In this document: one piece after another, positions 1 to 64,000 of the stretch
Position numbering within the stretch: the stretch's first letter is position 1
Layout of the letters: each line of letters starts with the position of its first letter
NCBI RefSeq assembly: GCF_901538265.1
Contig: NZ_LR593886.1
Span: 5,539,738 to 5,603,737, forward strand
DNA from: Gemmata massiliana
GTDB taxonomy: Bacteria; Planctomycetota; Planctomycetia; Gemmatales; Gemmataceae
DNA length: 64,000 nucleotides
Direction of reading: 5' to 3'
Made by a program: the position numbers and the translations under genes
Notes under the pieces: model-generated
Told to the model about the DNA's origin: nothing
Databases searched by the model: none
The model's input: the letters and a program-made list of their open reading frames with translations, nothing else

Positions 1-2
1 GC

Positions 3-2063
3 GTGCCCGCCTACGCTTCGCTTGTCGCGCCGTGGCCGAACCAGGCGTTCGCCACGGCCCGGGTGCCCGGGCGCGTCGTTCGCGTGGCCGTCACCCCTGG
101 GCAACGGATCGCAGTCGGGGACACGATCGCCGAAATCGAGAGCCTGGAAATCGACACGCTCCAGCTCGACGTCCTCGCGGCCCGCACCGATATCGCGCTG
201 GCCGAAAAGCAGGTCGCGGAACTCACCAAATCGGCCGACGCGGGAGCGGTCGCGGGGCAAATGGTGATCGACGCTCAGACGCGGCTCGCGCGGAACCGCA
301 ACGCCCTCGACCTCGCCCGCGGCAAGTGGCTCGGGCTAGGGCTGCCCGCAGCACGGCTCGATGAGCTGCTGCGCCGCGGAGAGGTGCTGCCCGGCCTCGC
401 GCTCCCCGTAACGGCCCCCGTATCCGGAACTGTGGCCCGCGCCGATCTGACGACGGGCAAAGTGGTGGAACCGGCCGAACAACTGGCCGAAGTCATCGAT
501 CTCTCGACGGTCTGGGTCCGGATCGAGGTGCTGGAGAAGGATCTGCGCCGAATCGCGGTGGGTCAACTGGTCGAGTTGCACCTGGCCGCGTATCCGGGTG
601 AGGTATTCCGAACAACGGTTCGAGCCAGGAGTCAGTACCTCGACGCCACAACGAACGTGACCACCGCGTGGGCGGAACTCGCCAACCCGAGCGGGTCCGA
701 ACCGCGGTTCCGGCCGGGTATGTCCGGTCAGGCGCACCTCGTCGTAACCGACGAAGCGCCCGTACCTTCTGCGAGCGCGAATCGCCCACCTTCCCGCAAA
801 CATCGATTAACGGTCCCCGCCACCGCAATCCTTCGCGAAGGGGTGGAGCGGTTCGTGCTCGTGGAGGAAGCGAACGCTGTCGGCTCATCGGAGTACCGCA
901 AGGTGCCGGTGGTGGTGGGGCGCGCGGCCGGCGGTCGGGTCGAGGTCATCGCGGGCGGGGTCTTCGCGGGCGACCGCGTGGTTACGCGCGGCGGGCACGA
1001 ACTCGGGCCGTTCTTCGCGCCGACCGTGCTGCGCCCCACCCCAGAAGCCGCGCGCAACATCGGGCTTCGGGTCGAACCGGCGCGGGTCGTTGCGCTCGAC
1101 GAGATCCGCACTCTGGACGGCGCGGTGGACGTCCCGCCCGCGCACCGCGGGTTCGCCGCGTCCCAGCTCGCGGGCACGATCCATTCGATCAAAACCGATC
1201 GCGGACGCTCGGTAACCGCGGGCGAAGTGCTGGGAGAAGTGTTCAGCCCGGAACTCCTGACGATGCAGCAAGAACTGCTCCGGATTCACCTGGAAGTCGC
1301 ACTCGCGGTCGACCGCCTCGACCGGCTGCGATCCGCGGGCGTAGGGGTCGCGGCCACGCGGGTGTGGGAACAAGAGAGCCAAGTGAAAACCCTGAAGGCC
1401 CAAGCGGACGCGCTCCGGCGCAAGCTCCTCACTGTGGGCCTGATCTCGACACAAATCGACCAGCTCCTAGCAGACAAACGGCCGGTCGGATTCGCCCCGG
1501 TCCGCGCCCCCTTCGCCGGGGTCGTGGTGAATTTTGACAAAGTGCTGGGGCAGGCCGCGGCCGCGCACGAATCACTGTTTGAGGTGCGCGACCCGGCCGC
1601 ACGTGCGCCGATTCGAGGGTTCGTGCCCGAACGCGACACGGACCGAATCAAGCCCGGCCAGGTCGTGCGCGCCCGATTAATCGCTGACCCGAATTTCGTG
1701 GGGCGCGGGGTCGTGGCCCGGAGCGGCGGAACCTTCGGCGCGGAGAACCGCACGCAATCGATCTGGGTGGACCTTGATACCGGCTCCGCGCCCGCGTTGC
1801 TACACGGCCAACTGGCCACGTTGTCGATCGTGCTCGGTCAGCGCCCCCTGGCCCTGGCCGTTCCTCGGTCCTCGGTGGCCACCGAAGGCACAGCGGCGTT
1901 CGTATTCGTGCAAAAGACAGATGGAACACTCGACCGGCGCCCCGTTGAGATCGGACCAACCGACGACCGGTTCGTAACAATCACGCGCGGCTTGGCCGAT
2001 GGCGAACCGGTCGCGGTGGCCGGAGTGAACGAACTGATGACCGCGTTCTCGTCACTCCGGTAG
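3..2063 (+). CDS. RND efflux periplasmic adaptor with two tandem adaptor modules (5' partial)
   Basis: Membrane-fusion (HlyD/CusB-type) subunit that would bridge the inner-membrane RND pump encoded just downstream to an outer-membrane channel. The reading frame is open to the left edge and codon 1 here is a GTG, so the true start and signal peptide are probably upstream. Two adaptor modules are visible in one chain. The first has a barrel-sandwich half at about residues 20-60, a helical hairpin at 60-130, a second half at 135-165 and a beta-barrel to about 260. The second restarts at about 370-414 with a new barrel-sandwich half, a hairpin and a barrel, and ends at 686. Normal adaptors have one module in about 350-450 residues. 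The stop lies 8 nt before the pump gene, so they are surely co-transcribed. The family call is firm; the substrate (heavy metal or drug) is not determined. Confidence 0.85.
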   Translation: MPAYASLVAPWPNQAFATARVPGRVVRVAVTPGQRIAVGDTIAEIESLEIDTLQLDVLAARTDIALAEKQVAELTKSADAGAVAGQMVIDAQTRLARNRNALDLARGKWLGLGLPAARLDELLRRGEVLPGLALPVTAPVSGTVARADLTTGKVVEPAEQLAEVIDLSTVWVRIEVLEKDLRRIAVGQLVELHLAAYPGEVFRTTVRARSQYLDATTNVTTAWAELANPSGSEPRFRPGMSGQAHLVVTDEAPVPSASANRPPSRKHRLTVPATAILREGVERFVLVEEANAVGSSEYRKVPVVVGRAAGGRVEVIAGGVFAGDRVVTRGGHELGPFFAPTVLRPTPEAARNIGLRVEPARVVALDEIRTLDGAVDVPPAHRGFAASQLAGTIHSIKTDRGRSVTAGEVLGEVFSPELLTMQQELLRIHLEVALAVDRLDRLRSAGVGVAATRVWEQESQVKTLKAQADALRRKLLTVGLISTQIDQLLADKRPVGFAPVRAPFAGVVVNFDKVLGQAAAAHESLFEVRDPAARAPIRGFVPERDTDRIKPGQVVRARLIADPNFVGRGVVARSGGTFGAENRTQSIWVDLDTGSAPALLHGQLATLSIVLGQRPLALAVPRSSVATEGTAAFVFVQKTDGTLDRRPVEIGPTDDRFVTITRGLADGEPVAVAGVNELMTAFSSLR

Positions 2064-2071
2064 GGGGATAT

Positions 2072-5000
2072 ATGCTCGATCGTGTGATCGCGTTCTCGCT
2101 CCAGAACCGGGGGCTCGTGCTCATCGCCGCTCTCGCGGTCGTTATTGGGGGCGCGTACCAACTCACCCGCACCCCGGTGGACGTGTTCCCGGACCTGAAC
2201 CGCCCCACGGTCACCATTCTCACCGAGGCGCCCGGGCTGGCCCCCGAAGAGGTCGAAGCGCTCGTCACCCGGCCACTGGAGTACGCGCTGAACGGCGCGA
2301 CCGGGGTGAAGCGGGTGCGGTCCGCGTCGGGCATCGGGCTGTCGGTCGTGTGGGTCGAGTTCGATTGGGGCACCGACGTGTACCAGGACCGTCAGGTCGT
2401 CTCGGAGCGGCTCCAACTCGTGCGCAGCCGGCTGCCGCAAGATGCGAACCCGGTGATGGCCCCGATCTCGTCGATCATGGGCGAGGTCATGCTCATCGGG
2501 TTGCGCCCGGCCGAACCGCCGAAGTCACCCGACGAGGAACTTGCCCGCGGGATGGACCTGCGCACGTTCGGAGAGTTCACCGTTCGCAACCGGCTGATCG
2601 CGATCGACGGCGTCTCCCAGGTCACGGTAATGGGCGGGCACCTCAAGCAGTACCAGGTGGTCACGTCCCCGGCGCGCCTCGCGGCCCAAAAGGTAACGCT
2701 CCAGCAACTCACCGACGCGGTGGAGAAATCCTACGTACTGGCGGGCGGCGGCGTGATGGAGCGCGGCACGCAGGAATCGCTCATCCGCATTAGCGGGCAC
2801 GCACTGAGCCTGGACCAGATCGAAGACACGCCGGTCGTCTGGCGCGACGGGCGCGCGATCCGGGTGCGCGAAGTGGCGGACGTCCGGTTCGCCGGCCCGG
2901 TGCGCCGCGGGGACGGCAGCACGCGCGTAAAAGAAGGTGACACGATCGCGGGCGGACCGTCGGTCATTCTCACCGTGCAGAAGCAGCCGGGCGCGAACAC
3001 CCTCGAACTGACCCCGAAACTGGACCGGGCGCTGGACGACCTCCAGCGCGACGCCCCGCCCGGCGTGGTCGTGGAGCGCCGGGTGTTCCGGCAGGCCGAC
3101 TTCATTCAGACCGCGATCGATAACGTCGTCGAGGCCGTTCGGGACGGGACCGTGTGGGTATTCGTGGTGCTGCTCCTGTTCCTGGCGAGCATCCGAACGA
3201 GCGTCATCACGATGACCGCGATCCCGATCTCGATCCTGGTCACGGTGCTGGTGTTCGCGTACTTCGGGGTCACCATCAACACCATGACCCTCGGCGGGAT
3301 CGCGGTCGCAGTCGGCGAGCTGGTCGACGACGCGATTGTGGACGTGGAGAACATCTTCCGTCGGTTGCGCGAGAACCGGCAGAAGCCGGTCCCGGACCCG
3401 CCGCTCGAGGTGATCTTCCGCGCCTCCAGCGAAGTACGCAACTCGATCGTTTACGCCACGCTCATCGTGTGCCTCGTCGTGATGCCGCTGTTCGCACTGT
3501 CGGGACTGGAAGGGCGGATGTTTGCGCCGCTGGGCCTCGCGTACCTCGTCGCACTCCTCGCGTCGCTGGTCGTGTCGCTGACGGTAACGCCGGTGCTGGC
3601 GTCGTTCCTGTTGGGGCGCGCAAAAGCCCTGGCGCACCCGCGCGACCCGTTTCTGCTCCGCGCGCTCAAGTGGCTCGACGCGCGCGTGCTGCGGTTCACG
3701 CTCCGCCACCCGCGTCCGATCCTGGGCGCGGCACTCCTGCTGTCCGCGGGGTCCGCGTTCGCGGTGTTCGGAATGGGTTCCGAGTTCCTGCCCCCGTTCA
3801 ACGAGGGCACCGTTACGGTAAGCCTGCAACTCGCGCCGGGCACCAGTTTGGCCGAGAGCGGGCGAATCGCGGCGCGCGCCGAGCAGTCGCTTTTGCAGAT
3901 CCCCGAAGTCGTATCGGTATCGCGGCGCACCGGGCGCGCAGAACAAGACGAGCACGCAGAGGGCGTGAACACGTCCGAACTTGACGTGCGATTAACCCCG
4001 CACGAGCGCCCGAAGCCCGGATTCGGATACGCGCTCCTGCGTGCGGTCCCCGGGTTGCACAGGTACGGCATCGAGAAGTCCGGTCGGCCGCACGATCAGG
4101 TTCTCGCGGACGTCCGCGATCGCGTAAGCGGCATCCCGAACGTGAACGCGAACGTCGGTCAACCGATCAGCCACCGGCTCGATCACGTTATGTCCGGGGT
4201 GCGCGCCCAGGTCGCAGTGAAGGTGTTCGGGCCGGACCTCCAAGAATTGCGGAACGCCGCGCAGGAGATCCGCGACGCGCTGGCCGCGATCCCCGGCGTG
4301 GTAGACCTCCAGGTCGAACCGCAGGTGGAGATTTCGCAGGTTCGGCTCCGCGTGAAGGCACTGGAAGCCGCCCGGTACGGCCTCGCCCCTGGCGACGTAG
4401 CCCGACTACTCGAAACCGCGTACAAGGGCCGCGTCGTCGCGACCGTCCTGGACGCGGAGAAATTCTTCAGTTTGGTCGTCTGGTACGACGAAGGTTCGCG
4501 GAACTCGCCTTCAGTGATCGGCCAGACCGTACTCGATACGCCGTCCGGCAAGCGGGTCGCACTCGATCAGGTCGCGGAGGTACTGGACACCACCGGCCCG
4601 AACACGCTCAACCACGAGAACGTGGCGCGCCGGATCGTGGTGTCGTGCAACGTTCAGGGGCGCAGCCTGGGTGCGGTAGTCGCCGACATCAAACGGGCCG
4701 TTCGCCCGACCGAGGAGAAACTGCGTGCGAAGGGCGCCGAGTACCGGATCGAAGACGACGGTCAGTACCGGGCACAGCAGGAAGCGAACACCCGGCTCCT
4801 CGCGCTGGGCGCGCTCGCGGTGTTCGGCGTGTTCCTTCTCCTGTGCCAGTGCCTCGATTCGTGGCGCGCAGCGCTCATGGTTTTGGGCATCAACGTCCCG
4901 CTCGCCGGGTTGGGTGCAGTGGTCGCGCTCCTCGTCATTAACCGTCCGGACCCGGCCGCGCTCCAGGGGCTACCGTGGTGGAGGTGGCCGCAGGCGTGGT

Positions 5001-5383
5001 CCGCGGCCACCACACTCTCGGTCGCGCACTGGGTCGGGTTCATCACGCTCATCGGGATCGTGAGCCGCAACGGGATCATGATGATCGCCCACTACATCCA
5101 CCTGATGCGCGAAGAGGGCGAGTCCTTCGGGGAAGCGATGATCGTTCGCGGCAGCTTGGAACGACTGGCCCCCGTGCTCATGACCGCGGGCGTCGCGGTG
5201 ATCGGCCTCGTCCCGCTCGCGCTCGGCGGTGGACAACCGGGCAAGGAGATCCTCCACCCGCTCGCGGTGGTGGTGATCGGCGGGTTACTCACCTCGACCC
5301 TCATGGACCAAATTGTGACCCCAGCCGTGTTCCTGCTGTTCGGGCGCAAGGTGTATGTCCCGTCGCCTACTGATGCGAAATGA
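2072..5383 (+). CDS. RND family efflux transporter, CzcA/CusA-like
   Basis: Inner-membrane proton-driven pump of 1103 residues, the usual size for heavy-metal (HME) RND transporters. Visible are an N-terminal membrane anchor (about 9-28), a first periplasmic domain, a transmembrane bundle at about 350-520 that includes the TM4 charged stretch GELVDDAIVDVEN near residue 415, a second periplasmic domain, and a C-terminal bundle from about 910 with a MMIAHYIHLMREEGESFGEA loop typical of the family. ATG follows the adaptor stop by 8 nt with GGGGG as ribosome site. The paired Asp residues in TM4 are the expected proton relay. The CzcA/CusA assignment rests on overall similarity; the metal ligands were not identified, so the substrate is open. 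Confidence 0.9.
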   Translation: MLDRVIAFSLQNRGLVLIAALAVVIGGAYQLTRTPVDVFPDLNRPTVTILTEAPGLAPEEVEALVTRPLEYALNGATGVKRVRSASGIGLSVVWVEFDWGTDVYQDRQVVSERLQLVRSRLPQDANPVMAPISSIMGEVMLIGLRPAEPPKSPDEELARGMDLRTFGEFTVRNRLIAIDGVSQVTVMGGHLKQYQVVTSPARLAAQKVTLQQLTDAVEKSYVLAGGGVMERGTQESLIRISGHALSLDQIEDTPVVWRDGRAIRVREVADVRFAGPVRRGDGSTRVKEGDTIAGGPSVILTVQKQPGANTLELTPKLDRALDDLQRDAPPGVVVERRVFRQADFIQTAIDNVVEAVRDGTVWVFVVLLLFLASIRTSVITMTAIPISILVTVLVFAYFGVTINTMTLGGIAVAVGELVDDAIVDVENIFRRLRENRQKPVPDPPLEVIFRASSEVRNSIVYATLIVCLVVMPLFALSGLEGRMFAPLGLAYLVALLASLVVSLTVTPVLASFLLGRAKALAHPRDPFLLRALKWLDARVLRFTLRHPRPILGAALLLSAGSAFAVFGMGSEFLPPFNEGTVTVSLQLAPGTSLAESGRIAARAEQSLLQIPEVVSVSRRTGRAEQDEHAEGVNTSELDVRLTPHERPKPGFGYALLRAVPGLHRYGIEKSGRPHDQVLADVRDRVSGIPNVNANVGQPISHRLDHVMSGVRAQVAVKVFGPDLQELRNAAQEIRDALAAIPGVVDLQVEPQVEISQVRLRVKALEAARYGLAPGDVARLLETAYKGRVVATVLDAEKFFSLVVWYDEGSRNSPSVIGQTVLDTPSGKRVALDQVAEVLDTTGPNTLNHENVARRIVVSCNVQGRSLGAVVADIKRAVRPTEEKLRAKGAEYRIEDDGQYRAQQEANTRLLALGALAVFGVFLLLCQCLDSWRAALMVLGINVPLAGLGAVVALLVINRPDPAALQGLPWWRWPQAWSAATTLSVAHWVGFITLIGIVSRNGIMMIAHYIHLMREEGESFGEAMIVRGSLERLAPVLMTAGVAVIGLVPLALGGGQPGKEILHPLAVVVIGGLLTSTLMDQIVTPAVFLLFGRKVYVPSPTDAK

Positions 5384-6263
5384 AGACGGAAGAGTGAATG
5401 GCCACAAAGAGGCACAAAGGGCACAAAAAGAAAAGAAGACTGAGATCAGAGGGTAAAGAATTCAAAATTCGGGGCGACGCACGAACACTACGCCGCGGGT
5501 CTGATGACTGCCCACGATGTCGTTATCGGGTGGAAAGCCGATGACGGATCGGGACATCGTTAAGTTGGAACCGCCGTTCGTTAGCTACCTCGAACCAAAC
5601 CCCGATGCTTGCATCGGTCAGCGCTCCGGGTATCGTGTGATTCGTTCTCGCGGCCGATTTAGCTCGCTGCGTTGCAGCAGGACGATGTTGCGTCGTCCGA
5701 GAGACTTGATGCCTTCACCACACGAGGATCGCTGTTTCCGGCCCGCGTGGGGTTCCGTTCAAACTAGCGTCGGAACAGCCCGGCCCAACCCCGCCGCTTC
5801 GGGGTTGTGTTCAAACGCCAGTTCAAACGGACCCCGGCGGACCGGTGAGCGCTCCGCGTTCCAGGTCGGAAGTAAACGGTACGAGAGCACCCAGCGCGGC
5901 CGGAACACGGAGGTTCCGCACCCGCCCCGCGAGTCGAACGCCCGAACACTGCGCCGGTTGGATCGGTACGATCGCTACCACCGCGGCAACAGTTCTGGAA
6001 CGGGGCCGTTTAATGTGGGAGTGAGCAGGTACTATCTCCCACCCGCTCGTTAGCACTCGCGGTTCGCCAAGAGGCTCCAAGCGAACCGCGAGTGCTAACG
6101 AGCGGGTGGAGTTGCGCAAATACAAGAACTAAACGACCCTGAGTTCTGGAACCGCGTTGTTGCGTCGCCCCTAAGCGCCCGATTAAAGTGGGAAGGTCGA
6201 ATTCCTACTCGATTCCTCTCCCACTCCTTAAAAATCCGGCCCGAAACGCCGGGGAAGCTGCCA
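5384..6263. other. 880-bp intergenic region with repeats, no convincing gene
   Basis: No open frame here has convincing protein character. Near 5400-5428 there is a short imperfect repeat of the unit GGCACAAAG, a simple dispersed motif. At 6040-6108 lies a 28-bp perfect inverted repeat, annotated separately. The rest shows short local repeats of CGGAAC/GAACG type and nothing recognisable as RNA or promoter. Confidence 0.6.
6040..6108. repeat. 28-bp perfect inverted repeat, 13-nt loop (hairpin family A)
   Basis: Arms 6040-6067 and 6081-6108 are exact reverse complements, beginning CACCCGCTCGTTAGCACTCG on the + strand, with a loop at 6068-6080. A degenerate relative with the same outer sequence CACCCGCTCGTT and inner CGCGGTTC lies at 25280-25344. 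No T-tract follows, so a rho-independent terminator is possible but not obvious. Confidence 0.9.
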
Positions 6264-7790
6264 ATGGATCTCTTCAACCGACGCGAGTTCCTAAACCGCT
6301 CCGCCCTTATCGCCGCCGCTGCCGCCGCCGGGTCCGTGGGGCGCGCCGACGACAAAACCTCCACAACCAAGGCGAAAGTGCAGGCCGACAAGCTCCGCGT
6401 CGCGGTGGTCGGCGTGAACGGGCGCGGGATGAGCCACGTGGACGGGTTCCTGGGCAAGAACAACTGCGAAATCACCACCGTGTGCGACTGCGACGAGGCA
6501 GCCATCGGGCGCGCGATGAAGGCCATCGAGGGCAAACAGGGCAAGGCCCCGCAGTACGAAAAGGACATTCGCAAGGTCGTCGAGAACAAGAACATCGACG
6601 TGATCTCGATCGCGACCCCGAACCACTGGCACGCGCTCATGGCGGTGTGGGCCATGCAGAACGGCAAGGACGTGTACGTCGAGAAGCCCGCGACGCACAA
6701 CGTCCACGAGGGCGCGATCATGACGGCCGCGGCCCGCAAGTACAAACGCATCTGTCAGGTCGGCACTCAGAGCCGCAGTAACCCGGGCATGCGCAAGGCG
6801 ATCGCCTATATTCGGGGCGGCAAGCTCGGGAAGGTCGATCTCGCGATCGGACTTTGCTACAAGCCGCGCAAGAGCATCGGGGACGTGGGGCTAAAGTCCG
6901 GCGACCAGAAGCCCCCGGCGACGATGGACTACGATCTCTGGTGCGGCCCGGCCCCGTTCAAGATGCCCCGGCGCAACAACCCGAACGACAAGTTCGGCAC
7001 GGTCCATTACAACTGGCACTGGGTCTGGGACACCGGCAACGGCGACCTCGGCAACCAGGGCGTCCACGAAATGGACAAGGCCCGTTGGGGCCTCGGCAAG
7101 ACGACCATGCCGAACACGGTGCTCAGCGCCGGCGGGCGGTTCGGGTACGTCGACGACGGCGAAACCGCCAACACGCAATTCTGTCTGTTCGACTACACCG
7201 ACGCGAAAATGATCTTCGAGGTGCGCGGGCTGGAAACGAAGGACTACAAGGGCGCGAAGGTCGGGAACATCTGGGTCGGCACCGAGGGCTACGTGGTGTG
7301 CCCGAACTACGCGGGCGGCATCGCCTACGACAAGGACGGCAAGGAGGTCACCCGCTTCGGTTGGGGGAAGGACTCGAAGGGCGACATGAAGTTCCTCGGC
7401 AGCGACCAGCACCACTTCGACAACTTCGTGAAGGCCGTGCGCAGCCGGAAGGTGGAAGACCTGAACTGCGACATCGCCGAGGGGCACCTCTCCGCGTCGC
7501 TGTGCCACCTCGCGAACATCAGCTACCGGCTCGGTACCGAACAGGCCATCGGCGCGAACACGAAGGTGAGCGACGATAAGAACGCGAACGAGTTCTTCTC
7601 CGCGATGCTGGCCCACCTGAAGGCGAACAAAGTCGATGTGGGCAGCGCCGCGGGGCGGTTCGGACCGGCGCTCTCCGTCGACACGAAAACGGAGCGCATC
7701 CTCAGCAGCAACAAGGCGCTCGCGGACCGAGCCAACGCGATGCTGTTCCGCGAGTACCGCAAGGGGTTCGAGCTGAAAGAGATCGTGTAA
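6264..7790 (+). CDS. Gfo/Idh/MocA family oxidoreductase, Tat-exported
   Basis: NAD(P)-dependent sugar or inositol type dehydrogenase of 508 residues. The N-terminus has a twin-arginine motif (N5-R6-R7-E8-F9-L10) followed by an Ala-rich hydrophobic run, so it is predicted to be exported folded with its cofactor. The Rossmann start RVAVVGVNGRG is near residue 46 and the family EKP motif is near 140, where the Lys is usually catalytic. The C-terminal half has the mixed beta-sheet domain with a WxxDTGNGDLGNQGVHEMD stretch common in planctomycete paralogues. Such genes are massively duplicated in this phylum and the sugar substrate cannot be read from sequence. Two GC-rich hairpins follow the stop. 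A second paralogue lies at 38994-40745. Confidence 0.9.
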   Translation: MDLFNRREFLNRSALIAAAAAAGSVGRADDKTSTTKAKVQADKLRVAVVGVNGRGMSHVDGFLGKNNCEITTVCDCDEAAIGRAMKAIEGKQGKAPQYEKDIRKVVENKNIDVISIATPNHWHALMAVWAMQNGKDVYVEKPATHNVHEGAIMTAAARKYKRICQVGTQSRSNPGMRKAIAYIRGGKLGKVDLAIGLCYKPRKSIGDVGLKSGDQKPPATMDYDLWCGPAPFKMPRRNNPNDKFGTVHYNWHWVWDTGNGDLGNQGVHEMDKARWGLGKTTMPNTVLSAGGRFGYVDDGETANTQFCLFDYTDAKMIFEVRGLETKDYKGAKVGNIWVGTEGYVVCPNYAGGIAYDKDGKEVTRFGWGKDSKGDMKFLGSDQHHFDNFVKAVRSRKVEDLNCDIAEGHLSASLCHLANISYRLGTEQAIGANTKVSDDKNANEFFSAMLAHLKANKVDVGSAAGRFGPALSVDTKTERILSSNKALADRANAMLFREYRKGFELKEIV

Positions 7791-7804
7791 CACCGGGGTA
7801 ACGT

Positions 7805-7835
7805 TCGCGGGCGCGGCAGTTGGTGGCGCCCGCGA
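7805..7835 (+). terminator. Stem-loop after the Gfo/Idh/MocA gene
   Basis: A 10-bp perfect stem (7805-7814 with 7826-7835, TCGCGGGCGC) closes an 11-nt loop, 15 nt after the stop codon. A second, 7-bp stem (7850-7856 with 7861-7867) follows. Neither has a clear U-tract, so termination is likely but unproven. Confidence 0.45.
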
Positions 7836-7894
7836 GTCGCGTCTCACAGCGGGGGCCACAGCCCCCGTTCGCTTTTCACCCGAGGGACTCTCCC

Positions 7895-8917
7895 ATGCGA
7901 TACGTGTACTTCGCGCTTCTACTGTGCGCGACGCCAAGCCCCGCCGCCGACTTCCCGCAACCCGCGCCCACCCGAGCCGACGAGCCGCTCGCGAAGAAAC
8001 TCTCTTATACAAAGGCCGCCGAGTACCTCGACGGTGTCGGCGTGAACTGGACGCGCGAGCGCGACTGCATCACGTGCCACACCAACATGCCGTACCTCAC
8101 CGCCCGCCCCTTACTGAAGGGCGACGCGGGCTGGAAAGAAGTGCGCAAGTACCTCGAAACCGACGTCACGAACTGGTCCGCGGGCGGAAAGCCTCGGGGC
8201 GAGGCCTACATCGTAGCAACGGCGTTCGCACTCGCGTACAACGACGCGCAGCAAGCCAACGCACTTCATGCGACAACCAAAGCGGCCCTCGATCGAATGT
8301 GGACCGTCCAGCGCGCGACCGGCGACTGGAAGTGGCTGAAGTGCGACTGGCCGCCGCTCGAACACGACGATTACTACGGCGCGGTCCTCGCCGCGCTCGC
8401 GGTCGGTTACGCACCCGGCGACTACGCCAAGACCGAAGCGGCCAAAGCTGGTGTCGCGAAACTGAAAACGTACCTGAAAAAGACCCCGGCACCCGACCTG
8501 CACCACACCGCGATGTTGCTCTGGGCGTCAACCAAGCTCGACGGGCTGCTCACGGCCGACGAACAAGCAAAGGCAATAAAGTCCCTCAAAGCGAAACAGC
8601 GTAAGGGCGGCGGGTGGTCGCTGCCGTCACTGGGTGAGTACAAGCGGCGCGACGCGGACAAGACGCCGAACGACCCGAACGCGGACAGCGACGGTTACGG
8701 GACCGGGTTCGTTACCTTCGTGCTGCTTCAAGCGGGCGAAAAGCCGAACGATCCCGCGCTCGCGGGCGCGATAAAATGGCTCAAAACGAACCAGCGCGCG
8801 AGCGGGCGCTGGTACACGCGATCGCTGAACAACGACAAGGCACACTACATCACCAACGCCGGTACCGCGTTCTGCGTACTGGCACTGAGTGCGGCCGGCG
8901 AGAAGGCGAACGAGTAG
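7895..8917 (+). CDS. Secreted alpha/alpha-toroid (squalene-cyclase-like) protein with CxxCH motif
   Basis: A 340-residue protein starting at the ATG at 7895, which places a signal peptide (about residues 1-18, ending PSPAA) directly at the N-terminus. It has the repeating helical pattern of prenyltransferase/squalene-cyclase toroids, with short QW-like ends such as KGGGWSLP and RASGRWYT. It is much too short for a triterpene cyclase and has no DxDD or VSDCTAE motif. Residues C58-I-T-C61-H62 form a canonical c-type haem attachment motif in an exported protein, followed by TNMPYL. It may therefore be a haem-bearing periplasmic protein rather than a cyclase. The preceding gene is an exported oxidoreductase. 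The function is unknown. Confidence 0.75.
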   Translation: MRYVYFALLLCATPSPAADFPQPAPTRADEPLAKKLSYTKAAEYLDGVGVNWTRERDCITCHTNMPYLTARPLLKGDAGWKEVRKYLETDVTNWSAGGKPRGEAYIVATAFALAYNDAQQANALHATTKAALDRMWTVQRATGDWKWLKCDWPPLEHDDYYGAVLAALAVGYAPGDYAKTEAAKAGVAKLKTYLKKTPAPDLHHTAMLLWASTKLDGLLTADEQAKAIKSLKAKQRKGGGWSLPSLGEYKRRDADKTPNDPNADSDGYGTGFVTFVLLQAGEKPNDPALAGAIKWLKTNQRASGRWYTRSLNNDKAHYITNAGTAFCVLALSAAGEKANE

Positions 8918-8948
8918 AGCCGACAAAAGAACCAGCCCGCACCTTATC

Positions 8949-9060
8949 CTGGGACCGCGGGCGTCCCGCCCGCTTCTGTAGTCTGCCGGTTCGGGTCGTG
9001 GTCGAGTGCCGTTACGACACCCGTACCCACACAAGGCGGGCGGGACGCCCGCGGTCCCAG
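8949..9060. repeat. 25-bp perfect inverted repeat with 62-nt spacer
   Basis: Arms 8949-8973 and 9036-9060 are exact reverse complements, starting CTGGGACCGCGGGCGTCCCG. The arm itself contains a smaller palindrome (GCGGGCGTCCCGCCCGC). It lies between the toroid gene and the WD40 gene, downstream of the former, and could serve as its terminator. It resembles dispersed hairpin elements and has no coding potential. Confidence 0.85.
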
Positions 9061-9164
9061 ATTAGCCCGGTACTTGTTACGTTCGTCCCCCTCGTCCGTC
9101 TGTGTATACTGGTCCCCATTGGTCCGCAATCACTTGCGCCGCTTGCTCCGAGTGTGAGGCCGCC

Positions 9165-12100
9165 ATGCGTTCCGTCCTTCGACCCCTCGTGTTGATGCTC
9201 CTCGCCGGCGCGCTTGCGGTGCCGCTCGTCGCCGCGGAGCCGGCCGGCCCCACGGCCGACGAGGTCAAGGCGCTCCGCGAGAAGTTCCAGACCGAGCGCG
9301 AGCAGGCCGTCAAAGCCAAGTTCCCGGTGGACACACTCGCGAAGGCCGACGACCTCGTGAAGCGCTCCGAGGAGGCCGCGAAGGGGGACAACTTCAAGGC
9401 CGCGTTACGGCACTTGCGCGACGCGCGCTGGCAGTTGCCGTACCTGCCCCCTGGGTTACCGCAACACGTCACGCGCGTTTTGGGCGAGTCCCGGATGCGC
9501 CACGCGGACCGCGTGAACGCGCTCGCGTACAGCCCGGACGGGCGGTTCGTGGCGTCCGCGAGCCGCGACTTCATCGTCAAGGTTTGGGATCTCGGCAACG
9601 GGCGCGAGGTCGCGACCTACCGGGGCCACGTCGACCAGCCCGACGACCCGACCCGCGCGAGCACAAACGTCCTCGGGGCCACGGACGTCGTGTTCCACCC
9701 GAAGGAGAACGTGATCGTGTCGTCGAGCGGCAACCAGGTCCACACCTGGGAACCGACCACGGGCAAGCCCATCAAAACGCTCGTGAACCTCGGCAAGACG
9801 GACAAGCCCATCAAGGCGCTCGCGTTCAGCCCGGACGGGAAGCAACTCGCGATCGGTTCCGAGGACGGCGTTCTGCGGGTGATCGAGTTCGGCACCGCAA
9901 AAGCGGTCTACACCAGCCCGTCGCGCAACGTCCGCATCGAGCGCGTCGCGTTCAGCCCGAACGGGAAACTGGTCGCGATCGGCGACAGCAACTCGCAAAT
10001 CGGGGTGTACGTGCCGGGGGGTAAGGGGAACCAGCTCGCGATGGGCGTGCAGGGCGTGGACACGGGCGGGGTGCTGGGCGTCGCGTTCAGCAGCGACGGC
10101 GCGAGCGTGTTCTCCTGCGGACACGACGGCAAGGTGCGCCTCACCGCCGGCCCGGGACCGGACGGGGAGAGCGTCGGAAACACCGCGACCAAGCTCCGCG
10201 AGTTCGTCGGGCACTCGGGCACGGTGACCGGTCTCGCCGTGACCACCGACGGCAAGTTCCTCGTGACCAGCGGCGACGACAAGACCGTGCGCGTGTGGGA
10301 CGTGACCGCGGGCAAGCAGCTCCGGTCGTTCCAGGGGCACATGACGAAGGCCACGGCGGTGGCCGTGCGCGGCGACGGCAAGCAGGTCGCGTCCGGGTCC
10401 GAGGACGGGGCCGTGCGCGTGTGGGATCTGAACGCCGTGGACGACCACCGGGCCATGAAGGAGTCCGCGGAGTCGCTGTGGGCGGTCGCGATCGCCCCGA
10501 ACGGGAAGCGCGTGGCCGCGGCCGGCGCGGACAAGAAGATCCGCGTGTACGATCCAGAAACCGGCAAACTCGAAGTGGCACTCGACGCGGGCGCCGCGAT
10601 GACCGCGCTCGCGTTCCTGCCGGACAGCAATTTGCTCGCCGCAGCCGGGGGCGAAAAGGTCATAAAGGTCTGGGACGTCAGCGCCAAGAAGGTCGCGAAG
10701 GAACTGCCCGGGCACAACCTGGCGGTGCTCGCGGTGGCGGCGTCCGAGGACGGGAACTTGATCGTATCCGGCTCGGCCGACGCGACCGTCCGCGGGTTCG
10801 ACCCGGCGGGCAAAGAAGTATGGAAATGGGCGTCGCGAAAAGCCGCGTGTGCCGTTTCGATTCGTAAGGGGGGCAAGCACGCCGCGGTCGGGATCGCGGA
10901 CGGCGGACTGGCCGTTATCGATATCTCGGGGGGTACGCCCAAGGAACTGTCCGCGCAAAGCGCGCACATCGCCGGGACCACCTGCGTCTGCTACAGCCCG
11001 GACGGGAGCCGGCTCGCCAGCGTCGGCGGCGACGGGGCGCTGCGCATCTGGTCCGTCGGCGACAACGGCTCCCTAGCTCAACTCGTGAAGTTCGAGGGCC
11101 AGGTCGTGCCGAACAGCGCGACCGGGTTCTCCCCGCTGTCCACCGTCTGCTTCAGCCCGGACGGGCGTTTCGTCGCCGCCGCGGGTGCCGACGGCGTGGT
11201 GCGAGTGTGGGACGTGCAGACCAAAACCGAGGTCCGCGGACTACGCGGGCACACGGACTGGGTGACGTCGGTCGCGTTCAGCCCGGACGGGCGGTTCCTC
11301 GCGTCGGGCGCCTCAGAGAAAGACAACACGCTCCGGGTGTTCGAGCTTCCCCCGCTCGACAGCGCGAGCGCGGCCGGTGGGCACATGCTCGCGGTGAACG
11401 CGGTGGCCGTCAGCCCCAACGGGAAGTTCGCGGCCACAGCGGGCACGGACCAGACGATCAAGGTGTGGGACATCGCGACCGGCAAGGAAGTGGCCACGCT
11501 CGTGGGTAACGCTGACACCCCGTTCGCGCTCGCGTTCCTCGGCAATGACGGCGTGGTGATGGGCGGGCGCGTCCCCACCGGCACCGTCGGCCGGTTGCAC
11601 TTCTGGGGCACCACCCCGCCGCGCGCGGGCGAAGCGGTGCCGACCGGCGAAGTGTACACGGTGGTGGCCACGCCCGACGGCTCAAAGGTCGGCGCGTGGG
11701 CGTCCCGGCAGTCCGTCGGCGACAAGAAGAACAACGCCTACGAGGTCTACGACGCGAAGGGCAAGTTGCTCACGTCCGTTCCCGACCGGGGCCGCGACGT
11801 CCGGTCCGCAACGTTCACCCCCGACCTCGCGTGGGTGGTGGCCGGTGACGACGCTGGTGCAGTCCGCATCTTCGACATGGCCACCAAGGAGCGCATCAAG
11901 GGCGACTGGGCGCTGTTCCAACAGAGCTTCGCGGACCTGGGCGTCACTCCGGACAAAAAGTACCTCGTGGGGGCAGACGCTGAAGGATCGGTGAAGGTCG
12001 GCGATATCGAGAAGCGGGAGACGATCGCGGACGGCAAGGCCCATAAGACCGGTGTGCGGGCGCTAATCGTGTCGCCGACCGGCAAGACCTTCGCGACCAT

Positions 12101-12278
12101 CAGCAACGACCGCGAAATCAAGGTTTGGTCGCTGACCGAGTTCAAAGACAAACAGATCACCGAACTGCGATCGTGGACCGTACCGGTCGCGATCAACGGC
12201 GCGACCTACACGCCCGACGGCAAGTCCGTCGTTACAGCTAACGCCGACGGCACCGCCTACGTCCTCGAACTGCCGTAA
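9165..12278 (+). CDS. Secreted giant WD40-repeat protein
   Basis: A 1037-residue protein starting at the ATG at 9165, which gives a clean signal peptide (MRSVLRPLVLMLLAGALAVP, cleavage near VAA/EP). An earlier in-frame start would precede the signal with junk sequence. After a short charged helical region (about 30-90) come roughly 19 WD40-type blades. Each carries SPDGxxxASxxxDxxVxVWD or a degraded form of it, so the chain probably folds as two or three beta-propellers. No enzymatic domain is visible. Such proteins act as interaction scaffolds; partners are unknown. It is followed by a strong hairpin and then the type VII-like genes on the same strand, but the terminator argues against one operon. 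Confidence 0.9.
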   Translation: MRSVLRPLVLMLLAGALAVPLVAAEPAGPTADEVKALREKFQTEREQAVKAKFPVDTLAKADDLVKRSEEAAKGDNFKAALRHLRDARWQLPYLPPGLPQHVTRVLGESRMRHADRVNALAYSPDGRFVASASRDFIVKVWDLGNGREVATYRGHVDQPDDPTRASTNVLGATDVVFHPKENVIVSSSGNQVHTWEPTTGKPIKTLVNLGKTDKPIKALAFSPDGKQLAIGSEDGVLRVIEFGTAKAVYTSPSRNVRIERVAFSPNGKLVAIGDSNSQIGVYVPGGKGNQLAMGVQGVDTGGVLGVAFSSDGASVFSCGHDGKVRLTAGPGPDGESVGNTATKLREFVGHSGTVTGLAVTTDGKFLVTSGDDKTVRVWDVTAGKQLRSFQGHMTKATAVAVRGDGKQVASGSEDGAVRVWDLNAVDDHRAMKESAESLWAVAIAPNGKRVAAAGADKKIRVYDPETGKLEVALDAGAAMTALAFLPDSNLLAAAGGEKVIKVWDVSAKKVAKELPGHNLAVLAVAASEDGNLIVSGSADATVRGFDPAGKEVWKWASRKAACAVSIRKGGKHAAVGIADGGLAVIDISGGTPKELSAQSAHIAGTTCVCYSPDGSRLASVGGDGALRIWSVGDNGSLAQLVKFEGQVVPNSATGFSPLSTVCFSPDGRFVAAAGADGVVRVWDVQTKTEVRGLRGHTDWVTSVAFSPDGRFLASGASEKDNTLRVFELPPLDSASAAGGHMLAVNAVAVSPNGKFAATAGTDQTIKVWDIATGKEVATLVGNADTPFALAFLGNDGVVMGGRVPTGTVGRLHFWGTTPPRAGEAVPTGEVYTVVATPDGSKVGAWASRQSVGDKKNNAYEVYDAKGKLLTSVPDRGRDVRSATFTPDLAWVVAGDDAGAVRIFDMATKERIKGDWALFQQSFADLGVTPDKKYLVGADAEGSVKVGDIEKRETIADGKAHKTGVRALIVSPTGKTFATISNDREIKVWSLTEFKDKQITELRSWTVPVAINGATYTPDGKSVVTANADGTAYVLELP

Positions 12279-12302
12279 CCGGCCCGCGCCGAACGTGAAA
12301 CC

Positions 12303-12337
12303 CCGCGGCCGCGCCAACACATTTGGCGCGGCCGTGG
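12303..12337 (+). terminator. Strong stem-loop after the WD40 gene
   Basis: A 12-bp perfect stem (12306-12317 with 12323-12334), extended to 15 bp by one G-U and two G-C pairs (12303-12337), with a 5-nt loop CACAT. It is followed by GTATTATGG and only a weak T-run. It sits 25 nt after the WD40 stop and 58 nt before the next start, as expected for a terminator. Confidence 0.65.
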
Positions 12338-12394
12338 TATTATGGAATAGCCGCGTTCGGCCCCACACGTCATTCGCACGAAGGAGTTCGCGCC

Positions 12395-12667
12395 ATGTCG
12401 CAGGCCATAGTGGACCCTGCCGAAGTGCGGCGGTTCGCCAGCAACTTGAAGCGGTTCAACGCCGATATGCAGTCCGCACTCGCCGGGTTGCACGGCCAAC
12501 TCACGACCCTCGGCGACAGTTGGCGCGACCAGGAGCACGACCGCTTCCGGCAGGAATTTGAAGCCACGATGCTCGTCCTGGAGCGCTTCTTGGAAGTGTC
12601 CGGTGAGCACATCCCGTTCCTGCTCCGCAAAGCCGAGCGGATCGAAGAGTACCTGTCTCAACGGTAG
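12395..12667 (+). CDS. WXG100-like protein of a type VII-like locus
   Basis: A 90-residue, all-helical protein. The ATG at 12395 is preceded 8 nt upstream by AAGGAG (12381-12386), which fixes the start. Two amphipathic helices are separated by a turn carrying W43-R44-D45 in the context GDSWRDQEHDRF. This is the position of the W-x-G turn in WXG100 (ESAT-6-like) proteins, here W-x-D. The length and the helix-turn-helix layout match that superfamily. It heads a cluster that ends with a triple-domain FtsK/SpoIIIE ATPase, the hallmark pair of type VII secretion. It is probably a substrate or a structural partner of the ATPase. There is no clear C-terminal YxxxD/E signal, although E-R-I-E-E-Y-L near the end is suggestive. 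Confidence 0.7.
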   Translation: MSQAIVDPAEVRRFASNLKRFNADMQSALAGLHGQLTTLGDSWRDQEHDRFRQEFEATMLVLERFLEVSGEHIPFLLRKAERIEEYLSQR

Positions 12668-12678
12668 TCTTGAAACAA

Positions 12679-12760
12679 GTCGTAACGTCGAAAGTCATCA
12701 GGTCGAAGACCTCTCACTCGTGACTTTCGGACCTTTCGATTCGACGACCTTCGATTCGAC
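12679..12760. repeat. Degenerate copy of the 36-bp hairpin (family D)
   Basis: The stretch starting GTCGTAACGTCGAAAGTCAT at 12679 and running through GTCGAAGACCTCTC is nearly identical to the left arm of the perfect hairpin at 43314-43398 (GTCGTGAGGTCGAAAGTCAT and GTCGAAGACTTCTC). The right arm is decayed but recognisable (GTGACTTTCG, GACGACCTTCG). It separates the first two genes of the type VII-like cluster. Confidence 0.6.
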
Positions 12761-12788
12761 CCGCCCGATTTTCGACGGAAGCCGACCC

Positions 12789-13472
12789 ATGTCCGCAGAC
12801 GTCCGCTCCATCGCCGCAGTTATCGACTGGCACGCGGCCCTCACCAATTACGGCGACGGGCTGAGTGAGGCGATGGCCGGCGTGGACCTCGAGATCCGCC
12901 GCGCGTTCGACTGGCTCGGCGAGCAACTCGCGCGCTGGCAGCGGGCCGTGCGCGACTGCGAAGAAGAGGTCGTGCGCGCGAAGGCGGAACTGACCCAGCG
13001 CAAGTTCCCCACCTGGGACGGGCGCGACCCGGACTGCACGGTGCAAGAGAAGGCCCTGCGCCTCGCGAAAGCGCGACAGGAGCACGCGGAAGAGAAGGTC
13101 GAAACCGTGCGCCAGTGGATCGGGCGGCTGCCCAAAATGATCGACGAAGTGTTCACGGGACCGTCGCGCCGACTCAAGTCGATCCTCGAAGCCGATCTAC
13201 CCAATTCTCTGGTCGAGTTGACGCGGCGCATCAGAGCACTGGAGAGCTACGCCGGACTACGCCCGGACTACGCCCCGGGACCGAGCGCGTCGGGAGTACC
13301 TACCCCCCCGGCCTCCCCCCCTAAAGGGAAGGGGGAAGAAGAATCAAGCACAGAAGACGCGGTCCAGTCGGCAGTTTTAAGCCCCTCTCCACTTAGGGGA
13401 GGGGTTGGGGAGGGGTTGGAGAAACAACCGCCCCCTCCCCCAGCGGCAGAGGGCACGCGGGAGGGGGCTTAG
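12789..13472 (+). CDS. Coiled-coil protein of the type VII-like locus with repeat-derived C-terminal tail
   Basis: A 227-residue protein from the ATG at 12789. Upstream in-frame sequence is the degenerate hairpin, not protein-like. Residues 1-165 are predicted helical and charged, with a central W-D-G (in FPTWDGRDPD) and no membrane segment or signal. From about residue 170 the composition changes sharply to Pro/Gly/Ser. The tail contains PTPPASPPKGKGEE and LSPSPLRGGVGEG, which is the translation of a GC-rich dispersed element (13297-13470), so the original gene probably ended earlier. The TAG stop abuts the ATG of the next gene. The position between WXG100-like genes suggests a partner or chaperone of the secretion ATPase. 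The function is unknown. Confidence 0.7.
   Translation: MSADVRSIAAVIDWHAALTNYGDGLSEAMAGVDLEIRRAFDWLGEQLARWQRAVRDCEEEVVRAKAELTQRKFPTWDGRDPDCTVQEKALRLAKARQEHAEEKVETVRQWIGRLPKMIDEVFTGPSRRLKSILEADLPNSLVELTRRIRALESYAGLRPDYAPGPSASGVPTPPASPPKGKGEEESSTEDAVQSAVLSPSPLRGGVGEGLEKQPPPPPAAEGTREGA
13297..13470. repeat. GC-rich dispersed element fused to a gene 3' end
   Basis: C-run and G-run tract with an internal hairpin (13382-13390 with 13396-13404, one G-U pair) and the G-rich repeats AGGGGAGGGG and TTGGGGAGGGG. It encodes the proline-rich tail of the preceding gene and includes the Shine-Dalgarno sequence GGGAGGGGG (13459-13467) of the next one. A related but distinct element lies inside the 3' end of the apbE-like gene at 42270-42346. 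Confidence 0.65.
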
Positions 13473-13694
13473 ATGCGATTCGGCGCTACACGGAGCCAGA
13501 TTTACGACGCGCAAAAGACCGCCCGCGCGAAGTGGAACGAGACTTTCACTTCGTGGGACGACGCGGTCCATCAGGAGCACGAGGAGCGCGTCGTCGAACC
13601 GCTCGACCGCGCCGTGAGCGACGCGCTGCGGGCCATCGACCAGCTCGCCGTCCTATTCACCCAGATCCGCCAGGAGTGCGAGTTCGGGTCGTAA
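13473..13694 (+). CDS. Second short WXG100-like protein
   Basis: A 73-residue helical protein. The ATG follows directly after the TAG of the upstream gene, with GGGAGGGGG 5 nt before it. It carries S27-W28-D29-D30-x-x-H33, the same S-W-x-D-x-x-H pattern as the first protein of the cluster (S42-W43-R44-D45-x-x-H48), followed by an amphipathic helix ending in QIRQECEFGS. It is shorter than typical WXG100 proteins because the first helix is only about 25 residues. It could form a heterodimer with the 90-residue protein, by analogy with EsxA/EsxB pairs; that is inference. Confidence 0.65.
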   Translation: MRFGATRSQIYDAQKTARAKWNETFTSWDDAVHQEHEERVVEPLDRAVSDALRAIDQLAVLFTQIRQECEFGS

Positions 13695-13760
13695 GTCTCC
13701 CGGGTTCTCATTTCCGCGTTTATCGTGCGCACGATCTCTTCGCCCGATTACGGTGCCGCC

Positions 13761-16700
13761 ATGTCCGACAACCTGTTCGATCGCCAACGGACCGCCCTCG
13801 CGCGCCTTTCCGACGCCGCCCGCGCGCGGGCCGGGGCCGAAGCCGAACTCGCCGCTGCGTTCCAGACCACGAGCGAAAAAGCCGAGCGCGAGGCAACACG
13901 CGCGCGAAAGGCCCACGCCGCGGCACTCGAAAAAGAACTCGGCGAGCTGAGTGCCGAACACACCGCCACACAAGAACGCTTGGCGAGAACGTTCACCGCC
14001 GAACAGGTCACCAACGAGCGCAACCGCGACGACCGCCGGAAGCTGACCACGGACCGGTTCAATACCGCGCAAAAGAACGGCCAGACCAAGTACGACGAAC
14101 AGATCTGGAGCCACAACACGCTGTACGAAGCCGGCGAGAAGACCGCGAAGGAGCAACTCGACACGCTCCAGCGCAAGGCCGCCGCCGGCCGCGAACAGGC
14201 GGACGCGCTCTGGGCCGAGGCCGAACCGCTGCTCAAGCGCGGTCGCGTGCCGCGCGCGGAAGTCGCGTTCACGGGCGATCTCCCCGAGCCGACGGACGAT
14301 GACCCGATCAAGCGGATGAACAAGTGGCTCGCCGCCGCCGAAGAGAGCATCACGAAGCTGCGCGCCAGTCGCTTGCCCGGCCTGGGCCGCTTCAGTGGGT
14401 TACTCTTTTTCCTCGCGCTCGCGACCGGCATCGGTGCGAGCACATTCTCGTTCCTCCCCGCAGACACCGCCCTTCCCGCCACCGCAGGCATCGGGGTTGT
14501 GCTCGGACTGGCGCTGTGGCTGCTGGTCCGCTCGCTCGGTCGGCGATCGACTGTTCGGCAGGGCAAGGCGGTCGCGGAACGTCTCGCTGAATCCACTCGC
14601 TCGTGCCAGTTGCTGTCCGATTACGCCTCCTCCGAGTTCGTGGCCGAGATCAAGCGATTGCGTGACAAACACGCTCGCGAGCGGCAGAAAACGGACGAAT
14701 ACTACCTCCCGTTGTTGGCCGGCCAAAAGAAGCAGTTCGAGGAGGAACTCGTCCGGATCGATTCGGACTTCGCGATCGGGGCCGAGCGCATCCGGCGCAA
14801 CCGGGCGAACGAAACGCGCGCGGCCGACGAAACCCACGCCACGAAAAAGGCCGAAGTCGAGAACCGCCTCGGTGCGGAACTGAGTGCCGCGGAGCAGTCG
14901 TTTAACGAGAAGATGGCCACCGCGACCGCCGTCCGCGACGGGGCGTGGAACGCGATGGCGGACCGCTGGAACGCCACCGCCGGTGAGGTCGCGGAAACGT
15001 TCGGCGAACTGCGAACCGCGGGCACATCGACCTTTCCCGCGTGGGACGAGTTCACGCCCTCTCGCGCGCTCGCGGCGCAAGTTCCCGCCGGGGTACGGTT
15101 CGGCGAAATTAACGTCGATCTGAACGCCATCACCGACGCGGTCCCCACCGACGAGCGCCTCGCGCCGCCCGCGGCCCTGTACGGCGCGGTCCCAGCGTAC
15201 CTCCCCTTCCCCGATAAATGTTCGGTCCTCCTCCGGTGCCGCGACGACGGGCGAGCCGTCGGTGTGGCGGCACTCCAAGCGCTGATGCTCCGGTTCCTTA
15301 CGGGGCTGCCACCGGGCAAGGTGCGGTTCACCATCGTCGATCCCGTCAGCCTCGGCGACAACTTCGCCGCATTCATGCACCTCGCGGACCACGACGAGAA
15401 GCTGGTCACGTCGCAAATCTGGACCGAACCGCGCGACATCGAACAGCGCCTCACGGACCTCACAGACCACACCGCGAGCGTGATCCAGAAGTACCTGCGT
15501 AACCAGTACAAGTCGATCGAGGAGTACAACAAGGCCGCGGGCGAAGTGGCCGAACCGTACCGCGTGCTAGTGGTCGCGAACTTCCCGAACAACTTCACCC
15601 CGGAAGCCGCGAAGCGCCTCGTGAGCCTCGCGAACAGCGGCCCGTCGTGCGGCGTCTGCGTACTCGTGACCGCGGACACAAAGGCGACGATGCCGCGCGA
15701 CTTCAATCTCGCCGATCTAGAAGCGGCCAGCTACACGCTCGCGTGGAAAGAAGGCCGATTCGTCCCGAAAGACCCGGTGCTCGCGCCGTTCCCGCCCGCG
15801 CTCGACAAGCCGCCGGAACCCGCGACCGTGGCCGCGCTCGTTCAGCGCATCGGCAAGGCGAGCAAGGAAGCCGTCCGCGTGGAAGTGCCGTTCGAGTACA
15901 TCGCGCCGAAGCCCGGCGACGTGTGGACCGGCAGTGCCGCGAAGGGCTTTGAAGTGGCTGTTGGGCGCGCAGGGGCGACGCGGAAGCAACTCTTCTCGCT
16001 CGGGCGCGGCACCGCACAGCACGCGGTCATCGCGGGGAAGACCGGGTCCGGTAAGTCCACGTTGCTCCACGCACTCATCACGAACCTCGCACTGACATAC
16101 AGCCCGGACGAAGCAGAACTGTACCTCATCGACTTCAAAGAAGGTGTCGAGTTCCAGTGGTACGCGACCTACCGCCTGCCGCACGCGCGCGTCGTCGCGA
16201 TCCAGAGCGAGCGCGAGTTCGGCTTAAGTGTGCTCCAACGACTCGATGGCATTCTGCGAGAGCGCGGTGAGAAATTCCGCGACACGGGCGTGAACGATCT
16301 CGCCGGTTACCGCGCCGCAAAGCCGGACGAGAAAACACCCCGCATCCTGCTCGTAATCGACGAGTTCCAGGCGTTTTTCACCGAAGACGACAAGCTCGCC
16401 CAGGAAGCCTCACTCTTGCTCGACCGGCTCGTGCGCCAGGGCCGGGCGTTCGGGCTACACGTGCTACTCGGGTCGCAAACGCTCGGTGGTGCGTACTCGC
16501 TCGCCCGCAGCACCATCGACCAAATGGCCGTCCGAGTCGCGCTCCAATGTTCGGATGCGGACGCACAACTCATTCTCAGCAAGGACAACACCGCGGCCCG
16601 GTTGCTCTCGCGCCCGGGCGAGGCGATCTACAACGACCAGAACGGGCTGGTAGAAGGGAACGACCCGTTCCAGGTGGTGTGGCTCGCGGAAGAGAAGCGC

Positions 16701-17639
16701 GAACAGGTACTCGAAGACCTACACAAGCGCGCCGGCGACCGCTGGCCGGCACCGCTCGTGTTCAGCGGGAACACGTCCGCCGTACTCTCGAACAATCGCA
16801 CCCTGTCGAAGCAACTCGCGGAGCCCGCAGCAATCAAAGTTCCCACGGCGTGGCTCGGCGACCCGGTCGCGATCAAGGAACCGACCGCCGCGCTGTTCCG
16901 CGCTCACGGCGGAGCGAATCTGCTGATGATCGGGCAAAGTGAAGACGCCGCCCGCGCGCTGTTCGTGTCCTCGGTGTTGAGTCTCGCGGCACAGTTGGTG
17001 AAACCGACCCCGTCTCCCATCTTCACTATTCTCGACGGTACGCCTGACGACGCGGACGAAGCCGAGTACCTCCGCAAGTTTGCGGAACGGGTGCCGAACG
17101 CGACCTGCCCGAACCGGATGGGGCTCCCCGCAGCGCTCGCAGAACTCACAAGCGAAATCGAGCGCCGACAAAAGGGCGAGGCAGAACGAACCCCGCGGTT
17201 CGTGTTGATCTTCGGCATCCACCGCCTCCGCGAACTGCGTAAAGCGGACGACGATTTCAGCTTCGGGCGCCGGGGAGAGCGCGAACCGACGCCCGCGGAG
17301 CGGCTCGCGACGATCCTGCGCGACGGCCCGCTCGCCGGGGTCCACGCGATCGTGTGGTGCGATTCGCTCGTGAACCTGAATCGCGCGTTCGACCGACCGC
17401 TGCTGCGCGAGTTCGCGATGCGCGTGCTGTTCCAGATGAGTGCGACCGATTCCAGCACGCTCATGGACGCCCCTACCGCGTCGAAACTCGGCCGGCACCG
17501 GGCACTGTACCTGCAGGACGAACAAGAGCGCCCGGAGAAATTCCGCCCCTACGGGCTGCCCACGGACGAGTGGCTGACCGCGGCGTGCGACGCGCTCCGC
17601 GCGCGACTCACGTTGCAGCCGGAACCGGTTGGGGTGTAA
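13761..17639 (+). CDS. FtsK/SpoIIIE-type ATPase, EccC/EssC-like (type VII-like secretion)
   Basis: A 1292-residue protein; the start is the ATG at 13761 (MSDNLFDRQR). Residues 1-200 are a charged coiled-coil domain, followed by two membrane segments at about 212-232 and 240-258 and a second coiled-coil to about 420. Three RecA-like domains follow. The first (about 480-700) lacks a P-loop. The second has a full Walker A, G759-K-T-G-S-G-K-S766, and a Walker B ending L-L-V-I-D-E near 867. The third (about 1040-1290) is degenerate. Three tandem FtsK domains with only one intact resemble the EccC/EssC motor of type VII secretion, not the DNA translocase FtsK, and no gamma DNA-reading domain is visible. 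N-terminal forkhead-associated domains, as in EssC, are absent. It is encoded with two WXG100-like proteins. The exported substrates are unknown. Confidence 0.8.
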   Translation: MSDNLFDRQRTALARLSDAARARAGAEAELAAAFQTTSEKAEREATRARKAHAAALEKELGELSAEHTATQERLARTFTAEQVTNERNRDDRRKLTTDRFNTAQKNGQTKYDEQIWSHNTLYEAGEKTAKEQLDTLQRKAAAGREQADALWAEAEPLLKRGRVPRAEVAFTGDLPEPTDDDPIKRMNKWLAAAEESITKLRASRLPGLGRFSGLLFFLALATGIGASTFSFLPADTALPATAGIGVVLGLALWLLVRSLGRRSTVRQGKAVAERLAESTRSCQLLSDYASSEFVAEIKRLRDKHARERQKTDEYYLPLLAGQKKQFEEELVRIDSDFAIGAERIRRNRANETRAADETHATKKAEVENRLGAELSAAEQSFNEKMATATAVRDGAWNAMADRWNATAGEVAETFGELRTAGTSTFPAWDEFTPSRALAAQVPAGVRFGEINVDLNAITDAVPTDERLAPPAALYGAVPAYLPFPDKCSVLLRCRDDGRAVGVAALQALMLRFLTGLPPGKVRFTIVDPVSLGDNFAAFMHLADHDEKLVTSQIWTEPRDIEQRLTDLTDHTASVIQKYLRNQYKSIEEYNKAAGEVAEPYRVLVVANFPNNFTPEAAKRLVSLANSGPSCGVCVLVTADTKATMPRDFNLADLEAASYTLAWKEGRFVPKDPVLAPFPPALDKPPEPATVAALVQRIGKASKEAVRVEVPFEYIAPKPGDVWTGSAAKGFEVAVGRAGATRKQLFSLGRGTAQHAVIAGKTGSGKSTLLHALITNLALTYSPDEAELYLIDFKEGVEFQWYATYRLPHARVVAIQSEREFGLSVLQRLDGILRERGEKFRDTGVNDLAGYRAAKPDEKTPRILLVIDEFQAFFTEDDKLAQEASLLLDRLVRQGRAFGLHVLLGSQTLGGAYSLARSTIDQMAVRVALQCSDADAQLILSKDNTAARLLSRPGEAIYNDQNGLVEGNDPFQVVWLAEEKREQVLEDLHKRAGDRWPAPLVFSGNTSAVLSNNRTLSKQLAEPAAIKVPTAWLGDPVAIKEPTAALFRAHGGANLLMIGQSEDAARALFVSSVLSLAAQLVKPTPSPIFTILDGTPDDADEAEYLRKFAERVPNATCPNRMGLPAALAELTSEIERRQKGEAERTPRFVLIFGIHRLRELRKADDDFSFGRRGEREPTPAERLATILRDGPLAGVHAIVWCDSLVNLNRAFDRPLLREFAMRVLFQMSATDSSTLMDAPTASKLGRHRALYLQDEQERPEKFRPYGLPTDEWLTAACDALRARLTLQPEPVGV

Positions 17640-17646
17640 CCTTTCT

Positions 17647-17728
17647 TGGCGAACGGCCGGCGTGAGCCGGCTGGTGATGTGGCCAGCAACGCCATTTTCA
17701 CCAGCCGGCTCACGCCGGCCGTTCGCCA
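17647..17728. repeat. 31-bp perfect inverted repeat, 20-nt loop (hairpin family B)
   Basis: Arms 17647-17677 and 17698-17728 are exact reverse complements, starting TGGCGAACGGCCGGCGTGAG. It follows the ATPase stop by 7 nt and lies 12 nt before the next start codon, so it can act both as terminator and as leader hairpin. A related copy is at 38905-38968. Confidence 0.9.
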
Positions 17729-17740
17729 GGAAGAGGCACC

Positions 17741-18898
17741 ATGCTTAAAACTCAACCCCTCCGTATCGCGGTCATCGGTGCGGGGCCGATCGGAATCGAA
17801 GCGGCGCTGTACGCGAAAGCGTGCGGGTTCACGGTCACGGTGTTCGACCGCGGGCCGATCGGCGAGCACGTGCGGCGCTGGGGCCACGCGCGAATGTTCA
17901 CGCCCTTCGGCACGAACGCGACAACGCTCGGGCTCACCGAAGTGCGGCGCGAAAAAGGGTCTCGGTCGATCCCCGCGGAAGCAGATATTCTCACCGGCCG
18001 CGAGTTCATCGAAGCCTACCTGCGCCCGCTCGCGGAATCCGAAGCGCTCCTCGAATCCCTCAACCTCGAAGCGGCCGTGCTCCAGGTCGGGCGCGCGGCC
18101 AGCGTGAAGAAATCAGAAGTCGCGGACCGGCTGCCGTTCCGATTGCTCGTGCGCGACAGCGCGGGCACGGAGCGCATCGAAACGGCCGACGTCGTACTCG
18201 ACTGTACCGGCACGTACATCACGCCGTACCGCCTCGGCGACGGCAACATCCCCGCCGTGGGCGAACTGGCCGCGCGCCAGCACATCGCCTGGGGGCTGGA
18301 AGACATTCTGGGCGAAAAACGCTCACACTACGCGAACAAGAGCATCATTCTTGTGGGCGACGGCTACTCCGCGGCATCGGCCATTTGCTCCCTCGCGACG
18401 CTCGCGGAGGAAGCCAACGACACCTGGGTGTTCTGGCTCACGCGCGGGCCGCGCGGGCAACCGCTCCCGCGCATGCCCAACGACCCGCTGAAGGAACGCG
18501 ACCGCCTCGCGACCAAAGCGAATTCGCTCGCGACCCGGTGCGACGGCCACCTGGAGTTCCACCCGCAAACCGTCCTCGACGAAGTCGTCTGCCACGGACC
18601 GGATCAGGGGTTCCGCGTGGCCGGGCGGAGTAACGGCAAACCGGTGTCGTGGGAAGTGGAGCGCGTGATCGCCAACGTCGGCTACCGGGCCGATTTGCGC
18701 ATCAGTGACGGGCTGCGCGTGAATGATCCGATCGGCCTTCCCGAAACCGGCGAGCCGAACTACTTCATCCTTGGCGCGAAGAGTTACGGGCGCAACTCCG
18801 GTTTCCTCCTGCGCGACGGTTTCGACCAGATCCGCCGCGTGTTTGCCGCTCTCACGGGCAACGCGCGCCTCGACCACTACGCGAAGAAGGCCGCGTGA
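17741..18898 (+). CDS. FAD-dependent oxidoreductase (thioredoxin-reductase-like fold)
   Basis: A 385-residue flavoprotein. The N-terminal dinucleotide motif is VIGAGPIGIEAA (residues 8-19), and a second nucleotide-binding motif ILVGDGYSAAS is near residue 203. The layout therefore matches pyridine-nucleotide-dependent flavin oxidoreductases with FAD and NAD(P) domains. No redox-active CxxC is visible, so it is not a classical thioredoxin reductase. A C-terminal NVGYR...FILGAKSYGRNSGF segment matches the FAD-contacting end. It is followed after 93 nt by a cyclase-like gene on the same strand, which suggests a shared pathway but does not prove it. The substrate is unknown. Confidence 0.75.
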   Translation: MLKTQPLRIAVIGAGPIGIEAALYAKACGFTVTVFDRGPIGEHVRRWGHARMFTPFGTNATTLGLTEVRREKGSRSIPAEADILTGREFIEAYLRPLAESEALLESLNLEAAVLQVGRAASVKKSEVADRLPFRLLVRDSAGTERIETADVVLDCTGTYITPYRLGDGNIPAVGELAARQHIAWGLEDILGEKRSHYANKSIILVGDGYSAASAICSLATLAEEANDTWVFWLTRGPRGQPLPRMPNDPLKERDRLATKANSLATRCDGHLEFHPQTVLDEVVCHGPDQGFRVAGRSNGKPVSWEVERVIANVGYRADLRISDGLRVNDPIGLPETGEPNYFILGAKSYGRNSGFLLRDGFDQIRRVFAALTGNARLDHYAKKAA

Positions 18899-18991
18899 TT
18901 GCACGCCCCGGTTGCCCTTGCGACCGGGGGCTCCGATCCGCTACATTTCAGTGCCCTTCCGCACCGACACGGCAGGAAAGGATTCCGCACC

Positions 18992-20764
18992 GTGAAGCAT
19001 CCGCATTTTCTCACTGACAACTCCCTCTCCGAGCGCGACGCGGCCTGGTTCGAGGAACTGGCCGGAACCGTTGTGCGCGGGCGCGAAGCACTATTCGCGT
19101 GCCAGGAACCGGACGGGCACTGGCTCGGCGAACGCGACGACGATCAGAACCTCGGTGCCGAACTGATTCTGCTCCTCGCGTTTCTCGGGCGCGCGGACGA
19201 CCCGCGCGTCCCGTTCGCCGCCAATTACCTCCTCAAGCACCAGCACGCGACCGGTTCGTGGGGCGACGTCGGCACGTCGGTACGGGCGTATTTCGCACTG
19301 AAGATCGCCGGCCACGCAGAAGACGAACCGCACATGCGGCGCGCGGCCGATGCGATCCGCACACTCGGGGGAGCAGTAGCGAGCGATTCGCTCACGCGAT
19401 TCTACCTCGCGATGCTCGGCCAACTGCCCCACTCTGCGTGCCCGTCCGTGCCAGTGGAAGTGTTGCTCTTACCGAAGTGGCTCCGCGGTATCGGCGCGAC
19501 GCCCGCGTGGGAGCGCCCGATGCGCGTTGCACTCGGTGTGATCTGCGCACACGAGCCGGTCACCACCCTGCCCGAATCGATGCAGGTCCGCGAATTGTTC
19601 GTCCGGTCCCCCGAAATGCGTTCTGAGCGACGCAGATTCGGGCCGATCCGCCGACGCGCAGTCCGTGCTGCGGCGAATTGGATTCGCGCGCGATACTCGA
19701 TCGACGGTCCCAGCATGAATTTTCGCACGCTGGCACTGAACGCCGCCGTGCTCACGTGCCTGGGAGTGCCTGCTGAAGATAGCGAAATGCGCTGGGTGCT
19801 GAAGCAACTCGGCGCGCTCTGTCTGACCACCGGAGATGAACTCCGGGTGCGCCCATACGAATCCCCCGTGCGTGACACGGCACTATCGCTCAGCGCGACG
19901 TCGAGCGTAAGTACGGCGAGCAGCTCGGCGCGCGGGGAATCGGCCGCGCAATGGTTGCTGGATTTCGAGACTCGGAATGCTGGGTTCACGGACACCGAAA
20001 GTACGGCTCTGGCTCTCGTCGCGCTCGCGCGGAGCGGGCACGCTCTACGTGAAACGTGCAGCGGCGCGGTGTGTCGCGCGATCGATTTCCTGCTCGCGAT
20101 GCAGAACCGCGACGGCGGTTGGTCCGCGTTCGACCGCAGTCTGAAAGCCGACCCAAGTTGCCCCGCGCTGACCGCGTGTGTCCTCGAAGCGCTCAGCCAC
20201 TTCGGGTTCCGCACCGGGCAACCGCCGGTCGACACAGCGGTGACGTTCCTTCTCGGTTATCAGGAAGTGAGTGGCAACTGGCGCACGCGCTGGGGCACGA
20301 ACCCGCTCGCGACAACGAGTCAGGTGCTCGTCGGACTGCACGCGACCGGGTTCGACACGTTCGCGATCCCGATGCGCCGGGCCGTGCGGTGGGTGAAGGA
20401 GTCCCAGAACGCGGACGGCAGTTGGGGCGACGCGACCGCGTCCGAAACTGCCTGGGCGCTGCTCGCGCTGCTCGCGGCCAATGAGGGCGAAAGTGCCGAA
20501 ATGCGTGCGGGAGCAGAGTTCCTCGTCGGCACGCAGCACGCGGACGGCGCATGGACCGAAGATGCCTTCACAGGCTCGGACTTCGCTCCCGGGAGCAAGC
20601 TCAAGAGCGAACTGTACCCGATGTGTTTCCCGGTGATGGCACTCGACCGCTATCTCACCGACCGCACCCGGCCGGCAGAAGCCCCGAAAGTGCTCACGCG
20701 AACCGACCTCGGGCACCAAACGAATGGCCCGAAGGTTTACCGGCACACGCTCGCGGAAATGTAG
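18992..20764 (+). CDS. Squalene-hopene-cyclase-like protein with altered DxDD motif
   Basis: A 590-residue protein. The start is taken as the GTG at 18992, preceded by AAAGGA; upstream in-frame sequence is not protein-like. It has the two-barrel alpha-toroid pattern and several QW motifs, for example QNRDGGWSAFD, QNADGSWGD (472-480) and QHADGAWTED. At the place where hopene cyclases carry the proton-donating D-x-D-D-T-A it has D334-T-E336-S337-T-A. The central general acid is Glu rather than Asp and its neighbour is Ser. It therefore belongs to the family by fold but may be inactive or have another substrate. It is about 40-100 residues shorter than typical hopene cyclases (630-700). The flavoprotein upstream is probably co-transcribed. 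There are no membrane segments beyond the amphipathic surface usual for monotopic cyclases. Confidence 0.75.
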   Translation: MKHPHFLTDNSLSERDAAWFEELAGTVVRGREALFACQEPDGHWLGERDDDQNLGAELILLLAFLGRADDPRVPFAANYLLKHQHATGSWGDVGTSVRAYFALKIAGHAEDEPHMRRAADAIRTLGGAVASDSLTRFYLAMLGQLPHSACPSVPVEVLLLPKWLRGIGATPAWERPMRVALGVICAHEPVTTLPESMQVRELFVRSPEMRSERRRFGPIRRRAVRAAANWIRARYSIDGPSMNFRTLALNAAVLTCLGVPAEDSEMRWVLKQLGALCLTTGDELRVRPYESPVRDTALSLSATSSVSTASSSARGESAAQWLLDFETRNAGFTDTESTALALVALARSGHALRETCSGAVCRAIDFLLAMQNRDGGWSAFDRSLKADPSCPALTACVLEALSHFGFRTGQPPVDTAVTFLLGYQEVSGNWRTRWGTNPLATTSQVLVGLHATGFDTFAIPMRRAVRWVKESQNADGSWGDATASETAWALLALLAANEGESAEMRAGAEFLVGTQHADGAWTEDAFTGSDFAPGSKLKSELYPMCFPVMALDRYLTDRTRPAEAPKVLTRTDLGHQTNGPKVYRHTLAEM

Positions 20765-20779
20765 ATCGCACAAAAAACG

Positions 20780-20897
20780 CACAGGGCTCCCGCCCTGTGC
20801 TACGAACGCCGGCCGCTCCGCGGCGTGAAAGGCATTGAATGTACTGCTCTTCGCCCCGGAGGGGCCGTCTGACGTAGCACAGGGCGGGAGCCCTGTG
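20780..20897. repeat. 25-bp perfect inverted repeat (hairpin family C, copy 1)
   Basis: Arms 20780-20804 and 20873-20897 are exact reverse complements, starting CACAGGGCTCCCGCCCTGTG and ending CTACG. Each arm is itself palindromic. The inner region holds CGCCCCGGAGGGGCCG. It fills the convergent gap between the cyclase-like gene and leuS. Copy 2 is at 34005-34180. Confidence 0.9.
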
Positions 20898-20938
20898 ATT
20901 CCTGTCGCCCCGCGATACCCTGTGCCCCTGATGACAAC

Positions 20939-23701
20939 TCACACGACGACAATGTTCACCAGTTTGCGCGGCACGACCTTCACCATCTTCACGGTCTTGC
21001 CTGCAATCTGAGCTTTCACCGCCTCATCCGCCAGTGCGGTCGCTTCCAGCGCGGCGTCATCGATTTCCGCCGGTACCTTCAGCACGGTCTTCTTCTTCCC
21101 GTTGATCTGCACCGGCACGTCGATCTCGTCGGCCTTCACCAGCTCCGGATCGAACTTCGGCCACGGCTCGTAGGCCAGCGTGTTCGTGTGCCCCAGCGCG
21201 CGCCATAGCTCTTCCGCGACGTGCGGCGCGTAGGGCGCGAGCAGCAGCACGAACGGGTCGAGGATGTTACGCGGGCGCGTTTCCAGTTTGGTCACGTGGT
21301 TCACGAACTCCATCATCGCGGAAATCGCGGTGTTGAAGCTCAGCCCCTCGGTATCTTTACCGACCTTCTGAATGGTCCGGTGCAGCACGCGGAGCGTGTC
21401 ACGGTCCGGCTCCACGTCCTTCACGGCCACATGCAGCTTGAAGTCCTCGCCGTCGTCAACGATCAACCGCCACGCTCGCGTCAGGAACCGGTACACGCCC
21501 TCGACGCTCTTGGTGTTCCACGGCTTCACCGCTTCCAGCGGCCCCATGAACATCTCGTACAGGCGCAGGCTGTCGGCCCCGTACTCCTTCACGATGTCGT
21601 CCGGGTTCACCACATTCCCGCGGCTCTTGGACATCTTGTGCGCCCGGGCCTCGACCCGAATGCCGTTGTCTTCCTTTAATACAAACGATGGCCCTTTCTT
21701 TTCGACCTGTTCTTCAGAAATGCGTACCGGTGTGAACGTAGACTGCCCTGCTTCTGCCAAATCCTTTTCTGCTTCTTTCACTTCAGAAGACGAAACCCAC
21801 TTCCCGTCTTTGAGGTACGCGGTCAGTTCCATTTCACCCAAAATCATGCCCTGGTTCACCAGGCGCTGGAACGGCTCGGGGCACGGCAAGTAGCCACGGT
21901 CGAACAGTACCTTGTGCCAGAACCGCGCGTACAGCAGGTGCAGCACCGCGTGCTCTGCGCCCCCGACGTACAGGTCCACGGGCAGCCAGTATTTCAGCTT
22001 CGTGGGGTCGGCGAACTCGGCCCCGTTCTTGGGGTCGATGTAGCGCAGGAAGTACCAGCACGACCCAGCCCACTGCGGCATGGTGTTCGTTTCGCGTTTG
22101 TAGTTCTTCCCGCCGACCACCACGTTCACCCAATCCGTCGCCTTCGACAGCGGGCCTTCGGGTGTGCCGGTCGGCTTGAAGTCTTCCAGATCGGGCGGCA
22201 CCAGCGGTAACCCGCTCGCGGACAGCGCGACCAGACTGCCGTCCTCGCCGTGCAGCACCGGGAACGGCTCGCCCCAATAGCGCTGGCGGCTGAACAGCCA
22301 GTCGCGCAGTTTGTAATTGACTCTCCGCGTGCCGATCCCCTTCTCTTCCAGCGACCCGATGATCTTGGCCTTCGCTTCGGGCGTGGCCAGACCGTCCAGA
22401 ATGCCAGAGTTGATGGCGACGCCTTCCTCGCAGTACGGCTCCTGCAGCTCGTTCAGCGAACTCCCCGTCTTCTTCAGCCACTCGTCGGTCGGCTTCACGA
22501 CGGTAACGATGGGCAGGCCGAACTGCTTCGCGAACTCGAAGTCGCGTTCGTCGTGCCCCGGCACGGCCATGATCGCGCCTGTACCGTAGGTCGCCAGCAC
22601 GTAGTCCGCGATCCAGATCGGAATCCGCTGATCGTTCACCGGGTTGATCGCATACGCACCAGTGAACACGCCCGTCTTCTTCTTCGCGGTCTCGGTGCGC
22701 TCGAAATCGCTCTTGCGACTCGCGGCCTGTTGGTAGTCCTGAACGGCCTTCTGCTGCTCTGCGATTGTGATCTTCGGTACCAGCGCGTGTTCGGGCGACA
22801 GCACCATGTACGTCGCGCCGAACAGCGTGTCCGGGCGCGTGGTGAACACGGTAATGTTGGCCGAGTTGTCGGCCAGCGCGAAGCGCACTTCTGCGCCCTC
22901 GCTCTTGCCGATCCAGTTGCGCTGCATCTCCTTGATCGAGTGCGACCAGTCCAGCGGTTCCAGGTCGTCCAGCAGCCGCTCGGCGTAAGCGGTGATCCGC
23001 ATCAACCACTGACGCAGCGGTCGGCGCTCGACGGGGTGTCCGCCGCGCTCCGATTTGCCGTCAATCACTTCTTCGTTCGCCAGCACGGTGCCCAGCGCCG
23101 GGCACCAGTTCACCGGGACTTCCGCTTGATAAGCGAGTCGGTGGCTGTCTTCATATTTGCGTATTTCTGCGTCACCCTGTTTGCGCACGCCATCGGGGAT
23201 CGGCAGTTCGGAGATGGGCCGCCCCTTCTTCGTTACGGGGTCGTACCAGGTGTCGTAGATCGTCAGGAAGATCCACTGCGTCCAGTGGAAGTAATTGGAG
23301 TCGGTGGTGTCGACCTCGCGGTCCCAGTCGTAGGAGAAGCCCAGCGATTTGATCTGCCGGCGGAACGTATCGATGTTGTTCCGCGTGGTGATGCGCGGGT
23401 GAACGTTCTTCTCGACCGCGTACTGTTCAGCGGGCAGCCCGTAGGCGTCCCAGCCCATCGGGTGCAGCACGTGGAAACCGTTCATGCGCTTGAAGCGCGC
23501 CAGGATGTCGGTCGCAGTGTACCCTTCGGGGTGGCCGACGTGCAGCCCCGCGCCGCTCGGGTACGGGAACATGTCCAGGATGTAGCACTTCTGTTTGCCC
23601 TCGGTCCCCGGTTCGCCGGGGTCGGGCGTGCGAAACGTCTTGTTCGTTTCCCAGAACTGCTGCCACCGGCGCTCGACGTCGGCGGGATGATAACTCGGCA
23701 T
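20939..23701 (-). CDS. leuS: Leucyl-tRNA synthetase
   Basis: Charges tRNA-Leu with leucine, a cytoplasmic essential enzyme. It is 920 residues from the ATG at 23701 ([13 protein letters not shown]), preceded by AAAGG; an in-frame upstream extension of 54 codons is Pro/Arg-rich junk. The class I signature [12 protein letters not shown] (46-57) and K-M-S-K-S (689-693) are both present. The editing domain (CP1) lies between, with [12 protein letters not shown] and the [15 protein letters not shown] motif. A short extra segment near 640-680 precedes the KMSKS loop. The C-terminal anticodon-binding and extension domains are complete. Length and motifs match bacterial LeuRS. Confidence 0.97.
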
Positions 23702-23817
23702 CGCTTGGCCTTTATTGCTAGCGGCGGACGGCGCCCGCCCTCGACAGAGTGAGTTTGGCTTATGTGCGGGGGAAATCCGCGTCCATAAGGGACGCCGGAC
23801 GGGAGGGGCGGGTTCGT

Positions 23818-25263
23818 TCAGGTGCCGCGAAGGAGGGCACGGATCGGCCACACCTTCACGCACCCGTCGCCGCCGGCACTGAAGAGGCGGGAGCCGTCGG
23901 CGGAGATCGCGAGTGCGTTGATCGGACCGAGGTGCCAGTCGAACGTCGCATGTAGTTTCAGCGTGTCAGCGCGCGCAACGAACAGCCGCCCGTTATAGTT
24001 ACTGCCCGCGAACACGAACTCGCCGGCCGGGTCGACCGCGAGCGTCCGCGTGTAATCGGGCACGCGGTCACGGTCCGTTTTGACGGAAATAATCTGGGTG
24101 CCGGTCGCGGAGTCGTAAGCGGCCAGGCGCCCGTTGTTCTGTGCGAATACACGCTTCCCGTCGTGCGAAAAGGCCACCACGTTCGTTCCGATCGGCAGGC
24201 GCGCGGCCGGGCACAAGGAATCGACCTCAATGACCACGGGAACGGTTCCGCACGTGATGAACCGCTTGCCGTCCGGCGAAAGGGCGAACCGGCCGTAGGA
24301 ATCGGGGTCCAGGTCGAGCGAGCGAACGACTTCGCCGGACGGAATCCGCACGATTTCGGCGACGCTGCGCCCGGCCCAGCGGTGAAACAGGGCCAGTTCC
24401 GGGTCGCGTAGCGCAACAATACGCAACCCCGGCGCCACGGTTGTGCCTTCCGCGTCGATCCGCTGCGGAGGATCGGTTGTAACGTCGAATACGGCTAATA
24501 GCCCGATCCGTGTATCTGGGTAGCCCATTCCCGTGACGAGCAATCGCTGGTTATCCGAGGTGAGAGCCACATCCGTTACCCGCCCGCCGCTAAATTCGAT
24601 CACGGTTCGCGGGGTCCGGGCGCGCATGTCCCAGTAACAGACGAGTTCGTCCCCCTCGCGTGCCGCGACGCGGTCCCCGTCCGGTGAGCAGGCCAGAGCG
24701 CCCAATCCGCCGAGCGGTTCGCGTTCCCCGTACAGCACTCCCGGCAAATTCGAGCGCAAACCGGCCGCGCCCAGTTCTTCCTTGCGGTCGAAGCACGGGC
24801 CGCACGTTTCGCCCATCCAGCCTAGGGAATCGTGCGTGCCCACTGCACCGCACCCGCACGCACACACCAACTGCTCGACCCCGGCCACCGTTCGCCGACA
24901 AACGTATTCGGGGTACGAGTGCCACAGCGGGGGACGGGCGGCGAGTTCCTCTTTCAGAAGCAGCCGCTTCGCTTCGTCGTACTCGACGCGGCGCCCGCGC
25001 ACGACGACGTGCTTGCGCCCGATGGCGTCGGTCCACCACGAAGCGAGAACTTGGGTCGCGGGCACGCCGCCACGCCCACCGCGAAACATCTCCCACCCCT
25101 CGGGTTTCGCCGCAACCGCCCGCGCGAACTTCCGCCACTTCGCGGGATCGTCACCGAGCAACCGGGCGCGGCACCGCCTGTTCGCGTCGACGGCCGCAGT
25201 TGTAAGCGCTGACACGATTTGCGGGGCGTCCGGATCGATCAATTTCGTTTCGTGTTTGAGCAT
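23818..25263 (-). CDS. WD40/beta-propeller protein with N-terminal cysteine cluster
   Basis: A 481-residue protein from the ATG at 25263 (MLKHETKL). Residues 1-125 are helical, with conserved-looking Trp and Arg. C134-x-C136-x-C138 and C154-x2-C157 form a compact zinc-finger-like cluster. From about 175 to the end there are beta-propeller blades of degraded WD40 type ([57 protein letters not shown]). There is no signal peptide, so it is probably cytoplasmic, unlike the giant WD40 protein at 9.2 kb. The first 130 residues resemble the uncharacterised N-terminal modules that are common in Gemmata paralogue families. The function is unknown. Confidence 0.75.
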
Positions 25264-25279
25264 GACTTCCCTGCAAGCG

Positions 25280-25344
25280 CACCCGCTCGTTGCCGTCCGC
25301 GGTTCACGAATTGAGAGGTTGAACGATGGGAGGCAACGAGCGGG
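25280..25344. repeat. Degenerate hairpin of family A
   Basis: A 13-bp perfect inverted repeat (25282-25294 with 25332-25344, CCCGCTCGTTGCC) with a 37-nt spacer. The left arm continues as CGTCCGCGGTTC, matching the family A copy at 6040 except in the middle. It lies between the divergent WD40 and purC genes, where it could overlap both promoters. Confidence 0.65.
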
Positions 25345-25413
25345 CAACCCGGATCATACAATAAACCGCTGCGTTGCGTCTGGACCGGTTCCCATCTCCA
25401 ACCCCTCTTTGTC

Positions 25414-26292
25414 ATGCCCGCAGACCCGTTATTGCAAAGTCAGGTACCGGGATTCACCCCGCGCCACGGGAAAGTGCGCGACGTGTACGATCTCGGCGAC
25501 AAACTCGTTATCGTCGCGACCGATCGCATCAGCGCGTTCGATTACATTTTGCCCACACCGATCCCGGGCAAGGGCGCGATCCTCACCGCGCTGACGCTCT
25601 TCTGGCTGAAGCAACTCAACATACCGAACCACCTCATCAGCGCGGACCTCTCCCATATGCCGCCGGCGTTTCAGCGCGACGAACTCGCCGGGCGCGCGAT
25701 GCTCGTCAAGAAAACGACCGTCGTGCCGGTGGAGTGCGTTGCACGCGGGTACCTCGCGGGTTCGGGCTGGAAGGAGTACCAAGCCCACGGCACCGTGTGC
25801 GGTATCCCGCTCCCACCCGGGTTGCAGCTCGCGAGCAAGCTCCCGGAGCCGATCTTCACGCCCGCAACGAAGGCCGAAGACGGCGAACACGACGAAAACA
25901 TCTCGTTCGAGCAAATGGTGAAGGCCGTCGGTGCCGAAACCGCGAACGAGCTGAAAACCCGGACCCTGGACGTGTACCACCGGGCCGCCGAGTTTGCGGA
26001 GAAGCGCGGAATCATTCTCGCGGACACGAAGTTCGAGTGGGGCCACCTTCCGACCGGCGAGATCATCCTCATCGACGAGGTACTGACGCCGGACAGCTCG
26101 CGCTACTGGCCGAAAGACACGTACCAACCGGGTTCCTCGCCTCTCTCGTTCGATAAGCAGTTCGTCCGTGACTGGCTCGAAACGACGGACTGGGACAAGT
26201 CCAGCCCGCCCCCCATGCTGCCCGAAGCCGTAGTGACGCGCACCGCGGCTAAATATCAAGAAGCGCTCAGTCGGCTCACGGGAAAGAGTTGA
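25414..26292 (+). CDS. purC: Phosphoribosylaminoimidazole-succinocarboxamide synthase
   Basis: SAICAR synthetase, purine biosynthesis: condenses CAIR with aspartate using ATP. It is 292 residues, matching the longer (yeast-like) branch of the family rather than the 240-residue enterobacterial form. Signature stretches [18 protein letters not shown] near residue 30 and DTKFEWG near 205 are present, together with the [20 protein letters not shown] segment. It starts at the ATG at 25414 without a strong ribosome site. It stands alone, divergent from the WD40 gene, with no other pur genes in the window. Confidence 0.96.
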
Positions 26293-26531
26293 TCGCCCGA
26301 TTCAAAAGAAGGCCGTGATCGAGTGATACTACCGATCGCGGCTCGTGCAGAGCGCGCAACTGCGAGATTCCCCACATCCCGATCACGTCATAAGTCTGTG
26401 CGGTTCCGAAGCAAGCCGGAGCGCGAGTTCACGTCAAAGACGCATAGACCCACGATCACGTCTGAACTAAGATCCATAATCGCCTGTCCACCGCCCAGCG
26501 GACCCACCACTCTTAGCGCGAGGGAATCGCA

Positions 26532-27032
26532 ATGAGTTACGTTTACAAAACGATGCCGTCCCCCATAGGCGAACTTAAACTCATCGGCAGCGAAAAAGGA
26601 CTGGCAGCAATTCTCTGGGAAAATGATGATCCGCTTCGCGTGCGCATTAATGCCGGCCCCGAAGACCTAAACCACCCGGTACTCGTCGAAGCGGAACAAC
26701 AGCTCACCGAATACTTTGTGGGTTCGCGGAAAGTGTTCTCGGTCGCGCTCGATTTCGTTGGCACCCCGTTCCAGAAGAAAGTGTGGGCGGCCCTCCTCAG
26801 CATTCCGTTTGGTGAGACCCGCAGTTACGGGGAACTCGCACGACAAATCGGGCACCCCACCTCCGCCCGCGCGGTCGGCGCCGCCAACGGGAAGAACCCG
26901 ATTTCGATCATCGGGCCATGTCACCGCGTAATCGGCTCGTCCGGCAAATTGACCGGGTACGCGGGCGGACTCGCGGCCAAGGCGCTGTTACTTCGTCTGG
27001 AAGGCGTACCGGACGTCGACGCGGCGAAGTAG
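26532..27032 (+). CDS. ogt: Methylated-DNA--[protein]-cysteine S-methyltransferase
   Basis: Repairs O6-methylguanine by irreversible transfer of the alkyl group to its own cysteine. It is 166 residues. The active-site motif I-G-P-C130-H-R-V-I and the DNA-binding helix AxSARAVGAANGKNP are both intact. The N-terminal ribonuclease-like domain (1-75) is present. The ATG at 26532 is preceded by GAGGGA. Together with the AlkA-like glycosylase 45 nt downstream it forms an alkylation-repair pair. No Ada-type regulatory domain is fused, so induction cannot be inferred. Confidence 0.95.
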   Translation: MSYVYKTMPSPIGELKLIGSEKGLAAILWENDDPLRVRINAGPEDLNHPVLVEAEQQLTEYFVGSRKVFSVALDFVGTPFQKKVWAALLSIPFGETRSYGELARQIGHPTSARAVGAANGKNPISIIGPCHRVIGSSGKLTGYAGGLAAKALLLRLEGVPDVDAAK

Positions 27033-27077
27033 CACGCACACTTCCCTGGAGTACAGTTCCTCCCACGAGAATACCGG

Positions 27078-27938
27078 ATGCCCTCGCACGACGTTACACT
27101 GCACCTGGATTACGTACCGCCGTTCGATTGGGCGTTCTTCCTGGCCTACCTCGGCGGTCGATTGACGACCGGCGCCGAAACCGTCGAAAACGGGCGATAC
27201 ACACGTGCTGTGGAAATTGACGGCGATACGGGCATCATCACCGTCGCGCCGCACGCGAGTCGGCATCAATTGAGCGTTTCGGTTCGCGGTCCGGTCGCTC
27301 GACATGCCGATGTGATCCGCGTTCGCCTGCGCCAGATGTTCGATTTGGACGCTGATCCCGCTGCCATTCGAGTCGTACTCGCCACCGAACCGCGGATGAG
27401 CGCACTGGTCGCGTCACGTCCCGGCCTCCGGGTTCCCGGCGCCTGGTCACACTTCGAGCTACTCGTTCGCACGATCGTCGGCCAACAGGTCAGCGTGCGT
27501 GCCGCGACCACGATCATGGGACGAATCGCCACGCGCTTCGGCCGCCGAATTCCGATCCTCGATCCAGCGACACCAAACCTCATTTTCCCCGCGCCGGAGG
27601 TACTCGCCGACGGCGATTTGAGTTCGATCGGGATGCCGACCCAGCGAGTGCGGGCACTGCGCGGGGTCGCACGAGCGGTCGCGGACCGGGCACTGGTCTT
27701 CACCGATCCCGATCAGCGCGAGGTGCGCGCAGTTCTTCTTGCACTTCCCGGAATCGGGCCGTGGACGGTCGAATATTTCGCGCTGCGCGGGCTACGGGAT
27801 TCCGACGCCTGGCCCGGGTCCGATCTGGTGTTGAAGCGCGCGGTTGAGTCTCCGATCACAGAAGCGTGGCGCCCGTACCGGGGCTACGCGGCCCAGCACC
27901 TCTGGTTCGACGCGGCTCAGCAACAAAAGCCGCCGTGA
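27078..27938 (+). CDS. DNA-3-methyladenine glycosylase II (AlkA-like)
   Basis: Base-excision repair enzyme that removes alkylated bases. It is 286 residues. The N-terminal AlkA beta domain covers about 1-85. The HhH-GPD domain has the hairpin LPGIGPWT (223-230) and an Asp at 249 (W-P-G-S-D-L), where AlkA has its catalytic Asp. Typical AlkA segments LVRTIVGQQVSVRAATTI (129-146) are present. It is encoded 45 nt after ogt on the same strand, so a two-gene repair operon is likely. The E. coli-type Ada domain is missing. Confidence 0.9.
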   Translation: MPSHDVTLHLDYVPPFDWAFFLAYLGGRLTTGAETVENGRYTRAVEIDGDTGIITVAPHASRHQLSVSVRGPVARHADVIRVRLRQMFDLDADPAAIRVVLATEPRMSALVASRPGLRVPGAWSHFELLVRTIVGQQVSVRAATTIMGRIATRFGRRIPILDPATPNLIFPAPEVLADGDLSSIGMPTQRVRALRGVARAVADRALVFTDPDQREVRAVLLALPGIGPWTVEYFALRGLRDSDAWPGSDLVLKRAVESPITEAWRPYRGYAAQHLWFDAAQQQKPP

Positions 27939-27997
27939 CCGCGCGCTAAACTGCGCTCGGCCACAGCCGAATTACAATCACACGCACTCAAACGTCT

Positions 27998-30900
27998 TCA
28001 ATCCTTTTTCGCGCTGGACGCCCCCAGATTAACCCTGGCGTGAGTTTTCAACCCGACCGTCCCGTTGCTCTCCAGACACCGCTTCCACAGCGCCGCAGCC
28101 CGATCCTTGAGGTTTCGGTTGTTGAGGTACCAACCGCAGAAAAACTCCCCGTCCCCGCGGACGTGGGCTGCGAGCTTGCTGATGGCGACTTCGACCGCAG
28201 CCTCGTCCGGAGCCATATCTTTCGCCGCCCATTCCCGTATCGCGATTTGGATCGGTCGGAGGAACACTTTATTATCGGGTAGTCTTGCGAATCCGTCGAG
28301 CGCGGCGGTCCGGGCATTCGCGTCCCCGGCCGCGTCGGCCATGAGGGCCGCAAAAATGAGGTGCATGTCCGTTGGCTCAGTCTGATTGGCGCGGTCGACC
28401 AGTTCTCGTGCCGTTTTCAGGTCGCCGACCAGCAGGTAGAAGCGGCCGGCCAGCAACTGTTCACCCGGCGTGTTCCCCGGACCGAACTGTGCTAGGTGCC
28501 CATGCACCGCGGCTTCGGCCGCGGTGCGGTTCATCTTCCCGGTTGCTCGACAGGCTAAGTACCAGATGAACGCGCCCCCTTGATATCGGACCGCGTTCGC
28601 CTCGTACAACTGGTTCGCCTCGTCCCACTTCCCCAACCCCTCTTCACACTCGGCGGCGCACACCAGCGCCCACCCAGCCCAGCTCTGGGCCGCGGCCAGT
28701 GCGTACGGCTCGGCCTTCTTGAAGTCTTTCTTCTGCATGTAGAACCGGGCGAGGTCGACTCGAACCTGGGCGTGGAACAGCCCCGTGTCTTCCTCCTTCA
28801 AACTCGCTTCGAGCGTCTCGCGCCACCCGGTTTCGTCGCCCGCGGCGCGGTACAGCCCCGCGAGTTCCCGGAACGAGTCCCCAGACGGGGACAGTTCGAT
28901 CAACCGCTTCCAGCACCGGAGCGCGTCCTCCCGGCGCCCGTCCGCCATGTGCCGCTTACCGAGCCCCCACTGCACCACGGCGTGGGCCGCGTACTTGGTC
29001 TCCGTCTCGGTCAGTTTCTCCATCGGTTGAGGGGTGCCGAACGCGGCCGCGAGCGCCACCCCGATCGGGGCGTGGGGGCTCGTCTCTGACAGTTGCCGAA
29101 TGTACGGATTCACCGCTGCGCCGCTCTTGTCGCGTCGGAACATGTGTACCAGACGCGCTTCGTCCAAGTACAGAGCTCCGTGCTTGCTAAACTGCATATG
29201 TTGAGCGGCCGATGGGTCCACCTTCGCGAGTCGGCGCACGAACGGCTGCGCCCTCAGATCCAGTTCCCCGGGCTGCGCCACCAAGCGCTGACGAAGCGCG
29301 GCGGGCGCGCGGCGGGGGTCGAACGTGTAACTCTCGATGAACGGGCGCAGCCGGTGCCCGTCGAGGAGCGGGAGGAACCCAGCCGCCTCTTCTGCCGGAT
29401 CAACGCCCCAGGCATCAGCCATGAAACTCAGCCGATTTGCCACCTGCGTGAAGCGGATCTCTTGGAGCAGTCCGCCGAGTGCGGCCCAAGACGGTTCCCC
29501 TCGGTCGGACGGCCCGGCCGCGCGCAGGGCTTGGTACACGCGCGGTTCGCCCCCACCACTGCCGAGAGCGGCTCGCACCGGCGCGGGCAGATCGGGCACT
29601 CCCCCGACCCGAGCAGCAAGTTGCTGCGTGAGAACCGCGGAGCCGCTCAGGGTCGCTCGGTGGAGGTGCGACACGCCCCCCACGTGGCACATCGCGTCGT
29701 GAACGAGATAGCACTCGGGTTCAGCCTCCAGCAGTGCCCGCCCCGCGCGGATCGTCACGGCCTCGGTTTCTGGCGCTTCGGTTGCCAAGAATTCGAGGAG
29801 CCGAAGGAGCGGACTATCGGCCTTAGCACGAGCAGTGGTGAACTTGGCCAGATCGAAATGGACGTAGTAATCGGCCGCTTCCACCCACGCGGGAGTGGGC
29901 GCCCCGGTGCCCGCGAGCTTTTCGGCCTCGGTCAGATCCCGGAGCGCGAGCACGTGACAGCCCGTCAGTGCCGCGGCATACGCCCGAGCACGGAGCGCGA
30001 GCGCCGACTTCGGCGAGCGCGCCACGAGGCGCTGGGCGTACAACAGGGCACGGGCCTTGAACACATACGGGGTCGGCCCCCAGTGGAAATCGGTCAGTAG
30101 CGAGAGGTTGGAGTACCCACGAACCAGCGCAGCGAGGAGAGCGTCCGATTCCCCCTTCTCGCGGAGTTCCTCGTGCAGCACGCGAACCGCTGAGAACTGG
30201 TCCGTTTCGCGCATCCGTTCGAGAGCGCGTTCCGCCGCCGCGGGCACCGGCGCGTCCGACGTTCGGTTCGGTTTGGCCACTAATCCCGCACCCGTGAGGC
30301 ACTTGGTAAAGAACCCGCGCATTAACGGTTCGCAGTACGCAATGTGCTCCTCAGGCTTCGTAGTAATTTGGTACTTGAACAACTGCCCGGTCCAAAAAAC
30401 GTGTTCGGCCCCAGGACGACCCGCGACAACGCCCCACGGCCCCGGTTGCCCACCGCGCCGAACCCGAAACTGCCGGTTCGCGGGCAGCCCGTCGGGTGCA
30501 ACGTCCCCGAGCGAGGTGTCCCGAACGCGCAGCCCGAAATCCTCGCGCGCGACCAAGCCCAGGGCCTGTCGACCGAGTTCCAGATCGAACGTGCTGAAGA
30601 CGTGCCCCGGCATGTCCCCGTTGTCGGGCAGGAGGAAGACGGTGTCGGCGAACTCGGCCGGAACCGTTGCGTCAGAAGCAGGCATTTTCAGCGGCTCGGC
30701 CTCGGCCGCGGTGAAAAGTGGAGCGGTTCCTCCCCCGGGCCGGTTCCCTCCGTCCTGGAGTTCGAGAGGAGTCCCTGCTGTAGAATCGACGGCTCCGTTC
30801 TTGCCGCCCTTCGGAATCGCCCGGTAACCAGCCCAGAGAAGTACCGCGCCGCCGAATACGACGACCACGAGTGCGGCCCACGACCACCACGGATTCTTCG

Positions 30901-31141
30901 ACCGCTTGGCCTTGCGCGGCCTCTTTTTCGCGCGCGGAGTAGCGGGGACGTCGTACTCCGCGTCTTCGACCTCTTCGCTCGCTTCTTTGATCTCGTCTTC
31001 CGGTTCCGGTTCGGGGGTACGTGCACGCACAACCACCCGGACCCGCGCCCCGCACGACGGGCACGCGATCACTTCGCTCGAAGCATTCAGTTTGGACATC
31101 CGGCCGCGGCACTTGGGACAGGCGAACGTCGGAGAGGGCAT
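27998..31141 (-). CDS. Zinc-ribbon, single-pass membrane protein with long TPR-like region
   Basis: A 1047-residue protein from the ATG at 31141 (MPSPTFACPK). C8-x2-C11 and C27-x2-C30 make an N-terminal zinc ribbon. An acidic linker (about 41-65), a basic patch (70-83) and one membrane segment (85-106) follow. The remaining 900 or so residues are Ala/Leu-rich helical repeats, and those near 740-1000 read as tetratricopeptide-like (for example WKRLIELSPSGDSFRELAGLYRAAG). The topology would put the ribbon in the cytoplasm and the TPR part outside. Zinc ribbon plus membrane anchor plus TPR is a frequent architecture in Planctomycetes, without assigned function. It is convergent with the glycosylase gene. 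Confidence 0.75.
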   Translation of the reverse strand: MPSPTFACPKCRGRMSKLNASSEVIACPSCGARVRVVVRARTPEPEPEDEIKEASEEVEDAEYDVPATPRAKKRPRKAKRSKNPWWSWAALVVVVFGGAVLLWAGYRAIPKGGKNGAVDSTAGTPLELQDGGNRPGGGTAPLFTAAEAEPLKMPASDATVPAEFADTVFLLPDNGDMPGHVFSTFDLELGRQALGLVAREDFGLRVRDTSLGDVAPDGLPANRQFRVRRGGQPGPWGVVAGRPGAEHVFWTGQLFKYQITTKPEEHIAYCEPLMRGFFTKCLTGAGLVAKPNRTSDAPVPAAAERALERMRETDQFSAVRVLHEELREKGESDALLAALVRGYSNLSLLTDFHWGPTPYVFKARALLYAQRLVARSPKSALALRARAYAAALTGCHVLALRDLTEAEKLAGTGAPTPAWVEAADYYVHFDLAKFTTARAKADSPLLRLLEFLATEAPETEAVTIRAGRALLEAEPECYLVHDAMCHVGGVSHLHRATLSGSAVLTQQLAARVGGVPDLPAPVRAALGSGGGEPRVYQALRAAGPSDRGEPSWAALGGLLQEIRFTQVANRLSFMADAWGVDPAEEAAGFLPLLDGHRLRPFIESYTFDPRRAPAALRQRLVAQPGELDLRAQPFVRRLAKVDPSAAQHMQFSKHGALYLDEARLVHMFRRDKSGAAVNPYIRQLSETSPHAPIGVALAAAFGTPQPMEKLTETETKYAAHAVVQWGLGKRHMADGRREDALRCWKRLIELSPSGDSFRELAGLYRAAGDETGWRETLEASLKEEDTGLFHAQVRVDLARFYMQKKDFKKAEPYALAAAQSWAGWALVCAAECEEGLGKWDEANQLYEANAVRYQGGAFIWYLACRATGKMNRTAAEAAVHGHLAQFGPGNTPGEQLLAGRFYLLVGDLKTARELVDRANQTEPTDMHLIFAALMADAAGDANARTAALDGFARLPDNKVFLRPIQIAIREWAAKDMAPDEAAVEVAISKLAAHVRGDGEFFCGWYLNNRNLKDRAAALWKRCLESNGTVGLKTHARVNLGASSAKKD

Positions 31142-31353
31142 GAGGGGCACCTTGCGGTCGGCTTTGGCATGGAGGCACAGTCGACAATCATCTGTCTCAT
31201 CAACAACCAAGTCAATACCTCTGTCCACGCCTCTCACTCTATCACTCACTAGAACTCGTCTATCGATGTACGGCGCCGAACCTCGGCCCCTTGAAATGGC
31301 TCCTGGCTAGTAATGAAAAGCAAACGGAACGTCCGCACCCCCAAGGGGAAAGC

Positions 31354-32118
31354 ATGACTACCACCCACGACCTCGACCTACCCGCCCTCGCGCACTGGGG
31401 CAATGAGCGCGTGCCGGCCGCTCTGTTCTGGACGGTCAGCGGGTCGCATATATACGGTTTTCCCTCGGCGGACAGTGACATCGACCTGCGCGGGTGCTTC
31501 CTCGCGCCGCTGCGTGCAATCGTCGGCTTGCGGTCGCCCACGGACACCGTTGAGCCGAAGGGCGAGCTGGCGGGGCGCGAAGTGGAAGCCGTGAGCCACG
31601 AAGTCGGCAAATACCTCCGCCTGATGTGCAAGCACAACGGCTACGTGCTCGAACAGGTCTTCTCACCGCTCGTCGTCCACGGCCCGGACTTCCTCGCGCA
31701 ACTGCGCCCGCTCGCGCAAAAATGCGTCACCAAGCACTGTTACAACCACTACCGCGGGTTCCTGCACACGCAGCGGAAACTCTTCGAGAAGGAAACGGAG
31801 AAGCGCGCGAAAACGCTCTTGTACGCCTACCGCGTCGCACTCACTGGCGTCCACCTGCTCGAAACGGGCGAAGTGCAAACGCACCTCCCCACCCTCAACG
31901 AGCGGTTCCGGCTGAGCTTCATCCCAGAGCTGATCGCGCGCAAAGCGAACGCCGAGTTCGGCACGCTCAGCACGGTGGACGTCACGTTCCACACGCGACA
32001 ACTTGACGAATGGGAAGCGCGCCTGAACGCGGCCTACGAAGCGAGCACGCTCCCCACAGAGCCACCGGTGGAGGAGTTGGACCGGTTCCTGATCGAACTT
32101 CGCTTACCGGGCACGTAA
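31354..32118 (+). CDS. RlaP-type nucleotidyltransferase
   Basis: A 254-residue protein of the DNA polymerase beta nucleotidyltransferase superfamily (PF10127-like). The ATG at 31354 follows AAGGGG. The active-site signature is G30-S31-H-I-Y-G-F...D42-I-D44, the G-S plus D-x-D metal ligands. A helical C-terminal domain with YNHYRGFLHTQ and LLYAYRVALTGVHLLETGEV is characteristic of this family. The family was named for association with RNA ligases in some genomes. Here the only RNA ligase is 23 kb away at 55338-55982. The substrate is unknown; a role in RNA repair or modification is plausible. Confidence 0.8.
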   Translation: MTTTHDLDLPALAHWGNERVPAALFWTVSGSHIYGFPSADSDIDLRGCFLAPLRAIVGLRSPTDTVEPKGELAGREVEAVSHEVGKYLRLMCKHNGYVLEQVFSPLVVHGPDFLAQLRPLAQKCVTKHCYNHYRGFLHTQRKLFEKETEKRAKTLLYAYRVALTGVHLLETGEVQTHLPTLNERFRLSFIPELIARKANAEFGTLSTVDVTFHTRQLDEWEARLNAAYEASTLPTEPPVEELDRFLIELRLPGT

Positions 32119-32144
32119 TTGCCGAAACAGAAGACCCGCGGATA

Positions 32145-32171
32145 ACGCAGATCACGCAGATCACGCGGATC
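32145..32171. repeat. Three tandem 9-bp repeats (ACGCRGATC)
   Basis: ACGCAGATC, ACGCAGATC, ACGCGGATC at 32145-32153, 32154-32162 and 32163-32171. It lies in the convergent gap between the nucleotidyltransferase and glutamate dehydrogenase genes and resembles simple dispersed repeats seen in many high-GC genomes. Confidence 0.7.
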
Positions 32172-32273
32172 AGACAAAGGAACGCATTTCTTAGCCCTGT
32201 AGGGGCGGCAGCGCGTAACCAGGGGAACGGGCCAGCATTTCCCCGGGCTGGCCTCAACAAAAACGAAGCTTCG

Positions 32274-33566
32274 TTACGGGTACAGGCCGCGCTTGCTCTT
32301 TTCGCGAGCCACCTTCTGCACGCCCAAACTCAGCGCCGCGAGCCGGTTGCCGATCTTCCGCGTCTTGGCCTCGTCGCGCACCCGCTTGAACGCCCCGAGC
32401 ATCAGCTTTTTCAGCTGCGCGTTGACTTCTTCCTCGTCCCACATGAACTGCGCGAGATCCTGCACCCACTCGAAGTACGACACCGTCACGCCGCCCGCGT
32501 TGCACAGGATGTCCGGGACGACGAAGATGTCCGTGTTCGCGAGGATCGCGTCCGCCTCCGGGTCGGTCGGGCCGTTCGCGCCCTCGGCCAGCACGCGGCA
32601 CTTCAACTTCCCCGCGTTCTCCGCGGTGATGACGCGCTCCATTGCGGCCGGAACGAGTACCGTACACGGGGTGGTGAGCAGTTCCGCGTCCGCGATCGCT
32701 TCGGCCTCCGGGAACCCGACGATCGTCTTGCGCTCGTTCTTGGACACGTACTCGTTGAGCCGCGCGATGTTAATGCCGCGGTCGTTACGGATCGAGCCGT
32801 AGCGGTCACCGATCGCGATCACCTTCGTACCGAGTTTGACCAGTTCGTCGCACGTCACCGAGCCGACGTTACCGAACCCCTGGACCACCGCGGTCGCGCC
32901 CTCGGACTTGATGTTCAGTTCGTCAAACGCCTCGGAAATGCAGTACACCACCCCGCGCCCCGTGGCCTCTTTGCGGCCCACGCAGCCGCCCAACTCGACC
33001 GGCTTGCCGGTCACGATTTCGGGACAAGCGTACCCGACCTTCATCGAGTACGTGTCGTAGATCCAGGCCATCGTCTGTTCGTCGGTGCCCATGTCGGGCG
33101 CCATCACGTCCACGCGCGGCCCGATGATGTTCTGGATCTCGTCCGTGAACCGGCGCGTGAGACGCTCCTTTTCGCCGCCCTTCAGTTCGGCCGGGTCGAC
33201 CGCGATGCCGCCCTTCGCGCCGCCGTAGGGCAGGTTCATGATGCCGCACTTCCAACTCATCCACATCGCGAGCGCGGCAACCTCACCCAGGTCAACGTTC
33301 TTCGCGTACCGCAGCCCGCCCTTGCTCGGACCGCTCGTGAGCGAGTGTTGCACGCGGTAGCCCACGAACACTTCGGTGTGCCCGTCTTCCATGCGCACGG
33401 GCACGGCCACGATCTGGGACCGCTTCGGCACCATGAGCCGCTCGGCGACGCCCTTGTCGAGGTCGATGACCCGCGCGACGTTGCGCAACTGCTGGCACGC
33501 CATCAAGTACGTTGGCGAGCTGACAAACGGATTTGAGGCCGGATTGCCCGGGGGCATAGCAGACAT
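32274..33566 (-). CDS. gdhA: Glutamate dehydrogenase (Glu/Leu/Phe/Val dehydrogenase family)
   Basis: Interconverts glutamate and 2-oxoglutarate plus ammonium. It is 430 residues from the ATG at 33566; a GTG three codons earlier is possible, but GAGG is spaced properly for the ATG. The substrate-binding KGGLRY is near 82-87, and K106 and K118 lie in MSWKCGIMNLPYGGAKGG, as in hexameric dehydrogenases. The nucleotide-binding motif VVQGFGNVGS is near 225. Length and motifs fit the shorter, catabolic-type bacterial or archaeal enzymes. The 600-bp upstream region contains phased GCTAACA repeats that could be operators. Leucine or phenylalanine dehydrogenase is less likely given the length. Confidence 0.9.
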   Translation of the reverse strand: MSAMPPGNPASNPFVSSPTYLMACQQLRNVARVIDLDKGVAERLMVPKRSQIVAVPVRMEDGHTEVFVGYRVQHSLTSGPSKGGLRYAKNVDLGEVAALAMWMSWKCGIMNLPYGGAKGGIAVDPAELKGGEKERLTRRFTDEIQNIIGPRVDVMAPDMGTDEQTMAWIYDTYSMKVGYACPEIVTGKPVELGGCVGRKEATGRGVVYCISEAFDELNIKSEGATAVVQGFGNVGSVTCDELVKLGTKVIAIGDRYGSIRNDRGINIARLNEYVSKNERKTIVGFPEAEAIADAELLTTPCTVLVPAAMERVITAENAGKLKCRVLAEGANGPTDPEADAILANTDIFVVPDILCNAGGVTVSYFEWVQDLAQFMWDEEEVNAQLKKLMLGAFKRVRDEAKTRKIGNRLAALSLGVQKVAREKSKRGLYP

Positions 33567-33691
33567 GATCTGCACCTCGAACGGGGAGAGGAACCGTTAC
33601 TTTGGCACTACGGGATTATACGCCGGGTTACTGGCCACTCGGCCGGTACCATGCGACTCGGAAGCCCAAAGATACCTCGGATCGGAAGCGA

Positions 33692-33847
33692 GCTAACATT
33701 TGCTAACATTTCCTGACCGACGAACCGGCGTGAGCCTACTCAACGAGTACAATCCACAGTAACTCTTTACTCCCCAAATTCTTACGTGCAAATACGGCCA
33801 CCCCACACCTCGTGCGATCGGCCGATTTCCGCTAACAAGCGCTAACA
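33692..33847. promoter_or_regulatory. Two helically phased GCTAACA pairs upstream of gdhA
   Basis: GCTAACA occurs at 33692, 33702, 33831 and 33841. Both pairs have a 10-bp period, close to one DNA turn, and the first pair is the exact 10-mer GCTAACATTT twice. They lie 126-281 bp upstream of the gdhA start. This is the sort of arrangement bound by cooperative regulators, but no such regulator is encoded nearby. Confidence 0.35.
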
Positions 33848-34004
33848 CCCCCTGCTCTTTCTCCCTGTTTCTGCTCACTGAACGCACGCGATTACGCCCG
33901 CTCGAAGTTTGTTCGTGGCCGCCAGTACCCCTCGAACGCGCCACCTCGACAGATAATATACAAAAAGACACGTAAAATCCAGAACCGATGTGAATCTTTT
34001 GGTC

Positions 34005-34180
34005 CACAGGGCTTCCGCCCTGTGCTACGTCAGTCGGCCCCTCCGGGGCGAAGACCAAAACCATCAACTGCCGAAGAACCGCGCGCTACGGCGAACAGTC
34101 CTTTGGAGCGAAAGCAGGTGCTCTCATGTATTTCCGCCCCGGAGGGGCCGGCGGACGTAGCACAGGGCGGAAGCCCTGTG
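34005..34180. repeat. Nested 26-bp and 16-bp perfect inverted repeat (hairpin family C, copy 2)
   Basis: Outer arms 34005-34030 and 34155-34180 are exact reverse complements, starting CACAGGGCTTCCGCCCTGTG. Inner arms 34035-34050 and 34135-34150 (CGGCCCCTCCGGGGCG) are also exact. Copy 1 at 20780-20897 shares outer and inner sequences with one transition (CTCCCGCC against CTTCCGCC), and the transition is present in both arms. It lies 12 nt after the stop of the membrane protein gene. Confidence 0.92.
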
Positions 34181-34192
34181 TTTTCTTTGTGT

Positions 34193-36841
34193 CTACCTCT
34201 CCTGTATGTGGAAGTCCTTGATGAAGTAGCACATCTTCCGGTGGTCGCCCGGGAAGAACCACGGGGGCGGGGTGCACCGAATGCGCACGGTCGTGCGCCC
34301 GGGGGGCAGTTCTGCGTGGAGCGATTGGCTCCGCATATGGCGCGACCGACTTTGGCTGTCGTCTTCGTGCGGTTTCTCGACCTCGAACTCCCCGTTGGTG
34401 AGTCCCGGCAAGCCGGTGATCGAAATGTGGTACTCGCCGACCACCTCGACCCCGATTTGGAACGAGATATCGATGCTCCGGGTCCGGTCGGTCGGGTTCA
34501 CGAGAACAAGGGTAGACGTGTAACTTCCCCACACCAGCAATTCACCGTCGTAAAAAGGCTCATCCAGTGAGAATCCTTTGAGCCACAACGGGACGATCAG
34601 CTCGCGTTCTACTCGGGCTTGGCGCTCGAACTCCTCGGCTCCGACCAATCGCTGGTAGGCGTCCCGGTACGGCCGCAGGTCGAGGAAGAACTGCCGCCCG
34701 TCCCTGTGAACCACTTCCGGGAGCCGGGCCGTGCTTTGTTTAACGAGGTCGGCGTAGATCGCGTGGACGCGCTCGCGCGGGTTCACCACGCTCACCGGCT
34801 CGGTCTTACCAGGTTCGACGCGCCGCGGAAGGTACCCGCGTCCGTCGATGAACAGCCCGTCGAACCCCCGGATCACGATGCGCCGGAGGAACTCGTTCGG
34901 CTTCTCGAACGACACCTCGCGCTGCCAGCAGTCCGCCTCGCGCCGCTTGATCGCGCCGAAACTCCACGTTGGCGTATCGGTCATGAGGTACCCGCGTGCG
35001 TGCTCGTAGGCCTGCATCTTCTGTACGGGCGGGCTCTCGGGGAACGCAATGTAGGGCAGACAGAACACCCGCGCGTTGGGGGACCGTTCCTCGATCTCCT
35101 GGAAGAACTGTTTGTCAATCCGGAACCGCTCTGCGTGCTGGTTCGTGACCGTAATGACCTTCTGTTTGAACCAACTATACGGGGTCTGGTCCAAAAAGCC
35201 GATCAGGAACACTCCAGCCAGCACGGGGTAACGAGCCGGCAACGTCGCACTCTGAAGCACCCAGTTGCACCACGCTCCCACGCGCCTCGACGCAAAATAT
35301 CTGGCGCCCCCGACAATCGCGCCCGAAACGATCGCCGAAAGCACCAGAGCCGTCGCCAATACGGGCAACAACGAACCGAGCGACTCGCGATCGATCGCCC
35401 CGACCGCGCCTAAAAGGGCGACCACGACCGTGCCGATGAGCGGAGGAAGCGGCAGCGACCAAATAATGTGCTTCCACCGAATAATGGACCAGCGCCCGGT
35501 GTGTGTGAGCAGGTACCGGTCCAGCCACCACAGCGTCGCGAACAGGCACAAGAACCCGATAAATACGCTGATGCGGTTGTACGCACGGATCTGAGCCGAT
35601 ACGAGCAAGTTGAAGAGCGCGCCGAACCCGCCGACCGTGGCCAAGAGCACCAGGAACAGCACCAACCCCACGAGCGGGCCTTCGGGCCAGCGCCGGCGGT
35701 GCGGGAGGACCGCCATCACGAGTAACGCCACCAGACCAGACCCGCCGACCAAACCGAGCGCCCCGGCACTCTCGCTGTCCACCGGGCGACTGGGCGTGCT
35801 GTACAGCGCGCGGATCTGCGAGAAGATGGTCAGATTGTGATCGTTCGCCGGGAGCAACAGGTGCGCGAGTTTCAGCCCGTAGATCTCGGCCTCTTCGGGC
35901 CACCGATCGGTGATCGGGTTCACACCATAGCGGGACTGGTACACGACCGTCGGGTAGTGGAACGCGACCCCGACCGCGATCACCGGCGCGATGACCCACG
36001 CGGCCGAGATCACCCCGCGCCAGGTGCGGGCCAACAGGCTCGCGTACACTCCAGAGAACGCATACGTCGCGCACGCGAAAAAGGCATAGTACGCCCCTGC
36101 CGACGCCGTGAGCGCCCCGAGCGCGAGCGGCCACAGTGCGCTGAACGACGCGAACCGGCGCTGGCGCGTGCCGTCCGGCTGGAGCGGGTACAAAAGGAAC
36201 TCGCCGCGGCAGAGAGCCAGTGCCGGCATCAGTGACAGCGGAACCACCCAGTATGCCGCGAGGAAGTAGTGATACTGGTAGCGTTCCTGGTGGTACGGCA
36301 GGAACGCATATAGGAGCCCGCCCACCGCCGCTGCGGGAAGCGAGAGCTTGAGCCAGCGCAGCACGAACATCCCCGTCAGCACCGTGAGCGGGTACGTAAG
36401 CAGGTTGTAAATGTTGTACGCGACGAGCAAATCGGGCGTGACGCGGCTAAAGAGCCACAGGAACCCGAAGTGCAGATAATCGATAACGGGGAAGTCGTAA
36501 AGCTCCTGAATGCCCGGTGCGCCCATCCGATCGTTGTGCCAGTGGGTGCCGTTCTCGACGATGTTCTTCGCCAGCGGCAGGTACAGGAGCGAGTCGAGAT
36601 CGTAGTAAAACGGTGCGTGCAGATCCTGGCTGTCGAGCCGCAAGCCTGCAACTACGAGAACGCTCGCCAGAATCATGCTCCCCGCATACCACGCGAACCG
36701 CTCGCGGCGCGTCGGGACCGGTGCGAGATCGGCGGGCGCGACCGGTTCGGGGCGCGCGGCCGAAACCGGAACCACAGACGAGACTGCGGGCGACTCGATC
36801 ACTGAGTTCGTAGCGGGAACAGGAATTGGCGGTTCGGACAT
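34193..36841 (-). CDS. Large polytopic membrane protein, GT-C-like
   Basis: An 882-residue protein from the ATG at 36841 (MSEPPIPVPA). A Pro-rich cytoplasmic N-terminus of about 45 residues is followed by about 12 membrane segments between roughly 50 and 570, and a soluble C-terminal region of about 300 residues. The first extracytoplasmic loop has an acidic YYDLDSLLY and then NGTHWHNDRMG. Acidic loop-1 residues in a multi-pass protein with a periplasmic tail fit the GT-C glycosyltransferase layout (lipid-linked sugar donors). The C-terminal half contains WYEP-like surface motifs but no known enzyme signature. It is divergent from the epimerase gene, which could also serve cell-surface glycosylation. 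Family assignment is tentative. Confidence 0.65.
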   Translation of the reverse strand: MSEPPIPVPATNSVIESPAVSSVVPVSAARPEPVAPADLAPVPTRRERFAWYAGSMILASVLVVAGLRLDSQDLHAPFYYDLDSLLYLPLAKNIVENGTHWHNDRMGAPGIQELYDFPVIDYLHFGFLWLFSRVTPDLLVAYNIYNLLTYPLTVLTGMFVLRWLKLSLPAAAVGGLLYAFLPYHQERYQYHYFLAAYWVVPLSLMPALALCRGEFLLYPLQPDGTRQRRFASFSALWPLALGALTASAGAYYAFFACATYAFSGVYASLLARTWRGVISAAWVIAPVIAVGVAFHYPTVVYQSRYGVNPITDRWPEEAEIYGLKLAHLLLPANDHNLTIFSQIRALYSTPSRPVDSESAGALGLVGGSGLVALLVMAVLPHRRRWPEGPLVGLVLFLVLLATVGGFGALFNLLVSAQIRAYNRISVFIGFLCLFATLWWLDRYLLTHTGRWSIIRWKHIIWSLPLPPLIGTVVVALLGAVGAIDRESLGSLLPVLATALVLSAIVSGAIVGGARYFASRRVGAWCNWVLQSATLPARYPVLAGVFLIGFLDQTPYSWFKQKVITVTNQHAERFRIDKQFFQEIEERSPNARVFCLPYIAFPESPPVQKMQAYEHARGYLMTDTPTWSFGAIKRREADCWQREVSFEKPNEFLRRIVIRGFDGLFIDGRGYLPRRVEPGKTEPVSVVNPRERVHAIYADLVKQSTARLPEVVHRDGRQFFLDLRPYRDAYQRLVGAEEFERQARVERELIVPLWLKGFSLDEPFYDGELLVWGSYTSTLVLVNPTDRTRSIDISFQIGVEVVGEYHISITGLPGLTNGEFEVEKPHEDDSQSRSRHMRSQSLHAELPPGRTTVRIRCTPPPWFFPGDHRKMCYFIKDFHIQER

Positions 36842-36907
36842 GCGGGGTCTCGAAACTGCACGAAGCCAAGAACCGTCACCCCGAATAGTTAGGGCAACAG
36901 GCACCCA

Positions 36908-37762
36908 ATGTCACCCCTGATCCGGCCGACCGGTCCACAACTCGTATTCGGGTGCGGCTATTTGGGTCGGCGCGTCGCGTTGCGCTGGTTGGCCGAGGGC
37001 CGGTCCGTGGCCGCGCTCACGCGGAAAAACGCCGACGCGCTGCGTGGCGTTGGCATCGAACCGGTCACGGGCAATATTCTCGCCCCAGAGAGCCTGCATG
37101 CGCTCCCGCCCGCGAGCACCGTGCTGTACGCAGTCGGCATGGACCGCAGCGCCGGACGGTCCATGCGCGACGTGTACGTGACGGGTCTGGCACACGTTCT
37201 AACTACGCTCCCACCGTGCAGCCGGTTCATTTACGCATCTAGCACGAGTGTGTACGGCCAAACTAACAGTGACTGGGTAACGGAATCCGCGCCCACCGAG
37301 CCGTCTGAGGAATCGGGCCAGATCGTACTCGAAGCTGAACGACTGCTTCGGTCTCAAAAGCCCGATGCGATCGTCCTCCGATTCGCGGGGTTGTACGGCC
37401 CGGACCGGCTCCTGCGCAAGCACCCCGTCCTCAAAGGCGAACCGCTCGTGGGCGACGCGGACAAGTGGCTGAACCTCGTTCACGTCGCGGACGCGGCTTC
37501 TGCCGTGCAGTGGGCCGAAACGCACGCCGTTCCCGGGGAAACGTACAACATCGCCGACGGCGCTCCGGTATCCCGACGCGACTTCTACACACGCCTCGCC
37601 GAGTTGCTCCGCGCCCCGGAAGCGAAGTTCGACTCGCGGCCCGAACCGGGTGCCCCGAATCGACGCATCGACGCCGCAAAGTTCCGCGCGCTCGGATGGG
37701 CGCCCGCGTTTACGAGTTACCACGACGGCTTGACCGCGGCGGTCGCGGAAACGACCATGTAG
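36908..37762 (+). CDS. NAD(P)-dependent epimerase/dehydratase (extended SDR, YeeZ-like)
   Basis: A 284-residue protein with a Rossmann start VFGCGYLGRR (13-22; G15-x-G17-x2-G20) and the SDR active-site stretch FIYASSTSVYG near 110. The Lys expected four residues after the catalytic Tyr in classical SDRs is not present (Y-G-Q-T-N), so it may be a nucleotide-binding or atypical member. YeeZ-type proteins share this. Near its end it has a GWAP motif typical of sugar-nucleotide SDRs. ATG at 36908. The next gene starts 23 nt after its stop, so they may be co-transcribed. The substrate is unknown. Confidence 0.8.
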   Translation: MSPLIRPTGPQLVFGCGYLGRRVALRWLAEGRSVAALTRKNADALRGVGIEPVTGNILAPESLHALPPASTVLYAVGMDRSAGRSMRDVYVTGLAHVLTTLPPCSRFIYASSTSVYGQTNSDWVTESAPTEPSEESGQIVLEAERLLRSQKPDAIVLRFAGLYGPDRLLRKHPVLKGEPLVGDADKWLNLVHVADAASAVQWAETHAVPGETYNIADGAPVSRRDFYTRLAELLRAPEAKFDSRPEPGAPNRRIDAAKFRALGWAPAFTSYHDGLTAAVAETTM

Positions 37763-37785
37763 CCTCCCTCACGCGAAGGTATCCC

Positions 37786-38892
37786 ATGATGTTCCGCTTG
37801 CTCGCCGTCTGCACCGCACTCGCGGTCGCGTCGCCCGCGTTCGCCGAAGACAAAGAAAAACCGAAGCCGAACACGCTCACGCCAAAAGAGATCGCGGACG
37901 GCTGGATTCTGCTGTTCGACGGCGAAACCACGTTCGGGTGGAAGATCGATGGGACGGCCGAAGTGAAGGACGGGGCGCTCGTGCTTGGGGGGGCGAAGTC
38001 CACTACAGCAGTGAGCACGACCACGTTCACGTCTTACGAACTGCAAATGCAAACCAGTGGTGCCGGTGCAATTGCACTGCATTCGATCAAAGGCGGCTCT
38101 CACAGTGCCGGGCTGAACAATCAATCGTCGATAGTACGAATGACGGTGGTCGGGAGCAGCGAGGGCGGCTCGTCCATTGAAAACAGCACAACAGCGGACC
38201 CGAACGGCGCCAAAACGAGCATCACCGCCGCCACGAACGGTCCCGCGGAACTCCGGCTCGAAGTTCCGGCCGGCGGCTCCCTCTCCATCAAGTCGCTCAA
38301 GCTCCGGCCCGAGTGCCCGAGGTCGCTGTTCACCGGGAAGAACCTCGACGGCTGGAAGGTCAACGCGGCCGACCCAAAACGGATGTCGTCGAAGTGGGAG
38401 GTCACGAAGGACGGCGAACTGTCGCTCAAGAACGGCCCGGGTGATCTCGTGACGGAGAAGGAGTTCGACAACTTCGTGCTGCAACTGGAGTGCAAGACGC
38501 TCGGCAAGGCGCTCAACAGCGGGGCGTTCTTCCGCTGCATCCCCGGCCAGTACCAGAACGGCTACGAGGCGCAGATTCACAACGGCTTCAAGGACGACGA
38601 TCGCACCAAGCCCTCGGACTTCGGCACGGGCGCGGTGTACCGCCGGATCGCGGCGCGGAGGGTGGTGGCCAACGACAACGAGTGGTTCACAATGACGGTC
38701 GTGGCCAACGGGAAGCGCATCACGACATGGGTGAACGGCTACCAGACCGTAGATTGGACTGACGATCGTAAAGAGAGTGACAACCCGCGCCAGGGTTACC
38801 GCGCCGCGAAGGGACCGCTGTCCATCCAGGGCCACGACGCGACCACGGACATCCTGTTCCGCAACATCCGGATCGCTGAATTACCGAAGTAA
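37786..38892 (+). CDS. Secreted DUF1080 (3-keto-disaccharide hydrolase) protein
   Basis: A 368-residue protein from the ATG at 37786, giving the signal peptide MMFRLLAVCTALAVASPAFA. Two DUF1080-like units are visible. A degenerate one begins GWILLFDGETTFGW (about 45-180). A full one begins RSLFTGKNLDGWK (about 180-368) and contains GAFFRCIPGQYQNGYEAQIHNG and GTGAVYR. The fold is a concanavalin-like lectin/glucanase sandwich, and some members hydrolyse 3-keto-glucosides. That fits the Gfo/Idh/MocA oxidoreductase encoded convergently next door, since such enzymes make 3-keto sugars. The pairing is inference. The gene is followed by a hairpin shared with the oxidoreductase gene. Confidence 0.85.
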   Translation: MMFRLLAVCTALAVASPAFAEDKEKPKPNTLTPKEIADGWILLFDGETTFGWKIDGTAEVKDGALVLGGAKSTTAVSTTTFTSYELQMQTSGAGAIALHSIKGGSHSAGLNNQSSIVRMTVVGSSEGGSSIENSTTADPNGAKTSITAATNGPAELRLEVPAGGSLSIKSLKLRPECPRSLFTGKNLDGWKVNAADPKRMSSKWEVTKDGELSLKNGPGDLVTEKEFDNFVLQLECKTLGKALNSGAFFRCIPGQYQNGYEAQIHNGFKDDDRTKPSDFGTGAVYRRIAARRVVANDNEWFTMTVVANGKRITTWVNGYQTVDWTDDRKESDNPRQGYRAAKGPLSIQGHDATTDILFRNIRIAELPK

Positions 38893-38904
38893 AGCAAACA
38901 GCCG

Positions 38905-38968
38905 GTGTGAGCCGGCCGGCGAGAACGGAGGGCATCAGGCACCTCGCCCCTCGCCGGCCGGCTCACAC
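38905..38968. repeat. 19-bp perfect inverted repeat (hairpin family B, copy 2)
   Basis: Arms 38905-38923 and 38950-38968 (GTGTGAGCCGGCCGGCGAG). The sequence continues rightward to GCCGTTCGCCAAG, the same outer sequence as the 17647 copy. It lies between convergent genes and can act as a two-way terminator. Confidence 0.85.
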
Positions 38969-38993
38969 CCGCCGTTCGCCAAGCACTCAAGGC

Positions 38994-40745
38994 TTACGCC
39001 TTCTTCGTCGGGCCGTGCTTCGTTTCGGGCACGTCGCTCTTGGTCACGTCGAACCACGCATCCTCGAACACGATCCGTTCCTTCTTCGCCATCGCCATGT
39101 TCGCGGTCAGTGCGAGGATGGCGTCGGCCATTGCGACCTCGCCGTGGCACCGCGGGATGATGTCCTTGTGGACGAACTCGCCCTTGTCGTTCTTCGTGTA
39201 GTCCACCTTCCCGCCCTTCTTCTGCCACATGCGCAGGCAGTAGGCGAAGTGTTCCATCTCGGTGCGGTACCCGCGAACGGCACTGTCCCAGGTCGCGCTA
39301 GCGCCCTTCGTGATCGCCGCACCACCGCCACCGCCCCAAGTGCTCGTCGCTTCCATCGCGGGCTTACCGCCGCCGGCACCGGTCACAGTCACTTTCGTGT
39401 CGCGCCCGCCGCTGCTGCCCTTGCCCGGTTCCGGTTCCTTGTACAGATACACTTCCGCTTCCTTCGAGATAATCATGGTGCCGCGGCTGCCCATGACGCA
39501 CTCGCCGTAGTCCTCGAAGCTGTTCGTGTTGAACGACGAGTACGTGACGATCACGATGTCGCTCTCGTCCTTGCCACCCTTCTTGGCCTTCGGGTGGTTC
39601 TTACCGGGGAACTCGAAGGTCACGAACACGCCGTCGTCGCTCTCGCGATCGTTCTTCCCCGGGCCGTAGAAGAATTCCCCGCCGATCCCGCTGACCGCGA
39701 TCGGGTGAACGTGCCCCAAAATAATCGAGGACGCATCGAGTTGGTGGCTCCCGAGTTCGGCCATCAACCCGCCGCCGGTCTTGTCGTAGAGGCGCCAGCG
39801 CACCAGTTCGGTGATGCTCTCGTACCCGAGGTCACGGAGCTTCTGCGGCTCCTTCAGGAACGGCTCGGCGTCCTGCTTGGGGACCGGTTTGCACCACCCG
39901 TCGCGCAGTGCGGGCAGGTCGAACTCCTTGCCGTTGATGTCGTTACCCGTCGCGAACTTCTCGCGCTCGGCCGGGCTCGCGCTGAACGGCCACGAGTTGT
40001 TGCGCGGCCACTGCGCGCGGATGTGCTTGATGTCGCCCAGGATATCGGTCTGGAGCACTTCGATGGCGTGAGCGTAAAGCGTGCTGTAGTGCCGCTGGTG
40101 GCCGACGGAGAGGAGCAGGCCCTTCTCCTTGGCGTAGTTCGTCATCTCCTTGCACTTGCTGATGGTGCGGGCCATCAGTTTTTCGCACAGGACGTGCAGA
40201 CCGGCGTCCATGCACTTCTTCGCGATCACGTCGTGCGTGTGCAGCGGGGTCGCGATGACGACCATTTCGAGGCCGAGTTTCTTCGCGTCCGCAAGCAGTT
40301 CCTCGACGGTGTTGTAGCGCGCGATCTTCTTGGCCGCGTCCTTACCGTAGATGTTGTTCAGCCCCTTGCGCGGGCTGGGCGCCTTCTCGCCCTCGAAAAT
40401 GCGATCCAGGTTCGACGGCCGGATGTCGCACACCGCGACGATCTGGTTGTACTCCTTGTTGTGGTCGCCCACGAGGACGCCGCCCTCATCGCCGCACCCG
40501 ATGAGGGCGGTCTTCACCGCGTTGTTGCCCTGCCACGACTGGTAGCCGTAGTACACCGCGGCCGACACCGGTACGACCGCGCCGGCGGCCAGGCCCGCCT
40601 TCAGCACGTCCCGGCGATCGGGGCCGGACGAGTCGGGGCCGACCGCCACCGAGTTCATCTTGCCGGCGCGGGCGAGGTCGCCGACCGTTTGCTCGAAGTT
40701 CGCTTTACCGGCAGCCTTCTGCTCGGGGGTCAGATCGAGAGCCAT
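38994..40745 (-). CDS. Gfo/Idh/MocA family oxidoreductase, Tat-exported (second paralogue)
   Basis: A 583-residue protein from the ATG at 40745 (MALDLTPEQK). An unusual 40-residue leader precedes the twin-arginine motif D43-R44-R45-D-V-L and its hydrophobic run (49-70), so the Tat signal is internal by usual standards. The Rossmann motif LIGCGDEGG lies at 81-89. The C-terminal half includes a Gly-rich, low-complexity loop (SSGGRDTKVTVTGAGGGK) not seen in the paralogue at 6264. The domain order is otherwise canonical. It is convergent with the DUF1080 gene, with which it may share a sugar pathway. The exact sugar cannot be told. Confidence 0.88.
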   Translation of the reverse strand: MALDLTPEQKAAGKANFEQTVGDLARAGKMNSVAVGPDSSGPDRRDVLKAGLAAGAVVPVSAAVYYGYQSWQGNNAVKTALIGCGDEGGVLVGDHNKEYNQIVAVCDIRPSNLDRIFEGEKAPSPRKGLNNIYGKDAAKKIARYNTVEELLADAKKLGLEMVVIATPLHTHDVIAKKCMDAGLHVLCEKLMARTISKCKEMTNYAKEKGLLLSVGHQRHYSTLYAHAIEVLQTDILGDIKHIRAQWPRNNSWPFSASPAEREKFATGNDINGKEFDLPALRDGWCKPVPKQDAEPFLKEPQKLRDLGYESITELVRWRLYDKTGGGLMAELGSHQLDASSIILGHVHPIAVSGIGGEFFYGPGKNDRESDDGVFVTFEFPGKNHPKAKKGGKDESDIVIVTYSSFNTNSFEDYGECVMGSRGTMIISKEAEVYLYKEPEPGKGSSGGRDTKVTVTGAGGGKPAMEATSTWGGGGGAAITKGASATWDSAVRGYRTEMEHFAYCLRMWQKKGGKVDYTKNDKGEFVHKDIIPRCHGEVAMADAILALTANMAMAKKERIVFEDAWFDVTKSDVPETKHGPTKKA

Positions 40746-40884
40746 GATTCCACTCCGGGGAGGTAGCTGTATTGTCCGCTCGAAAGCGTGTATTTGGGAA
40801 GAAGAAAAGTCGTAGAGGTTTGTCAGGACTCGGGCATCGTGTGCCGGGCCCACATCAGGCGAGCCGGCACACCAGGAACTGCGA

Positions 40885-42198
40885 TTAAGCCGGGCAGCCG
40901 TTGCACTTGCAGAACGGACGGAGCACGATCGCGTCCAACCCGAGCCAGCGCCCCGTGGGGTAGCACGCAAGCGCGAGAAGTGCAAGCGCCTCGATCACGT
41001 TCTTGTTGATGAACAACGGGTTGCCCTCGGTGTTCGGCGGGAGCGGGTACCACGGGAACGCCGGATGCGCCAGATACGTCATCACCAGGAACCCCGCCGC
41101 CATCACACACGCGAGGCGGGTGAGCAGCCCGGCCATGAGGCACGAGCCGACCACAACAAGGAACCACATCGTGAAGCGGTCCATGCGCTGGCCGACCGAC
41201 AGTTCCGGGGTCGCGTTCGGATCGGGCTTGAAGCCCAAGTCCTTCTTGAGTTCGTCAATGAACGCATTCGCGTCGCGCGCCAGGTCCGCCTCAGCGGTGA
41301 TAGCGCCCATCCGGAACTCGGCAACGCGCTTGGAATCGGTGCCGGTGCCGTTCCCCAACCCGAGTGACTGGCGCTCTTCCGCGTCCCTGGCTTCCTTCCG
41401 CACCCACTCCAGGTGATCGAGTCGTTGCGGTGCGGTGAGTTGCAGATCCCCGCTGATGAACTTGACTTGAGCGGGTCGCGCGTCCGCGCCGTACACCCAG
41501 CGGGCGTAAGCAGCTTTGACGGCCAGAACGAGTTCGTCGCCGGTCTTTTCGTGAGATTCGAGCTTCTTCTGCGCGGCTTCTCGGGCCTTATCCCCTTCGG
41601 CCTTCGCTTTCGCCCGGGCCGCGTCGCCGGCGGTCTTGGCCGCGGTGCGTTCTGCGTCGGTCTTCGCTGCTTTCGTCGCCTTCCCCTCGGCCTCGGTCGC
41701 GCCCTTCACGGCTTTTTCTTCCGCGGTCGTTGCGTCCTTCAGTTCCCGTTCGGCTTCGGACTTCGCGAGCTGTTTGGCGTTCGATTCCAAAGCATCGAAC
41801 TGGTTCCGAACCTCTTCCGGGCACTTCTTGGCCTGTTCTTCCGGACTCAGTCTGAGAAACTCGGCGCGCGAAATGGACTCCGACACTCTCACCTTCTTTG
41901 CGATCTCCGCTTCAGGATCGGAGAACTGTTTGCGCATTTGCGCGCCGAGCGGCCCGGGCGCAACTTTGAAGTACGGTTCGCTGCTGAAGGGGCGGTTCGT
42001 GTCGGTCACCCCGGTGTGGATCGAGTGGATCTTGTGCAGCCCCTCGAACGTGAAGTGCCACCCGATCGCGATCCGCAGCGCGAGCAGGAAGAACACTCTC
42101 AGGGACCACTTGTTCGTGGCCGTCGCGACCACGAGCGCGATCAGCGTTCCGGCGAGGCCCGCGTACAGCACGCTGAGCGGAATCGGCAGGTGACTCAT
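40885..42198 (-). CDS. DoxX-like membrane protein with inserted Ala/Lys/Glu-rich coiled coil
   Basis: A 437-residue protein. Membrane segments lie at about 8-26 and 32-50 and then three more after residue 340, with the DoxX/thiosulfate-quinone-oxidoreductase-like stretch GLLTRLACVMAAGFLVMTYL. The four-helix DoxX core is split by a hydrophilic insert of nearly 290 residues. Its part at 140-217 is an almost pure Ala/Lys/Glu repeat (KSEAEREL, EEKAVKGATEAEGK, AAKTDAERTAAKTAG), which should form a long charged helix outside the membrane. The C-terminus ends CKCNGCPA. The gene starts 6 nt after the stop of the ApbE-like gene, so translation is coupled. The function is unknown; a quinone-linked redox role is plausible. 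Confidence 0.75.
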   Translation of the reverse strand: MSHLPIPLSVLYAGLAGTLIALVVATATNKWSLRVFFLLALRIAIGWHFTFEGLHKIHSIHTGVTDTNRPFSSEPYFKVAPGPLGAQMRKQFSDPEAEIAKKVRVSESISRAEFLRLSPEEQAKKCPEEVRNQFDALESNAKQLAKSEAERELKDATTAEEKAVKGATEAEGKATKAAKTDAERTAAKTAGDAARAKAKAEGDKAREAAQKKLESHEKTGDELVLAVKAAYARWVYGADARPAQVKFISGDLQLTAPQRLDHLEWVRKEARDAEERQSLGLGNGTGTDSKRVAEFRMGAITAEADLARDANAFIDELKKDLGFKPDPNATPELSVGQRMDRFTMWFLVVVGSCLMAGLLTRLACVMAAGFLVMTYLAHPAFPWYPLPPNTEGNPLFINKNVIEALALLALACYPTGRWLGLDAIVLRPFCKCNGCPA

Positions 42199-42204
42199 GA
42201 GTAA

Positions 42205-43302
42205 TCAGTCCGCGTGATCCGGAGGAGAGTAGACGTCCGGGGCAAGGTTGAAGCTACGGAGGGTGATCCCCCCGCCCCCCTTCGTCGGAGACGGGGGGGC
42301 AGAATCATTAGCCAAACTTGACCCCTCCCGGTTCGGCGGAGGGGTCGGAGAAGAGTCTTCTGAAGCCACGATCGCGCCCAGCGCGGGCCGTAACCGAGTG
42401 AGGGCTTCCGTGCCTACCGCACCCAAGACGAACGCGGCCGTGGACATTGCGTCGGCTTCCGCAGCGGTCGGGGCGACCACACTCGCGCTCGCGGTGCCGG
42501 AACCCGGCCAACCGGTGCGCGGGTCGAGCAAGTGGCCCAGTTTCTGACCTTTATACTCGAAGAACTGGAAGGTGGCTGCGGAAGTCCCCAACCCGGCACC
42601 AAAGAGCCGCACCGTGCCGAGCGATTCGCCGTCTTCGGAATCGGGTTTCGGGTTCTTCAGGCGGATCGGCCAGCCCCGAGAATCGCCCGGCGGACCGCCG
42701 ATCGCACACACGCTACTCCCACCCCCGTGCAGTAGCGCGGACCGCACGCCCCACTTCGTGCGCAGCAGGTCCGCGGCGCGATCGAGCGCGTAGCCCTTCC
42801 CCACTGCGCCGAGGTTCAGCTCCAGCCCCGCGACCCGAAATTTCACCGCGCGCTGTTCGGCGTTCAGCAGCACGTGCCGGGCGCCGGTCGCGCCCATCGC
42901 GCGGACCAAATCGCGGGGAACGGGCACCCCCGGTTCGCGCCGGAAAAAGCCCCACGCTTTCGTCAGCGCCCCGGTCGCGATGTCGAACGCTCCGCCCGTT
43001 TCCTTCGTCCAGACGGCACAGCGCGAGAGCAGATCGAACAACTGCGATTCTATCCCCACGAAGCCCGCCGACGCCGATGCGTTCACGCGCGACACTTCCG
43101 AGTGATCGCGGTACACGGTCATCTGGTCTTCGAGTTCGTCGATGAGGTCGAGTGCGTCTTCCGCGGCAGCAACGGGATCAGGGTGTGAACCGACGGGAAT
43201 CGCGATTTCAAACGTGGTCGCCATCGCGCGCCGCGACACGCGGACGAGCGAGAACTCGCCCGGCGCCTCCGGCTCATCGGCAAAGAGATAATCGAGCAGC
43301 AT
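42205..43302 (-). CDS. apbE: FAD:protein FMN transferase (ApbE family) with repeat-derived tail
   Basis: Covalently attaches FMN to Thr/Ser of target flavoproteins, usually at the outer membrane face. It is 365 residues. Family motifs are visible: GAVGKG (165-170), HGGGS (192-196) and the Mg-binding HLLDPRTG (257-264). There is no recognisable lipoprotein signal, so cytoplasmic or unusual export is possible. Residues about 312-345 (SPTPPPNREG and PPSPTKGGGG) are the translation of an inserted GC-rich element, after which the frame continues for about 20 residues (ITLRSFNLAPDVY). The DoxX gene follows 6 nt later. No obvious FMN acceptor protein is encoded in the window. Confidence 0.9.
   Translation of the reverse strand: MLLDYLFADEPEAPGEFSLVRVSRRAMATTFEIAIPVGSHPDPVAAAEDALDLIDELEDQMTVYRDHSEVSRVNASASAGFVGIESQLFDLLSRCAVWTKETGGAFDIATGALTKAWGFFRREPGVPVPRDLVRAMGATGARHVLLNAEQRAVKFRVAGLELNLGAVGKGYALDRAADLLRTKWGVRSALLHGGGSSVCAIGGPPGDSRGWPIRLKNPKPDSEDGESLGTVRLFGAGLGTSAATFQFFEYKGQKLGHLLDPRTGWPGSGTASASVVAPTAAEADAMSTAAFVLGAVGTEALTRLRPALGAIVASEDSSPTPPPNREGSSLANDSAPPSPTKGGGGITLRSFNLAPDVYSPPDHAD
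42270..42346. repeat. GC-rich dispersed element inside the apbE 3' end
   Basis: Two hairpins (42274-42280 with 42294-42300, and 42320-42328 with 42338-42346) inside a C-run/G-run tract. It encodes the Pro/Gly-rich segment of the ApbE-like protein in frame. Compare the element at 13297-13470. Confidence 0.65.
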
Positions 43303-43313
43303 TTATTTGAGTC

Positions 43314-43398
43314 GCACGTCGTGAGGTCGAAAGTCATAAAGTCGAAGACTTCTCGGATTGGGGTCTTCGACTTTATGACTTTCGACCTCACGACGTGC
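43314..43398. repeat. 36-bp perfect inverted repeat, 13-nt loop (hairpin family D)
   Basis: Arms 43314-43349 and 43363-43398 are exact reverse complements, starting GCACGTCGTGAGGTCGAAAG, with loop 43350-43362. It fills the 105-bp gap between the DUF4912 gene and apbE (both minus strand). A degenerate relative is at 12679-12760. Confidence 0.95.
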
Positions 43399-43407
43399 AA
43401 CCTACAA

Positions 43408-44748
43408 TCACACTTCGTTCATCTGGTCGTGGATCATCGGGTCGAGGTGCTTCGTGTTGCGTTCGACTGCGAGGACGATGGTGCGTTCCTCGACACCGTC
43501 CGCACTCGCGGCCACTGCGGGGATGATCTGCCGACTGTCCGGCAAGTTGAACGTCATCCGAAACGTGCCGTCCGAGTTCAGCTTGATCGGATCGTTGTTG
43601 AGCGTCAGGTGCGCGGCGGGATCGGTGCGGCCGAATACGATCAGCTTCGCGTCGATCTCGAAGAAGAACTTTTTCACGCTCCCCGGCGGAACGGCCCCGG
43701 TGCCGAACGCGGTCTGCTTCGGGGGCCCGATCGGACGACCCAGGCGCTCCTCAAACAGTTCGCGGAGTTCCGGATTGCCGGTGGACTCGAAGCCGGTGGA
43801 CATCGCGAGGATGCGCTCGGCCTTCCACTTCGCGTCGTCGTCGTCCCAGCCCGCGTCAATGCCCTCGACCGCCTCGCCCACACCGGCCTTCGGCGGGGTC
43901 ACCACGTTCGAGCGGGCGAGCACGTAGAAATCGCCGCGCTTCGAGACGTAACCGATGTCCGCCCGATACGCACGCGGCGGTTGCGGTACGTCGATGTACC
44001 AGTTCTGCCCCGTCCCGTGGAGCACAATGTCCCGGATGGGCGTTTCCGAAGTGCTGGTCGTATCACCGCTGGTCACATCGAACAACCGGATGATGAGCTT
44101 GGCACCGTGCCAATCCTGACGGAGCGCCGCCTCCGCGCGCTGCACGGAATGGCTGGACAGCTCCCAGTAGGCGTTCAACCAGTACGGGTTGGACACCGCG
44201 AGCAGAATCCGGTCCTTCGTGACCGGGTTGAACGGCTTGTTCGCGGTCGCATCCTTCGTCGGTTCGCGCGGCGGGACCAGCGACTTCGTCACCGGCTTGG
44301 CAGCAGTCGCCGGCGCTGGTTTAGGCTGAATCACCGGCTTCGCGACCTGAACCGCGGGCGCCTTGTGCGAGCCGTTCACGGCGGATTTACCAACCGTGGG
44401 TGCGACCGCCTTGATCTTCGGTTCGGGCTTGGCCGGGCTCGAATTCTTGGCAACAACTTTAGGTTTCGGCTTCGGCGCGGTAGCCTTTACCGGTTGAGTC
44501 GGGCGTACCGGCGCGCCCTTTTCGGGTTGCGCCTTTTTCACCTTCGTGACTTTGGCCGCGACCTTCACGGTCGGTTTGGCCGCAATCTTGGTCGGTTTGG
44601 CCACGGGTTTTGTAGCCGCAGGAGTTTTAGAAAGTGCTTTGAGGAGAGCGGGTTTATCCATCCCGTCCCAACCGCGGACCCCGCGTCGTCGGGCCAGTTC
44701 AGCCAGTTCCTTCTTGGACCGGTCTGTCAGTGAGCCAGCAGTCTTCAT
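43408..44748 (-). CDS. DUF4912 protein with Rho-N-like and Pro/Ala/Lys linker region
   Basis: A 446-residue protein from the ATG at 44748 (MKTAGSLTDR). Residues 5-40 (KKELAELARRRGVRGWDGM) resemble the Rho N-terminal/SAP-like helical module often found ahead of DUF4912. About 45-185 is a low-complexity linker rich in Ala, Lys, Pro and Val. The DUF4912 domain follows, with LLAVSNPYWLNAYWELS near 195, WHGAKLIIRLFDVT and FYVLARSNVVTPP, and a second beta domain runs to the end. There is no signal peptide or membrane segment. The domain is uncharacterised. It stands alone, divergent from the ATP synthase operon. Confidence 0.8.
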   Translation of the reverse strand: MKTAGSLTDRSKKELAELARRRGVRGWDGMDKPALLKALSKTPAATKPVAKPTKIAAKPTVKVAAKVTKVKKAQPEKGAPVRPTQPVKATAPKPKPKVVAKNSSPAKPEPKIKAVAPTVGKSAVNGSHKAPAVQVAKPVIQPKPAPATAAKPVTKSLVPPREPTKDATANKPFNPVTKDRILLAVSNPYWLNAYWELSSHSVQRAEAALRQDWHGAKLIIRLFDVTSGDTTSTSETPIRDIVLHGTGQNWYIDVPQPPRAYRADIGYVSKRGDFYVLARSNVVTPPKAGVGEAVEGIDAGWDDDDAKWKAERILAMSTGFESTGNPELRELFEERLGRPIGPPKQTAFGTGAVPPGSVKKFFFEIDAKLIVFGRTDPAAHLTLNNDPIKLNSDGTFRMTFNLPDSRQIIPAVAASADGVEERTIVLAVERNTKHLDPMIHDQMNEV

Positions 44749-45429
44749 CGGCGAGCCACTCCCCGCACAGCGTAGGCGGTTGTGGGACGGTCTGGGGAAC
44801 ATCCGTGCCGAAAATAGCCGCGGCTCCGGGTTCCGTCCCGGCGAGGTCGATCACCTCGGCGTAATAACAATTCACCGGGCGACGCCCGGGCTAATACCCG
44901 GACAACAATAATACGGAACCCAAATCCTCACAAAGAACAGCGAGCGAAGACGTCCCGCCCAAATGAGTCTTTCGCGTGGCTGCGAAAACTCGACTCAAAC
45001 AGAGCAGAAAGTCTATTGGTGGTAGGCACTCTGCATTCGTCGGCTCGTAACGAACGCCACGAATACTATAAAACGAGCCGACGATCTTTTGTTTGGGCGT
45101 GGAGCATTCCTAACTCGTTGCTCATCATAGGAAAACGCAGGGCGGCATGTCAATGTGATTTGGCAGCCGGAACTGGTTTACAGGACTGATTTTGCCCCAC
45201 CTGCACGGCGTTGAAAATGATACAACGCTCAAGAATCGCGCATTCGCTCCCGTAAACCCCAATTGAGCCACCTTCACTAAAGCAATCCAACTGGCGACGA
45301 ATCGTCACAGAAAGCCTCAAGTTTCCTGCATTTTGAGCCTCTCAATCGCCCTTGTGAAATATTTCACGAGATGCGGATTGACTTTGCCTCTGAGTTACTC
45401 ACAATACGCCCTTGTTCAGGAAACATTCT
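44749..45429. other. 681-bp intergenic region ahead of the ATP synthase operon
   Basis: A divergent intergenic region, clearly AT-richer than the genes. It contains a 12-bp inverted repeat (45037-45048 with 45073-45084, TCGTCGGCTCGT, 24-nt spacer) and several direct A/T runs. It must contain the promoters of the DUF4912 gene and the atp operon, but no -35/-10 pair stands out convincingly. No gene seen. Confidence 0.55.
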
Positions 45430-45852
45430 GTGCGGAACCACAACGTGGGGGCTGCCGCAAAGGTCGTTGTGCTGGTCGCCGGGGCGGTTGTTGCCGCGGG
45501 AATCGGGTTCGTTGTCACGGGCTGGATTGCTAGCCAGCCACCCGTCCTGACAGTTGTTGCTGCGACCGCTTTGTGCCTGTCATCTGCCATTGCAACGTTT
45601 TTGCTCGCGGATGCTGTTTTTCGGCACACACCACAGTTCGGCCCAATTGCAGTCCTGATGGGAACCGGGGTCCGGATGGCGGTGGCGGTCGTCGGGGTTT
45701 TGCTGCTGAGCGAGGCGCTCGCAAAGCACGGCACACCGCGGGACGAGTTTGCCGGATGGGTCGCGTATCTGTACATCGCCACTCTCGCAATCGAATGCGG
45801 GTTATTGATGTACGGTAGCAAGACTCATGTGATTCCGGAGAAGGCGCCGTGA
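45430..45852 (+). CDS. AtpI-like membrane protein at the head of the ATP synthase operon
   Basis: A 140-residue protein. The start is taken as the GTG at 45430 because AGGAA lies 7 nt upstream; a TTG six codons earlier is the alternative. Four hydrophobic segments are visible (about 7-27, 33-57, 66-88, 100-120), as in ATP synthase subunit I (AtpI), which helps assemble the c-ring and handle Mg2+. Sequence similarity to AtpI is weak, so the call rests on topology, size and position. The stop overlaps the start of the next gene (GTGA). Confidence 0.7.
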   Translation: MRNHNVGAAAKVVVLVAGAVVAAGIGFVVTGWIASQPPVLTVVAATALCLSSAIATFLLADAVFRHTPQFGPIAVLMGTGVRMAVAVVGVLLLSEALAKHGTPRDEFAGWVAYLYIATLAIECGLLMYGSKTHVIPEKAP

Positions 45853-46106
45853 ATCGCGACCGCGCCACGAGCGATTACAGCGGACTGGCCCTGATCGGGA
45901 CCGCCGTAACCGAACTCGTCGCTCCCATTCTGATCGGGGTCTGGGCGGACAACCGGTTCGGCTGGGCGCCGTGGGGATTGGTGATCGGTACGACGATCGG
46001 GTTCGTGGGCGGCATCGGGCACTTGTTACTGATCGCCAGCCGCGCGGACAAAACGAACAAAACGAAGTCGGGCGAGAGCGACGGGCCGAGTAAACCGGTT
46101 TCTTAG
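45849..46106 (+). CDS. AtpZ/AtpI-type accessory protein
   Basis: An 85-residue protein starting with GTG, overlapping the upstream stop by 4 nt. Two membrane helices (about 12-31 and 42-62) flank a short loop with WADNRFGWAPWG, characteristic of the AtpZ family (ATPase_gene1), followed by a charged C-terminal tail. AtpZ and AtpI form a channel complex that supports c-ring assembly. The usual order is atpZ before atpI; here the two are reversed. Confidence 0.75.
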   Translation: MNRDRATSDYSGLALIGTAVTELVAPILIGVWADNRFGWAPWGLVIGTTIGFVGGIGHLLLIASRADKTNKTKSGESDGPSKPVS

Positions 46107-46148
46107 CACCACGCGAGAGACGGTACCGGACCGGTGAGGGGATCGATC

Positions 46149-47015
46149 ATGGCGCAGAATCCGCTCGAGCACGTGCTCGATCACCACGAATGGCTAGGGC
46201 CGTTCTCCAAATACCAGGTTCTGCTGGTTGTTGCAGCGATCGCCGTCGCAGTCCCCTACATCCTGCTTGCGCGCCGCGTGAAGGACGGTACTCCACCACG
46301 CGGACCGTTCTGGAACTTCCTCGAGATGCTCCTATTGTTCATCCGCGACGAGGTCGCGAGACCGAACATTCACGGTGGGCACGATCACGACGAACCGCAC
46401 GGCGTTCACGACGCCATTACCGAACAAACGCACGCACATCACGGGGCCGTGGCTAAACCGCACGTCCACTTCGCGGACCGCTATGTGCCGTTCCTGTGGA
46501 CACTGTTCCTGTTCATCCTCGGGTGCAACCTGCTCGGGATGGTGCCGTTCCTCGGTTCACCGACAGCGGAACTGAGCGTCACGCTCGTTCTCGCGCTCGC
46601 GGTGTTCTTCGTGATCCACGTGTCCGCACTCATCAAACTCGGAATCGGCAAATACGTAATGTCGTATGTCCCGCGGCTCAAGGGTGACAACCTCGTAATG
46701 ACCCTGTTCCTCTCGGTGCTGATCGTCCCGCTTATCACCGTCATTGAGGTGATGGGGGCGTTCATCCGGGCCGGGGTGCTCGCCATTCGTTTGTTCGCCA
46801 ACATTTTCGCCGGGCACGTCGCGTTGGGCGTGATTATGACCTTCGCCCTCGCCGACCCGATCGCCGGTGGACTCTCGCCCGGGGGCACGGTCGCGGCCGT
46901 CGTTATGGCCACCGCCCTCAGCGTACTCGAACTGTTCGTCGCCTTCCTCCAGGCGTTCGTCTTCGTCCTGTTAACGTCGATTTTCTTGGGCATGCAACTG
47001 AACCCGGAACACTAA
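46149..47015 (+). CDS. atpB: ATP synthase F0 subunit a
   Basis: Proton half-channel of F0, 288 residues. The start is the ATG at 46149, with GAGGGG 8 nt upstream. The essential Arg lies at R214 in the conserved A-I-R-L-F-A-N helix, and C-terminal helices with SVLELFVAFLQAFVF are typical. Unusual is residues 75-107, a hydrophilic loop after the first helix pair with ten His in 33 residues (HGGHDHDEPHG, HAHHG, HVH). That loop could bind metal or line the periplasmic side. The rest is standard for bacterial subunit a. Confidence 0.93.
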   Translation: MAQNPLEHVLDHHEWLGPFSKYQVLLVVAAIAVAVPYILLARRVKDGTPPRGPFWNFLEMLLLFIRDEVARPNIHGGHDHDEPHGVHDAITEQTHAHHGAVAKPHVHFADRYVPFLWTLFLFILGCNLLGMVPFLGSPTAELSVTLVLALAVFFVIHVSALIKLGIGKYVMSYVPRLKGDNLVMTLFLSVLIVPLITVIEVMGAFIRAGVLAIRLFANIFAGHVALGVIMTFALADPIAGGLSPGGTVAAVVMATALSVLELFVAFLQAFVFVLLTSIFLGMQLNPEH

Positions 47016-47078
47016 CCTCGGTCGCGCCCGGCCGCGTGCCGGTGCCTTCCAACCCCGTGTAGAAAGGGACCGACTGCT

Positions 47079-47417
47079 ATGAAACTCGCTTGCCGTATCA
47101 CCCTCGCGCTCGTCCTGCTCACCGTCAGCGCCCTGCCCGCCCTGGCCGCGGGTGATACCCCTCCCCAGCAACAACCGGCCGCGTCCGCAGCGAACTCCGG
47201 CGCGGGCCTCGGTGCCGGTATCGGTGCGGGGCTGGCCATCGTCGGTGCGGGCATCGGGATCGGGCTGGTCGGCTGGTCGGCTCTCGCCGCCATCGCCCGT
47301 CAGCCGGAACAGAAGGGTGCGATCCAGGTTAACATGATCGTTCTGGCCGCGCTCGTTGAAGGTGCCGCCATCATCGCGCTGCTCGTGATCTGCTTCGCGC
47401 TTGTTAACAAAGCCTGA
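47079..47417 (+). CDS. atpE: ATP synthase F0 subunit c with N-terminal signal extension
   Basis: Rotor ring subunit, 112 residues, against about 70-80 for the mature protein. The first 23 residues form a signal-peptide-like hydrophobic run (MKLACRITLALVLLTVSALP) ending ALAA, then a Gln/Ala/Pro linker to about 40. The two-helix hairpin follows, with the polar loop A-R-Q-P-E (73-77) and the ion-binding Glu at E94 in LVEGAAI. The residues that make a sodium-type site (Gln in helix 1, Ser/Thr after the Glu) are absent, so proton coupling is expected. ATG at 47079 with GAAAGG upstream. Confidence 0.93.
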   Translation: MKLACRITLALVLLTVSALPALAAGDTPPQQQPAASAANSGAGLGAGIGAGLAIVGAGIGIGLVGWSALAAIARQPEQKGAIQVNMIVLAALVEGAAIIALLVICFALVNKA

Positions 47418-47461
47418 TCTGCCCCGGAACTGACCTAACCCTGAAGTGGGGAGATGGCACC

Positions 47462-48055
47462 ATGACCACCTTCGTCCGGACGGCGGGCGCGATCGCCGCT
47501 GTCCTGCTGTTGCCGGCCCTGGCGGTAGCTGCCGATGCGCCCGGCGGGCAGACAAATATTCTGAAGCCGGACCTCGTTAACTCAATCGTGACGGTGGTCG
47601 TGTTCGGCGCGCTGCTCGCGATCCTGTACACGTTCGCGTGGGGGCCGATCCTCAAAGGGCTTCAGGCCCGTGAGGAGGCTCAGTTCCAGGCCATCGCCGA
47701 CGCGAAGAAGGCGAAAGAAGAGGCCGCGGCCCTGCGCACGCAGCTCGCCGCGGAAATGGCCAAGGCCGCCGACCAAGTGCGGGCGATCCTGGACGAGGCC
47801 CGGCGCGATGCCGAAGCCCTCAAGGTCGCCGAGCGTGAGGTCGGAGTCAAGGAGGCCCAGGCCGAGCGCGAGCGTGCCGCCCGGGATCTCGCGAGCGAGC
47901 GAGACGCCCTTCTCAAGGAAGTGAGCCAGCGGGCTGTTGACCTCGCCTCGATCATGGCGACCAAGGCCATTCGCCAGCAAGTGACGATCGAGAAGCAGAG
48001 TGCGCTGGTGGACGACTCGATCGCGGAACTCAACGCGAGCGCGAGCCGGGCGTAA
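47462..48055 (+). CDS. atpF: ATP synthase F0 subunit b
   Basis: Peripheral stalk, 197 residues. An N-terminal signal-like segment (1-24, ending AVAAD) precedes the real membrane anchor (about 38-60, LVNSIVTVVVFGALLAILYT), and then a long charged coiled coil runs to the end. The extra N-terminus is not present in E. coli b but parallels the extension in subunit c here. ATG at 47462, GGGGAG upstream. A single subunit b gene means a homodimeric stalk. Confidence 0.9.
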   Translation: MTTFVRTAGAIAAVLLLPALAVAADAPGGQTNILKPDLVNSIVTVVVFGALLAILYTFAWGPILKGLQAREEAQFQAIADAKKAKEEAAALRTQLAAEMAKAADQVRAILDEARRDAEALKVAEREVGVKEAQAERERAARDLASERDALLKEVSQRAVDLASIMATKAIRQQVTIEKQSALVDDSIAELNASASRA

Positions 48056-48074
48056 GCCACAGCGGATGACACTT

Positions 48075-48101
48075 CCCCGCCGCTCCCCGTGAGTGGCGGG
48101 G
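48075..48101 (+). other. Hairpin in the atpF-atpH gap
   Basis: A 10-bp stem (48075-48084 with 48092-48101) with one G-U pair and a 7-nt loop, 20 nt after the atpF stop. No T-tract follows, so it is more likely an mRNA processing or stability element that adjusts subunit ratios than a terminator. Confidence 0.45.
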
Positions 48102-48179
48102 TACAGGTAACGCCTTCGCCCCTGGTCCGCACACCTGATGCGGCATAGTGGCGAGTTCTTCGGTTCCCCCGGAACACAC

Positions 48180-48794
48180 ATGGCGAACGTCGAAACCAAA
48201 CACGAGACCGTTCTGGACGCGGGAACCACGCGGTCGCGGCTCGCGCGTATCTACGCCGAGGCGCTGCTCGCGGCTGCGGCCCAGAAGTCACCCCAAGTCA
48301 TCGACGAAGTCGGCGCCGAACTGTCCGACTTCGTCCGCTCGGTTGTGATTGAGAACCCCGCTGTCGGGACGTTCATCGCGAACCCGACCGTCGGCAAGAA
48401 GGCGAAGACCGCGGCCCTCGCGACAGCCCTGAACGGCCGCGCCTCCGAGTTGCTCCGCGGGCTGGTCACCGTCCTCGCACACAACAACCGGCTCGACCTG
48501 CTCCGCGGGATCGCTGCCGCGTACCGCGGGCTGCTCGACGACCGCGCCGGCCGCGTGCGGGTCAGGGTCGCCAGCGCCGCCCCGCTCTCAGACACCCAAC
48601 AATCCGAACTCACGACGGGCCTTCAGAAGCTCCTGCGTCAGGAACCTGTTTTGGACGTGCGCGTGGACCCCGACCTGCTCGGCGGGCTGGTGATCCAGGT
48701 GGGCGACTCGGTCATCGACACCTCCGTCCGCACGCGCCTCCGGTCTCTCCGTACACTCTTGCTCGATAAGGGCGGCAGCAATGGCAACAACTAA
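48180..48794 (+). CDS. atpH: ATP synthase F1 subunit delta
   Basis: Joins the peripheral stalk to the F1 head. It is 204 residues from the ATG at 48180; upstream in-frame codons are not protein-like. The N-terminal helical bundle ([15 protein letters not shown]) and the C-terminal region ending [17 protein letters not shown] match the OSCP/delta family, including the [20 protein letters not shown] signature. The last 14 nt overlap the start of atpA, so translation is coupled. Confidence 0.92.
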
Positions 48795-50511
48795 AATCAG
48801 CGCCGGCGAGATCATCAGCGTTCTGACCCACGAGATCAGCAGCTTCGACAGTAAGGTCGAGACGCGCTCGGTCGGGCAGGTTCTTGAGGTCGGCGACGGG
48901 ATCGCCCGGTGCTACGGGCTGTCCGAGGTCATGGCCGGCGAACTCGTGGACTTCCCGCAAGCCGGGATCAAGGGCCTCGCGTTCAACCTCGAAGAGAACT
49001 CGGTCTCCGTCATCATCCTCGGCGACTACCTGAAGGTCACCGAAGGGATGGAAGTGCGGACGACGGGCGAGCTGCTGTCGGTGCCGGTCGGCGAGGGGAT
49101 GATCGGCCGCGTGGTCGACACGCTCGGCAACCCGGTCGACGGCAAGGGGCCGATCGCGACCACGAAGCGCCGGCTCGTGGAAAGCCCGGCCCCCGGGATC
49201 GTCGACCGCCAGCCCGTGAAACAGCCGCTCCAAACGGGTATCAAGGCCATCGACTCGATGACCCCTGTGGGCCGCGGCCAGCGCGAACTGATCATCGGCG
49301 ACCGCAAGACGGGTAAGACCGCCATCGCGATCGACACGATCATCAACCAGAAGGAAGAGAACGTCATCTGCGTGTACGTCGCGTGCGGGCAGATGGAATC
49401 GAAGGTCGCGGGCGTGGTCGAGATCCTGCGGAAGACGGGCGCGATGGACTACACCATCGTCGTCGTGGCGTCCGCGTCCGACGCGGCCCCGCTCCAGTAC
49501 CTCGCCCCCTACGCGGGCGCGGCGATGGCCGAGTATTTCACCTACGAGCACGGACGCGACACGCTCTGCGTGTACGACGACTTGTCGAAGCAAGCCGCCG
49601 CGTACCGTCAGCTCTCGCTGCTCGTGCGCCGGCCCCCGGGTCGTGAGGCGTACCCCGGTGACGTGTTCTACGCCCACTCCCGCCTGCTCGAACGGTCCGC
49701 GAAACTGGCCGAGAAGTGGGTCATCGTCGACAGCAACACCGACGCCACAAACGTTGCGGCTCATTGGGGTATCAACAAGGCCGGCAACCCGATCGAGAAG
49801 CGCGGACCGGGCGACGAGGGCATGGTGTACGTCGGGCCGGGCGAAAAGGGCGGGTACGACCAAGCCAAGCACGACCTCAAGGCGTTCCCCGGCGCGAAGA
49901 TCGTGAAGGTCGCGGGGAGCGGCGGGTCGCTGACCGCGCTGCCGATCATCGAGACGCTCGAAGGCGAAGTGTCGGCGTACATCCCGACGAACGTGATCTC
50001 GATCACCGACGGCCAGATCTACCTCCAGCCCGACCTGAAGAACGCGGGTGTACTGCCCGCGGTGGACGTCGGTATCTCGGTGTCCCGCGTCGGTGGGAAC
50101 GCCCAGATTGGTGCGATGAAGCACAAGACGGTCGCCGGTGGTCTGAAGCTCGCACTCGCCCAGTTCCGCGAACTCGAAGCGTTCGCGCAGCTCGGTACCG
50201 ACCTCGACAAAGTCACCCAAGCTCAGCTCGACCGCGGGTACCGCATGGTCGAGATCCTGAAGCAAGGCCAATACAAGCCGCTGAACGTGATCGATCAGAT
50301 CATGATCATCTACGCCGGTAACAGCGGCGGGCTGGACAAGGTCGACCGCAAGCAGGTGAAGGCCTGGGAAGAGCAGTTCCTCAAGTTCATGAAGGAACAG
50401 AAGCCGGAAACCCGCGCCCTGCTCGCCAAAGAAAAGAAGATGTCCGACGAGGTCATCAAGGCACTCGATGCGGCCATCGCCGAGTTCCAACCGCAGTTCA
50501 AGGGTTACTAG
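48781..50511 (+). CDS. atpA: ATP synthase F1 subunit alpha with about 65-residue insertion
   Basis: Non-catalytic nucleotide-binding subunit, 576 residues against about 505-515 usual. The P-loop is GDRKTGKT (173-180), and the family stretches [13 protein letters not shown] and [10 protein letters not shown] are intact. The extra length is a single insert at about 310-378, between R-L-L-E-R-S-A-K and G-G-S-L-T-A-L-P. It contains [20 protein letters not shown] and [17 protein letters not shown]. Canonical alpha subunits have only about five residues there. The insert is in frame and charged, so it should project from the F1 surface. Everything else is standard. Confidence 0.95.
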
Positions 50512-50552
50512 TGCGGTGAGCCCCGGCCGCGAGGTCTGTGGGTGACGGTCAA

Positions 50553-50582
50553 TACTCCTCCGACTTTACGATCGGAGGAGTA
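50553..50582 (+). other. Hairpin ahead of the embedded BrnT-like gene
   Basis: An 11-bp perfect stem (50553-50563 with 50572-50582, TACTCCTCCGA) with an 8-nt loop, lying 42 nt after the atpA stop and 27 nt before the next start. It could attenuate transcription or protect mRNA ends. The right arm contains GGAGGAG, an SD-like sequence that would be sequestered when folded. Confidence 0.45.
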
Positions 50583-50608
50583 CTCGCAACACAAACAAGA
50601 AGGGAGGG

Positions 50609-50881
50609 ATGGCACAATTCGTATGGATCGACTGGAACCTATCGAAACTGGCAATGCACCATCTCTCCCCGGACGAGGTGGAGTTCGCGTGGGAGCACCG
50701 GACCGACGCGGACGAGTGGGCTGAACCGGAACCGGGCGTCGAGAGCTACGGCCGCGCCCCGAACGGCCGGTGGGTGAAGATCATCTGGCGGTACAACGGG
50801 TTCGGCGACGGGGATCTGATCTTCGTCATCACCGCGTACCACATGCCGCACCCGCCCCCGCGGACCGGCACGAAACACTAA
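50609..50881 (+). CDS. BrnT-like small protein embedded in the ATP synthase operon
   Basis: A 90-residue protein, ATG at 50609. The spacing of W-x-x-x-K near the N-terminus, a helix with SPDEVEFAWEH, then YGRAPNGRWVKIIWRY and a final ITAYHM strand resembles the BrnT RNase-toxin fold (W..K...H.., E..F, GR, V..., I.A...). The typical catalytic residues are not all evident and no BrnA antitoxin follows. Instead it lies between atpA and atpG, 97 nt and 20 nt from them, same strand. It is probably an acquired or domesticated gene; its function in the operon is unknown. Confidence 0.55.
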   Translation: MAQFVWIDWNLSKLAMHHLSPDEVEFAWEHRTDADEWAEPEPGVESYGRAPNGRWVKIIWRYNGFGDGDLIFVITAYHMPHPPPRTGTKH

Positions 50882-50901
50882 ACACCAAACACCGCTCCAA
50901 A

Positions 50902-51807
50902 ATGGCAAACCTTCGTGTCCTCGTGAAGCGCCGCAAGGCGGTGCGGAACATCCGCAAGATCACGAAGACGATGGAACTGATCGCGACGTCCCGGTTCCAG
51001 CGTGCCCTCAAGCGCGCCCAGGAAGCCGAGTCGTACACGCGCAAGATCGCCGAACTCGCGGCCGACCTGAGCAAGAACGCGAGCGAAGTGAGCCACCCGC
51101 TCCTCGCCACGCGCCCGGTGAAGAAGACACTGGTGCTCGTCATCACCGCGAACCGCGGGCTGTGCGGCGGGTACAACGGCGGCGTCCTCCGCGAAGCGGT
51201 CCAGGTCACGCGCCAACTCGCCGCGACCACCGCACCCTTCGACCTCGAAGTGGCCGGCAAGCGCGGGATCGCGTTCTTCAAGTTCCAGGGCGTCCCGCGG
51301 ACGCGGGAGTACACGAACTTTGAGGACAAGCCGACGTTCGCGGAAGTGGACGCGGTCGCGAGCCGGTACATCGACCTCTACATCTCGGGGCAGATCGACG
51401 AGGTGAAGGTCGCTTACACGAAGTTCATCACCGCGGCCCGGCAGCAGGCAGTCGTGGAAACGCTGCTCCCGCTGTCGTCGGTCGAGGTCGCATCGAGCAA
51501 GCCTGCCGCAGCCGCATCGACGCCGGAAGCGGGTGGGGCGGACACGAAGACCGATTACGAGTTCATCCCGGACGCGGCCGAGATCCTCGAAGAGCTGGTC
51601 CCCGCAGCCCTGAAGGTGCGGCTGTTCAAGATGTTCCTGGACGCGGCCGTGAGCGAACAGATCGCCCGTCGCGTCGCGATGAAGGCCGCGACCGAGAACG
51701 CCGGCGACCTCATCAAGGACATCACGCGGGTCTACAACCGCACGCGCCAGGCGAACATCACGAAGGAGATCTCGGAACTCATCGCCGGGTCCGAGGCATT
51801 GAAGTAA
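50902..51807 (+). CDS. atpG: ATP synthase F1 subunit gamma
   Basis: Central rotor shaft, 301 residues, ATG at 50902 (MANLRVLVKRRKAVRNIRKI). The N-terminal coiled coil KITKTMELIATSRFQRA and the C-terminal coiled coil ENAGDLIKDITRVYNRTRQA with I-T-K-E-I-S-E-L are the diagnostic segments, and NRGLCGGYN is present. A 20-residue Ala/Pro-rich stretch near 195-215 enlarges a surface loop in the central Rossmann-like domain. Otherwise it matches the bacterial family. Confidence 0.95.
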   Translation: MANLRVLVKRRKAVRNIRKITKTMELIATSRFQRALKRAQEAESYTRKIAELAADLSKNASEVSHPLLATRPVKKTLVLVITANRGLCGGYNGGVLREAVQVTRQLAATTAPFDLEVAGKRGIAFFKFQGVPRTREYTNFEDKPTFAEVDAVASRYIDLYISGQIDEVKVAYTKFITAARQQAVVETLLPLSSVEVASSKPAAAASTPEAGGADTKTDYEFIPDAAEILEELVPAALKVRLFKMFLDAAVSEQIARRVAMKAATENAGDLIKDITRVYNRTRQANITKEISELIAGSEALK

Positions 51808-51848
51808 CCGTTCGGCGATAGTGCCGGGATTTCCATCCGAGAACCCGG

Positions 51849-52334
51849 ATGGCTGAGGGCCGCGAAATGCCCGAGCGCCGAAAGCTGACGTTCGCCACAC
51901 TCGACGACGCGGTTCGCGACGCAGAGAATTTGCTCGCGAAGGGGTACGACAGGGCCGGTAACTGGGATCTGGCGCAGGTGTGTTTTCACCTCGCCGAGTG
52001 GATGCGATTCCCACTCGAAGGCTTTCCCCGATTACCGCTCGTTTTGCGGCCCGCGTTCTGGTTAGTGCGGGCAACGGCTGGCAAGAAAATTCGGAACAAA
52101 GTCCTCGCCAACGGGTTCCCGGCGGGCGGGCAGACAATGCCCCAAACCGTGTTCCAACCCGGTGGCGACGCGAACGCGGCCGTCGCGAAACTGAAGGATG
52201 TGGCCGAGCGATTTCAGGGGTACATGGGACCGATTCACCCATCACCCCTGTTCGGCGCACTTAACAAAGGTGAGGCGCTCCAGCTTCAACTGCTGCATTG
52301 TGCGCACCACCTGAGTTTCTTGGTTCCGGAGTAG
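51849..52334 (+). CDS. DUF1569 (DinB-like) protein embedded in the ATP synthase operon
   Basis: A 161-residue protein; ATG at 51849 or, less likely, at 51867. It is all-helical, with spaced His residues (CFHLAEWMR near 45 and LLHCAHHLSFLVP at the C-terminus), which form the metal triad expected for DinB/DUF1569 four-helix proteins. It lies between atpG and atpD, same strand, with 41 and 90 nt gaps. DinB-like proteins include thiol-dependent and unknown hydrolases; its relation to ATP synthase is not known. Confidence 0.75.
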   Translation: MAEGREMPERRKLTFATLDDAVRDAENLLAKGYDRAGNWDLAQVCFHLAEWMRFPLEGFPRLPLVLRPAFWLVRATAGKKIRNKVLANGFPAGGQTMPQTVFQPGGDANAAVAKLKDVAERFQGYMGPIHPSPLFGALNKGEALQLQLLHCAHHLSFLVPE

Positions 52335-52421
52335 TCGGGCGCAGTCCGACACCACGCAACAAACGTCGGGCACGGCCCCGGCTTACGAGACGACAAAATA
52401 CCACGCGAGTTCCTGGAGTAA

Positions 52422-53885
<1,464 letters not shown>

Positions 53886-53959
53886 CTTCTGGCGCGACGA
53901 GTGACGGGCACATTCCCCGTCACTCGCTCGCGACCGTTTCTTCACTCCTACGACCACAC

Positions 53960-54412
53960 ATGGCTGACACCCGTCAGCCGGAGCCGAACCAGATGTCGAA
54001 CACCGCGAGCGGGAACCTCCGCGTCGTCGTCGTCACCCCGGAACGGGCCGTGCTCGACGAGGCCGCGGAGATGGTCATCCTGCCGATGATTGATGGCGAA
54101 CTCGGGGTGCAACGGGGCCGCGCCCCGCTCATCGGCCGTCTTGGAGCGGGCGAGTTGCGGCTCAACAGCGAATCGGGCATCACGCGGTGGTTCATCGACG
54201 CCGGGTTCGTACAGGTGCGGTCGAACGTGGTCACTGTGCTGACCGCGAAGGCCCAGCCTGCGTCCGAAGTCACGCCCGAAATGGTGACCGCCGCCGCGAA
54301 CGAGGCGGCCGCGCTCCCCGCAACGAACGCCGTCGAGCGTGCGAACAAGGCGAAGGCCAACGATCGCGCGTCCGGTCTCAAGAGAGTCGCCGACAAGAAC
54401 ACAAGCGCGTAA
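53960..54412 (+). CDS. atpC: ATP synthase F1 subunit epsilon
   Basis: Regulatory subunit at the rotor foot, 150 residues from the ATG at 53960. The N-terminal beta-sandwich starts NLRVVVVTPERAVLDEAAEMVILPM and has the conserved LPMIDGELGVQRGRAPLIGRL. The C-terminal helical hairpin (about 100-150) is Ala-rich and charged. An N-terminal extension of about 17 residues precedes the usual start; a start at M12 is possible. It is the last gene of the operon. Confidence 0.9.
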   Translation: MADTRQPEPNQMSNTASGNLRVVVVTPERAVLDEAAEMVILPMIDGELGVQRGRAPLIGRLGAGELRLNSESGITRWFIDAGFVQVRSNVVTVLTAKAQPASEVTPEMVTAAANEAAALPATNAVERANKAKANDRASGLKRVADKNTSA

Positions 54413-54447
54413 ATGCAGCGATTTGGCGTCTCCCTCGTGGCGCACGC

Positions 54448-55269
54448 ATGCGAGCCGTTTTTGCACCCCTTCGATTCCTTACCGCCCGGGCCGCGTTTAC
54501 AGTCGGCCCGGTATTTGTAGTTCACATCGCTCTCTTTGCCGTTCCGTTCGTCGAGTTCACCATCTGGTCAGTCGTGACGATGCTGGTGGTAAGCCGGCTC
54601 ATCGGCCTGGGCGTGACCGCCGGGTTCCACCGTTGCCTTACGCACCACTCGTTCAAAACTTCTCGCGGGTTCCAATTCGTACTCACGGCTGTTGGTTGCG
54701 CGGCACTCCAAAAGGGGCCACTGTGGTGGGCGGCCCAGCACCGACTACACCACAAACATTCGGACACGCCCGACGATCCGCACTCCCCCGTCGCAAAAAA
54801 CTTCTGGCACGCTCACTTCGGATGGCTCTTTACGTGCGCCCCGGGAGTTACGGACGCACGCTCGATCCGCGATCTCACGAAGTATCCCGAGTTGGTCTGG
54901 CTCGATCGCCTGTGGGTACTTCCCGGCTTGCTCCTCGCAACCTTCTGCTACGCCCTCCTGGGCTGGAACGGGTTGGTGTACGGTTACTGTTTAACAACGG
55001 TGCTGGTACTTCACGTCACGTTCGCGATCAACTCCGTGGCGCACCTGTTCGGACGGAAGCGGTTCGGCACCGGTGACGGCAGCCGGAACAACGCCCCGTT
55101 GGGCATTTTGGCACTGGGTGAAGGATGGCACAACAATCACCACCGCGCTCCCCATTCGGCGCGGCACGGATTCGCGTGGTACGAGTTCGATGAAACCTAT
55201 CTGTTCATCCGCGTGCTCGCGCGGTTCGGGATTGTGTGGGACGTGAAACTCCCGTCCCAGAGATACTGA
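54448..55269 (+). CDS. Acyl-CoA/acyl-lipid delta-9-type fatty acid desaturase
   Basis: Membrane di-iron desaturase, 273 residues, ATG at 54448. The three histidine boxes are complete: H61-R-C-L-T-H66-H67, H98-R-L-H101-H102 and H228-N-N-H231-H232. Four membrane segments surround them. It lies 35 nt after atpC on the same strand, so it could be read from the atp promoter, but functional linkage is not obvious. It is convergent with the RNA ligase gene. The substrate chain and position cannot be read directly; delta-9 stearoyl type is the best match by motif spacing. Confidence 0.9.
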   Translation: MRAVFAPLRFLTARAAFTVGPVFVVHIALFAVPFVEFTIWSVVTMLVVSRLIGLGVTAGFHRCLTHHSFKTSRGFQFVLTAVGCAALQKGPLWWAAQHRLHHKHSDTPDDPHSPVAKNFWHAHFGWLFTCAPGVTDARSIRDLTKYPELVWLDRLWVLPGLLLATFCYALLGWNGLVYGYCLTTVLVLHVTFAINSVAHLFGRKRFGTGDGSRNNAPLGILALGEGWHNNHHRAPHSARHGFAWYEFDETYLFIRVLARFGIVWDVKLPSQRY

Positions 55270-55337
55270 CGGGTGAAGCAATTTCCGTCCGCTAATGCTC
55301 CCTACTCAGGGCTTGACCGCGAAGTGACAGTCGGTGG

Positions 55338-55982
55338 TCATTCCCAGTAATCTTCCCACCGCGTGCCGAAAGCGGCCTTCAGGCGTGCGAGGTACGCATA
55401 CGTCTTCACTTTCACCATCCACACGTCCCCTCCCCCGCTCCCGCCCTTGCACACGACACCCTCCGCGACGCCGTACTTCCCCTCGCGCACCGATTCGAGG
55501 AACGTGCCGGTGAGTTTCTCAGTGTAAACGACACGCGGCGATGGGAGGTGTCCGAAGTCGGCCACGAACTGTGTTGGAGAGACGAAGCCCAAACCCTCGG
55601 CCCACACGTCGAAGAGGAGCGTCTGTTTCGGATCACCCGGCTTGTGTGCCCCGGCAAACGAGTTCGGCCCCAAGAACTCGGTAAACACTTTGATTGTGGT
55701 GAACGGCGCGTAGTTGACGTGGTCGCGCAGGATCGCGTCCAGCGGCTCCGCGATCGTGGCGAGGAATACGGGCGCAGCCTCTTCCAAGCCGGGGTGCGCG
55801 GCGTTGAACTTGGCGATGCCGGTCTCGGTCAGATTGAACTCGTCGCGGCGCGAACCGAATGCGTGCCAGCCGAAGTCGCGCTCCCAGCACCAGTGCAAGT
55901 TGGTGCCGTCGAGCTTGTCGAACGCGACGCACCGGCCGATCGGCGCGGCACCGCTCCCGGGCATCTTCGGATAGTGGAGCAT
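55338..55982 (-). CDS. RNA ligase (nucleotidyltransferase superfamily)
   Basis: A 214-residue protein. The adenylation motif K23-L-D-G is near the N-terminus in V-A-F-D-K-L-D-G-T-N. Further motifs read FTEFLGPNSFAG, LLFDVW, AEGVVCKG and a terminal K-V-K-T-Y-A-Y, in the order expected for RNA ligases (motifs I, III, IIIa, IV, V). The chain ends soon after motif V, so there is no long C-terminal specificity domain; it is a minimal ligase resembling the core of T4 Rnl2. The ATG is at 55982. The substrate is unknown. The RlaP-type protein at 31354 might cooperate. Confidence 0.85.
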   Translation of the reverse strand: MLHYPKMPGSGAAPIGRCVAFDKLDGTNLHWCWERDFGWHAFGSRRDEFNLTETGIAKFNAAHPGLEEAAPVFLATIAEPLDAILRDHVNYAPFTTIKVFTEFLGPNSFAGAHKPGDPKQTLLFDVWAEGLGFVSPTQFVADFGHLPSPRVVYTEKLTGTFLESVREGKYGVAEGVVCKGGSGGGDVWMVKVKTYAYLARLKAAFGTRWEDYWE

Positions 55983-56028
55983 AATCCGAAAGGACGCACA
56001 CTCCGACTCGCAGGTTCAGAGCGTTCAT

Positions 56029-56149
56029 GCAAGAGAGTTTCACCGCAGAGGGCGCCGAGAGCGCGGAGTAAAAGCGAAGGCAGGAGTGTTCATTTCTCGT
56101 TCGATTTTTCTCCGCGCTCTCGGCGCCCTCTGCGGTGAAACTCTCTTGC
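56029..56149. repeat. 40-bp perfect inverted repeat, 41-nt spacer
   Basis: Arms 56029-56068 and 56110-56149 are exact reverse complements, containing GAGAGTTTCACCGCAGAGGG. The right arm touches the stop codon of the oxidosqualene cyclase gene. The unit TTTCACCGCAGAG with following CGCGGAG is a dispersed repeat type seen in several bacterial groups. Longest perfect hairpin in the window; it likely terminates the sterol transcript. Confidence 0.95.
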
Positions 56150-58107
56150 TAGAGAGCAGCCGCGAGTGCCCACACGGGGAAATATTCGCGGTAGAGATCG
56201 TAGTCGAGCATCGCCGTGCCGAAGAACACGCCGTTCACGGCTTCGCGTGGGTGCCGACACACTTCAGATCGGTGCGCGGCGAGCCACTCGGCTCCGCGGC
56301 GCACGGCTGCGTGCTTCGCCCCGACCACTTCGCACAGCGCGAGCACCGCCCAGCTCGTCATCGTCGCCTGGGATTCCGGGTGTTCGACGTACTCCTGGCG
56401 CAAACAACTGATGTAGTGCTCCCCCCACCCACCATCAGACTTTTGATGGCGAATCAACCAGTCCGCGGCCCGTTGAAGCGCGGGATTGCTCCCATAGCCA
56501 GCCGCACGCAGTCCGCGAACCGCGTGGAACGTGCCGTAGGTGAAGTACACGCCCCAGGCACCGGGGAACGCCCCGCACGAGTGCTGTCGACCGAGCAGGA
56601 ATCGCGCGCCGCGCCGGATCGCACGGTCGATATGGTTCGCGGCGTGGTGCGGAATCGCCGCACGGAAGCGCGAGAGGGCCACCAAACACGAGCCTGTGCA
56701 TTCGATGTACGACTGGTCCGTCATGCACCGCGTGAACATTTCCGACGGGTTCAGCCGTTCGAGCCAGCGCGGGCTGCGGGCGCGCTCGTAAGACCCGAAC
56801 CCGCCGTCGGGGTTCTGGCGCGAGAGGATGAAGTCCGCTGCTAGCGCGAGCCGGGTGTCCGGGATGCGCTCACGCGGATCGAATTCCAGTTCCGTGGCTG
56901 CGTGCATGCCCAGAACCGCTGAAAGCGCCTCCGCGGTGCAATCGCTCACGGGCCACGCGTGTGTCGAATCCCCCAGGCACCAGCCGCCGAGCGCGCGGTC
57001 CGGGAACATCGGGTCGCGCCCCGCGACGCCCTTCACCATCTGTTGGTCGGCCAGAAAACGATATGCCCGGACGAGTGCGTCACGGTTGGCTCGTATCGCA
57101 GAAGGATCTGCGAGAAGCGCTTCGACTGCGAACCCGGTGTCCCACACGCGGGTGCGCCCACCGGAGTAGCGAAGGCCACGGGCGGCATCGTCCCAGCGGT
57201 AAGCCTCGAACCCCTCAACGCACTTCGCGATCCGTGACCGGTCCGCTCCGCGTGCGTGCAGCGCGAGCACGTTTAGCACGCCATTCACCGGCGAGAGCGT
57301 GAGGCGATCGGAAATGTCGAGGTCCAGTTGGATCAGGTCCGCGCACCTTTGCAGCGCGCGCTCACGCAACCGCCGGATCGGGAACCGGTCGTACCAGCCC
57401 ATAACGCGCTCCGCGGCGCGAATCAGCAAGTTCGGCGGCTCGAAGGCGTCGCTCGGCGCGAGGTGATAACGGCGCTCGCGGAACGACACGGGCGGACCGG
57501 CCGGGCCGTAGAGTTCGTGTCGGAGTTCGTCACCGAGGGAACCGAGCGCGAACCGAGCGTGGCTCCCTTGAAGGAGCGACATCGCGAGGTAAACGTACCG
57601 CGTATGACAGTAGAAACGAATGGGGTGAACTGGAACTGCCCGCGGTAAAAGTGCGAGTTCCGGCACGAGCGGCCGAAGCCCGTCGCGCCCGTAAAGCCCG
57701 AGTAACGTGAGCCAAAACTTCCCCCACGTCGGTACGGACAGAATGCCGCCCGGCTGAGTGTGCAGCCAGTTCCGGGCGCGAATGGCGAGCGGGCGGTCGG
57801 CACTCACACCGAGGCAGCGCATCGCAACGTAGACCAGACTCGTGACGAACACCGAACCGGGGTGTTCGAGGTGCAGCCCGAAGGCCCCGTTGGGCGTTTG
57901 CGTGCGCTCGAAGTGAACGAGGATCTTAGCGGTGTCTTCGGCCGAAAAAGGAAGACCCACAACGTGCCGCGTGATCGCCACTTGCGCGGTGACGACGGGG
58001 CACCAGATCATCTCCCCTTCCCAACAGCCTTCGGAGTTTTGAAGGGCGCGGAAGTGTTCTGCGGCGCGTTCGGTGACGGTCGAGAGTTCGTGCGGCACGG
58101 CGTTCAC
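56149..58107 (-). CDS. Oxidosqualene cyclase (lanosterol/parkeol synthase type)
   Basis: Cyclises 2,3-oxidosqualene to a sterol precursor. It is 652 residues, starting with GTG at 58107. It has the OSC-type catalytic motif V387-S-D389-C390-T-A-E393, with D389 as epoxide-protonating acid, instead of the hopene-cyclase DxDD motif. OSC-type context follows and precedes it: VWDTGFAVEALL, GGWCLGDSTHAWP, CLRQEYVEHPESQATMTSWAVLAL. It is a monotopic membrane enzyme by family. It follows the monooxygenase stop by 4 nt, so the pair is one operon for squalene to sterol. Residues deciding lanosterol versus parkeol were not resolved. The length is at the short end (eukaryotic enzymes about 730). Confidence 0.9.
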   Translation of the reverse strand: MNAVPHELSTVTERAAEHFRALQNSEGCWEGEMIWCPVVTAQVAITRHVVGLPFSAEDTAKILVHFERTQTPNGAFGLHLEHPGSVFVTSLVYVAMRCLGVSADRPLAIRARNWLHTQPGGILSVPTWGKFWLTLLGLYGRDGLRPLVPELALLPRAVPVHPIRFYCHTRYVYLAMSLLQGSHARFALGSLGDELRHELYGPAGPPVSFRERRYHLAPSDAFEPPNLLIRAAERVMGWYDRFPIRRLRERALQRCADLIQLDLDISDRLTLSPVNGVLNVLALHARGADRSRIAKCVEGFEAYRWDDAARGLRYSGGRTRVWDTGFAVEALLADPSAIRANRDALVRAYRFLADQQMVKGVAGRDPMFPDRALGGWCLGDSTHAWPVSDCTAEALSAVLGMHAATELEFDPRERIPDTRLALAADFILSRQNPDGGFGSYERARSPRWLERLNPSEMFTRCMTDQSYIECTGSCLVALSRFRAAIPHHAANHIDRAIRRGARFLLGRQHSCGAFPGAWGVYFTYGTFHAVRGLRAAGYGSNPALQRAADWLIRHQKSDGGWGEHYISCLRQEYVEHPESQATMTSWAVLALCEVVGAKHAAVRRGAEWLAAHRSEVCRHPREAVNGVFFGTAMLDYDLYREYFPVWALAAAL

Positions 58108-58111
58108 GGTA

Positions 58112-59428
58112 TCAATTCGTGAGGGCTTCGCGGGCGAACCAGCCGGCCCAGTCCGCGAACCCCGCTACGGCGCCGAACGTGTACGCCAACGGTCGGCGCC
58201 CGACCTCGGTGACGACCCGGCGCGACGCAGCGACCAGAAGACGCGCGAACGTGACGCTGAGAGCGGCCCGGCGCGTCTCCCGGACGGCGAGCAGGCGCAT
58301 GGTGTCGTGTCGGGCTGCCGCGGACGAGCGCCAGGTGTGATAAACGGCCTCGCGCAACTCCGTGCTCCCCGCGTCCGCCCCCACGAACAAGTCGTAAAGG
58401 CCCATCGAGAGCAGCTCGGGCACGCGGCCCCCCGCGCGCCGAACCGAGGCGTATTCTTCGACCGAGCGCGATTTCGCGAGCGTGACCGCGTCGAGGAACC
58501 CGACCGACATCCCGACCGCACAGAGCGGGTGGCAGTGACCGACCGCGTCGCCCACCAGCGCCATCCCGTTCCGCCCGTACTGCTGCCTGCGAAGCCACTG
58601 GTTCGCGGCGACCGCCGGGGGACCGCTCGCGAGCGCCCGCGCGCAGGCTTCGTGAACAGATCGAGGAAGCGCGTTCTGGTAGGCCACGAGCAAGTCGGCC
58701 GGGTTCCGCACCCACGCGACGCGGTCCGCGGGCACGTCGAAGCAAACGCGCGCCTGGTGCTCGTCGACCCGGAACGCGAGCACCGGACCGGGTCCGCCGA
58801 GGAACACGTTGCCGAATTCGATGAACGGCAACGCGGTCGCGTCGATCAGCACGCCGAGCATGTACGAAACGGGCTGGCTCCCGCCCGAGTGCCCGAGCGT
58901 TTGCCGCACCACGGATTGCCGTCCGTCCGCGCCGACGACCAAACCCGCCGCGACCTCGACTGTTCCCTTGCGACCCGGCGTCGCCACCGTAACTCGCCCC
59001 CGGGCGACGTCCGTGACCCGGCACCCCGCGAGGACGGTTACGTTGTGTTCGTGCGCGAGCCGCTTCTGAATCGCTTCGACAATGAGATGGTGCTGACACC
59101 CGACCGCGCGTTCGCCGCCGACATATGGCAGCACGATGGGATCGCCGTCTTTGGGGAAGATTGCGAACCCGCGCCCCGAGGCGTGCGGGATCTCGTCGCG
59201 TGCGAAGTCAACGCCCAGGTCCGCGAGAATGCCAGCCCCGGTTGGGTGCAACCACTCGCCCCCGAGCCGGTGATTCTGCGGGCGCGCATCGACCAAACAC
59301 GCGCGAGCGCCGGCCCGAGAAAACGCGAGTGCGGTCGCGGTCCCGACCGGCCCGCCGCCGACAATGGCCACGTCCGCGTCGAGGCGCGCGGGGAAGACCG
59401 GTTGTTCGTCCGAACCGGAATGAGGCAT
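58112..59428 (-). CDS. Squalene monooxygenase (squalene epoxidase)
   Basis: FAD enzyme that makes 2,3-oxidosqualene, 438 residues, ATG at 59428. FAD motifs: G24-G-G-P-V-G29, the D168-G169 motif in VVGADGRQSVV, and the G-D motif in LVGDAVGHCHPL (G293-D294) followed by CAVGMSVGFLDA. The stretch LGGEWLHPTGAGILADLGV resembles the epoxidase GELLQPGG region. It stands directly ahead of the cyclase (4 nt), the known sterol gene order in Gemmata. On its own the sequence could be a generic UbiH-like monooxygenase; the neighbour settles it. Molecular oxygen is required, so the organism is aerobic. Confidence 0.85.
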   Translation of the reverse strand: MPHSGSDEQPVFPARLDADVAIVGGGPVGTATALAFSRAGARACLVDARPQNHRLGGEWLHPTGAGILADLGVDFARDEIPHASGRGFAIFPKDGDPIVLPYVGGERAVGCQHHLIVEAIQKRLAHEHNVTVLAGCRVTDVARGRVTVATPGRKGTVEVAAGLVVGADGRQSVVRQTLGHSGGSQPVSYMLGVLIDATALPFIEFGNVFLGGPGPVLAFRVDEHQARVCFDVPADRVAWVRNPADLLVAYQNALPRSVHEACARALASGPPAVAANQWLRRQQYGRNGMALVGDAVGHCHPLCAVGMSVGFLDAVTLAKSRSVEEYASVRRAGGRVPELLSMGLYDLFVGADAGSTELREAVYHTWRSSAAARHDTMRLLAVRETRRAALSVTFARLLVAASRRVVTEVGRRPLAYTFGAVAGFADWAGWFAREALTN

Positions 59429-59569
59429 GAGACCAGCCGTGGCCGCGGTACGGGCTGAGTGAATCGTCCGAATGACTCAGGTTTGTTATCGCACGGAACC
59501 GCGCCCGCGACCATCCCAACCTTTCCACTCACAAAAAGTGACGATTTCGCCGCACGTTCTGCCCTCCCC

Positions 59570-60673
59570 CTACTTCAGCGCCCACTCGAAGAACGCATAC
59601 AGCAGCTCGTTCGATTCCGCATTCGGCGAATGCTCCTTGCGGTTGGTCATCGCGACGCGGTTCTCTGCGTCCAGCAACTTGTTCACCGCGACGGTGTGGT
59701 TCAGCGCTTTCCAGCGCTCGGGCGGGTCTTCGGCGCCACCGGACACCAGGAACGGCCGCGGGGCCAATAGCGCGTGCAGGTCGGTGAGGTCGCGCTTCTC
59801 TTCCACCAGCTTCTTATACGGCCCCGTGCGGGGATTCTTCTCGTTCGGGATGCCCGGCTTGCGCGGACCCTTCAGAGAACCGTCAAAGCCCAGATACCAC
59901 GGCTCCCAGTAGTTCACGTTGCCGCGCGTCTCGTCGAACATGATGCCCGGATCGGACCACGCCCCGCACGCGAACTTGTCGTGCAGAGCGGCCGCAAACA
60001 TAGCCCATTTGCCACCGTAAGAGTGCCCCAGCACGCCGATGCGTTTCGGGTCCACGTTCGGCATGTTCGCGAGCGCGTTGTAGCAGTTCGCGGCCTCGTA
60101 AGCGTGAAACGACAGCGGCTGAATCCGGCACTTGTCCTTGGTGGGGTAATACGTGTTCGGGTCGCCACCGAGCGACAGCGCGACGAACCCGCGCTTCGCG
60201 AGTTGAATGGCGAAGTCACGGAACTCCGTCTGCCCCCTCCCGATGGCGGTGTTGGCCTCATAAAAGACGACCACCACCGCGGGGAACGGTCCCTTCCCCG
60301 GTGGCACGAGCAGGTACGCATCTTCGACTACGCGACCGAGAGCAGTTTCGATCGCGAGTTTGTACTGCGTGACGCCGTCGCGGTCCTCCTTCGCACTGAG
60401 TTCGACCTTCGGCTTCGCGATCAGCGCGGGCCATTCGCCCATTTGCACGTGCCAGTATTTGCGGATCTCCTCCCGGCGCTTCTTCCAGTCGGCCGCAGTC
60501 TTTACGTCGGTGCCGTCATCGAACCTCAACGGCGAACGATAACCGCCGAAGTCGTTGACGAGTTCCTTCGGCGGCTTGAAATACGGAGCAAGTTTTGCGG
60601 GCGGTTCGTCGGCCAGTACGGGTGCGCAGACGAGAGCCGCGAGCACCACAGGGAGCCAGCGCGAAGTTCGCAT
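59570..60673 (-). CDS. Secreted alpha/beta hydrolase (acetyl-xylan-esterase/dienelactone-type)
   Basis: A 367-residue protein from the ATG at 60673, giving the signal peptide MRTSRWLPVVLAALVCAPVL. Nucleophile elbow G-H-S218-Y-G-G with the preceding strand RIGVL, an oxyanion region with VVVFYEAN near 135 and a late His in NRKEHSPNAES complete a plausible triad. It contains the DPNTYYPTKDKC and FMFDETRG-like loops typical of planctomycete polysaccharide-esterase paralogues. It precedes the sterol pair on the same strand with a 141-nt gap; its link to them is unclear. Divergent from the ceramidase gene. Confidence 0.85.
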   Translation of the reverse strand: MRTSRWLPVVLAALVCAPVLADEPPAKLAPYFKPPKELVNDFGGYRSPLRFDDGTDVKTAADWKKRREEIRKYWHVQMGEWPALIAKPKVELSAKEDRDGVTQYKLAIETALGRVVEDAYLLVPPGKGPFPAVVVVFYEANTAIGRGQTEFRDFAIQLAKRGFVALSLGGDPNTYYPTKDKCRIQPLSFHAYEAANCYNALANMPNVDPKRIGVLGHSYGGKWAMFAAALHDKFACGAWSDPGIMFDETRGNVNYWEPWYLGFDGSLKGPRKPGIPNEKNPRTGPYKKLVEEKRDLTDLHALLAPRPFLVSGGAEDPPERWKALNHTVAVNKLLDAENRVAMTNRKEHSPNAESNELLYAFFEWALK

Positions 60674-60811
60674 GTCAAAAGGACGCACGCATCGAGACAC
60701 CACGGCATCCCTGTCTGTGTAGTGCGGACCCGATCGAGTACGGCAAAGAAGTTGGGTCGCATCTCGGCACAGCCTGTGAGATAATCCGGCACCTCGCGGA
60801 GACCTCTCCCA

Positions 60812-63800
60812 ATGCGCACTGCATTCACTTTCAGCCTCCTGGTCACGTTTCTCGGCACAACGTTCGCGCCCGCCGCAGACCCGCTCCCCTACCAGGTCGG
60901 CACGGCGAAGGTTGATATCACCCCAACTCACGCGATCCGCCTCAACGGGTTCGGCTTTCGCCGCACGGAGTCGGAGAGCACGTACCACAAGATCCACGCG
61001 CGGGCGCTCGCCATTGATGACGGCAAGGCACCCATCGTGCTCATGACCGTGGACATGCTCGGCATTCCGGCCGACGTTTACGACGAGGTCGCGAAGCGCC
61101 TGGCGAAGAAAGCGGGTCTCAAACCGGAGCGGCTCGCGATCACCGCGACGCACACGCATACCGGCCCGATGATTACGGGCGCCAACCCCACTCTCTTTGG
61201 CGTCCCCATTCCGAAAGAGCACCAAGCGAACATCGACAAGTACACGCCTGTGTTCCTCGACAAACTGGAAGAAGCGGCCCTCACCGCACTCAAGGACATG
61301 AAGCCCGCGAAATTGGAGTGGGGCGTCGGGAAAGTCGGGTTCGCGATGAACCGCCGCACGAAGAACGGCCCGACCGACCACGACCTACCGGTTCTGTTCG
61401 CGCGCGACGAGAAGGGTAAGGTCCGCGCAACGTACCTCGACTACGCCTGTCACTGCGTCACGCTCTCGCACAACAAGCTCGGCGGCGACTGGGCCGGGTT
61501 CGCGGCCGCGGCGATCGAAGACAACTTCGAGGGCGCCGTAGCGCTCGTCGCTATCGGTGGCGGCGCGGACCAGAACCCGTCATCGGGTGTTGTGGGGGCG
61601 AAAGAAGATGTCGCGAACGCCCAAGGGCGCGATATCGCGACCGAGGTCCGGCGCCTGTCACAAAACTTCCTGGCCCCCGTAACGGGCGCGATCGCTGCGA
61701 AGGTCACCGCGCTTGAACTGCCGCTCGCGACTCTCCCGACTCAGAAGGAATGGCAAGAAAAGGCCAAGCGGATGGACGCGATCGGGCACCACGCCCGCGT
61801 CACGCTCGCGAAACTCGATCGGGGAGAGAAACTCCCCACGAAGATCACGTACCCGGTCCAAACGTGGGCGTTCGGCGAAGCGCTCGCGATGGTTCACCTG
61901 CCCGGCGAGTTAGTGGTTGATTACCCGCTCCGGTTAAAGAAGGAACTCGACGGCCAGCGCGTGTGGGTGACCGGCTACGCGAACAACGCCCCGTGCTACA
62001 TCCCCAGCGAGCGCGTGCTCAAAGAGGGTGGGTACGAGGGTGGCGGGGCGATGATCTACTACGACCTGCCGGCCGCATTCGCGCCAGGGTTGGAGGACAA
62101 GATCGTCGGCGCGGTAAAGGAGCAAATCGGAAAAACGTTCGTGGCGAAATTCGATCCGAAGAAGACCGGCGACACGAAGCCGCTCTCACCCCAGCAGTCG
62201 CGCTCACTCATCAAAACGAAGCCCGGGCTGAAGGTCGAACTCGTGGCCGCGGAACCGCTCGTTGCGGACCCGGTGGCGATCGCGTTCGGGCCGGACGGCA
62301 AACTGTGGGCGGCAGAGATGGCCGACTACCCGAGCGGTAAGGGGCCGCTCGAACCGGGCGGGCGCATCGTGTTCCTCGAAGACACGAACGGCGACGGGAT
62401 CTTCGACAAGAGCACGGTTTTCCTCGACAACCTCCCGCTCCCCACGGGCGTGCTCCCCTGGCGCAAGGGCGTGCTCGTCTGCGCCGCGCCCGACATCCTG
62501 TTCGCGGAAGACACAGACGGCGATGGCAAGGCCGACAAGGTGACGAAGCTCTACAGCGGGTTCGGCACCGAGAACCAACAGGGGCGCGTGAACAGTCTCC
62601 AGTACGGACTCGACGGCTGGGTATACGGTTCGTGTGGTCTTTTCGGCGGCAACATTACCTGCGGGCTGACGAAAAAGGTGGTCGCGCTCGGCGACCGCGA
62701 TTTCCGCATCCGCCCGGACACGGGGGAACTCGAACCCGCGACCGGGCGCACGCAGCAGGGGCGCGTCCGGGACGACCGCGGGAACTGGTTCGGCTGCGAC
62801 AACAGCACACTGATCCGGCACTACGTTCTCGACGACCACTACCTGCGCCGGAACCCGTTCGTCAGTTACCCGAACGCGATGGTGAACGTCGCCCCCACGA
62901 ACAAACTGTTCTCGCTGAACTCGAACGCCCAGCGGTTCGCACTGTCCGGCCCACCGAACACGATCACCGCGGCGTGCGGCCTCGGCATTTACCGCGACAC
63001 CCTCTTGGGCCTGGAGTATTACGGCAACTCCTTCACGTGCGAACCGGTCAACCTCCTCGTCACGCGCCGCGTCCTCAAGCCGAACGGTTCCACGTTCGTC
63101 GGCGAACGCGCCAAAGACGAAACCGATAGCGAGTTCCTCGCCTCAACGGACGGCTGGTTCCGACCGGTTCACATCACGACCGGGCCGAACGGCTGCTTGT
63201 ATGTCGCAGACATGTACCGCTACCTGATCGAGCACCCGCGCTGGATTCCGCCCGCGGACCTCGCCCAGATCGACACCCGCGCCGGTGCAGGTTTGGGACG
63301 CATTTATCGCATCGCACCAGAAAAGGGTTCCCCGCGCCCCTGGGTTCGGCTCGACAAGCTCGACACCGCGGGGCTGGTCGCCGCCCTCGACGGCCCGAAC
63401 GGGTGGCAGCGCGACATGGCAATGATGATGCTCATTTGGAAGGACGATGCGAAGGCGAAAGAACCACTGGAGAAGACGGTTCGCGAATCGAAAAACGGTC
63501 TCGCTCGAATGCAGGCGCTCTGCACGCTCGACACGTTGGGAGGTCTGAAACAGGAATTACTGGTAACCGCACTCGGAGATTCAGACCCAGTCGTTCAGCA
63601 GCACAGCATACGCCTCGGGAAGAACCTCTATGCGAACAAAGACCGCCTCCGAACGCGGCTCGCGGAAGTAATCCTCACCGCGGACGCGAGCACGCAACTT
63701 CAAGTCGCGCTCTCCGTGGACGACCCGCACATTCTCGAACTCCTTCTACAACGTGCGTCCTCTGATCCGTTCTTGCGCGCGGCCGTGGTGAGCAACCTGA

Positions 63801-64000
63801 ATAAAGACAATCTCACTGCCTTCGCGCGAATGAAAGTGCTCTCGTCCCCCCAACTCGTGCGCGACCTCTTTGCCACGGCTGCGGGCCTCGACAACGGATC
63901 AGTGCTCCCGCAACTGCTCGAAACCGCTGCGAAGCCCAAGGGGGGCATGTTTGAATCGTGGCAGTTGGCAGCCACCGTTGGCGCGCTCGAGTCCCTGGAG
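60812..64000 (+). CDS. Neutral/alkaline ceramidase-like domain fused to PVC-type membrane-bound dehydrogenase domain (3' partial)
   Basis: An open frame from the ATG at 60812 to the right edge, at least 1063 codons without a stop. A signal peptide covers residues 1-22 (ending APAAD). Residues about 27-455 match neutral/alkaline ceramidases: G-x-A-K-V-D-I-T-P near 30 and the zinc-binding T113-H114-T-H116-T-G-P, with a further CHCVTLSH near 215. From about 473 (LKVELVAAEPLVADPVAIAFG) a second, beta-propeller dehydrogenase domain typical of PVC-group bacteria begins (GRIVFLEDTNGDGIFDKS, YVADMYRYLIEHPRW), then HEAT-like helices from about 850. In this family a haem c domain usually comes last; none is seen before the edge. 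The fusion suggests lipid or amide breakdown coupled to oxidation; the substrate is unknown. Confidence 0.8.
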   Translation, partial: MRTAFTFSLLVTFLGTTFAPAADPLPYQVGTAKVDITPTHAIRLNGFGFRRTESESTYHKIHARALAIDDGKAPIVLMTVDMLGIPADVYDEVAKRLAKKAGLKPERLAITATHTHTGPMITGANPTLFGVPIPKEHQANIDKYTPVFLDKLEEAALTALKDMKPAKLEWGVGKVGFAMNRRTKNGPTDHDLPVLFARDEKGKVRATYLDYACHCVTLSHNKLGGDWAGFAAAAIEDNFEGAVALVAIGGGADQNPSSGVVGAKEDVANAQGRDIATEVRRLSQNFLAPVTGAIAAKVTALELPLATLPTQKEWQEKAKRMDAIGHHARVTLAKLDRGEKLPTKITYPVQTWAFGEALAMVHLPGELVVDYPLRLKKELDGQRVWVTGYANNAPCYIPSERVLKEGGYEGGGAMIYYDLPAAFAPGLEDKIVGAVKEQIGKTFVAKFDPKKTGDTKPLSPQQSRSLIKTKPGLKVELVAAEPLVADPVAIAFGPDGKLWAAEMADYPSGKGPLEPGGRIVFLEDTNGDGIFDKSTVFLDNLPLPTGVLPWRKGVLVCAAPDILFAEDTDGDGKADKVTKLYSGFGTENQQGRVNSLQYGLDGWVYGSCGLFGGNITCGLTKKVVALGDRDFRIRPDTGELEPATGRTQQGRVRDDRGNWFGCDNSTLIRHYVLDDHYLRRNPFVSYPNAMVNVAPTNKLFSLNSNAQRFALSGPPNTITAACGLGIYRDTLLGLEYYGNSFTCEPVNLLVTRRVLKPNGSTFVGERAKDETDSEFLASTDGWFRPVHITTGPNGCLYVADMYRYLIEHPRWIPPADLAQIDTRAGAGLGRIYRIAPEKGSPRPWVRLDKLDTAGLVAALDGPNGWQRDMAMMMLIWKDDAKAKEPLEKTVRESKNGLARMQALCTLDTLGGLKQELLVTALGDSDPVVQQHSIRLGKNLYANKDRLRTRLAEVILTADASTQLQVALSVDDPHILELLLQRASSDPFLRAAVVSNLNKDNLTAFARMKVLSSPQLVRDLFATAAGLDNGSVLPQLLETAAKPKGGMFESWQLAATVGALESLE

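Follow-up and report, generated by a model that had tools for sequence, protein, structure and literature searches.

A compact four-gene module on the chromosome of Gemmata massiliana is, we infer, on balance probably a minimal type VII-like export machine, belonging to a separate and chromosomally fixed lineage marked by a W-x-D motif. It lies at positions 12395-17639 of the window (the whole stretch of 64,000 nucleotides that was analysed), where the translated frames place g1, g2, g3 and an ATPase gene consecutively on one strand, in the order that the earlier note had given.

12395..12667, + strand: g1, 90 aa, WXG100-family helical protein, with W43-R-D45 replacing W-x-G
12521..12529, + strand: g1 W-R-D motif, expected hairpin bend (alignment A2; same motif in solved HP0062)
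12789..13472, + strand: g2, 227 aa, coiled-coil protein modelled as a long two-helix hairpin with a low-complexity tail
13473..13694, + strand: g3, 73 aa, second small helical protein, with W28-D-D30
13554..13562, + strand: g3 W-D-D motif (alignment A3)
13761..17639, + strand: ATPase, 1292 aa, FtsK/SpoIIIE family, three FtsK-like domains (PF01580)
14400..14456, + strand: predicted membrane segment 1 of the ATPase, aa 214-232, hydropathy only
14472..14528, + strand: predicted membrane segment 2 of the ATPase, aa 238-256, hydropathy only
15090..15881, + strand: ATPase domain 1, about aa 444-707, lacking Walker A; structural match to the EccC 'DUF' domain
15948..16766, + strand: ATPase domain 2, catalytic, about aa 730-1002 (PF01580 at 730-907, 4nh0 match at 749-939)
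16035..16058, + strand: Walker A GKTGSGKS of the ATPase, aa 759-766
16347..16364, + strand: Walker B of the ATPase, ending in D867-E868 (D and E in 36/36 homologues)
16845..17621, + strand: ATPase domain 3, about aa 1029-1287 (structure model), lacking Walker A

The intergenic gaps measure 121 bp (g1-g2), 0 bp (g2-g3) and 66 bp (g3-ATPase). In one translation of the g2 frame, two codons precede its ATG. Within the window, the module is neighboured by genes for a WD40-repeat protein and a flavin oxidoreductase.

The ATPase matches PF01580 with 111.6 bits (Pfam), and three FtsK-like domains are visible in its structure model. GKTGSGKS is the sole Walker A match in the whole protein, a VIDEF stretch spans the D867-E868 region, and all 36 homologues keep the Walker A residues G, K and S as well as D867 and E868. 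Model, motif scan and conservation thus agree with the earlier description of three FtsK domains of which only the second carries Walker motifs. The two membrane segments of that description were also recovered by hydropathy; the pair is flanked by predicted coiled coils, and at least two hydrophobic windows were detected in the same way in 77 of 83 distinct ATPase homologues. The best PDB fold match is EccC (4nh0, E 1.7e-24, Foldseek), with 721 residues aligned across three domains (Z 22.3, rmsd 14.5). Domain 1 (model elements 352-613, offset by +92 to protein numbering) aligns with 8rin over 226 residues (Z 15.3, rmsd 3.9, model 323-611), and its counterpart, judging from the model, may be either the DUF or the first ATPase domain of EccC. 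Domain 3 resembles EccCb1-D2 (9jv8, Z 22.2) and EssC D3 (6tv1, Z 17.1). The NCBIfam ranking of the ATPase places EccC/EssC (E 3e-29 to 2e-26, scores far under the model cut-offs) before FtsK (1e-3); for domain 2, the defence ATPase model SspH (95.5 bits) comes close behind EccC (101.8 bits). By fold and by sequence comparison, EccC/EssC is the closest relation of this ATPase.

Over domain 2, the top Z values in VIA-align belong to FtsK DNA motors (2iut, Z 25.5, rmsd 2.8, 260 aligned), a fit that would favour a DNA translocase serving as FtsK substitute in the organism's own division plan. We consider this highly improbable and rejected it, since the genome has an ordinary FtsK of its own elsewhere, with alpha and gamma domains; the NCBIfam ranking, with EccC/EssC far above FtsK, and the lack of a Pfam match to the FtsK gamma domain in the ATPase also speak against it.

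The small protein g1 matches PF06013 (WXG100) with 31.7 bits against a cut-off of 27.3, as do 24/24 of its homologues at E<=0.1, and reaches 26.9 bits for TIGR03930 (NCBIfam), below the cut-off of 44.85. Its best solved relative is HP0062 (E 4.6e-13), followed by EsxB and EsxA, and a hairpin is expected for g1 from homology to these three. The W-x-G motif of WXG100 proteins has been called 'almost 100% conserved' (available text of PMC3935865), and it is absent from every g1 and g3 read. What is found is W-x-D, both in g1 (24/24 homologues, and 51/51 read from 53 further loci) and in g3 (24/24, and 64/64 read from 65 further loci). The g3 protein of the window has no Pfam match; comparison of the two families (hhalign probability 93; score of 39.1 against a maximum of 24.7 over 60 heptad-block shuffles) indicates that g3 is related to g1. 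A PADLOC 'Cyclase' match to g3 (15.7 bits) was set aside as chance. The earlier suggestion of two helical proteins with a Trp turn therefore holds in part: PF06013 speaks for it in g1, but both proteins carry W-x-D, and the g3 model, built without homologues, is a single helix. The C-terminal 25 residues of g1 contain no YxxxD/E signal (0/24 and 0/51); there, Y86 is invariant and the residue at +4 is R in 18 sequences, G in 4, H in 1 and K in 1. The same pattern occurs nowhere in g3 (0/24), and somewhere in g2 in 6/23.

The coiled-coil partner proposed earlier is indeed modelled as such, the long hairpin of g2 consisting of helices 8-72 and 84-157, with pLDDT >90 in most blocks. For the g2-g3 model, no Foldseek match was obtained at E<=0.001, and all that VIA-align returned were coiled coils of unrelated proteins (Z at most 10.7), within the level of a common arrangement; PDB matches to apolipoprotein A-I were set aside as coiled-coil likeness. 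Mixed g2 and g3 alignments (A7, A8), misaligned on inspection, were left out. A g2 match in genome G073, which is outside the ATPase genomes, was attributed to chance (21.9 bits, short piece of a 1235-codon frame). No Pfam match to a toxin or nuclease domain was obtained for g2 of the window, and two g2 proteins from Phycisphaerales carry a fused Imm33-like domain. The length of g2 leaves no room for a toxin domain in most planctomycetes, and this points to a housekeeping role in the envelope instead of a part in killing.

The earlier note had taken the ATPase and the small proteins for the core of type VII secretion with its membrane parts missing. The first statement is supported by the EccC/EssC-like ATPase with WXG100-family g1, and the second, as regards fixed neighbours and EssB/YukC, by the surroundings of the module and by its genome. 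No gene family occupies a fixed place beside the module in neighbour clusters made with a simple frame caller and left unannotated. A search of the organism's own genome for EssB/YukC found nothing at E<=0.1; among the controls, B. subtilis was one of those that gave a match, and one control exceeded the cut-off. For YukD/EsaB the score of 18.5 bits stayed below the cut-off of 27, at a site 3.1 Mb away, with the B. subtilis control again over the cut-off. EccB gave no match, but control genomes were equally silent. No outer-membrane or periplasmic partner was found for the module. Of the notion of a stripped-down motor, the type VII core relation stands, but the available portions of PMC3482391 (Table 1 note 6) and PMC11090510 point to a distinct lineage that was already on record, not to an ESX locus with lost parts.

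Of 294 Planctomycetota genomes, 40 carry both ATPase and g1, 1 has the ATPase without g1 and none has g1 without the ATPase; the Fisher value of 1e-48 for this co-occurrence is overstated because the genomes are related. The g2 gene is present in 39 of 41 ATPase genomes. Seed-only profiles were used, as iterative ones merged g1, g2 and g3; gene starts outside the window are chosen start codons; and at most two candidate ATPase places were scored per genome, full ATPase copy number being established for the organism's own genome only. One genome (G076) carries two ATPase genes. The conserved order that had been proposed as a check is evident, with g1-g2-g3-ATPase in 49 of 56 loci having 2 kb upstream, and in several genomes the module genes are unlinked or scattered, yet retained. 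The same order across the phylum, together with genome-by-genome co-occurrence, is more than chance would give, and a chance neighbourhood was rejected. The ATPase tree follows taxonomy, 5/6 families forming single clades, and inheritance of the module in Planctomycetota looks vertical from these sequences.

Other phyla were reached through plasmids only. Part of the ATPase matched 350 plasmid records at E<=1e-5, from which six regions were fetched, the sixth being from Rhizorhabdus; five plasmid ATPases were analysed. A contig profile scan covered the best 80 of 470 relatives (3/80 titles name no phylum). WXG100/FtsK pairs are found on plasmids of Helicobacter, Caballeronia and Rhodococcus, with W-x-D in the small protein beside 4/5 plasmid ATPases and no membrane pair by hydropathy in any of the five. 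The g2 place holds a longer protein in these relatives, unmatched by the g2 profile in 3/4 cases (the Rhodococcus one gave probability 82); in Helicobacter it ends in a nuclease and is followed by an immunity-type gene (SMI1/KNR4). By analogy with this longer, once nuclease-ended counterpart, g2 probably occupies a cargo or adaptor slot.

One plasmid relative adjoins VWA, CARF, phosphatase and kinase genes. Together with the nuclease-immunity pair and the Imm33-like fusions, this could be read as a mobile toxin-delivery or defence island, comparable to the Type III-A CoCoNuT extensions and to H. pylori islands, and such operons 'appear to be' mobile according to the accessible text of PMC3482391 and are called so, citing an earlier study, in that of PMC11090510. 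We hold this improbable for the module, and rejected it for Planctomycetota on the family-following ATPase tree and the scan of viral contigs with g1, which gave 72 pattern matches and zero relatives. In addition, 39/40 genomes have a single g1 (the fortieth has a short extra fragment), and the window g2 is without a toxin domain, although rare defence neighbours could escape unannotated clusters.

Systems of this kind have been noted briefly in print. As far as the available portion of PMC3482391 goes, its note 6 describes a three-domain ATPase with only the middle domain bearing Walker motifs and a WXG partner, and lists planctomycetes. The module differs in its two small W-x-D proteins, its hairpin partner, its predicted ATPase membrane pair and an inheritance in Planctomycetota that looks vertical rather than mobile, with plasmid relatives existing elsewhere. 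The EssC-like extension of Type III-A CoCoNuTs, in the part of PMC11090510 available, shares three ATPase domains with the centre alone active, a long N-terminal coiled coil, two WXG100-like proteins and one coiled-coil protein; it is described as having no membrane helices, flanking VWA genes and a coiled coil-nuclease fusion, none of which is apparent in the window, and a different mechanism has been inferred there for ATPases without membrane helices. The H. pylori HP0062/HP0066 'WXG100 secretion system' (PMC4978471 and PMC3397514, in part) provides the best solved g1 relative, HP0062, which shares W-R-D with g1, has it in the hairpin bend, and has a cluster that contains an FtsK-family gene; PMC4978471 places an HNH/EndoVII nuclease and a DnaK homologue among its neighbouring gene clusters. 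T7SSa, T7SSb and T7SSc-j of Actinomycetota and Bacillota (available text of PMC11217815) share an EccC/EssC-like ATPase and a WXG100-family protein, and the T7SSg ATPase is likewise without FHA domains. Unlike these, the module has no EssB match, W-x-D instead of W-x-G, one catalytic domain and a different phylum. Measured against the type VII systems, it has the EccC/EssC-like multi-domain ATPase, with a membrane anchor by hydropathy only, and the WXG100-family partner (PF06013), and is, in g1 and g3, without W-x-G and the YxxxD/E signal.

A membrane scaffold or sensor, in which the ATPase would remodel a helical assembly of g1, g2 and g3 at the inner membrane face with no export at all, would accord with the missing fixed neighbour, the g1 proteins devoid of the YxxxD/E signal, and a g2 that in most cases could not accommodate a toxin domain and whose very long hairpin finds only faint resemblances among numerous coiled coils. 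We regard it as unlikely, if the least so of the alternatives: WXG100 proteins and EccC/EssC-like ATPases are components common to type VII export (PMC11217815, as available), and a relative has a nuclease with an immunity-type neighbour at the g2 place.

In the export machine that we favour, the ATPase would be anchored in the inner membrane by its two segments and work as a hexamer, g1, g3 and g2 would form helical dimers or bundles docking on it, and ATP hydrolysis in domain 2 would drive g1, g3 and g2 across the membrane, or else g2 together with any part beyond its hairpin. A more specific version, which we offer tentatively, is that Planctomycetota adopted a type VII-like translocase as an envelope machine that is free of toxins, inherited vertically and made of four obligate parts, the two W-x-D proteins and the elongated hairpin being themselves exported or the assembled structure. 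In the literature searched, which left subscription papers mostly outside, no experimental test of the role of such a system was found, and vertical inheritance, membrane anchor, W-x-D signature, three partners and a mostly toxin-free g2 appear, within that literature, to be new. The module is compact and chromosomal, and W-x-D, shared with HP0062 and 4/5 plasmid loci, provides a simple handle for searching this lineage. If export proves true, the smallest type VII-like machine could consist of a single membrane ATPase plus three helical proteins.

The module lies on the forward strand of the window and comprises four genes:

12395-12667, + strand: g1, WXG100-family small protein, 90 aa; Pfam WXG100 at 31.7 bits against a cut-off of 27.3
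12789-13472, + strand: g2, coiled-coil protein, 227 aa; no family above cut-off
13473-13694, + strand: g3, second small protein, 73 aa; no family above cut-off
13761-17639, + strand: ATPase, 1292 aa; FtsK/SpoIIIE family

As the earlier note had claimed, Walker motifs occur in the second of the three FtsK-like domains alone: a pattern read of the protein gave a single Walker A (aa 759-766), Walker B is D867-E868, and both are kept in 36/36 homologues. The two membrane segments also claimed were recovered by hydropathy as two hydrophobic, predicted membrane segments (aa 214-232 and 238-256) ahead of domain 1. Among 83 distinct homologues, 77 have at least two hydrophobic windows, 4 have one and 2 have none, one of these being N-terminally short; a third, inside domain 1, appears in 8 of 84 rows scanned (the ATPase of the module being counted twice).

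The ATPase was modelled over aa 93-1292 from 60 sequences (mean pLDDT 84.2, pTM 0.57). The top eight Foldseek matches of the model are EccC or EssC, led by 4nh0 (E 1.7e-24, versus 2.3e-9 for the best FtsK motor). VIA-align superposed 721 residues across all three domains on 4nh0 (Z 22.3) with an rmsd of 14.5, indicating that domain placement differs; it also paired domain 1 with 8rin, the DUF domain of EccC5 (Z 15.3, rmsd 3.9, 226 aligned), and its top Z values went to FtsK motors over domain 2 (25.5, 260 aligned). By sequence, domain 2 matches EccC/EssC models at E 3e-29 to 2e-26, compared to 1e-3 for FtsK. The ATPase also reaches 95.5 bits with the defence model SspH, so domain 2 by itself leaves the family unsettled, and the assignment is made because of the three tandem domains and the WXG100 partner.

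PF06013 was matched by 24/24 g1 homologues (E≤0.1), and the g1 profile retrieved H. pylori HP0062 first among solved structures (E 4.6e-13), followed by B. anthracis EsxB and S. aureus EsxA. HP0062 is described in the available text of PMC3397514 as a hairpin dimer whose bend carries W-R-D. For g3, 7/24 members matched PF06013 at E≤1 (best 7.3e-4), and EsxA was matched at 5e-4. Profile comparison of g1 and g3 gave a probability of 93%; without gap-rich columns the score of 39.1 was higher than in any of 60 column shuffles or any of 60 heptad-block shuffles (maximum 24.7). Similarity of g1 to the N-terminus of g2 was lower (probability 56%; score 29.8 versus a shuffled maximum of 23.1), and no likeness was found between g2 and g3 profiles. 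W-x-D replaces W-x-G in all g1 (24/24 and 51/51) and all g3 (24/24 and 64/64) read, the two collections for each protein possibly overlapping in species. A cysteine is present among the last 12 residues of g3 in 21/24 homologues.

Structure prediction folds g2 into a long hairpin of two helices (8-72 and 84-157). The g3 model, run in the same prediction without homologues, is one long helix of lower confidence, which counts weakly against a g3 hairpin. Across 83 proteins the median g2 length is 186 aa and just three exceed 250, leaving little space for a toxin domain in most g2. The g2 tail (13270-13469), low-complexity and proline-rich, is coded by repeat-like G/C runs, is similar in the close relative L069, and looks like a repeat that invaded the coding end.

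The earlier note had proposed looking for this gene order across Planctomycetes. Among the best 80 of 470 relatives in genome_contigs, 56 loci have at least 2 kb upstream of the ATPase, and 49 of these carry g1-g2-g3-ATPase in the same order and strand; of the other 7, four have none of the three, two have g2-g3 alone and one has g3 alone. The 24 loci of this set with shorter upstream sequence have all three (4), g2-g3 (5), g3 (4) or none (11). Around the ATPase in 36 loci, some ending at contig ends, g1 was found in 24, g2 in 23 and g3 in 24. Neighbour clustering revealed no further gene family at a fixed place: the second largest cluster probably reflects g2 read in antisense, and the remaining larger ones are spread over both sides and both strands. 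A WD40-repeat protein (9102-12278, 14 WD40 stretches) ends 116 bp upstream of g1 on the same strand, and was not seen as a recurrent neighbour in these clusters. Downstream (17741-20764) lie a flavin oxidoreductase and a squalene-hopene-cyclase-like gene, and similar genes also follow the module in a few close relatives. Further away, an RND-type efflux pair (3-5383) consists of an HlyD-type membrane-fusion-domain protein and then an AcrB-family pump.

The ATPase occurs in 41/294 Planctomycetota genomes (E≤1e-20) and g1 in 40/294 (E≤1e-5), all 40 among the 41; the sole genome with the ATPase and without g1 is G219, whose assembly is fragmented into 880 contigs. A single g1 match is present in every one of the 40 (G232 has an additional 27-residue piece), and g2 is found in 39/41, being absent from G219 and G107. 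A whole-genome search of ten genomes, nine without g1 adjoining the ATPase, recovered g1 in 10/10. In G076, with two ATPase genes (contigs C126 and C138) yet single matches for g1 and g2, the separation of g1 from the ATPase may be a contig break; no gene for a small partner adjoins its second ATPase (L063). In G024, G105 and G152 one contig holds both the ATPase and g1 at truly separate places, with g2 at a third in G024 and G105, and ATPase, g1 and g2 are likewise unlinked in G087, G137 and G194. Of twelve g1 regions read, five have both g2 and g3 adjoining g1 (G076, G152, G251, G124, G280), one has g2 alone (G216) and six have neither. Homology, association and conservation are the points established for the module. 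In the ATPase tree (36 rows), five of six families form single clades and the sixth takes two changes; all family labels together require 5 changes, whereas shuffled labels require 17.7 on average. That the tree follows the families suggests mainly vertical inheritance.

On plasmids, g1 has three matches among 72,556 (E≤0.01), in Caballeronia, Helicobacter and Rhodococcus, and part of the ATPase matched 350 records (E≤1e-5), two over 80% of its length. These three plasmids were read together with one from Deinococcus and a second from Rhodococcus. A W-x-D protein adjoins the ATPase on 4/5, none being recognised beside that of the second Rhodococcus plasmid. By pattern, 3/5 ATPases carry a single Walker A and a single Walker B; the Walker A pattern was not found in the Deinococcus ATPase, nor the Walker B pattern in that of the second Rhodococcus plasmid. 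The Caballeronia group is flanked on both sides by VWA genes and accompanied by CARF, phosphatase and kinase genes, a neighbourhood resembling Type III-A CoCoNuTs as presented in the accessible part of PMC11090510. In Helicobacter, the place of g2 on the plasmid is taken by a protein with a C-terminal WHH nuclease (PF14414, 44.6 bits), after which comes an SMI1/KNR4 protein (29.1 bits); the two form a toxin-immunity arrangement. The g2 profile matched the corresponding Rhodococcus protein (probability 82) and gave no match to those of Caballeronia, Helicobacter and Deinococcus, for which common descent with g2 is therefore based on position. Two Phycisphaerales g2 (L093, 7584-8645; L146, 4890-5960) bear a C-terminal Imm33-like, immunity-type domain (PF24719; 54.2 and 32.9 bits), and six L093 neighbours scanned matched no toxin family at E≤1e-5. 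On a Rhodococcus pseudokoreensis plasmid (L184, 5193-11181), Hsp70-family, TPR and GrpE genes immediately precede the FtsK-family gene, and a DnaK homologue is listed with the H. pylori WXG100 cluster in the portion of PMC4978471 available; a tie of the ATPase family to Hsp70 is possible.

Membrane-anchored, ATP-driven export of the small helical proteins and g2 is the most likely mechanism, and one we hold with moderate confidence; it would entail a putative hexamer, docking, a presumed direction and a candidate cargo. The main rival, that the module is a non-secretory scaffold, we consider rather unlikely, at about one chance in four in our judgement. Type VII function in Gram-negatives is unconfirmed according to extracts of PMC10765036, and those of PMC11217815 treat subtypes a-j, found in Actinomycetota and Bacillota. 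H. pylori WxG and FtsK genes have been termed a minimal set of the type VII system (PMC4978471, in excerpt), and the core of the finding is known in outline from this and an earlier paper (PMC3482391, 2012), as far as their available text goes. To the earlier literature searched, the present analysis would add vertical inheritance, a predicted membrane anchor, the W-x-D signature, three partners and a mostly toxin-free g2.
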